Shown here: piece after piece, positions 1-34,968 of the stretch
How positions within the stretch are numbered: position 1 is the first letter of the stretch
Layout: each line of letters opens with the position of its first letter
Assembly: GCF_000875975.1 (NCBI RefSeq)
Contig: NZ_BAWW01000001.1
Coordinates: 1-34,968 of the forward strand
Source: Parachlamydia acanthamoebae
GTDB lineage: Bacteria; Chlamydiota; Chlamydiia; Chlamydiales; Parachlamydiaceae
DNA length: 34,968 nucleotides
Reading direction: 5' to 3'
Translations under genes and position numbers: made by a program
The notes under the pieces: model-generated
The model's input: the letters and a program-made list of their open reading frames with translations, nothing else
What the model was told of the DNA's origin: nothing
Databases searched by the model: none

Positions 1-46
1 CGCCGCCAAGTCTTTTTTTATTCCATCCTTTGATGGACTATCTTTC

Positions 47-80
47 AAACCCTAATAACTCTCGTTGTTAGGGTTTTTTT
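47..80 (+). terminator. Intrinsic terminator
   Basis: A 13-bp stem (47-59 with 64-76, one G-T wobble) closes a 4-base TCTC loop and runs into a T tract (74-80). This is a textbook rho-independent terminator for a gene lying left of the window. The stem is nearly symmetric, with A residues opposite the T tract, so it could also work in the other direction. Confidence 0.85.
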
Positions 81-637
81 GTTTTACCGATTTTCTAATG
101 CTCATCCTGTGCATATACAATCTTACCGGGATAAAACTTCTCAAGAAGTTTTTGAGGATTCTCCAGAAAAAAGTATGCACCCTTTTTAATTTAACTCGCT
201 CTTTTTTTATTCCATTAAAGGCATAAATTATGAAGATGATCTATCGAATCGCTCTATATCCTATCACCGTTTGCTTCTATTCTTTCACGTAGATAAACCC
301 ATCGAGTAATTTTTTCGTAATAAATCTCCATGTCGTTAAGGATGAAAAAATATTTCGTCTCCCTGAATGTTAACCAGAAAAAAGTGCAATACCACCTGCA
401 GGTTTATTTTATAAAGGGAATGATCCTATTTTGTGAGAATGACGGCGAAGATCTTTCGCTTTTTACGCATCTTTTTCGCCAATATCTATACAGAAGGATC
501 GTGACCTCCAAGGCTATTTTTCTGTATCGATGATTTTCATCGCCTCTCATCAAGTATCTTTTTTTTTATTTTTATTGTTTTCAAAAAAAACATTTTTCTT
601 TATATCCAACATGTAATAGCAAACTATCGAGGATAAA
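81..637. other. Intergenic stretch, no convincing gene
   Basis: About 550 AT-rich bases between the left terminator and the esterase gene. One 67-codon ORF at 330-533 (+) has no well-placed ribosome binding site (an AAGG directly touches its second ATG at 342), and its product resembles nothing I know. I see no tRNA, repeat or strong hairpin. The last 30 bases hold the esterase ribosome binding site (GAGGAT). Confidence 0.5.
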
Positions 638-1603
638 ATGAAAACAGCAGAAGCATTAGTATTAGAACAAGAAACACAAAAATTTATCGATGAGCTCAAT
701 TCAAAAAATGCTCCTCCCATTTATACACTTCCAGTCCAAGAGGCACGCAAAATTTTAGAAAATTTGCAAGCCGGCAAAGTGGAAAAGCTTCCAGTAGATA
801 TTGAAGATTTAACTATTCCTGTGGGACCGGAAGGGGAAGTCTCTATACGTATTATACGACCAAAAAATAACAAACAAAAGTTACCCGTTATCATGTATCA
901 CCATGGTGGAGGTTGGATTTTAGGAAGCAAAGACACGCACGATCGTTTAGTACGAGAGCTTGCAAATGGAGCGCAGGCTGCTGTTGTGTTTATAAATTTT
1001 ACACCATCACCAGAAGCTAAATTCCCTAAGCCTGTCGAAGAAGCCTATGCGGCTCTCCAGTACATCAGCGAAAATGGGAGCAAATATAACCTCAATCCAA
1101 ATCATCTAGTTGTTGCAGGTGATAGTGTGGGCGGAAATATGGCGATTGCGATGACATTGCTTGCGAAAGAAAGAGGCGGCCCTAAAATTGATGCTCAGGT
1201 ACTATTTTATCCGGTAACTGATGCAGGTATGGATACACAATCCTATCACAAATACGCTGAAGGTCCTTGGTTGACAAAAGCTGCCATGGAATGGTTTTGG
1301 AATGCGTATGAACCAAATGTTTCTAATCGAAAAAAAATCACAGTTTCTCCACTTCAAGCGAGCATTGATCAGCTGAAAGGATTACCTGAGGCATTGATCA
1401 TGACAGATGAAAATGATGTATTACGTGATGAAGGGGAAGCATATGCCCACAAGTTAATGCAAGCAGGTGTTGATGTTACATCCATTCGTTTCTTGGGGAC
1501 ATGCCATGATTTTGCTTTGCTTAATCCTTTAGCTAATACTCCAGCGACTCGTGGAGCCATTGAGGCTGCGATACAGTATTTACGAAAAGTTTTCGCTCAT
1601 TAA
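638..1603 (+). CDS. Alpha/beta hydrolase, HSL-type esterase/lipase
   Basis: A 321-residue cytosolic esterase of the hormone-sensitive-lipase (GDSAG-type) family, which cleaves short- to medium-chain carboxylic esters. Visible motifs are the oxyanion-hole HHGGGW at residues 88-93, the nucleophile in GDSVGGN (Ser163), an acid in ENDVLRDEG (Asp260) and a histidine in the CHDF motif (His290). All members of the triad are therefore present at the usual spacing, and the length is normal for the family. No signal peptide is visible. A GAGGAT ribosome binding site sits 8-10 bases before the ATG. The gene has its own terminator and is transcribed alone. The natural substrate cannot be told from sequence. 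Alternative labels (acetylesterase, carboxylesterase) describe the same family. Confidence 0.92.
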   Translation: MKTAEALVLEQETQKFIDELNSKNAPPIYTLPVQEARKILENLQAGKVEKLPVDIEDLTIPVGPEGEVSIRIIRPKNNKQKLPVIMYHHGGGWILGSKDTHDRLVRELANGAQAAVVFINFTPSPEAKFPKPVEEAYAALQYISENGSKYNLNPNHLVVAGDSVGGNMAIAMTLLAKERGGPKIDAQVLFYPVTDAGMDTQSYHKYAEGPWLTKAAMEWFWNAYEPNVSNRKKITVSPLQASIDQLKGLPEALIMTDENDVLRDEGEAYAHKLMQAGVDVTSIRFLGTCHDFALLNPLANTPATRGAIEAAIQYLRKVFAH

Positions 1604-1613
1604 TTTGCCTTTT

Positions 1614-1648
1614 AAAGAGCTGCTTTCTGAATGGGAGCAGCTCTTTTT
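1614..1648 (+). terminator. Intrinsic terminator of esterase gene
   Basis: A perfect 11-bp inverted repeat (1614-1624 with 1636-1646, arm AAAGAGCTGCT) with an 11-base loop and a T tract at 1644-1648. It lies 11 bases after the esterase stop codon, so the esterase is a single-gene unit and the tRNA downstream needs its own promoter. Confidence 0.93.
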
Positions 1649-1672
1649 CATTTAATAACATTACAAAATGTC

Positions 1673-1701
1673 TTGCTTTTTCTCTGCAAACTTGCTAAAT
1701 T
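1673..1701 (+). promoter_or_regulatory. Sigma70-type promoter of the tRNA gene
   Basis: TTGCTT (1673-1678) and TAAATT (1696-1701) are separated by exactly 17 bases and end 14 bases before the first tRNA base. This is inferred from consensus match and position only. Confidence 0.55.
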
Positions 1702-1715
1702 GTGTTTTTTTCAAT

Positions 1716-1789
1716 GGGGCAATAGCTCAGTCGGTTAGAGCAGCGGACTCATAACCCGCTGGTCGCTGGTTCAAGTCCAGCTTGCCCCA
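1716..1789 (+). tRNA. tRNA with CAU anticodon (Ile2-like or elongator Met)
   Basis: A full cloverleaf can be drawn. The acceptor arm is GGGGCAA (1716-1722) with TTGCCCC (1782-1788) and discriminator A1789. The D arm is GCTC/GAGC. The anticodon loop CTCATAA gives CAU, and the T arm is GCTGG/CCAGC with a TTCAAGT loop. No CCA is encoded. The anticodon stem ends in an A-C mismatch next to the loop. From memory, the variable loop and T arm match the minor tRNA-Ile2 of E. coli (lysidine-modified CAU) better than elongator Met, but I cannot settle which it is. It is the attachment site of the element to its right: bases from 1743 onward are repeated at 14875. Confidence 0.93.
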
Positions 1790-1795
1790 CTTTTT
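1743..1795. repeat. attL: 53-bp direct repeat within the tRNA 3' end
   Basis: These 53 bases run from the anticodon stem through the tRNA 3' end into a short T tract. They recur without any mismatch at 14875-14927, where the 5' part of the tRNA is absent. This is the classic left attachment site of a tyrosine-recombinase element: the integrated DNA replaces the 3' end of the target tRNA and carries an identical copy. Confidence 0.93.
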
Positions 1796-1873
1796 ATAAC
1801 TTGTTGAGTAACAGTGCTTAAGGTTTATGATGATTACACTCAATCATTAAAAACCCAAGCCACAAAATGGGTC

Positions 1874-1892
1874 GTGGCACACAGGTGGCACA
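1874..1892 (+). promoter_or_regulatory. Candidate integrase arm-binding sites, left end
   Basis: Two copies of GTGGCACA (1874-1881 and 1885-1892), 11 bp apart start to start, lie between attL and the integrase gene. The right end of the element has the same pair of TGGCACA motifs with the same 11-bp step (14742 and 14753). Helically phased direct repeats shared by both ends are what arm-type sites of a lambda-like integrase look like. Function is inferred. Confidence 0.5.
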
Positions 1893-1983
1893 GTCTGACC
1901 CTATACACCTCAGCAAATCACAGCAATTATCATCACAGTGATCTTGTCACTGCTCACGCTAACCATCAAAATGGAGCATGAGC

Positions 1984-3087
1984 ATGGCCGAAGGCATTCA
2001 AAAAAGAATCAGCAAAAAAAACGTCGTAAGTTACAGGGTTCAGATTAGAGAAAGTGATGGGTTTCCACCAAAATCTAAGACCTTTCCTACTCTTCAGGAA
2101 GCAAAAGACTGGCAAAAACAGGAAAAAGCACGTAGACGGCAAGGATACGGTTCCTCTGATCTAATGACTGGTAAAAAGACTCTTATAGATCTTATTGATC
2201 GCTATGAAACGATTATCCTTCCTACCAAACCAAAAGATGCGAGAAATATGAAACGTCATCTCGATTGGTGGCGCAATAAAATTGGCAAATACGGACTCAC
2301 AAAAATTTCATCGGATCTCATAGCTCAGTGTAGGCAAGAATTAGCTGAAGGTGTGACTTCAAAGAAAACTAAACGCTCTCATGCTACAGTCAATCGCTAT
2401 TTGGCTACTTTATCTACGGTATTCACATATGGAATTAATGAATGTGGGTGGATTACTGATAATCCATGCCGACGAGTTTCAAAGTTTACAGAGTCAAAAG
2501 GACGCGATAGAATCGTAGCTGAGAATGAATTTACACGCTTATTTGAAGAATGCAAAAACAGCCGAAACGAACACTTGTTACCTGTTGTTGTGTTAGCAGT
2601 AACTACAGGCATGAGACGTGGTGAAATTTTAGGGCTAACTTGGGACTGTATTAATCTTGATAGACAAACAATAATCTTAAAGGAAACCAAAAATGGAAAA
2701 CAACGCACGGTTTCTATAGTAGGAGAAGCTTTAGAACTGCTTCGCTCTCATTATCAAAAAAGAAATCCCAATACACCTTATGTCTTTCCAGCAAAGAAAC
2801 GATTTGGAAAAATCTGTATAAGAAAGGCTTGGGATGAGGCTTTAAAACGTGCTGGGATTCAAAATCTGAGGATACATGATCTTCGACATACCTTTTGCAC
2901 ATATGCCTCCGAGACTGGTGCTTCAATTTTGGAATTGGCAGCAGCAATGGGGCACCAAACTTTACAAATGGTCAACCGTTATACTCATATGAATCAAAAG
3001 AAAATCACACATCAACTTTCTTCATCTGTAAATGAACGGATTTTTAAGGATATCAATGGCACAGACAAAACATCAAAAACTAGCTAG
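1984..3087 (+). CDS. int: Tyrosine-family integrase
   Basis: A phage-type site-specific recombinase of about 367 residues, expected to integrate and excise the element at the tRNA. The N-terminal 60 residues form an AP2-like arm-binding domain, a SAM-like core-binding domain follows (about 60-165), and the C-terminal catalytic domain has the box I arginine in TTGMRRGE (about residue 211), HDLRHT (about 298-303), MGH (about 324) and the tyrosine of NRYTHM (about 333). All catalytic residues are present, so the enzyme looks active. An ATG at 1978 also exists, but GGAG (1973-1976) is one base from it and seven bases from the ATG at 1984, so 1984 is the better start. It lies 189 bp inside attL and reads away from it, the usual arrangement. 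A decayed relative lies at 15110. Confidence 0.95.
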   Translation: MAEGIQKRISKKNVVSYRVQIRESDGFPPKSKTFPTLQEAKDWQKQEKARRRQGYGSSDLMTGKKTLIDLIDRYETIILPTKPKDARNMKRHLDWWRNKIGKYGLTKISSDLIAQCRQELAEGVTSKKTKRSHATVNRYLATLSTVFTYGINECGWITDNPCRRVSKFTESKGRDRIVAENEFTRLFEECKNSRNEHLLPVVVLAVTTGMRRGEILGLTWDCINLDRQTIILKETKNGKQRTVSIVGEALELLRSHYQKRNPNTPYVFPAKKRFGKICIRKAWDEALKRAGIQNLRIHDLRHTFCTYASETGASILELAAAMGHQTLQMVNRYTHMNQKKITHQLSSSVNERIFKDINGTDKTSKTS

Positions 3088-3196
3088 AGAATTATTGCTT
3101 CTTGCTCAAAAATCTCGCAAAAAGAACTTCTCTATACAACTTGAGTTGCCTACACTCAATCAAGTAGTAATAGGTATTATACAAACAATATTTTGA
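3056..3196 (+). CDS. Possible 46-aa ORF overlapping the integrase end
   Basis: An ATG at 3056 is preceded by AAGGA (3046-3050) at 5 bases. It opens a 46-codon frame that overlaps the last 32 bases of the integrase in another frame. Its TGA (3194-3196) overlaps the ATG of the next ORF as TGATG. The start of the product (MAQTKHQKLARELLLL) is basic and helical, with no known family. The ribosome binding site and the two overlaps are the only evidence. It could be a real small protein or a leader that couples translation of integrase and the following gene. Confidence 0.4.
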   Translation: MAQTKHQKLARELLLLAQKSRKKNFSIQLELPTLNQVVIGIIQTIF

Positions 3197-3966
3197 TGTG
3201 TTTAAAGCCATTGAAAACCATGGTTAAAGCATACCATTATGCTTTCTTCCATTTTAAAACAAACCCTACAGAATTTGAAATTCTGAAATTGAAGTGTCGA
3301 GGGGGCTTTATTGAGATAGTAGAAAGGAAATATCTTGAGAAGTCTCCTGTTAAACTGATTAAGAGATTTATCGCGTGGAATACCTTGATAAGCCGTTTAG
3401 AAGAAGATTTAACAATCTCACTAGATTATCCTTTATTGGATTTATGTAATCTTCCTATTGAACGAAAGCATTTCGATAAAATAAAGAAGGAATGGATGCA
3501 AAATTCTTTAATCTACCAAACTCAAACTATCGCAAGATATGAAAAGCAAAAACCCTTCATTCAAGCAGAGTATGCAAAGCAAAAAAAGCAAATGAGTGAT
3601 AACTTATTGAAAAAAGATGCTCTATCAATTTGGGAAGATTCTAAACAAAAATTCCAAGCACCTCTTTCTGAAAAATCTGATCTTAATGTTGTTTTTGAGG
3701 TCGCTATCAACCCACGTAATTTGGATTCAGTTAGCTTTGTTCCGTTGGAAGGAGATTCGATAGGCATTGCCTATGAAAAGGTGATGAATTCAATCCGCAC
3801 TAGAAAGGATCAACATCGTTTTGCCTTACGCAAAATCTATAAGGAAGAACTAGAAAAGGTTATTTTTAAAGATGTTATCATAAATAAGTCATTCAGAAAA
3901 TTGCCTTTAATACCCCTGAGGGAAATTTCTCGAAAAAACCACTTAAAAAACAAACAACAAAGTTAG
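3196..3966 (+). CDS. Hypothetical protein, possibly the 5' part of a split gene
   Basis: About 256 residues, rich in Lys and Glu, predicted soluble and helical, with no family I recognise. The ATG overlaps the stop of the 46-aa ORF (TGATG) and has no ribosome binding site of its own, which suggests translational coupling. Near its end, codons 3943-3951 read TTA AAA AAC and so contain A_AAA_AAC in phase. A -1 shift there enters exactly the frame of the 4005-4484 ORF, which is open from 3888. The two ORFs may therefore be one protein of about 430 residues, made by frameshifting or broken by a one-base indel in the A run. If fused, the C-terminal half looks like a diverged tyrosine-recombinase catalytic domain, but this is weak. 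Confidence 0.6.
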   Translation: MCLKPLKTMVKAYHYAFFHFKTNPTEFEILKLKCRGGFIEIVERKYLEKSPVKLIKRFIAWNTLISRLEEDLTISLDYPLLDLCNLPIERKHFDKIKKEWMQNSLIYQTQTIARYEKQKPFIQAEYAKQKKQMSDNLLKKDALSIWEDSKQKFQAPLSEKSDLNVVFEVAINPRNLDSVSFVPLEGDSIGIAYEKVMNSIRTRKDQHRFALRKIYKEELEKVIFKDVIINKSFRKLPLIPLREISRKNHLKNKQQS

Positions 3967-4004
3967 GAAGATGGGAAACCAGTCAAGTCATTGACTATCA
4001 AACA

Positions 4005-4484
4005 ATGAATTCTCTCTTCAATTACTTCTACAGGACTTTCATTTTAGACCCAGCAAATCTAAAAGCTGGTGATACTACCGTTATCATCTTAATTCGGATC
4101 TGGATAGCAACGCTAGATAGAGGCGAATCCGTAAGTACCAATGATATTCTTAAAATTACATCTCTAGACATCAATTTTCAAGACAGAATCTTGACGTTAA
4201 GAAAAGAAAGTTTTCCAATTCCTCATTGGATGTTTCTCTTACTAAGATGTTATTGCTCGGAGAAAAAACAAACTCGTGCTCACCGCATCTTCAAAAGCCT
4301 TGATATCCATGGAAAGTCGCTCGAAAGAGCTTTTCATGAAGCTTCTTATACTTTATTAGGACCAGGAATTACACCTATATTGCCTGAAGCAATGACATAT
4401 CTCCCTCATGGTTATCTTGAAGGCCGCATTCCTATATCAGAGCTTAACGATATGAGAAAGGTTGAGCCCTTAATCAGACCCTAG
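4005..4484 (+). CDS. Hypothetical protein, weakly recombinase-like; likely 3' part of a split gene
   Basis: The ORF from the first ATG has 159 codons, but no ribosome binding site precedes 4005 and the same frame is open back to 3888. That fits a continuation of the upstream ORF. The pattern in the middle (IWIATLDRGE, then ILKITSLDINFQDR and FPIPHWMFLLL) echoes the box I region of tyrosine recombinases, where RGE is followed by a beta sheet and a conserved IP. However, the HxxR and terminal Tyr motifs are missing, so it would not be catalytic. It could be a recombination accessory or directionality factor, or just a relic. The recombinase link is a hunch; the split-gene reading is better supported. 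Confidence 0.5.
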   Translation: MNSLFNYFYRTFILDPANLKAGDTTVIILIRIWIATLDRGESVSTNDILKITSLDINFQDRILTLRKESFPIPHWMFLLLRCYCSEKKQTRAHRIFKSLDIHGKSLERAFHEASYTLLGPGITPILPEAMTYLPHGYLEGRIPISELNDMRKVEPLIRP

Positions 4485-4765
4485 AAGCTTCTAAGACTAC
4501 TTTCTGAAAGAAAAGTTAGATTGATTCTTTTTTCGCTTTTCCAATGGCTCTATTTCACCTTTTGAGAATATCGTTTAGCATTCCTTTTTACAATTCTACC
4601 CACTTAATTGATAATCAATGATTTATTGAATTAAACAAGTCTTTAATTAGGTTTTTTTGTCTAACACAAGAACCCACGTCTCGTTCCGTAAATTCGATAT
4701 TCTGCTGAGATATGGTCAATTGAATTGAGTAAATAAATCATGATCACATCAAAAGGAGATTAGGT

Positions 4766-4975
4766 ATGGCTGAGAATAAGCGAGACGAAAGCTACTGCAC
4801 CATTAAGCAGATAGCTAATGACCCAACTTTTTGTTTTACAGTTCCTATGCTTAGGTATTACGTCCTTCATGCTCATCGTAATGGTCTATCCAAAGCTATA
4901 CGTCGAGTAGGTCGTAAAGTTTTAATTCGCCGAGATCAGTTTATAGAGTGGCTTGAAAAACAAACACGTCGATGA
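4766..4975 (+). CDS. Small HTH protein, AlpA/excisionase-like
   Basis: A 69-residue DNA-binding protein of the MerR/Xis/AlpA winged-helix type. The frame reads CTIKQIANDP, then a helix around residues 28-36, then GRKVLIRRDQFIEWLEKQ, the standard end of helix-turn-helix excisionase domains in which the R-x-x-F-x-x-W-L segment closes the wing. An AAGGAGA ribosome binding site lies 7 bases before the ATG. In satellites and small integrated elements, such genes sit between the integrase and the replication gene and control excision or switch on the replication module. The position here is the same, and a strong terminator follows directly, so it is likely expressed as its own unit. Confidence 0.75.
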   Translation: MAENKRDESYCTIKQIANDPTFCFTVPMLRYYVLHAHRNGLSKAIRRVGRKVLIRRDQFIEWLEKQTRR

Positions 4976-4996
4976 ACATACATCCGTATAAAACAC

Positions 4997-5029
4997 AAAG
5001 CCCTTGGAGATCGCAACTCCAGGGCTTTT
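4997..5029 (+). terminator. Intrinsic terminator after the HTH gene
   Basis: A 12-bp stem with one bulged T (4997-5009 with 5017-5028), a 7-base loop, then T residues. It separates the HTH gene from the helicase unit. It starts 22 bases after the HTH stop codon. Confidence 0.8.
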
Positions 5030-5044
5030 AACAAGGTAAACATT

Positions 5045-5182
5045 ATGAATGATAATATATCAAATAAGACAGTAAAGCCAGAAAATCCTTTAGTCAAAAC
5101 AGATTTCAAATTCGAAGGCTTATCTTTCGAAAGTAATAGTGATTTTGAAGTGGGTATTGAAGGAGGTATTTATGAAGGATAG
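5045..5182 (+). CDS. Possible 45-aa leader ORF before the helicase
   Basis: The ATG at 5045 follows an AAGGT-like site and opens 45 codons of an acidic peptide (ending in EVGIEGGIYEG). The ORF runs over the helicase ribosome binding site (AGGAGGT, 5161-5167) and stops 11 bases inside the helicase gene. An overlapping leader of this sort can couple or modulate translation of the next gene. No family is recognised. Confidence 0.4.
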   Translation: MNDNISNKTVKPENPLVKTDFKFEGLSFESNSDFEVGIEGGIYEG

Positions 5183-7061
5183 CAGTCAAATTATAGATTC
5201 TCTTCAAAAGCAATCGGACGATTTAGATCGTTTTGTGCTATTCAAATTTCAAAGTTCATTAGGAAAAGGGATTAAAAATCGCATTAAGTCAAATGGATGC
5301 CTTTGGAATGATGTATTTCGCGCTTGGATAGCTCCTATTAAAGACAAAAAAGCAGTAGAATCTATTTTTCGGGAAAATAACATTAGTTACGAAATCAAAG
5401 AAATATCAGCGCCAAACAGCATAATTCCAAAAGATGCTAAAACGGCTAACCTTCAAACATGTTCAGAAATACTACTTAGAAAAATCTTTGATGAGGAAAG
5501 GGAGTTGCTTGCAGATGTCTATCAATATGATTCATCACTTCGACCGGAAGATTTTAAAAATCCACCTTCAATAGAAGAAAAAACTGAAGTGCAAATTCAA
5601 TTGGAGAATGATTTTCATAGACGATTTCTTGATTTGGAAAAACAAAAAGAAAAGCAAAAATCCATCAATAATATCATTTCAGATCAAAGTGAAAAAATTT
5701 TATGTCATGATGCACCTGTAAATACCGCTAAATTTCTTATTAAAGATTCTTTCTCGCATCAAGAAGAGAGAACTATTCAATTTTGCTCAAATTCTTTTTG
5801 GTTATGGAAAGGTACTCATTATGTTGAAATTGATCCAAACAAAATTAGACAAATCACGTATAAATTTTTAGAAGATGCAAAAGTATTTAAGAATACTTGT
5901 TTAAAGAACTTTAATCCAAATCAAAATAAAGTAACTCAAATTATCGATGCTTTAAGGGCCGAGTGTTTTTTTGAGCACCATCCAGCAAATGGTACTATCT
6001 GGATTGATGGACGACAGATTCCAAATTCAAGGTACGTCATTTCCTTTCCGAACGGTATTTTTTCCATTGAGGACTGGTTAAAAGATGAGAAAATTGCCCT
6101 TATCCCTCCTACCCCTTCTCTCCTAAATACAAGTTGCTTGGATTTTAACTTTGATCCTAACGCTACCGAACCCAAAGAATGGTTGAAATTTTTGGAATCT
6201 TTATGGTCAGAAGATATAGAAAGTCAAAACGCAATTCAAGAATGGATGGGATATCTTCTTACACAGGACACAAAACATCAAAAAATTTTGTTAATAGTTG
6301 GACCTCCTAGAACAGGCAAGGGAACGATAGCTCGTATTTTAGAAACCTTACTGGGAGCTTCTAATGTAGCTGGGCCGACACTTGGCAGTCTTAATACTGA
6401 ATTTGGACTTCAACCCCTTTTAAACAAAACATTAATTATTATTTCAGATATACGCTTAGAAAGCATGAAAAGTTGTAGCACAACTGTAGAAAGACTTCTA
6501 AGTATTAGTGGGGAGGATTTATTAACTATAAATCGTAAGCATCAAATTCCCGTAACAGTTCGACTCCCAGCCAAAATCATTATGATGAGTAATGAACTCC
6601 CTGATTTAACTGATTCGAGCGGAGCTCTTGCCAATCGATATCTCGTCTTAAATCTTAAAACGAGTTGGCTACATCGTGAAGATACAGGTTTATTAGAAAG
6701 GCTAAAAATGGAGCTGTCAGGAATTTTGCTATGGGCTTTAAAAGGTCTTAAGCGATTAAACGAAAATGGACATTTCATTCAACCAAAAGCTTCTCTTGAG
6801 ACCATAGAAGAACTAAAAGAATTAAGTAGTCCTATTATGGTTTTTGTAGATGAAGTTTGTAACTTTGAACCAAAGGCGTGCACTTCTATCAAAAGTCTAT
6901 TCATTGCATGGAACCAATGGTGCACGTCAAATGGATACAAAAAAGGTACTACACAATCTTTTGGAAAATCTTTCAAAGCCGCTTTTCCAGAAATTAAAAA
7001 AAGAAGACTATCTTTTGAAGAAGGTAAGAGAGAATGGTGCTACATAGGAATTACTCTTTAA
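5172..7061 (+). CDS. P4/D5-type helicase, replication protein of the element
   Basis: A 629-residue member of the superfamily-3 helicases fused to phage/plasmid primases (P4 alpha / poxvirus D5 type). The C-terminal half has Walker A GPPRTGKGT at about residues 377-385, a Walker B-like strand LIIISDIR at about 420, sensor-like MMSNELPDL, and a D5-type winged-helix end. The N-terminal 200 residues show no TOPRIM or archaeo-eukaryotic primase motif that I can see, so it may be a helicase without primase activity. The start at 5172 is chosen because AGGAGGT lies 4 bases upstream; an in-frame GTG at 5139 has nothing. Such a protein would melt the element's origin and drive its replication after excision. 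The imperfect palindrome right after the gene is a candidate site of action. Confidence 0.88.
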   Translation: MKDSSQIIDSLQKQSDDLDRFVLFKFQSSLGKGIKNRIKSNGCLWNDVFRAWIAPIKDKKAVESIFRENNISYEIKEISAPNSIIPKDAKTANLQTCSEILLRKIFDEERELLADVYQYDSSLRPEDFKNPPSIEEKTEVQIQLENDFHRRFLDLEKQKEKQKSINNIISDQSEKILCHDAPVNTAKFLIKDSFSHQEERTIQFCSNSFWLWKGTHYVEIDPNKIRQITYKFLEDAKVFKNTCLKNFNPNQNKVTQIIDALRAECFFEHHPANGTIWIDGRQIPNSRYVISFPNGIFSIEDWLKDEKIALIPPTPSLLNTSCLDFNFDPNATEPKEWLKFLESLWSEDIESQNAIQEWMGYLLTQDTKHQKILLIVGPPRTGKGTIARILETLLGASNVAGPTLGSLNTEFGLQPLLNKTLIIISDIRLESMKSCSTTVERLLSISGEDLLTINRKHQIPVTVRLPAKIIMMSNELPDLTDSSGALANRYLVLNLKTSWLHREDTGLLERLKMELSGILLWALKGLKRLNENGHFIQPKASLETIEELKELSSPIMVFVDEVCNFEPKACTSIKSLFIAWNQWCTSNGYKKGTTQSFGKSFKAAFPEIKKRRLSFEEGKREWCYIGITL

Positions 7062-7074
7062 GACTTTGTGATTC

Positions 7075-7098
7075 ATGTCCTCGGACGTGCGCGGACAT
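7075..7098. promoter_or_regulatory. 24-bp imperfect palindrome after the helicase gene
   Basis: 20 of 24 positions are self-complementary around a central ACGT, with outer arms ATGTCC and GGACAT. It is GC-rich inside an AT-rich gap of 72 bp between the helicase and the next gene. Possible roles are an origin-proximal binding site for the helicase or a regulator, or a weak transcription pause. No T tract follows, so it is not a standard terminator. Confidence 0.4.
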
Positions 7099-7133
7099 AA
7101 AGCAAAATTAAATTCATGAAATAGGAGTGGTAT

Positions 7134-7787
7134 ATGGATAAAAAAATTATGCCTCAAATAGCAAGTGAGCGCAACTTAACAGCTGAAGAAAAAAAGACTA
7201 TTAGTATCTCGAAAAGAAAAAAACAAAAGCCTGAATCGATTTTTTGCTCTTCTGAGTGCGAAGACAAGGTTTTAGATATAGTTTTTGATAAAAATTTACC
7301 ACATAATGATGCTGTCGATTTGTTTGAAGCACGTCTCACAAGTGCAACAGGTCATTTAGACCGCAATTTAGGCATCCGCTTACTTGTAAAAGGCACTGAA
7401 GCTCTACCTAAAGAAAACCATGTGAATATAGCGGAGTCTCTAGATGAATTTGCAAAGGCTATGCAAGTATTTTCTCCTGAAGACGAATATGAAGGTCAAT
7501 TAATAGCACAATTAATAGTTCTTCATGAAAATGCATTGGAATTTTTGAATCGCGCCTCTCGTACAGACAGGATCGATTTTACAAATATTTATCTCAATGG
7601 AGCTTCTAAACTTCTAGCAAGGCATCATGAAACTTTAGATATGCTTCTTAAATATAGGAGAAAAGGAGAACAGCGTGTCTCTGTGGAACACGTTCATGTG
7701 TACAATGGGGGCAAAGCTATTGTAGGAAATGTGGACTCAGGGGGGGTAAATACAAAATTTGAGGAGGGTCCCCATGCAAAGGTGTAA
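7134..7787 (+). CDS. Conserved phage/plasmid-associated protein with HVHV motif
   Basis: 217 residues, mostly helical and acidic, ending in a conserved-looking tail with VSVEHVHVYNGGKAIVGNV (about residues 183-201). I know this tail from hypothetical proteins of proteobacterial phages and islands, where it usually reads VxVEHVHVHxGGQAIVGxV and the gene sits directly before one encoding an MHGG...KHG protein. That is exactly the arrangement here. Function is unknown in that family. The ribosome binding site is TAGGAG. The stop overlaps the start of the next gene by 14 bases, so the two are co-translated. Confidence 0.7.
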   Translation: MDKKIMPQIASERNLTAEEKKTISISKRKKQKPESIFCSSECEDKVLDIVFDKNLPHNDAVDLFEARLTSATGHLDRNLGIRLLVKGTEALPKENHVNIAESLDEFAKAMQVFSPEDEYEGQLIAQLIVLHENALEFLNRASRTDRIDFTNIYLNGASKLLARHHETLDMLLKYRRKGEQRVSVEHVHVYNGGKAIVGNVDSGGVNTKFEEGPHAKV

Positions 7788-7989
7788 AGCGAAATCAAAA
7801 CGAAGTGGAAAACAGTGTAAAAACTATGCTATAAAAAATTGCGGTGTATGCCGGATGCATGGAGCAAAGGGCGGCCCAAAAACAAAAGCAGGCATTATCA
7901 AATGTACGATAATGCCTTTTAAGCATGGGTTGTACAGCAAAGAGGTACAAGAAGAAATTCGATCTTTGAAAAAGTTGATTGTGAAGTGA
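7774..7989 (+). CDS. Small Cys-rich MHG...KHGLY protein
   Basis: 71 residues beginning with RCKAKSKRSGKQCKNYAI, then CGVCRMHGAKGGPK and FKHGLYSKE. This is the known family of short proteins with an R-C-x-A-x-[TS]-[RK]-x-G-x-x-C opening and an R-M-H-G ... K-H-G-x-Y core, found beside phage, terminase and transposon genes in many bacteria. The paired Cys and His residues could bind zinc. The ATG at 7774 is chosen over the in-frame TTG at 7759 because GAGGAGGG (7761-7768) lies 5 bases before it. Function is unknown; nucleic-acid binding is plausible. Confidence 0.75.
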   Translation: MQRCKAKSKRSGKQCKNYAIKNCGVCRMHGAKGGPKTKAGIIKCTIMPFKHGLYSKEVQEEIRSLKKLIVK

Positions 7990-8146
7990 CTTAAAATCTA
8001 CTATCTTTCATAGAAAATTCTTATCACTCTTATTGCAATCAACACTAAAATCATGCAGTAAATAAAAGTCATTAAAACTTCCTGAAATAAGTCATTTTAA
8101 ATAAGAAAAAATAATGGAAACTTCCCTAGTAGGCAACGAACAAGAA

Positions 8147-8593
8147 TTAAGCATTCCCTTCTACTGCCTTGCCTTCCGAATCTATAAATATGCTTGCATT
8201 CCAATGTTCATCTGTCTCAGAGATGCTATCAAGATTATACTCCCAACCTCTAATTGGTAATACGATTTCTCTTTGATTTGTTAGCATTCTAGATGATAAA
8301 TATTGAATAGCCTCGTTCAACATATCCTTAAGATTGCAGATTTCATTTTCATTATTTTCAGTGAGTGAATCTTCGTATACTTTCTCTCTTTTAACAAAAA
8401 ATTTTATTGCGTCAATTAAAGCCTCTTCTTTTGTTATTCCTTTACCAACAGCTTTTCCTAATTCGTTATCTTCTAATAAAGACTTATCGAAAACGTTTGC
8501 ATACACTACAATCCAGTCTTCATTCGTAACTTCATTTTTGACGCAAGCGATGCCACAGCAATCATTAAAATTTTCGATATTCCCCAACTTCAT
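8147..8593 (-). CDS. Hypothetical protein, 148 aa
   Basis: An acidic soluble protein on the minus strand with no family I recognise. An AAGGA ribosome binding site lies 8-9 bases before the ATG at 8593. The reading frame is clean and the gene lies divergent from the XRE regulator, sharing a 218-bp control region with it. It sits at the boundary between the replication module and the cargo, the place where satellites often carry accessory genes. The sequence has no signal peptide, membrane segment or repeat. Confidence 0.65.
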   Translation of the reverse strand: MKLGNIENFNDCCGIACVKNEVTNEDWIVVYANVFDKSLLEDNELGKAVGKGITKEEALIDAIKFFVKREKVYEDSLTENNENEICNLKDMLNEAIQYLSSRMLTNQREIVLPIRGWEYNLDSISETDEHWNASIFIDSEGKAVEGNA

Positions 8594-8668
8594 AACTATT
8601 GTCCTTATTTTTTTTTAACACCTCTATTATTCAAAATTTAATTTGTTGGTGTTTACAAATTTCATTAC

Positions 8669-8704
8669 ATCAAATGCCCCAGCTTCACCTCAGAGCATTT
8701 TGAT
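8669..8704. repeat. Inverted repeat between divergent genes
   Basis: ATCAAATGC (8669-8677) is the inverse of GCATTTTGAT (8695-8704) apart from one extra base, with a 17-base GC-richer spacer. It lies in the control region shared by the minus-strand 148-aa gene and the XRE gene, so it may be a protein-binding site or a hairpin in a leader. Confidence 0.35.
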
Positions 8705-8741
8705 CTGATAATGTCACAGTTTTCCATTTAATGCTACTTAA

Positions 8742-8768
8742 AGTCTGTCTACTTACAGTCTGTCGACT
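8742..8768 (+). promoter_or_regulatory. Tandem operator of the XRE regulator (C-box-like)
   Basis: Two 12-bp units, AGTCTGTC(T/G)ACT, lie at 8742-8753 and 8757-8768, 15 bp apart. Each has inverted ends (AGTC...GACT is exact in the second). Controller (C) proteins of restriction-modification systems bind paired GACT/AGTC boxes upstream of their own genes. The XRE protein encoded 43 bp downstream looks like that family, so self-regulation through these boxes is a reasonable inference. Confidence 0.55.
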
Positions 8769-8811
8769 CAGATAAGGCATAAGCGTACTCTTAAATTATT
8801 TTAGGAGTGCA

Positions 8812-9066
8812 ATGGAAGAGATCATATCAAAGCGGGATCGCGAAAAAATTAAGATTGGCTTTGGGGAGCTTGTTCGGCAAAAACGCCAAGCTCTTGGCAT
8901 TTCTCAAGAAGAACTAGCCTTTAGGAGTGGTCTCCATCGAACCTATGTAGGAAGTGTAGAAAGAGGTGAAAGGAATCTATCAATTGAAAATGTTTTTATC
9001 TTAGCAAAGGCACTTGAATGCCATCCGCGCGATCTTATACCAAATCTAGCCCAAAAAAATAGTTAG
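8812..9066 (+). CDS. XRE/Cro-type regulator resembling C proteins
   Basis: 84 residues with one helix-turn-helix domain: FGELVRQKRQALGISQEELA, then SGLHRTYVGSVERGERNLS, then a helix and LECHPRDLIP. The SQEELA / HRTYVGSVERGERN pattern is typical of small self-regulating repressors, including C proteins of restriction-modification systems. The ribosome binding site is TAGGAG, 5 bases before the ATG. Paired boxes lie at 8742-8768. No methyltransferase or endonuclease is adjacent, so it more probably controls element or cargo genes. It converges with the 539-aa membrane protein gene, whose stop is 12 bp away. Confidence 0.88.
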   Translation: MEEIISKRDREKIKIGFGELVRQKRQALGISQEELAFRSGLHRTYVGSVERGERNLSIENVFILAKALECHPRDLIPNLAQKNS

Positions 9067-9078
9067 TATTATTTTTTT

Positions 9079-10698
9079 TCAGAGGCAGATGGAATCCAAA
9101 ATTGACGATGCGTTTTCTGCTGGAGGTACTATTGATTGCTTGTTACCAAGCTTATCGATATATGCAAATGAATTGTTTTCATAAACCATGCTTTTAGGCA
9201 GGACTTTTTCCTTCATGTATTTTTGATCTACCATGGTAGCGTTTTGATCCAATAGAGGTTTTAAATCAACATACAAAAGTATTCTCGTTTTCTCTATGAG
9301 ATCGTCCATCCAAGAGTTTGTTCGAAAGCTGTTTGACACTAAACGAATAGCTAAATACTCTAGATAAGATTTTAAAGTTATTGGATAAAGTTTTTGCTTC
9401 AAATTTTTTGCGATTTTTTCCCATATATTTTTTTCAAATTCCGCTAGATATTCAACAGATTGTTCTGCTCCAAATTCCAATCCATCGAATAAAGTTATTA
9501 CAGTATGATATGTGATTGAACTGTTTTCAATGAAAGATAGGCTTTCAAAAGCTTTAGAAAGAGAATTGGCAAATATAGAGTTCACTATCGAAGGATGACT
9601 ATCTCCAGCATCAAAAAAAATATCTTTTTCTTTAATCGCTTTGTATTTAGTTAAAAAATGCGCGATTAGATGTAATCCCATACGCTCTTCAATCAAAACG
9701 TGAGTTACATTGATTCCTTGTTTTTCATGGGCACCGATTTTAAGACATAAATTTCGGAATAATTCATTGAGATTTCGTAAACCATTCTTAATCAAGTGAG
9801 AGTGAATGCTAAATGATTTTTTATAGTTCTCAATAAGCTTCTCTAGCACCTCAATAAATACTTTAACTCTAATAGATTTAAATTCTTCTTTGTCTATATA
9901 GCCAAGTTGATAGTCATTCAATAAATCAAAATTTTCTAATATATTTGGGAAATCAAATACCTTATAAATACAGCTAGAAAGCGATAACCCACTCAACTCT
10001 AGGTGTCGATATAAAAAAGATTGATCATCCAGTAATAGTTTTTGAGTAATTTTAGGCATGCAAACAATCAAATCGCTTGCATTCAGTTTGTATTTTTCGA
10101 GGCATTCAAAAAAGAAAATAAGAGCATCGAGTCTTTTTGTAGTTAGTATCTCAACAATATTCTCCTCACTCAAAACTTCATTTGTCATAAATCTTGCTGA
10201 TTCTGAAGTTATTTTGTCGTCACTCTTAATAGATATGCAAACGGCTTCAAAATTAATCATAAATAAATTGAATGCAGCTTGAATGCTATCTTCTGAACCT
10301 TTTGAAATTTCTCTAACTAATTCTTTATGAAAGGCATCTTTGATTGAAGGTTTATAAATTTTGTTTTTGAGTGAGAGTACTAACATAGAAGCAGGAGAAG
10401 CTATAAACATTAGATAAGCAAAAATATCATAATATACTGGGTTTCTAGTTAAAAGTTTAAATCCACCTCCAAGAATTAAAGCCTTAACTAACATTATAAA
10501 TAATCCTACTCCACTAAAAATCCAAATCAATTTTTCCTGTATACCCCCTCTTATTCTTAAAACAAGTGCCCAAAGTGTAGTGCGGAATTGATATACTAAA
10601 CCAATAAGACCAGCGGCTGCTAAGGCTCCGCCTAAATCCAAAAAATTTTGAAATTCCGCCGGTGACTCAGCATAATTATGATAGACTATATCAAGCAT
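9079..10698 (-). CDS. Membrane-anchored protein of unknown function, 539 aa
   Basis: The N-terminal 110 residues contain three likely membrane helices (about 22-40, 57-79 and 88-108). The remaining 430 residues are a helix-rich soluble region without recognisable catalytic motifs, Cys pairs or repeats. I do not recognise the family. It lies in the cargo part of the element, downstream of the RHH regulator on the same strand (gap of 69 bp), and converges with the XRE gene. A large membrane-tethered cargo protein next to two small regulators is the layout often seen for phage-defence or host-interaction genes, but nothing in the sequence proves either. The start at 10698 lacks a good ribosome binding site and is uncertain. 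Confidence 0.75.
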   Translation of the reverse strand: MLDIVYHNYAESPAEFQNFLDLGGALAAAGLIGLVYQFRTTLWALVLRIRGGIQEKLIWIFSGVGLFIMLVKALILGGGFKLLTRNPVYYDIFAYLMFIASPASMLVLSLKNKIYKPSIKDAFHKELVREISKGSEDSIQAAFNLFMINFEAVCISIKSDDKITSESARFMTNEVLSEENIVEILTTKRLDALIFFFECLEKYKLNASDLIVCMPKITQKLLLDDQSFLYRHLELSGLSLSSCIYKVFDFPNILENFDLLNDYQLGYIDKEEFKSIRVKVFIEVLEKLIENYKKSFSIHSHLIKNGLRNLNELFRNLCLKIGAHEKQGINVTHVLIEERMGLHLIAHFLTKYKAIKEKDIFFDAGDSHPSIVNSIFANSLSKAFESLSFIENSSITYHTVITLFDGLEFGAEQSVEYLAEFEKNIWEKIAKNLKQKLYPITLKSYLEYLAIRLVSNSFRTNSWMDDLIEKTRILLYVDLKPLLDQNATMVDQKYMKEKVLPKSMVYENNSFAYIDKLGNKQSIVPPAENASSILDSICL

Positions 10699-10767
10699 TG
10701 AAATATTTTTAATTTTTTGAGTTAATGATTAGAATTTTTTTCCTAGAATTTGGTCGCACGAAAAACA

Positions 10768-10965
10768 TTAGTCTTTGATAGAAATGGATAAAGCAATTTC
10801 TTTGTCATAAAGAAGTTTGATTCCTTCACAAAAAAGAGCGGATTTGTCCGTTTTTTTACGGTCTCGCAATCGCTTTATAAATAGCTCATTCAAAAGGCTT
10901 TCTTCTTCTTCAGTCATATAAACAGTCGTTCGTGCTTTTTTAGGTACAGTATCTTTTGTCTGCAT
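10768..10965 (-). CDS. Ribbon-helix-helix (CopG/Arc-like) regulator
   Basis: 65 residues with KARTTVYMTEEEESLLNELF, a basic beta strand (R-T-T-V-Y) followed by the first helix, then KTDKSALFCEGIKLLYDKE as the second. This is the standard RHH fold of plasmid- and phage-borne repressors and antitoxins. The ATG at 10965 is preferred over that at 11016 because AGAGGT (read on the minus strand) precedes it by about 7 bases. It is divergent from the DUF2167 operon, whose promoter region holds repeated AAGTCA half-sites. It may repress that operon, its own, or both. No toxin gene is recognisable beside it, although the 539-aa gene follows on the same strand. Confidence 0.8.
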   Translation of the reverse strand: MQTKDTVPKKARTTVYMTEEEESLLNELFIKRLRDRKKTDKSALFCEGIKLLYDKEIALSISIKD

Positions 10966-11020
10966 AGTCGTTACCTCTGAATTCTTAAATTTTGAATGAC
11001 TATCATCAATATTCAAAAAA

Positions 11021-11086
11021 AAGTCAAATCATTAAAGCATTAAGTCATTTAGACTCCTTGACTTTTAACCTTTTCTTTCTTAAACT
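11021..11086 (+). promoter_or_regulatory. Promoter of the DUF2167 operon with repeated half-sites
   Basis: TTGACT (11058-11063) and TAAACT (11081-11086) are separated by 17 bases, a near-consensus sigma70 promoter 28 bases before the first start codon. AAGTCA occurs at 11021-11026 and 11042-11047 (21 bp, two helical turns apart) and inverted as TGACTT at 11059-11064, overlapping the -35 box. RHH dimers usually bind such short repeats, so the neighbouring RHH protein is the natural candidate repressor. Confidence 0.55.
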
Positions 11087-11113
11087 ACTCATTCCTTTTT
11101 AAGGAGTTATGGA

Positions 11114-12121
11114 ATGATCAGGATTTTAATAACCTATTTTCTAATGTTTATCCCCTTCTATCTTGTATCTGCTGAAGTTAATATAGTTTCCGCGAATATC
11201 GAATGTGAGACTAATCAAGAAGAACTATTGGGAAATAATGCGATAGAAAATCTTCGAGCATTAACTACTGTTTATGCTGGGTTGACCGCGGATGAAAAAG
11301 AAGATTTTTTATCAGAGTTAGGACTAACAGAGGAAGTTTTTAAAAGTCTTGGGGCCTGGTCCAGACTAGACTGGAAAACCAAAGGAAAACACCCATTGCC
11401 GTTATCGAATTCAACAATATCAATTCCAAGTGGTTATGCTCTTGTTACTGGAAGAGATGCTGTCGCGGTTTATACAATTGAGGGAGAACCCGCTAATGAA
11501 TGCTTAGAAGCATTCGTTTGTGAGAGTGATAATTTCGATAACTCCGTGGTCTTTCAAAACATTAAAACAGGTTATATTTCGATTGATGACTGGAAGGAAA
11601 TAAATCCTAAAGAGCTTCTTGAAGGAATTATACAAAATACAGAAGAAGATAATAAAGAACGTAGAAAACGAGGATCGGCTGAATTACACGTTATAGGTTG
11701 GATTCAAGAGCCAACTTTAGACCAGCATACAAACACAGTTTATTGGGCGATTGAAGCTGATTCTGGAGATGATGAAAATCTTGTAAATTCGGTAGCAATT
11801 AGACTTGGGCGAGAAGGTTACGAAAAGATCACATGGATAACTTCTCGATCTTCTTATGTTCCTTTTGGTGGTCACTTAGATACGATGCTCCGCGCACATA
11901 GTTTTGATCCAGGATATCGTTATAATGATTTTAGAACTGGTGACAAGCTGGCAGGCTATGGTATTGCCACTTTAGTCGCTGCTACTGTCGGGGGAAAAGT
12001 GGTGAAAGCCGGAGGTATTGCGGTACTTCTCAAAAAATTTGGCGGTTTGCTTTTTGCAGGTATTGCTGCAGTTTTCTACAAATTTAAAAATCTTTTTAGA
12101 CGAAATAAGGATGCTTCATGA
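11114..12121 (+). CDS. Exported DUF2167-family membrane protein
   Basis: 335 residues with an N-terminal signal peptide (about 1-20, IRILITYFLMFIPFYLVSA) and a hydrophobic C-terminal stretch (about 295-322) followed by a basic end, so the central part faces the periplasm. The GYISIDDWKEINPKELLEGI segment, the GW..EPTLD.HTNTVYWAIEA segment, LGREGYEKI and DF.TGDKLAGYG match the pattern I know for DUF2167. That family occurs scattered in bacteria and its function is not established. AAGGAG lies 7 bases before the ATG. The gene heads a four-gene unit in which every junction overlaps. Confidence 0.8.
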   Translation: MIRILITYFLMFIPFYLVSAEVNIVSANIECETNQEELLGNNAIENLRALTTVYAGLTADEKEDFLSELGLTEEVFKSLGAWSRLDWKTKGKHPLPLSNSTISIPSGYALVTGRDAVAVYTIEGEPANECLEAFVCESDNFDNSVVFQNIKTGYISIDDWKEINPKELLEGIIQNTEEDNKERRKRGSAELHVIGWIQEPTLDQHTNTVYWAIEADSGDDENLVNSVAIRLGREGYEKITWITSRSSYVPFGGHLDTMLRAHSFDPGYRYNDFRTGDKLAGYGIATLVAATVGGKVVKAGGIAVLLKKFGGLLFAGIAAVFYKFKNLFRRNKDAS

Positions 12122-12258
12122 ACGAGGTAATAATATTAATTGGATGCATTTTAGCTGTTGTTTGGATTGCATGGATTGCTGTAAAAAAAATCGTTTACGG
12201 TCTTTTTTATGCAGCTACGAAAGCCATTGAAAATGCAAAAAGGAAAGACCATGAATAG
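12118..12258 (+). CDS. 46-aa single-span membrane protein
   Basis: The ATG overlaps the stop of the DUF2167 gene as ATGA and the TAG lies 8 bases inside the next gene, so it fits precisely between two real genes. Residues 4-22 (VIILIGCILAVVWIAWIAV) form one membrane helix, followed by a basic amphipathic tail ending KRKDHE. The tight coupling at both ends supports real expression. It is probably a small partner of the DUF2167 or the next membrane protein. Confidence 0.7.
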   Translation: MNEVIILIGCILAVVWIAWIAVKKIVYGLFYAATKAIENAKRKDHE

Positions 12259-12805
12259 TGAACCTCAAGGATTTGAAATAAATACACCTACACAACAAAA
12301 GAAATATTGGTCGGGAAATCTTAGGATCGTTTCTGATCTTATGTGGTGTATTTTAATATCTTTGCTGCTTATGTGGTCAAGCCAATCTCATCATGCCAGT
12401 CAACCATCGACAATCCCTAATTCTTCTCAAATAGGGCAATATATAGAAGAGTCAAGTCAATCTGGAGATTATTTAAAACCTCGCAGTTCTGCTGAGGAAA
12501 TTTCCCATCAAATTTCTTCCCTTGTTGGAAGGGTCGTAGGATGTTTTTTTATTTTCTTCTTTTGGTCTTGGAATCGAGAACATCTTAAGTGCAGGTCAGC
12601 AAGAATAACTATTCATTTTCTTTGCTGGACTATGTTTACCATCGCTCTCATTACTCTGGCTTTTTTGGGCTTGTATTTTCCTAGATCACTAAGAGAGTAT
12701 ACTGGCTGGTATGTCTTAATCCTAACGATTGTTTGGAGTGCCTTCATTATAAGAAAATATAAAGCGATAATGTGGCCAAATACAAAGCAAGTTAACTTAA
12801 AATGA
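12251..12805 (+). CDS. Four-helix membrane protein, hypothetical
   Basis: 184 residues with membrane helices at about 28-44, 91-108, 119-143 and 151-168, and a Ser-rich loop of about 45 residues between the first two. No family recognised. The ATG at 12251 is preferred: AAGGAAAG lies just upstream, whereas in-frame starts further left would lie inside the small membrane gene. Its stop overlaps the next start codon as ATGA. Its place in an overlapping operon suggests that it assembles with the DUF2167 protein. Confidence 0.75.
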   Translation: MNSEPQGFEINTPTQQKKYWSGNLRIVSDLMWCILISLLLMWSSQSHHASQPSTIPNSSQIGQYIEESSQSGDYLKPRSSAEEISHQISSLVGRVVGCFFIFFFWSWNREHLKCRSARITIHFLCWTMFTIALITLAFLGLYFPRSLREYTGWYVLILTIVWSAFIIRKYKAIMWPNTKQVNLK

Positions 12806-13539
12806 ACAACAAAGATCTTAATTTTAAAGAACGTATCCCTTATGAAGTAGACTTTCAATATCTTAATACTCAAGTCGATTTCTTCCTAACAACTCCTGAT
12901 GCAGAAAATAGGAAAGAACAGTTTTACAACATAATCGAATTTTTTAAGGACAAAAAATTTGTAGACCCTTCAGATGCATCCTTCATGAGGTCATTTCGAG
13001 TCAAATGTGAGAATTTTCAATATACCGTTGAATGCAATAACCTTATTGCTCGCCAAATTCTATCTGTACTACTCAATCTACAAGATAAAGGGGAAGCTAT
13101 TTACCACTCATGGTATTTGTATGATTACGATAGATGTAATGAAATGCCGCAGTTTATCCATAGCTTTTTTATTGCGGGCTCTCATAGAATCGTTTTAGAA
13201 AATGTAAGAATTTCCTCATCTTGGATGGACGAGTGTGATTCAAATGTTTTGATTGAATCATCTGTAGCTAATTGTCCGGATTCATCTCTCCCTCTTTGGT
13301 CTAATATGGAAGCGGATTTGAAAGCAGAGACCACGTGGTATTATCAGAAATTTTACCAAGAGACAATATTTGGCCAACTCCAGTCTCTTAAGAAAAAGCC
13401 TAAATCAAAAAAAATGCTGATTCCTATAGCAAATCAACATCCATCTGATGATCATGCCTCCTTACTCTGTTCAATTGATAAAAGTCTTAAATGGCTTATT
13501 TGTATAACAGTAATCCTCTTGTTAAAAATATTTTTCTAA
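12802..13539 (+). CDS. Tail-anchored protein, hypothetical
   Basis: 245 residues, soluble except for a C-terminal helix (about 228-244, LKWLICITVILLLKIFF) that would tether it to the membrane. The ATG overlaps the previous stop (ATGA). The body has many aromatic and Cys residues but no motif I can name. It closes the four-gene unit; no clear terminator follows. A cytosolic domain on a tail anchor is what would be expected of the inner-side partner in a membrane complex. Confidence 0.72.
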   Translation: MNNKDLNFKERIPYEVDFQYLNTQVDFFLTTPDAENRKEQFYNIIEFFKDKKFVDPSDASFMRSFRVKCENFQYTVECNNLIARQILSVLLNLQDKGEAIYHSWYLYDYDRCNEMPQFIHSFFIAGSHRIVLENVRISSSWMDECDSNVLIESSVANCPDSSLPLWSNMEADLKAETTWYYQKFYQETIFGQLQSLKKKPKSKKMLIPIANQHPSDDHASLLCSIDKSLKWLICITVILLLKIFF

Positions 13540-13557
13540 AGCTTTGTTTGAATCACG

Positions 13558-13650
13558 ACACATCTGTGGCATACAAAAGCCCTATTGCATTCGCAAATCT
13601 CAATACATCAATTAAATTCTTAGAAGATAAGTTATCATTGCTATAAGAAA
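13558..13650. repeat. Degenerate copy of the right-end arm region
   Basis: From CACATCTGTGGCATACAAAA on, about 90 bases align with 14745-14840, including the shared CATTCGCAAATCTCAA core. In the latter this block directly precedes attR; here no tRNA fragment follows. It may be the old right end of an earlier, shorter element, or a duplication of the integrase-binding arm. Confidence 0.6.
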
Positions 13651-13653
13651 ACT

Positions 13654-13809
13654 ATGGCTCTCTACCACTCAGGGATTGCTTCTCAAACCCATGAAGACAA
13701 AAATAGATTTGAGAAGCAGCTTGAAAAGATTATTAAACGATATTGGCTAATAAATATGACATTTGCAGCCGACATGCTTGTGATTGAACAAGAATTCTGT
13801 ACTATTTAG
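13654..13809 (+). CDS. Weak 51-aa ORF
   Basis: An ATG at 13654 opens 51 codons, but there is no ribosome binding site and the product has no recognisable family. It fills the short gap between the degenerate arm repeat and the minus-strand 226-aa gene and may be a fragment of something lost. Confidence 0.2.
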   Translation: MALYHSGIASQTHEDKNRFEKQLEKIIKRYWLINMTFAADMLVIEQEFCTI

Positions 13810-13815
13810 CTCATG

Positions 13816-14496
13816 TCAGGACTGCTCAGTCATTTTGTCAGCTTGCTTGGCCAACCCCAAAACATGATGAACCATGAAAGCATCAATCAACGACAAAGCG
13901 TAATTCTTGCTGATTGGTATCATTTCATTGGTTAACATATTATCAACATAATCTTCAGCATTCCAAAGCTTAAGAGTTATTCCCGGATTGCTAGGGATCA
14001 TCCGCCATAGGACGGCTTCAAAAACGCGGTTTGCTGATTCGATAAATTCTGCACGATCCTGCTCGCTTAAAGGAAGGGATATGATTTGTATATCCTCTTT
14101 AGGCTTGGATACCAATTGAGATTTTTTGTTTTTTTCTATTCCAAAAGTTACTTTATAATCGTGCTTATATGCCGACAACCTTGCTTCAGCGTCAAAATTT
14201 ATTCCATAATCATGCTCAATCTCGGAAATGTATTTTTTCCAATGTTGAACAGGAATTTTATCTTTGTTATCGAAAAGCAATTTTGCAAGTTCTAGCTCTG
14301 GTGTAGAAGCCTTTAATAAATCTCCCCATTTACCAAATCCAGCCATACAGGCAATAATATGTTGAGCTTTCATTAAGCTAAAACCATTCTCGCTGTAGTG
14401 ATAGTCTGTGAGAATGTCATTGAAGGAAGGTGTTTTGGTTTTATAATCTCTGAAAAGATTTTTTGCTTGCCGTTTGAAATATGCAATCTGTGACAT
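13816..14496 (-). CDS. Conserved hypothetical protein, 226 aa
   Basis: It begins MSQIAYFKRQAKNLFRDYKT and has FSLMKAQHIIACMAGFGKWGDLLKAS at about residues 38-63. I have seen this opening (a YFKRQAKNLxKDYKT stretch followed by an AxxxGFxxWxxLL segment) in uncharacterised proteins of mobile regions in several phyla. The GFxxW segment resembles the one in glyoxalase-related small domains, but no enzyme site is visible. AAGGATAT lies 5-6 bases before the ATG at 14496. It is the last gene before attR and is read toward the element interior. An 11-bp inverted repeat flanks its likely promoter. Confidence 0.65.
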   Translation of the reverse strand: MSQIAYFKRQAKNLFRDYKTKTPSFNDILTDYHYSENGFSLMKAQHIIACMAGFGKWGDLLKASTPELELAKLLFDNKDKIPVQHWKKYISEIEHDYGINFDAEARLSAYKHDYKVTFGIEKNKKSQLVSKPKEDIQIISLPLSEQDRAEFIESANRVFEAVLWRMIPSNPGITLKLWNAEDYVDNMLTNEMIPISKNYALSLIDAFMVHHVLGLAKQADKMTEQS

Positions 14497-14513
14497 GATA
14501 TATCCTTGTTATG

Positions 14514-14573
14514 ACCAAGCTTATCATCCAGATATTTCGCGTTCGTAAGCTATGACTAGATAATAAGCTTGGT
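14514..14573. promoter_or_regulatory. Inverted repeat flanking the promoter of the 226-aa gene
   Basis: ACCAAGCTTAT (14514-14524) and its exact inverse ATAAGCTTGGT (14563-14573) are separated by 38 bases, ending 18 bases before the minus-strand start codon. Two such sites about five helical turns apart could be a looping operator, or the arms could form a hairpin in the leader RNA. The regulator is unknown. Confidence 0.4.
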
Positions 14574-14741
14574 ATAAGGTTATATCTTTTATTGGTTGAT
14601 GAAATCTTTGCACGAACGAGCAGGCTAACCAACAAGCACAGTCACATCATAGCGTCAGATATTGCTTAAAAGCAATTTAAATTCATTAAAGTACCGGATT
14701 TTTCACAAATAACTAAAGAATGCAATGAATAAGACATTTCA

Positions 14742-14759
14742 TGGCACATGTGTGGCACA
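14742..14759. promoter_or_regulatory. Candidate integrase arm-binding sites, right end
   Basis: TGGCACA at 14742-14748 and at 14753-14759, 11 bp apart, match the pair at the left end in sequence and spacing. They lie 116-133 bp inside attR, as expected for the P' arm of a tyrosine integrase. The assignment is inferred from symmetry between the two ends. Confidence 0.5.
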
Positions 14760-21919: not shown

Positions 21920-22567
21920 ATGGAAAAATTGGTTCAGATAAAACATTTACATGTGGTTTTAGAAGGAATGCTTAAAATTCCACAATCTGCTCAAGGAATT
22001 GTGCTCTTTGCTCATGGAAGTGGTAGTAGCCGATTATCGCCACGGAATAATTTTGTAGCCGATATTTTAAATGATGCGGGATTGGCCACATTACTCATTG
22101 ACCTACTTTCAGAACAAGAAGACGAAATTTATCAAACAAGATTTGACATCGATCTTTTGACTGAGCGATTAAATATTGTGATTCAATGGTTAAAAAAACA
22201 ATCCGCTACACAAAATCTTGGCTTAGGAATTTTTGGATCCAGTACGGGAGCTGCAGCTGCACTGCGATCGGCTTCAGAAATGGGGAAGGAAATAAAGGCT
22301 GTTGTTTCGCGAGGTGGACGTCCGGATTTAGCTATAGATATATTAGACAAGGTAACTGCTCCGACTCTATTTATCGTAGGAGGAAGTGATTATGGCGTCA
22401 TTGAATTAAATCAAAAAGCCTATGAACGATTAATTTGCTTAAAAAAATTCGAAATCATCCCGCATGCAACGCATCTTTTTGAAGAACCTGGTTGCCTAGA
22501 AGAGGTTGCAAGACTTGCTAAGGAATGGTTTAATGAGCATCTAATATCGAAAAAGCGTGTAGGCTAA
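21920..22567 (+). CDS. Alpha/beta hydrolase, dienelactone-hydrolase-like
   Basis: 215 residues of a small cytosolic hydrolase. The nucleophile is Ser108 in GIFGSSTGAAAAL, the acid Asp157 in VGGSDYGV, and the histidine His185 in HATHLFEE. An oxyanion-side HGSGSSR lies at 32-38. The fold type is that of short dienelactone-hydrolase relatives, which in many genomes are found alone or fused to phosphoribosyltransferases; their substrates are poorly known. A strong GGGAGGG ribosome binding site is present. The stop codon shares one base with the start of the CapA gene, so they form an operon. A degenerate copy of this junction lies at 20346-20715. Confidence 0.88.
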   Translation: MEKLVQIKHLHVVLEGMLKIPQSAQGIVLFAHGSGSSRLSPRNNFVADILNDAGLATLLIDLLSEQEDEIYQTRFDIDLLTERLNIVIQWLKKQSATQNLGLGIFGSSTGAAAALRSASEMGKEIKAVVSRGGRPDLAIDILDKVTAPTLFIVGGSDYGVIELNQKAYERLICLKKFEIIPHATHLFEEPGCLEEVARLAKEWFNEHLISKKRVG

Positions 22568-23556
22568 TGAGAATTGCATTAATGGGGGATGTAATGCTAG
22601 GCCGCTTGGTCAATAGGGTGCTGAAGCATCGCGATCCAGCTTATCCGTGGGGAAATACTCTATCTATTTTACAAAATGCAGACTTACGCATTTGTAATTT
22701 GGAATGCGTTCTTTCTGATATTGGCAATCCTTGGTCTACTACCCCCAAAGTGTTTCATTTTCGCTCAGATGAAAAAAACATCAAAACGCTTCAAGTTGCT
22801 AACATCAATATTGCCTCTATCGCTAATAACCATGTCCTCGACTATGAATATGAAGCTTTGCAGCGCATGCTAAATATTCTAGATGAACAAGGAATTCTCC
22901 ATACCGGGTCAGGGAAAAACTTATCAGAAGCAGCAAAAGCGATATTTTGTCAAATAAAGGGTCAAAAAATTGCTTTAATTGCATTTACTGATAATGAGCC
23001 TGACTGGGCTGCACAGGAAAATAAACCAGGCATCTTTTATGTGCCAACAGACATACATGATAGAAGAATGCAAAATCTTTTGAGGTATATTGAAGATGTG
23101 CGGAAAGAAGCGGATTTTTTAATTATGTCAGCACATTGGGGTTCTAATTGGGGATATTATCCACCTCGAGAGCATGCATTAATTGGACATGCAATGATAG
23201 ACGTTGGCGCCGATCTTATTTTTGGTCACTCCGGTCATGTTTTTAGAGGGATTGAAATTTATAAAAACAGGCCCATCATTTATTCTGCGGGGGATTTTAT
23301 CGATGATTATGCTGTAGATGAAATAGAAAAGAATGACGAGTCTTTTATTTTTGTCCTAGAAAAAGAGCGAGATTCCAGCTTAAGGCTTTATCTTTATCCG
23401 ATTTGTATTGATCAATTCCAAGCCAATTTAGCTTCTCTTAACCGACAAGAAGCTATTTTGTCACAGATGAAAAATTTATGCAAAGATTTAGGGTCGGACT
23501 TCAAATGTTTTTCTAATTATGGTTTTATAGAAATATATAATAAGCAGAAGAAATAA
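22567..23556 (+). CDS. CapA-family metallophosphatase-like protein
   Basis: 329 residues of the CapA/PgsA family (calcineurin-like metal-binding fold linked to poly-gamma-glutamate capsules). The full motif set is visible: MGDVMLGR, NLECVLSD, ANNHVLDY, SAHWGSNWG and GHSGHV. Unlike classical CapA it has no N-terminal membrane anchor or signal peptide and is read from ATG 22567, overlapping the hydrolase stop by one base, so it should be cytosolic. No pgsB/pgsC-type capsule genes are in the window, so a role in capsule synthesis is not supported; a phosphatase of unknown substrate is more cautious. Confidence 0.9.
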   Translation: MRIALMGDVMLGRLVNRVLKHRDPAYPWGNTLSILQNADLRICNLECVLSDIGNPWSTTPKVFHFRSDEKNIKTLQVANINIASIANNHVLDYEYEALQRMLNILDEQGILHTGSGKNLSEAAKAIFCQIKGQKIALIAFTDNEPDWAAQENKPGIFYVPTDIHDRRMQNLLRYIEDVRKEADFLIMSAHWGSNWGYYPPREHALIGHAMIDVGADLIFGHSGHVFRGIEIYKNRPIIYSAGDFIDDYAVDEIEKNDESFIFVLEKERDSSLRLYLYPICIDQFQANLASLNRQEAILSQMKNLCKDLGSDFKCFSNYGFIEIYNKQKK

Positions 23557-23677
23557 TAGTCATTCGTTCTGTATTGGTGACAACTGTGATTCTCCGTCTT
23601 TATTTATTCAACGAGAGATGTCCTAAAGATCGGATCGAAATTTAAATAAGGTGCCTTGATAAAGAGCACGTGAAATA

Positions 23678-24097
23678 TCAAATACTATTATTCAAATAAA
23701 TTACGAGAAAAATTCCAATTAACAAAACAGATAATGTAAGCATGATATCAAGCAACATGGATGGCCTGTATGCCTCATCCTCTATTTGTTTCTCTACCTT
23801 TTTATATTTGATAAATGCAAGTAGGCATATCAGCACACCAAGAGCTACGAGAAAAACTCCAAAAATGGAAGAGTATCCTTGAAGGAAAAGAGATGCATTT
23901 GGGATTGTTGAGGAATGCGAAGTTCCTAGCAAAAGGGCAATTTGCTTTATAAATAGAGCAAATTTTTCAACAACAAAACCAAATGCCATGATACCGATAC
24001 TTGTCCTTATCCATGCTAGAAATGTTCTCTCATTCGCCATATGATCTTTGGCATAGGAATTCCTGCTCGATTTTTGATCTTCATTTATATGACTCAT
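23678..24097 (-). CDS. DUF202 family (YidH-like) membrane protein
   Basis: 139 residues with the typical opening ANERTFLAWIRTSIGIMAFGFVVEKF, followed by two more hydrophobic helices (about 75-95 and 112-135). This is the small inner-membrane family DUF202. Its function is not known. It is the last gene of the minus-strand redox cluster, 72 bp after the small ORF. Confidence 0.92.
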   Translation of the reverse strand: MSHINEDQKSSRNSYAKDHMANERTFLAWIRTSIGIMAFGFVVEKFALFIKQIALLLGTSHSSTIPNASLFLQGYSSIFGVFLVALGVLICLLAFIKYKKVEKQIEDEAYRPSMLLDIMLTLSVLLIGIFLVIYLNNSI

Positions 24098-24169
24098 TTG
24101 CGATTACTCCGACTTCATTGAAAATTTATATCTAGGCTTACGCTATCTTTCCATCATCGATTTTGAGAT

Positions 24170-24280
24170 TTATTCTGGAGATACGATCTTAGTGGTGTTC
24201 TGAGCAAAGACTAGCGTTGTAATACGATCAATTCCCACAAGCGCACCAGTCATTACAGCAGCTTGATTCTGTTTGCTCAT
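24170..24280 (-). CDS. 36-aa small ORF
   Basis: It starts MSKQNQAAVMTGALVGIDRI and ends NTTKIVSPE. An AAGG site lies about 8 bases before this ATG at 24280; a longer in-frame start at 24358 would sit inside the reductase gene. It lies between two genes of the same strand at ordinary spacing. The family is not recognised, and the hydrophobic middle is too short to call a membrane helix with confidence. Confidence 0.4.
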   Translation of the reverse strand: MSKQNQAAVMTGALVGIDRITTLVFAQNTTKIVSPE

Positions 24281-24302
24281 TGAGTTACCTTCGCTATTAA
24301 GT

Positions 24303-25136
24303 TCATTTGTAAAGTTGTTGAAATTCTTCTTCCGAAAGCTCAATTTTGAAGGCTTCAAGGTTTTCGAGAAGGTGTGGAATCGATTTTGTCCCAGGGATAA
24401 GTAAAATATTATCGGATCGTTTTAATAGCCACGCTAAGGCTATTTGGGCTGTGCTTGCCTGATGAGCCTTTGCAATTTGATGGATGGCACCAGAAAATTT
24501 GCTAGGGCCGGATCCCAATGGAAACCAAGGAATAAAAGCTATGCGATGTTTGTGCGTATAGTCGACGACGGCGTCCCACTGCAGATCTTCTAAGTTGTAA
24601 AGATTCTGAACCGAAACGATAGGGACTATCTTTTGTGCTCTTTCGATCTGTTCTATAGATACTTCAGATAGTCCAACATGTTTGATCTTTCCTGCCTTCA
24701 CGGCATCTAAGACTGGGCTTAAGGTTTCCTCTAGGGGGATTGTGGTATCAACTCGATGCAGTTGCCAAAGATCAATTGAGTCGACACGAAGTCTTTTTAG
24801 ACTTCCTTCAATCGCCTTGCGAATGTAGTCAGGGTGCCCATTGACCTTCCATTGGTCTGGACCTGGCCTTTCAAAACCACCTTTGGTCGCGATCACAAGT
24901 TTTTTCTCTCGATAAGGAAAAAGTGCGTCTGCTATCAGCGTTTCATTTGTGTGAGGGCCGTAAGAGTCAGCAGTATCGATGAAATTGATGCCCTGAGCAA
25001 CTACTGTCTTCAAAAGTTCAATAGCACCAGCTCGATCGATGGCTTCGCCGAAAACGCCTGGCCCCGTGAGCTGCATTGCTCCATATCCTAGGCGATTGAT
25101 CGCTGTCTGATCCGCGAGCTTAAATGTCTTTTTCAT
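24303..25136 (-). CDS. Aldo/keto reductase
   Basis: 277 residues of an NADPH-dependent oxidoreductase with a TIM-barrel fold. The catalytic tetrad is complete: Asp54 and Tyr59 in FIDTADSYG, Lys85 in ATKGG and His127 in LHRVD. The C-terminal IPGTKS motif binds the cofactor phosphate. Length is slightly shorter than most members but complete. The ribosome binding site is AAAGGAT. The gene follows the peroxiredoxin and DsbA-like genes and probably detoxifies reactive carbonyls with them; the substrate is not predictable. Confidence 0.94.
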   Translation of the reverse strand: MKKTFKLADQTAINRLGYGAMQLTGPGVFGEAIDRAGAIELLKTVVAQGINFIDTADSYGPHTNETLIADALFPYREKKLVIATKGGFERPGPDQWKVNGHPDYIRKAIEGSLKRLRVDSIDLWQLHRVDTTIPLEETLSPVLDAVKAGKIKHVGLSEVSIEQIERAQKIVPIVSVQNLYNLEDLQWDAVVDYTHKHRIAFIPWFPLGSGPSKFSGAIHQIAKAHQASTAQIALAWLLKRSDNILLIPGTKSIPHLLENLEAFKIELSEEEFQQLYK

Positions 25137-25168
25137 ATCTAATATCCTTTGGCTGCCAAAATGATGTG

Positions 25169-25690
25169 TTAAGACGTGATAGTTTTATTTATCGCTAAAA
25201 TGAGATATCTAAACTCAACAGGGCCTGCGTAACGATCATCATTGATGAAGAGGGTTGGGGTGCCATTGACTCCACTTTTAACACCGCCAATAAAATCTTT
25301 TTGAATTTTCTGGTCAAAAGTGTTTGGCCCGTCTTTTAGTTTTGTAGAGGATAAATCTAAAGAATCCGCTAATTCGACTAATCGTTCTAGACTTAAGTTA
25401 GCTTGACTCTCATAAATAAGATCATGCATTTTCCAGAACTTTCCTTCCGATCCTGCATACTCAGTCAATTCTGCTGCAGGCTTAGCTAATGGGTGGATTT
25501 CTGTTAAAGGAAAGTTTCGAAAAACAAATCTAAGTTTAAGTCCGAAGTGTTCTTGGATTTGTTTGATAATCAGGTATGCATGCCCGCAGAATGGACATTG
25601 ATAGTCGCCGTATTCTACCAAGGTAATCTCGGCATTTTGTTGGCCCTGCACATGATCATCGTTGGAAACTGGGTCTTTTAGCATCGACAT
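25169..25690 (-). CDS. DsbA-like thiol-disulfide protein, cytosolic
   Basis: 173 residues with a thioredoxin fold. The CPFC active site is at residues 32-35 (GDYQCPFCGHAY), a helical insertion covers the middle and the cis-proline loop is VNGTPTLFIN. No signal peptide is visible, so unlike periplasmic DsbA it should stay in the cytosol, as with the DsbA-like/FrnE-type proteins that accompany peroxiredoxins. It is separated from the peroxiredoxin by 6 bp, so both are co-transcribed and may act as a redox pair. Confidence 0.9.
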   Translation of the reverse strand: MSMLKDPVSNDDHVQGQQNAEITLVEYGDYQCPFCGHAYLIIKQIQEHFGLKLRFVFRNFPLTEIHPLAKPAAELTEYAGSEGKFWKMHDLIYESQANLSLERLVELADSLDLSSTKLKDGPNTFDQKIQKDFIGGVKSGVNGTPTLFINDDRYAGPVEFRYLILAINKTITS

Positions 25691-25696
25691 ACCATT

Positions 25697-26164
25697 TTAT
25701 TTGGGGAGTTTTTCAAGAGCTTCTAGGATTCCATCTGCGCCAGGATTTTCTGCTATTTGTGAAAGATAGCTCCAAGCGATAACTCCATTTTTATCTATCA
25801 CAAATAATGCACGTTCACAAATTCCTTCTTTATCGCGATATACTCCATATTTTTTCGAGACTTCTCCTCTTGGATTAAAATCGGAAAGTAAAGAGAAGTG
25901 TAAATTTCGCGACTGTGCAAAAGCTATGTGGCACCATAATCCATCAACAGAAATACCTAAAAGTTCGGCATCAAATTTCTTAAACTCAGGCAGAATTTGA
26001 TTAAATATGGCTAGCTCATCTCCACAAACAGGGCTCCAATCGGCTGGATAGAAGGCGATAATCACTGGCTTTCCCCTGAGTTCGCTCAAAGTAAGCTTTT
26101 GGTCTGGAGTAACATAGAGAGTAAAATCCGGAGCTACAGTTCCAGAGGCAAGAATCTTACCCAT
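25697..26164 (-). CDS. Peroxiredoxin (AhpC/TSA family)
   Basis: 155 residues that reduce hydroperoxides. The peroxidatic cysteine is Cys47 in YPADWSPVCGDEL, the position where many members have PxxxTxxC; here the Thr is replaced by Ser. Other cysteines at about 78 and 116 could resolve the disulfide. It is the first gene of a minus-strand cluster with a DsbA-like protein, a reductase and a DUF202 protein, a coherent oxidative-stress set. The control region at 26165-26310 has no hairpin or repeat I would name. Confidence 0.94.
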   Translation of the reverse strand: MGKILASGTVAPDFTLYVTPDQKLTLSELRGKPVIIAFYPADWSPVCGDELAIFNQILPEFKKFDAELLGISVDGLWCHIAFAQSRNLHFSLLSDFNPRGEVSKKYGVYRDKEGICERALFVIDKNGVIAWSYLSQIAENPGADGILEALEKLPK

Positions 26165-26310
26165 AATTTATCTCCTATGTCAAAATTGTGGATCAAGGTT
26201 TCATCCAGAAGTAGCATTAAAAAATATTTTAATCAAATTTTTTTGCTGTTTTAGAAGGGTGACTCTTGCTCAAAGATGAGTAAATAACGATCGATTACAG
26301 CTGCCTAATT

Positions 26311-26598
26311 CTAGAGAGAGATATTCTTCCTATTCACTCCTTTTTCTGGCATGTGAGGATTTAACTCAAAGGGAGCCATTATTTCCCAATTTTGACATGG
26401 GTAAAGGAGTGCAATCGCTTTATTGAGGCGTGTATCAGCTAAGATAATAAAATCTGATTCCGTTTTAAACGAAATGTCATCTTTGAGAGGAAAAATTATT
26501 GACGGGTGTGAACACAATCGATATGAATCAAAAAAAGATGTGTAGTCCACTAACACCAGTTTCTCTCTGAAATAATGAACTTTCTTCCGAAATGACAA
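26311..26598 (-). CDS. Short hypothetical ORF, 95 aa
   Basis: A 95-codon frame on the minus strand, divergent from the sulfatase. It includes the segment FIILADTRLNKAIALLYPC. No family is recognised, no good ribosome binding site is visible, and it overlaps the region expected to hold the sulfatase promoter. It could be a gene remnant. Confidence 0.35.
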   Translation of the reverse strand: MSFRKKVHYFREKLVLVDYTSFFDSYRLCSHPSIIFPLKDDISFKTESDFIILADTRLNKAIALLYPCQNWEIMAPFELNPHMPEKGVNRKNISL

Positions 26599-26638
26599 AG
26601 CGCTACAACATCCGATGCGATTTAAATATGGAGGAAGA

Positions 26639-28330
26639 ATGAAAAAAGAAATAGGTATCCACAGATTAGCATTTACATTAGCTATAGGTATTTTATCACT
26701 TATTTATACTTCTGGCTTGGCAGCGGATAAACAAACTGAAAACAAAAAACCTAATATCCTAGTGATAATGGGCGATGATGTAGGTTGGTTTAACATTGGT
26801 GCTTACCATCGGGGCATCATGTCAGGCAAGACCCCGAATCTCGATAAGCTTGCCAGCGAGGGTATGCTATTCACTGACTATTATGCTGAGGCTAGCTGTA
26901 CAGCAGGTCGCGCGAATTTTATCACAGGACAGCTCCCAATACGTACAGGTTTGACTACAGTGGGCCAGGCTGGAGCAGACGTTGGTATGCCGGCTCAGGC
27001 ATGTACAATCGCCACCGCACTCAAAGCGTTGGGTTATGCCACTGGTCAATTCGGGAAGAATCACCTCGGCGACTTGAATAAGTTTCTGCCGACGGTTCAT
27101 GGTTTTGATGAATACTTTGGTTATCTATATCACCTTGATGCAATGTCGGATCCCTATTGGTTTGATTATCCTCAGGATTGGATAGACAAAACTGGTCCAC
27201 GCAATTTGGTGCATAGTTGGGCAACAGATGTTGATGATCCGACTGAGCAACCTCGCTGGGGCAGAATTGGTAAACAGAAAATCGTAGACGAGGGGCCATT
27301 AGCACCGTTTCCCGATATGAAGAATATGCAAAATTGGCAGGTAGGCCGCAAGGCTAAATACGACATGGAAACTTTTGATGATGTGCTTGTTAAAAGTTCC
27401 AACGCATTCATGGACAAGGCCAAAGCAGATGGCAAACCTTTCTTCATTTGGCATAACACTACGCGTATGCATGTTTTTACCTATCTTCCACCTAAATATC
27501 AAGCACTGATGAATGCTACGAGCAATTACAATGTGGAAGAAGCCGGTATGGCTCAATTGGATGATAGTGTCGGACAATTACTGAAGCACCTGGAAGAGAT
27601 TGGTGAGGCGAACAATACCATTGTGATCTTCACGACGGACAATGGGGCAGAAGTTTTTACATGGCCAGACGGAGGAATGACGCCTTTTCGAGCTACAAAA
27701 GGTACAGTTTTTGAAGGCGGTTTTCGAGTCCCATGCATCGTCCGTTGGCCAGGCTATATCAAGCCAGGCATGATTGAAAATGGAATTTTTTCTGGTCTCG
27801 ATTGGTTCCCAACACTCGTTGCAGCTGCCGGAAATCCTGATATTACAGATCAGTTACTGAAAGGTGCGGCTATCGGTGAACGAACCTATAAAAATCACCT
27901 AGATGGATACAATCAATTGAGCCTGCTGTTAGGTAAAACACCCTCCGCACGTCATGAAATCTTCTACTTTGGTGGACCTCATCTTGGAGCTATTCGTATA
28001 GATAACTTCAAGTATCAGTTCTTTCAACAGCCTTGGGGGTGGCCTGGAGAAAAGGTCACAACAGATATGCCTACGATTGTAAATCTACGTCAAGATCCGT
28101 TCGAACGAACGCCTGCTACTCGTGGCGAAAGCACGAATAACATGGGAGGAGGATATTTAAACGACTTCTATGCACGCGAGTTTTGGCGTTTTGTGTCGGT
28201 TCAAAAGGAGGTCGAAAAGCTTGCGTTGACGGCCATTGATTACCCTCCAATGCAATCACCAGCTTCATTTAACTTATCAGCAATAAAAACTAAGATTGAC
28301 GAAATGATGAAGCAACATGAAGGACAATAA
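26639..28330 (+). CDS. Exported type I sulfatase (arylsulfatase family)
   Basis: 563 residues with a signal peptide (about 1-28). The mature protein opens NILVIMGDDVGW (two metal-binding Asp, 46-47) and carries the modification motif SCTAGRANFITGQ, in which Cys87 would become formylglycine. It is a CxAxR variant of the usual CxPxR, known in this branch. TTDNGAEVF supplies the other metal ligands. It hydrolyses sulfate esters in the periplasm or outside the cell. The start at 26639 is preferred because GAGGAAG lies directly upstream; the ATG at 26615 has none. A terminator follows. The next gene encodes the matching maturase, which supports a functional sulfatase. Confidence 0.93.
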   Translation: MKKEIGIHRLAFTLAIGILSLIYTSGLAADKQTENKKPNILVIMGDDVGWFNIGAYHRGIMSGKTPNLDKLASEGMLFTDYYAEASCTAGRANFITGQLPIRTGLTTVGQAGADVGMPAQACTIATALKALGYATGQFGKNHLGDLNKFLPTVHGFDEYFGYLYHLDAMSDPYWFDYPQDWIDKTGPRNLVHSWATDVDDPTEQPRWGRIGKQKIVDEGPLAPFPDMKNMQNWQVGRKAKYDMETFDDVLVKSSNAFMDKAKADGKPFFIWHNTTRMHVFTYLPPKYQALMNATSNYNVEEAGMAQLDDSVGQLLKHLEEIGEANNTIVIFTTDNGAEVFTWPDGGMTPFRATKGTVFEGGFRVPCIVRWPGYIKPGMIENGIFSGLDWFPTLVAAAGNPDITDQLLKGAAIGERTYKNHLDGYNQLSLLLGKTPSARHEIFYFGGPHLGAIRIDNFKYQFFQQPWGWPGEKVTTDMPTIVNLRQDPFERTPATRGESTNNMGGGYLNDFYAREFWRFVSVQKEVEKLALTAIDYPPMQSPASFNLSAIKTKIDEMMKQHEGQ

Positions 28331-28334
28331 AAAC

Positions 28335-28373
28335 AAAAAGGATCATCCAAGTAATACTGGTTGGTCCTTTTTT
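28335..28373 (+). terminator. Intrinsic terminator of the sulfatase gene
   Basis: A 15-bp stem (28335-28349 with 28358-28372; one G-T pair and one mismatch), an 8-base loop and a T tract. It starts 5 bases after the sulfatase stop, so the maturase downstream has its own promoter. Confidence 0.85.
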
Positions 28374-28539
28374 GCAGTTATTACATGCGCGATATAAGTT
28401 CTTTTGCATAGACTGAAAGTTATACCTAGTGTTTCTACCATTTTATGCAAACGATTGCCAGACTCGCTTCAAAATGCAAATTTGGAGCTATCTTTGTTAC
28501 TCAAAAATCATTTATTGGAAAATTAATTCAATAATTTAT

Positions 28540-28568
28540 TTGTTGACTGTGCTTTCTTATGCTATACA
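28540..28568 (+). promoter_or_regulatory. Sigma70-type promoter of the maturase gene
   Basis: TTGTTG (28540-28545) and TATACA (28563-28568) are spaced by 17 bases, 25 bases before the ATG. An overlapping TTGACT at 28543 is a better -35 but gives poor spacing. Confidence 0.5.
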
Positions 28569-28592
28569 TCTTCTCTATATACTCTGAATTTC

Positions 28593-29774
28593 ATGGGACT
28601 TATGATAAAATATCTGCTAATTTTTCTTTTCATCATTACTGATCAAAGCTATGGCTCTTGTTGCTGTCCTGATTCGATAAATCGCTTTGGTGCAGAAACA
28701 AAAATCTCATCTCCGGCAGGTATGGTTTGGATTCCCGGAGGAGAATTTATGATGGGCTCAGACTATGAAGATTCTAAGCCAGATGAAAAACCGCAGCATC
28801 GTGTTAAAGTTGATGGTTTTTGGATGGATGCCACTCCGGTAACGAATAAGCAATTCAAAGAATTTATCGATGCGACAGGATATGTCACAACAGCGGAACG
28901 AGCCCCAACTCTTAATGAGATTATGAACCAAGTTCCTCCTGGTACTCCTCCACCATCCCCAGAATTACTTGTGGCAGCCTCACTTGTCTTTAAACCTTCT
29001 GATGTCCCTATCCCTTTAAATAACAGCCATGCGTGGTGGGAATGGAAGCCTGGAGCCAATTGGAAGCACCCGCTAGGCCCTGAAAGTACAATAGAAGAGA
29101 AAAAAGATCATCCAGTCGTGCAAGTAAGCTGGGATGATGCTCAAGCTTATGCCAAATGGGCTGGAAAGAGGCTTCCAACAGAGGCTGAATGGGAATTTGC
29201 AGCTTATGGGGGAAGAAAAGATATTATGTATGTATGGGGAAACGATGAATTTTCAGAAGAAGTGCCTCAAGCTAATATTTGGCAAGGTATTTTCCCTTAT
29301 AAAAGTACCAAATCTAAAGGATATAACGGTACTACTCCTGTAACAACATTTAAACCTAATCCCTATGGTTTATATGATATGTCAGGGAATGTGTGGCAAT
29401 GGTGCTCAGATTTATATCGTATGACTTATTATCAGGAAGAAGCTAAAAAAGAGCTTTCCATAAATCCTGCAGGACCAAAAACATCTTTTGACCCTCGAGA
29501 GCCTTATGCTACAAAACATGTGCATAGAGGGGGATCTTTCTTATGCCACGACTCTTATTGTAAAGGATATCGGATAACGGCCCGGATGAAAACAAGTCCA
29601 GATACTAGCTTGAATCATTTAGGGTTCCGTTGTGTGATGACTAATGATATGTGGAAGGAAAACAATGGTAACCTTAACAAAAATAAAAAAGATTTGTCAC
29701 ATGTACAGCAACTCTCAGAGGTTACATCTCATGATGATGTCATTGAGGCAACTGATGCGAAGCCCAAAATTTGA
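28593..29774 (+). CDS. Formylglycine-generating enzyme, exported form
   Basis: 393 residues of the FGE-sulfatase (SUMF1) family, which oxidises the sulfatase Cys to formylglycine. Opening GMVWIPGGEFMMGSDY, then EKPQHRVKVDGFWMD, VSWDDAQAYAKWAGKRLPTEAEWEFAA, and the active-site end RGGSFLCHDSYCKGYR with both cysteines (Cys318, Cys323) in the position of the SUMF1 pair, followed by LGFRCV. The residues for copper binding and catalysis are thus intact. A signal peptide (about 1-25, ending near YGS before a CCC) predicts export; bacterial FGEs are more often cytosolic. The tail after about residue 350 is Lys/Asn-rich and unstructured. It is transcribed separately from the sulfatase by its own promoter. 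Confidence 0.93.
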   Translation: MGLMIKYLLIFLFIITDQSYGSCCCPDSINRFGAETKISSPAGMVWIPGGEFMMGSDYEDSKPDEKPQHRVKVDGFWMDATPVTNKQFKEFIDATGYVTTAERAPTLNEIMNQVPPGTPPPSPELLVAASLVFKPSDVPIPLNNSHAWWEWKPGANWKHPLGPESTIEEKKDHPVVQVSWDDAQAYAKWAGKRLPTEAEWEFAAYGGRKDIMYVWGNDEFSEEVPQANIWQGIFPYKSTKSKGYNGTTPVTTFKPNPYGLYDMSGNVWQWCSDLYRMTYYQEEAKKELSINPAGPKTSFDPREPYATKHVHRGGSFLCHDSYCKGYRITARMKTSPDTSLNHLGFRCVMTNDMWKENNGNLNKNKKDLSHVQQLSEVTSHDDVIEATDAKPKI

Positions 29775-29910
29775 GGCATAAGAAAAAATTCTGGAAGGAA
29801 AACATTGTGATACTCGCATTCGTCTTGCGAAAGCATATACTTAAATGAGAGCGTTCCTAAATATATCGTTAACGTCAAATTGCTGAGAATCATATCCTGG
29901 GGAAAATCTA

Positions 29911-31131
29911 ATGAAGAAAATTATAGCAATTTTATACAGCACATTTTTGCTACTTAGTCATTCAACTGCTATATATGGACGAGAACCTTACCATGCGACA
30001 ATTACGGTTAACAATGTAAATGCTTCGGTTAGTGCCCCCAATTTGGTCGATTTGAAAAGAGAATTAAAAACGACGAGCCTCGAATCTCTTCTCCCCATTT
30101 ATACGCCTACCTCACCTGTGTCTTTAGACATTAATTTGCGCGGTCTAATTGCCTTTACATCATTTGCTGCAAATTCGACAACCCTTGTCGTAAATATTCC
30201 TAATGCAGGTATTACAACAACTTTTGATGGAGGGACAAGGGATCAAAGCTTAACTCTATTTAAAGAATTTATTAAGGAAGGTAGCGCAGTTCCGAGATTA
30301 TTAAGAGCTTATGCGAGATATTCTCCGATAGATCCGATTGCTGGTAATCCAAATAGTCTTATGGCACAGATGGCGCAATCCGATTATCTTGTTGGTCATT
30401 TGTCACCTTTGAGTGGCTGTGACTGTTGCTGGAGCGCTCAGCCCATTGTTCATCAATTCCAAACAGGCACATTTGCTAGTCGTGCTTTTTCTAAGGGATT
30501 TGACACAACAACAGTCACTCTTCCCTTGCGGTATTCATACTCGAAGGATCATCACTGGGCCTTAATTGTTGATGTCCCATTTACATATAATCGAAATGGG
30601 GGCGCATCTTCCGTATTTGGCTCGTTAGGTATAGGAATAAGAGTCCCGATATTCAGTAACTGGTCGATAACCCCAACGATTAGGGGAGGTGCAGGTGGAT
30701 CTCTGGATTTGTGCACTTCAGGAAGTTTTGTTTCGACTGGGCTTGTGAGTGTTTATAATTGCAAATTATTTAAGCACGTTCTGTCTTTAACAAATTATGT
30801 GGGCTATTTTGCTTCTACCAATCTCTGGTTGACGGGTGTGAATTTTAATTATCATTTACACAATACTATCTTTAAGAATGGGTTGTCATGTACTTCATGT
30901 AAGGGATTTACAATTTGTAACAGGCCAATTAATTTCAAAGTCTCTGTGGAAGATACTTACTTTGCTGGCGATCGTCTTTTTATTCGACATTACGACGAAG
31001 TATCAATTGCGTTGATCACCCATTGCGTGAATCCTTATATCGATTATGATTGCTTATCTATTGGAATTGCCTATCAGTTTGGTCAAGAAAGCTATAAAAG
31101 CTATGCTTTAAATTTTGCTTATCAATTTTAG
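29911..31131 (+). CDS. Cys-rich outer-membrane beta-barrel protein
   Basis: 406 residues with a signal peptide (about 1-23), a Ser/Thr-rich first half, and a second half of alternating strands typical of a barrel. It ends YALNFAYQF with the terminal Phe required for outer-membrane insertion by Bam. It carries many cysteines (CDCC near 170 and CTSC near 329 among them), as in chlamydial envelope proteins that are cross-linked by disulfides. Chlamydiae that live in amoebae have several such barrels (for example Pom proteins in Protochlamydia); I cannot assign this one to a named group. It would act as a porin or surface protein. Confidence 0.82.
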   Translation: MKKIIAILYSTFLLLSHSTAIYGREPYHATITVNNVNASVSAPNLVDLKRELKTTSLESLLPIYTPTSPVSLDINLRGLIAFTSFAANSTTLVVNIPNAGITTTFDGGTRDQSLTLFKEFIKEGSAVPRLLRAYARYSPIDPIAGNPNSLMAQMAQSDYLVGHLSPLSGCDCCWSAQPIVHQFQTGTFASRAFSKGFDTTTVTLPLRYSYSKDHHWALIVDVPFTYNRNGGASSVFGSLGIGIRVPIFSNWSITPTIRGGAGGSLDLCTSGSFVSTGLVSVYNCKLFKHVLSLTNYVGYFASTNLWLTGVNFNYHLHNTIFKNGLSCTSCKGFTICNRPINFKVSVEDTYFAGDRLFIRHYDEVSIALITHCVNPYIDYDCLSIGIAYQFGQESYKSYALNFAYQF

Positions 31132-31188
31132 AAGCGACCTGAATTGTTCCTGTCGAAATACTCAAGATAAAGAAATTTTAGATGTCGA

Positions 31189-31791
31189 TTAAATCGTTCC
31201 GAAATAACGGTCGCCAAAATCTCCTAAACCAGGAATGATACGTTTTTGTTCATCAAGACCTTCATCGACTTGTGCGACAATTAAATTGACTTCGGAGCAT
31301 TCCTTTTGGAAATGTGTAATGCCCTCTGGTGAGGCTATAAAAGAAATTAAAGTGATTTGTTTCTCTAAAGCACCAGCTTCTTTTAACACTTTCACCGCCA
31401 GTGAGGCACTTCCTCCTGTCGCAATCATTGGATCCAATAACAAGATGGGATTATTTTGAGTAAATGTGGGCAATTTGTTGTAATAAAGTTCTGGTATGGC
31501 TGTTTTCTCATCTCGACGAATACCAATAAAACCAACGCTTGCTTTCGAATAGAAGCGCATAAATGGGGATAAAAGCGCTAAGCCAGAACGTAAAATAGGA
31601 ACTAAAACCATCTCATGCTTAAAATGCACGCCGTAGGTGCGAGCTAATGGTGTATCAACAAACATTGGAGCTTTTGGAAACAAAGCATCACTTTCGACTG
31701 CTAGGACGATGCCAAGCTGGTCTGTTGCCTGCCGATATTGTTCGATAGAAGTATTGCGATTACGCAATATGGTAATGAGCGTTTTTTTCAT
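31189..31791 (-). CDS. upp: Uracil phosphoribosyltransferase
   Basis: About 200 residues. It converts uracil and PRPP to UMP in pyrimidine salvage. It shows the PRPP-binding loop LLLDPMIATGGSA, VPILRSGLALL in the middle and the terminal GLGDFGDRYFGT, all typical. A GTG at 31815 would add eight residues, but the ATG at 31791 (MKKTLITIL) has a GAG-type site upstream and matches the usual length, so I prefer it. It is a single gene with its own upstream gap. It is one of the few clear metabolic genes in the window. Confidence 0.94.
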   Translation of the reverse strand: MKKTLITILRNRNTSIEQYRQATDQLGIVLAVESDALFPKAPMFVDTPLARTYGVHFKHEMVLVPILRSGLALLSPFMRFYSKASVGFIGIRRDEKTAIPELYYNKLPTFTQNNPILLLDPMIATGGSASLAVKVLKEAGALEKQITLISFIASPEGITHFQKECSEVNLIVAQVDEGLDEQKRIIPGLGDFGDRYFGTI

Positions 31792-32317
31792 GTCTATCTC
31801 GTTATTTTTATGCACCTATTCTCAACTATATCTATTCTACCTATTTTTTGCTGAGCATGATTTCAAAAATTTTCTCAGGTTTTTTGTAGTGATTTTGAGG
31901 TAGAACTGATTACCGAAGAGGGCGAGAACTACTTTTTGTTCCATTTTTTCTTTTCCAGACTATAGCCCGTCATTCACAATAAAATAACAAAAGATACGGA
32001 TCAATAATGAGAGAGACAATCAAACAAATCTGTTCCAAGTCTTTTCTTACAGGGAGAGTCGCAATTATCCATCGATCAATAAAACGATTTTTATTCTTAG
32101 AAAAAAAAGAGATTTAAAAGTCTAACCGGAGAAAAATAAAGTGTGCTGGGTTGATTCTACGATGTAGAATATCCCATCAGTAAGCGAGAAATTTGCTTTC
32201 TTCAACAAAGAACCAATACAAAACAAAATGCATTAATATTGCTTCTGATTCTTTTTATAGTAAAGAACCTAACTAATGCAAAACGGCTATCTATATCGGA
32301 AAGCTTTCCATATTAAT
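31792..32317. other. Intergenic region, no clear gene
   Basis: About 525 AT-rich bases. A 36-codon ORF at 32007 (+) has only a poor ribosome binding site and an unrecognised basic product. No convincing terminator, repeat or RNA gene is seen. The right part may include decayed sequence from the neighbouring acetyltransferase remnant. Confidence 0.5.
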
Positions 32318-32745
32318 TCACAGAGGAATGCTTTTTAAGACAAATTTTTTGACAATAATCTTCGACGCCTCAGGCTTTAAATCGACTTTTGAATCTGAAG
32401 TTAATTTATTTTTCATGAAAATTTTTTCATCCGCTTTTTTTTGATCAGAGGCAGTAAAATTCTCACCGTCGTAAATTCCTTTTGCATGCGAATTATGTGC
32501 ATCGACATTCAGTGTGGCAAATTTTAGGTTGGGATATAATTCCATCTGCTTTTTAGCAGCATGAATGAGCTGTTGCGCTATCCTCATGTGAGGCATGGAA
32601 GCTTTTCTTGAAAGTTCCCAAAAATGAATCAGTTGCAGGCCTTCATATTCAGCTAAAAAACCCATAAAATTCCGACAATTTCATTTTCTTTATTGCGTGC
32701 GACAAGAATTAATAATAATTTTAGAGGAAAACTTTTGACTTTCTT
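32318..32745 (-). pseudogene. Broken GNAT acetyltransferase
   Basis: The 3' frame (ATG 32665 to 32318) encodes EGLQLIHFWELSRKASMPHMRIAQQLIHAAKKQM, the end of the GNAT fold with its acetyl-CoA-binding helix, then NLKFATLNVDAHN and IYDGENF. The 5' frame, open from about 32745, encodes LVARNKENEIVGILWVF, a beta strand of the same fold. One added base in the A6 run at 32655-32660 joins them. The N-terminal third is missing and the acetyl-CoA loop (R/Q-x-x-G-x-A) is poor, so this is a dead gene. The former substrate is unknown. Confidence 0.75.
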
Positions 32746-32759
32746 CTATTTAATTGGAT

Positions 32760-34889
32760 TTAGCTTCGGAAATATTCTATAAAAGCTGCATTTTCTTCGG
32801 GATTAATGCCTGGGTGGAGACGGATTGTAGTTGAGTCTTCAACCTCATTGACTGAAATAATTAAAGCATTTGGATGGTATAAGCCAAAAGTCGCACGTGT
32901 TTGTAATTTGATTCCCTTCGAGATCATTTTTTTGTAGAACCTGCCGAGTACTTTTATACTACGGGCTTTATGATTTAAGCCCGAGACTTTGACATCGATG
33001 AAACAGGCATCCATGTTATGTGTCGCGGTATTAATTCTAATGCGCTGTTTAGGATTAATCGGATTACTCGGTCTGAATTTTTCTGGTACATGATCCAATA
33101 TTTCTCGAGTGTTTTTAAAAATAAGTTCTCGATATTGCGCAAGAGGTGTCGTTGCGTATTGATTTGCTAAACAAAACCATTGATGGCTTAAAATATCTGT
33201 TTGATGGACTTTTTGTGTGGAAAGTGAATTAAAAGATTCCCATTTTTCTGAACCATCATTAACTGTATAAAAAGGAGCACCGAAATAGCCGTCCATGCCA
33301 AGCATGTCAAATTTTTGGCCGCTCCTGAAAAAAACAAAATTTAATCGACCATTCTCAATTTCTTTTTCAAATTCTTTCAAGATCCCATGAACATTCTCAG
33401 AATCATATTTATCGATCGTACAATCAATAGCGATGGTTAGCTGAGAAGCTGCTTTCCCATTATCAATGAGTGCATGTATATCCTTAGCAATATCTCGACG
33501 TTCATAAGCGACAAAATCTGAGTCTATTTCAATATTGGGATTAAATTGCCCAAAATATAAGTCTACAGGAGGGCAAGAATCATCCTCCAAGACTTTTTCG
33601 AATTGATTTTCATATCCAACAAATGCTGCTTGTTCAAAGTAAAACCCTTTACTATATGCACAATGGGGTTTAGGGTTAATGCGTCGAATGGCTTCATTAA
33701 TCCCCGCACATATATTTACGGAAGTTTTTCCAAGCCCTGCATTCACATATTGATGGAGATTTTCAGGAATAGTTGGACGGAGGGCTTCTTTAAAGATTTC
33801 ACTGAAGGCATCGGTTTGATAGGGACGGAAAATTTCGAGAAGCGTGGCTAGTTCAGCGTGAATTAGTTCTATTTGCTGGGCAAATTCGTTAAAGTTATCT
33901 AGATGAAGTTCAGCAGTTGCTAAGGATTCTCGAATCTTAAATAAAGAAGTCTGGATGATTTGACTGTAAACAGGGTTATTATGTAATTCTTCCCATTGGG
34001 CATCTTCTATCTGATTAAATAAACCTGTGAGCAAATCCATCGTTGCTTTACCCATGATGAACTTGTGAGGTTGAAAAGCTATTTCATCTTTTCGTAGGTT
34101 GAAATTCTCGATAGAAATCCCCATTTGTGGCTCTTGAGCAGGGGGAGAGGAGCCAAAAAGAGCTGAAAATCTTTGATAAAATGCAGCTTCAGTAAAAGTT
34201 TTAATTTTGGGATAAAAGCGTACCGATGGAGAGGCATTCTTAGGATTTACTGCGTAATGGACATTTTTATGCTGATCTAAAATATTCTGCATTTCTCTAC
34301 GTAAGCTTACGGCTCCCATGCCTATTCCTGTCGAAATAATAAAATCAGCGAGGCTGTGATGAACCTTAAATACGCGAGATCCTTTAATTTTAGAAAATAA
34401 GGGGAGAACTTTTATACCGGAAATATTTTCAGTTTGAATCCGGCATATACAAGTCGAATTTTTTTTAACAAATTTGATTAATTTAGACCTTTGTCTTGTT
34501 AATTCAGGTTTTTGTAAGATTAAACTATCGACAGCTTGTGTGATTGCTGCATTAAGTTCGGATTTAAAAGCGCCAAATTCTTTTTTAAATAATGCTTCTT
34601 TTTGTTTGTTTCCTGCGGTTTCAATATTTTGACCTAATGTCGATGTTAGATCAAAAAGAAAGGGATGAGAAAGGGGCGATTTTAAAGCTTTTTTACCTTC
34701 CGTTCTAAAATGTTGGGCTAATTCAGTCAAAATTGAATCTGAACCGGGGTGTTGTTTTTCAATCACACAAAATTTTAAGGGGAGTAAATGCTGAAATTCA
34801 ACTGTATCGGTTAAAATTAAAGGGCTATCGGACCGATATGCTAGTTTATGATTTGCACTTTCCCCAAAATGGATTAGAGATATGATCAA
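32760..34889 (-). CDS. Large unidentified protein, 5' end cut by a repeat
   Basis: An open frame of 709 codons whose only available starts are a TTG inside the 92-bp repeat and a Met near residue 190; no ribosome binding site precedes the TTG. The repeat begins at 34877, so the real 5' end was probably removed or displaced by it. The C-terminal half (SVNICAGINEAIRR, then LTIAIDCTIDKY, FVFFRSGQKFDMLGMDGYFG, then a small mixed alpha/beta end) vaguely recalls PLP-dependent aminotransferase folds, with the Lys in SGQK as a conceivable PLP site. That is only a guess. It otherwise looks like a lineage-specific cytosolic protein. Confidence 0.6.
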   Translation of the reverse strand: MIISLIHFGESANHKLAYRSDSPLILTDTVEFQHLLPLKFCVIEKQHPGSDSILTELAQHFRTEGKKALKSPLSHPFLFDLTSTLGQNIETAGNKQKEALFKKEFGAFKSELNAAITQAVDSLILQKPELTRQRSKLIKFVKKNSTCICRIQTENISGIKVLPLFSKIKGSRVFKVHHSLADFIISTGIGMGAVSLRREMQNILDQHKNVHYAVNPKNASPSVRFYPKIKTFTEAAFYQRFSALFGSSPPAQEPQMGISIENFNLRKDEIAFQPHKFIMGKATMDLLTGLFNQIEDAQWEELHNNPVYSQIIQTSLFKIRESLATAELHLDNFNEFAQQIELIHAELATLLEIFRPYQTDAFSEIFKEALRPTIPENLHQYVNAGLGKTSVNICAGINEAIRRINPKPHCAYSKGFYFEQAAFVGYENQFEKVLEDDSCPPVDLYFGQFNPNIEIDSDFVAYERRDIAKDIHALIDNGKAASQLTIAIDCTIDKYDSENVHGILKEFEKEIENGRLNFVFFRSGQKFDMLGMDGYFGAPFYTVNDGSEKWESFNSLSTQKVHQTDILSHQWFCLANQYATTPLAQYRELIFKNTREILDHVPEKFRPSNPINPKQRIRINTATHNMDACFIDVKVSGLNHKARSIKVLGRFYKKMISKGIKLQTRATFGLYHPNALIISVNEVEDSTTIRLHPGINPEENAAFIEYFRS

Positions 34890-34968
34890 AAGTTGTGTAT
34901 GAGGTGAAAAAAAGAGAGCGCATCCTTAAAATGTTTTTTACGACAAAAACTAAATGGGAGTGCGCTCA
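34877..34968. mobile_element. End of an insertion-like element, 92-bp repeat copy 2
   Basis: Identical by eye to 18105-18196 up to the last base of the window. It starts inside the coding region of the 709-aa gene and carries the same leader hairpin and GGGAG ribosome binding site, so a copy of the element probably continues past the window edge on the plus strand. Confidence 0.7.

Follow-up and report, generated by a model that had tools for sequence, protein, structure and literature searches.

A DUF2167-headed membrane operon carried by a tRNA-Met integrative element of Parachlamydia acanthamoebae: a candidate protective module

The operon and the element that carries it

The DNA analysed here (the window) is a stretch of 34,968 nucleotides from a Parachlamydia acanthamoebae assembly. 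It contains a compact group of four genes, here g1 to g4, facing away from a small putative regulator gene:

10768-10965, minus strand: 65-aa small regulator, divergent from the operon, with relatives up to 83% identical
11019-11066, no strand assigned: possible shared control region in the divergent intergenic region, with face-to-face -35-like boxes AAAAGTCAA / TTGACTTTT
11114-12121, plus strand: g1, 335-aa DUF2167 protein with signal anchor, predicted PsbP/Mog1-like domain and C-terminal TM helix
12118-12258, plus strand: g2, 46-aa single-span protein, TM segment hydropathy 3.0
12251-12805, plus strand: g3, 184 aa, about four TM helices, homologue at G186:C86:4623-5003
12802-13539, plus strand: g4, 245 aa, mostly soluble, C-terminal TM segment (tail anchor) from hydropathy and a confident C-terminal helix

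The initial annotation had described a compact membrane operon of four ORFs overlapping at every junction, headed by a DUF2167 protein and completed by three unrecognised partners, and in these respects it was accurate. The g1/g2, g2/g3 and g3/g4 overlaps are of 4 bp (ATGA), 8 bp and 4 bp (ATGA), respectively. The match of g1 to DUF2167 (PF09935) scores 228.8 bits (E 7.1e-68) against a cut-off of 25, while g2, g3 and g4 exceed no cut-off in Pfam, NCBIfam, PADLOC or PHROGs and g1 matches nothing there besides DUF2167. A match of g2 to DUF2189 was rejected, its 19.2 bits lying below the cut-off of 26.2. Hydropathy analysis reveals a signal-anchor and a C-terminal hydrophobic stretch in g1, one TM segment in g2, about four in g3 and one at the C-terminus of g4.

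Coding was assessed by simulating the same 2.4 kb 1000 times under a Markov model and scoring the longest plus-strand ORF of each run. The simulated lengths had a median of 67 aa, reached 125 aa at the 99% point and peaked at 191 aa; g1 and g4 are clearly coding beyond chance, and g3 both exceeds the 99% point and is supported by a homologous protein. By length alone g2 is within chance, and the case for it is made by its TM segment, the AGGA upstream and the overlaps. A Shine-Dalgarno-like AAGGAG precedes g1 and purine-rich AGGA/AAAGGAAAG sequences precede g2 and g3, while inspection of the g4 start found no clear Shine-Dalgarno sequence. The near-consensus promoter of the initial annotation, at 11058-11086 (TTGACT-17-TAAACT), has 9 of 12 matches and is well placed before g1, but shuffled sequence gives promoter-like matches at least as often (7 found vs 11.1 expected). 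The TTGACT boxes between the regulator and g1, both promoter-like matches, form a perfect 9-nt inverted repeat and could possibly have a shared control role. A terminator scan of the region gave nothing better than chance.

Rather than standing alone in the chromosome, the operon is carried as cargo by a 13.1-kb integrative element inserted in a tRNA-Met gene; the other features of the element are as follows:

1716-1790, plus strand: tRNA-Met (CAT), the integration site (ARAGORN; Rfam tRNA 71.7 bits)
1743-1795, plus strand: attL, 53-bp direct repeat comprising the 3' half of the tRNA, 100% identical to 14875-14927
1978-3087, plus strand: tyrosine integrase (phrog_1 integrase, E 2.9e-71), 84% identical in the G092 element
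4766-4975, plus strand: small, putatively excisionase/AlpA-like backbone gene, 97% identical in G092, relatives at L054, L055 and L075
5139-7061, plus strand: P4-family primase/helicase (TIGR01613, 159 bits, cut-off 108.7), related genes in six other genomes
7134-7787, plus strand: conserved backbone gene, 76% identical in G092, relatives at L052, L055 and L056
7759-7989, plus strand: conserved backbone gene bounding the cargo zone on the left, 89% identical in G092, relatives at L052, L055 and L056
8812-9066, plus strand: HTH (Cro/cI-type) regulator (phrog_3, E 2.8e-10), with a relative adjoining the NERD-STAND gene in G092
9079-10698, minus strand: neighbouring cargo gene, product of 539 aa with TM helices at the N-terminus, matching no family
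13816-14496, minus strand: 226-aa protein, last cargo gene before attR, matching no family
14875-14927, plus strand: attR, 53-bp direct repeat, a perfect copy of attL

The 23-base core of the att repeat occurs twice in the window (0 expected), and the integrase, the att repeats at a tRNA and the P4 primase that define a P4-type integrative element are all present. Genes of the sid, psu and delta type, for capsid-size redirection or helper dependence, had no PHROGs match among the ten element proteins scanned, and viral contigs searched with g1, g3, g4 and the primase contained no relatives. The 539-aa protein has a homologue, 44% identical, in a degraded tRNA-Met element of G096 (L066:7880-9517), and its gene is an independent candidate cargo gene.

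Two further observations concern the right-hand part of the element. A 24-bp near-perfect repeat (13585-13608 and 14772-14795) lies around the 226-aa cargo gene and might mark cassette exchange. Directly to the right of attR are fragments of a second integrase (15110-15391 and 15526-15798), which suggest tandem or successive elements at the tRNA site.

Sister elements and the divergent regulator

Relatives of the primase occur in six other genomes, at 70% identity in G092 and 49-52% in the remaining five. In G092, G122 and G136, an element with a related primase likewise occupies this tRNA-Met gene and is bounded 12-13 kb away by a tRNA-half repeat. Integrase, small AlpA-like gene, primase, 7134-7787 and 7759-7989 form a backbone common to the sister elements; between the last of these genes and the far repeat lies the variable zone of the family, and there the DUF2167 operon sits. 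G122 carries type I RM there, G136 an MmeI-type RM protein with a helicase and a T5orf172-domain protein, and G092 a NERD-nSTAND3 ATPase. The element of G049, recognised by its related primase on a contig without the tRNA, carries a VWA/PP2C/kinase triad unrecognised by PADLOC. G099, of the same genus, has integrase remnants at this tRNA-Met site and, next to them, AbiEi/AbiEii and a SoFic-type protein. PADLOC found no match for g1 to g4, the 539-aa gene or the 65-aa regulator, none of which can thus be assigned to a known defence system; ten chromosomal genes outside the element of the window gave no PADLOC match better than 1e-4.

The closest parallel is with the P4-like satellites of Escherichia coli, which carry antiviral hotspots (Rousset et al. 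2022, PMC9122126). Like these, the element described here has an integrase, a P4-type primase, a size of about 10-15 kb and a variable cargo zone, and in its family, as in the satellites, that zone contains RM, AbiE and other defence genes. Unlike them, it is chlamydial, its cargo operon is unrecognised and no capsid-hijack genes were seen among the proteins scanned. Environmental chlamydiae have a family of tRNA-Met integrative elements, about 13 kb in size, with a hotspot where restriction, abortive-infection and NTPase systems gather. This suggests that amoeba-dwelling obligate intracellular bacteria are under enough pressure from phages or other elements for defence cargo to remain on the move. 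Within the hotspot, the DUF2167 operon is a defined candidate of four genes and 2.4 kb that could be tested in a laboratory host.

The small regulator divergent from the operon matched no Pfam family, but by inspection it appears to be a ribbon-helix-helix protein. It has matches in 29 of 234 chlamydial genomes, that of the window included. At the 10 regulator loci mapped, a YhcG/DUF1016 nuclease gene comes next in five and AbiE genes adjoin in two. The order of genes in G074 is an exact parallel to that in the window, with a downstream gene (the 539-aa gene in the window), the regulator and a divergent operon, which in G074 encodes a restriction endonuclease and helicase. Joint control of the divergent genes by the regulator may be inferred. 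More widely, the regulator is a recurring companion of YhcG nucleases or AbiE in the mobile cargo of chlamydiae (L085, L087-L090, L092, L095, L096), and could serve as bait for further chlamydial defence islands.

Distribution and predicted fold of DUF2167

DUF2167 proteins were found in 7 of 234 chlamydial genomes, again counting that of the window, in which a search found no second copy; a scan of genome contigs found two chlamydial loci only. In G072 and G073 the gene lies at a conserved aroA/ispG locus, and the other chlamydial copies are beside unrelated genes. G038 has a tandem DUF2167 pair on a small contig (L006/L008/L036, G038:C27), adjoining a pair of genes resembling a type II toxin-antitoxin module. 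Among the plasmids and phages searched, the only DUF2167 relatives were in Burkholderiaceae; on an annotated replicon of this family, from Caballeronia, the gene is beside nitrate transporter genes and lacks the partners. Partners equivalent to g2-g4 accompany DUF2167 in none of the six other chlamydial genomes, nor do relatives of g3 or g4 lie near other chlamydial DUF2167 genes. The complete operon is confined to one of the 234 genomes searched. A literature search for DUF2167 produced passing mention only.

As a DUF2167 protein, g1 is orthodox, with a full-length match far above the cut-off, all the conserved residues of the family and a C-terminal membrane segment. Its closest relatives are not in its own family: it is 57% and 50% identical to the proteins of G030 and G031 (family f5), compared with 37-41% for the two Parachlamydiaceae copies. 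This suggests that the gene may have been acquired by horizontal transfer, with moderate support in the tree, where the window copy itself has no starred support. Unlike the other copies inspected, which are solitary or in tandem, g1 is on an integrative element, in an overlapping operon, and has about 50 extra aa at the N-terminus. This helical stretch (residues 35-85, 11216-11366) is shorter or absent in other chlamydial homologues.

No match to g1 was found among PDB sequences up to E 1. An AlphaFold2 (AF2) model of g1 was built from seven sequences, with a mean pLDDT of 71.6; in ten-residue blocks over residues 81-290, the pLDDT was 71-94. A Foldseek search with the model retrieved CyanoP (E 4.9e-6, probability 1.00, TM-score 0.57 by target length) and, after PsbP proteins, DcrB, EagT6/SciW and the immunity protein Tsi3. 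The Tsi3 structures had the highest target-normalised TM-scores, 0.63-0.68, at probabilities of 0.96-0.99 and E-values around 0.02. Tsi3 has itself been reported to resemble Mog1 and PsbP (PMC3792639). The core of DUF2167 is therefore predicted to adopt a PsbP/Mog1/DcrB-like fold and to be a partner-binding module; structures sharing the predicted fold include CyanoP 2lnj, DcrB 6e8a, Tsi3 4luq and EagT6 6xrf, several of them from periplasmic or lumenal partner-binding proteins. At the sequence level, g1 exceeds the cut-off of PF09935 alone and not those of the PsbP, DcrB or Mog1 families, to whose members it is about 10% identical, and the DUF2167 domain differs from them also in being membrane-anchored at both ends. 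The prediction offers a first structural home for DUF2167. An AF2 model of g4, built from its single sequence, was unusable (pLDDT 39).

Possible functions of the operon

The interpretation that we tentatively favour, at somewhat under an even chance, is that the operon is a strain-specific, mobile inner-membrane module with a protective or defensive function. It may be so because it is carried on a mobile element, in a zone where relatives have antivirus systems, and from this context an effect on phage or superinfection is plausible. Against it, none of the four products matches a known defence family and the complete operon occurs in a single genome of the 234; location, moreover, is an indirect pointer, since such zones hold non-defence genes too. 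The cargo zone also contains other unrecognised genes, encoding proteins of 539, 226 and 148 aa, and one of these could be the defence part instead of the operon.

In the favoured interpretation, the DUF2167 domain would be periplasmic, tethered through its signal anchor and its C-terminal helix, and would bind an incoming or exposed factor. The membrane part would be formed by g2 and g3, with the tail-anchored g4 at the cytosolic face. The module would either keep a competing phage or element from entering or disable the membrane of a cell that is infected. The small regulator, transcribed divergently, suggests that expression might be controlled. A more specific proposal, which we regard as doubtful, is that the operon represents an undescribed envelope-level defence system of chlamydial integrative elements, with the PsbP-fold DUF2167 protein as the periplasmic sensor of a complex with g2-g4. 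If correct, this would be the first function for DUF2167.

The main alternative, which we consider unlikely, is that the operon, or part of it, is an acquired cassette conferring immunity to antibacterial polymorphic toxins (Rhs or similar) of the kind that neighbours deliver. In that case DUF2167 would act like Tsi3 and neutralise a toxin in the periplasm, with g3 and g4 countering one in the membrane or cytosol. The only clear relative of g3 in the phylum (35-37% identical, E 2.2e-11) is encoded in G186, where its gene comes immediately after those for an Rhs toxin and for a lipoprotein of a putative immunity family, the latter weakly related to the lipoprotein array behind an Rhs gene in the genome of the window (G000). 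Given about four Rhs loci in a 1.6-Mb genome, this placement is unlikely to be coincidence, although it is a single post hoc case. The N-terminal 26 aa of g4 have a 62% match in the same genome (G186:C44), beside a repeated toxin-tip remnant; the Tsi3 structures, as noted above, lead by TM-score; and mobile orphan immunity genes are established (PMC12247911). Against this, the window lacks Rhs genes and the element encodes no recognised toxin, the two links consist of one locus for g3 and a 26-aa match for g4, both post hoc and from one genome, and immunity arrays are usually of separate genes in which overlaps would be unusual. Furthermore, the PsbP/Mog1 fold serves many functions and the E-values for Tsi3 are far weaker than those for PsbP. 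The weaker g3 matches (E 1e-4 to 1e-2) were for the most part set aside, as they appear to reflect chance resemblance of TM segments in membrane proteins that are not related.

The recombinase-associated interbacterial defence clusters of Bacteroidales offer a partial precedent. As there, a recombinase-bearing element would carry unlinked protective genes, and relatives of g3 and g4 lie near toxins in another genome. The operon differs from those clusters in that it has no known immunity domain (SUKH etc.), no array of separate genes and no identified cognate toxin.

That the operon is envelope-maintenance or host-adaptation cargo unconnected with defence, DUF2167 having an ordinary envelope role as an extra copy accompanied by unrelated membrane genes, appears slightly less likely still. 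The solitary chromosomal occurrence of DUF2167 elsewhere does suggest a housekeeping envelope role and so counts against defence; the gene appears to be a solitary, vertically inherited one at aroA/ispG in G072 and G073 and beside the nitrate transporter genes in Caballeronia. However, the corresponding zone in sister elements is mostly occupied by defence genes, the adjoining regulator travels with such genes and G000 has no other DUF2167 gene.

It is highly improbable that the four genes encode a conserved DUF2167-headed membrane complex of fixed stoichiometry, as the initial annotation had proposed from the overlaps and the membrane segments in every product, since overlaps of 4-14 bp are also found in unrelated cargo operons of related elements (hsdM/hsdS, mmeI/helicase, VWA/PP2C and AbiEi/AbiEii), and since the comparison of DUF2167 neighbourhoods, chosen beforehand as the one that could refute the idea, finds the partners missing from the six other chlamydial genomes and the Burkholderiaceae replicon and the overlaps unconserved within Chlamydiota. 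A complex limited to this strain could exist.

Some minor observations were made outside the element. In G186 (L028, G186:C44:7000-19000), positions 6125-8873 encode a secreted protein of 525 aa, and a remnant copy of its C-terminal part lies next to small soluble genes; the locus, which matches no Pfam family, looks like a chlamydial polymorphic toxin-immunity array. In the window's own genome, but on another contig (L068, G000:C39:1-14000), positions 3207-12823 comprise an 1829-aa Rhs gene and, behind it, short ORFs resembling toxin tips together with an array of genes for related secreted proteins or lipoproteins, each about 175-190 aa long, and form a putative immunity array. In the window itself, a phosphotransferase-like gene is split between two frames (16074-16391 and 16388-16882) and, being a single 310-aa frame in G099 (L074:269-1201), is likely a pseudogene. 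Positions 20534-20755 partially repeat the start of a 329-aa gene (22567-23556), and 28 bp are identical at 17948 and 22719; these appear to be remnants of duplicated genes. Finally, a 92-bp perfect direct repeat (18105-18196 and 34877-34968), its copies 16.8 kb apart and the second reaching the contig end, is probably a dispersed repeat that broke the assembly.
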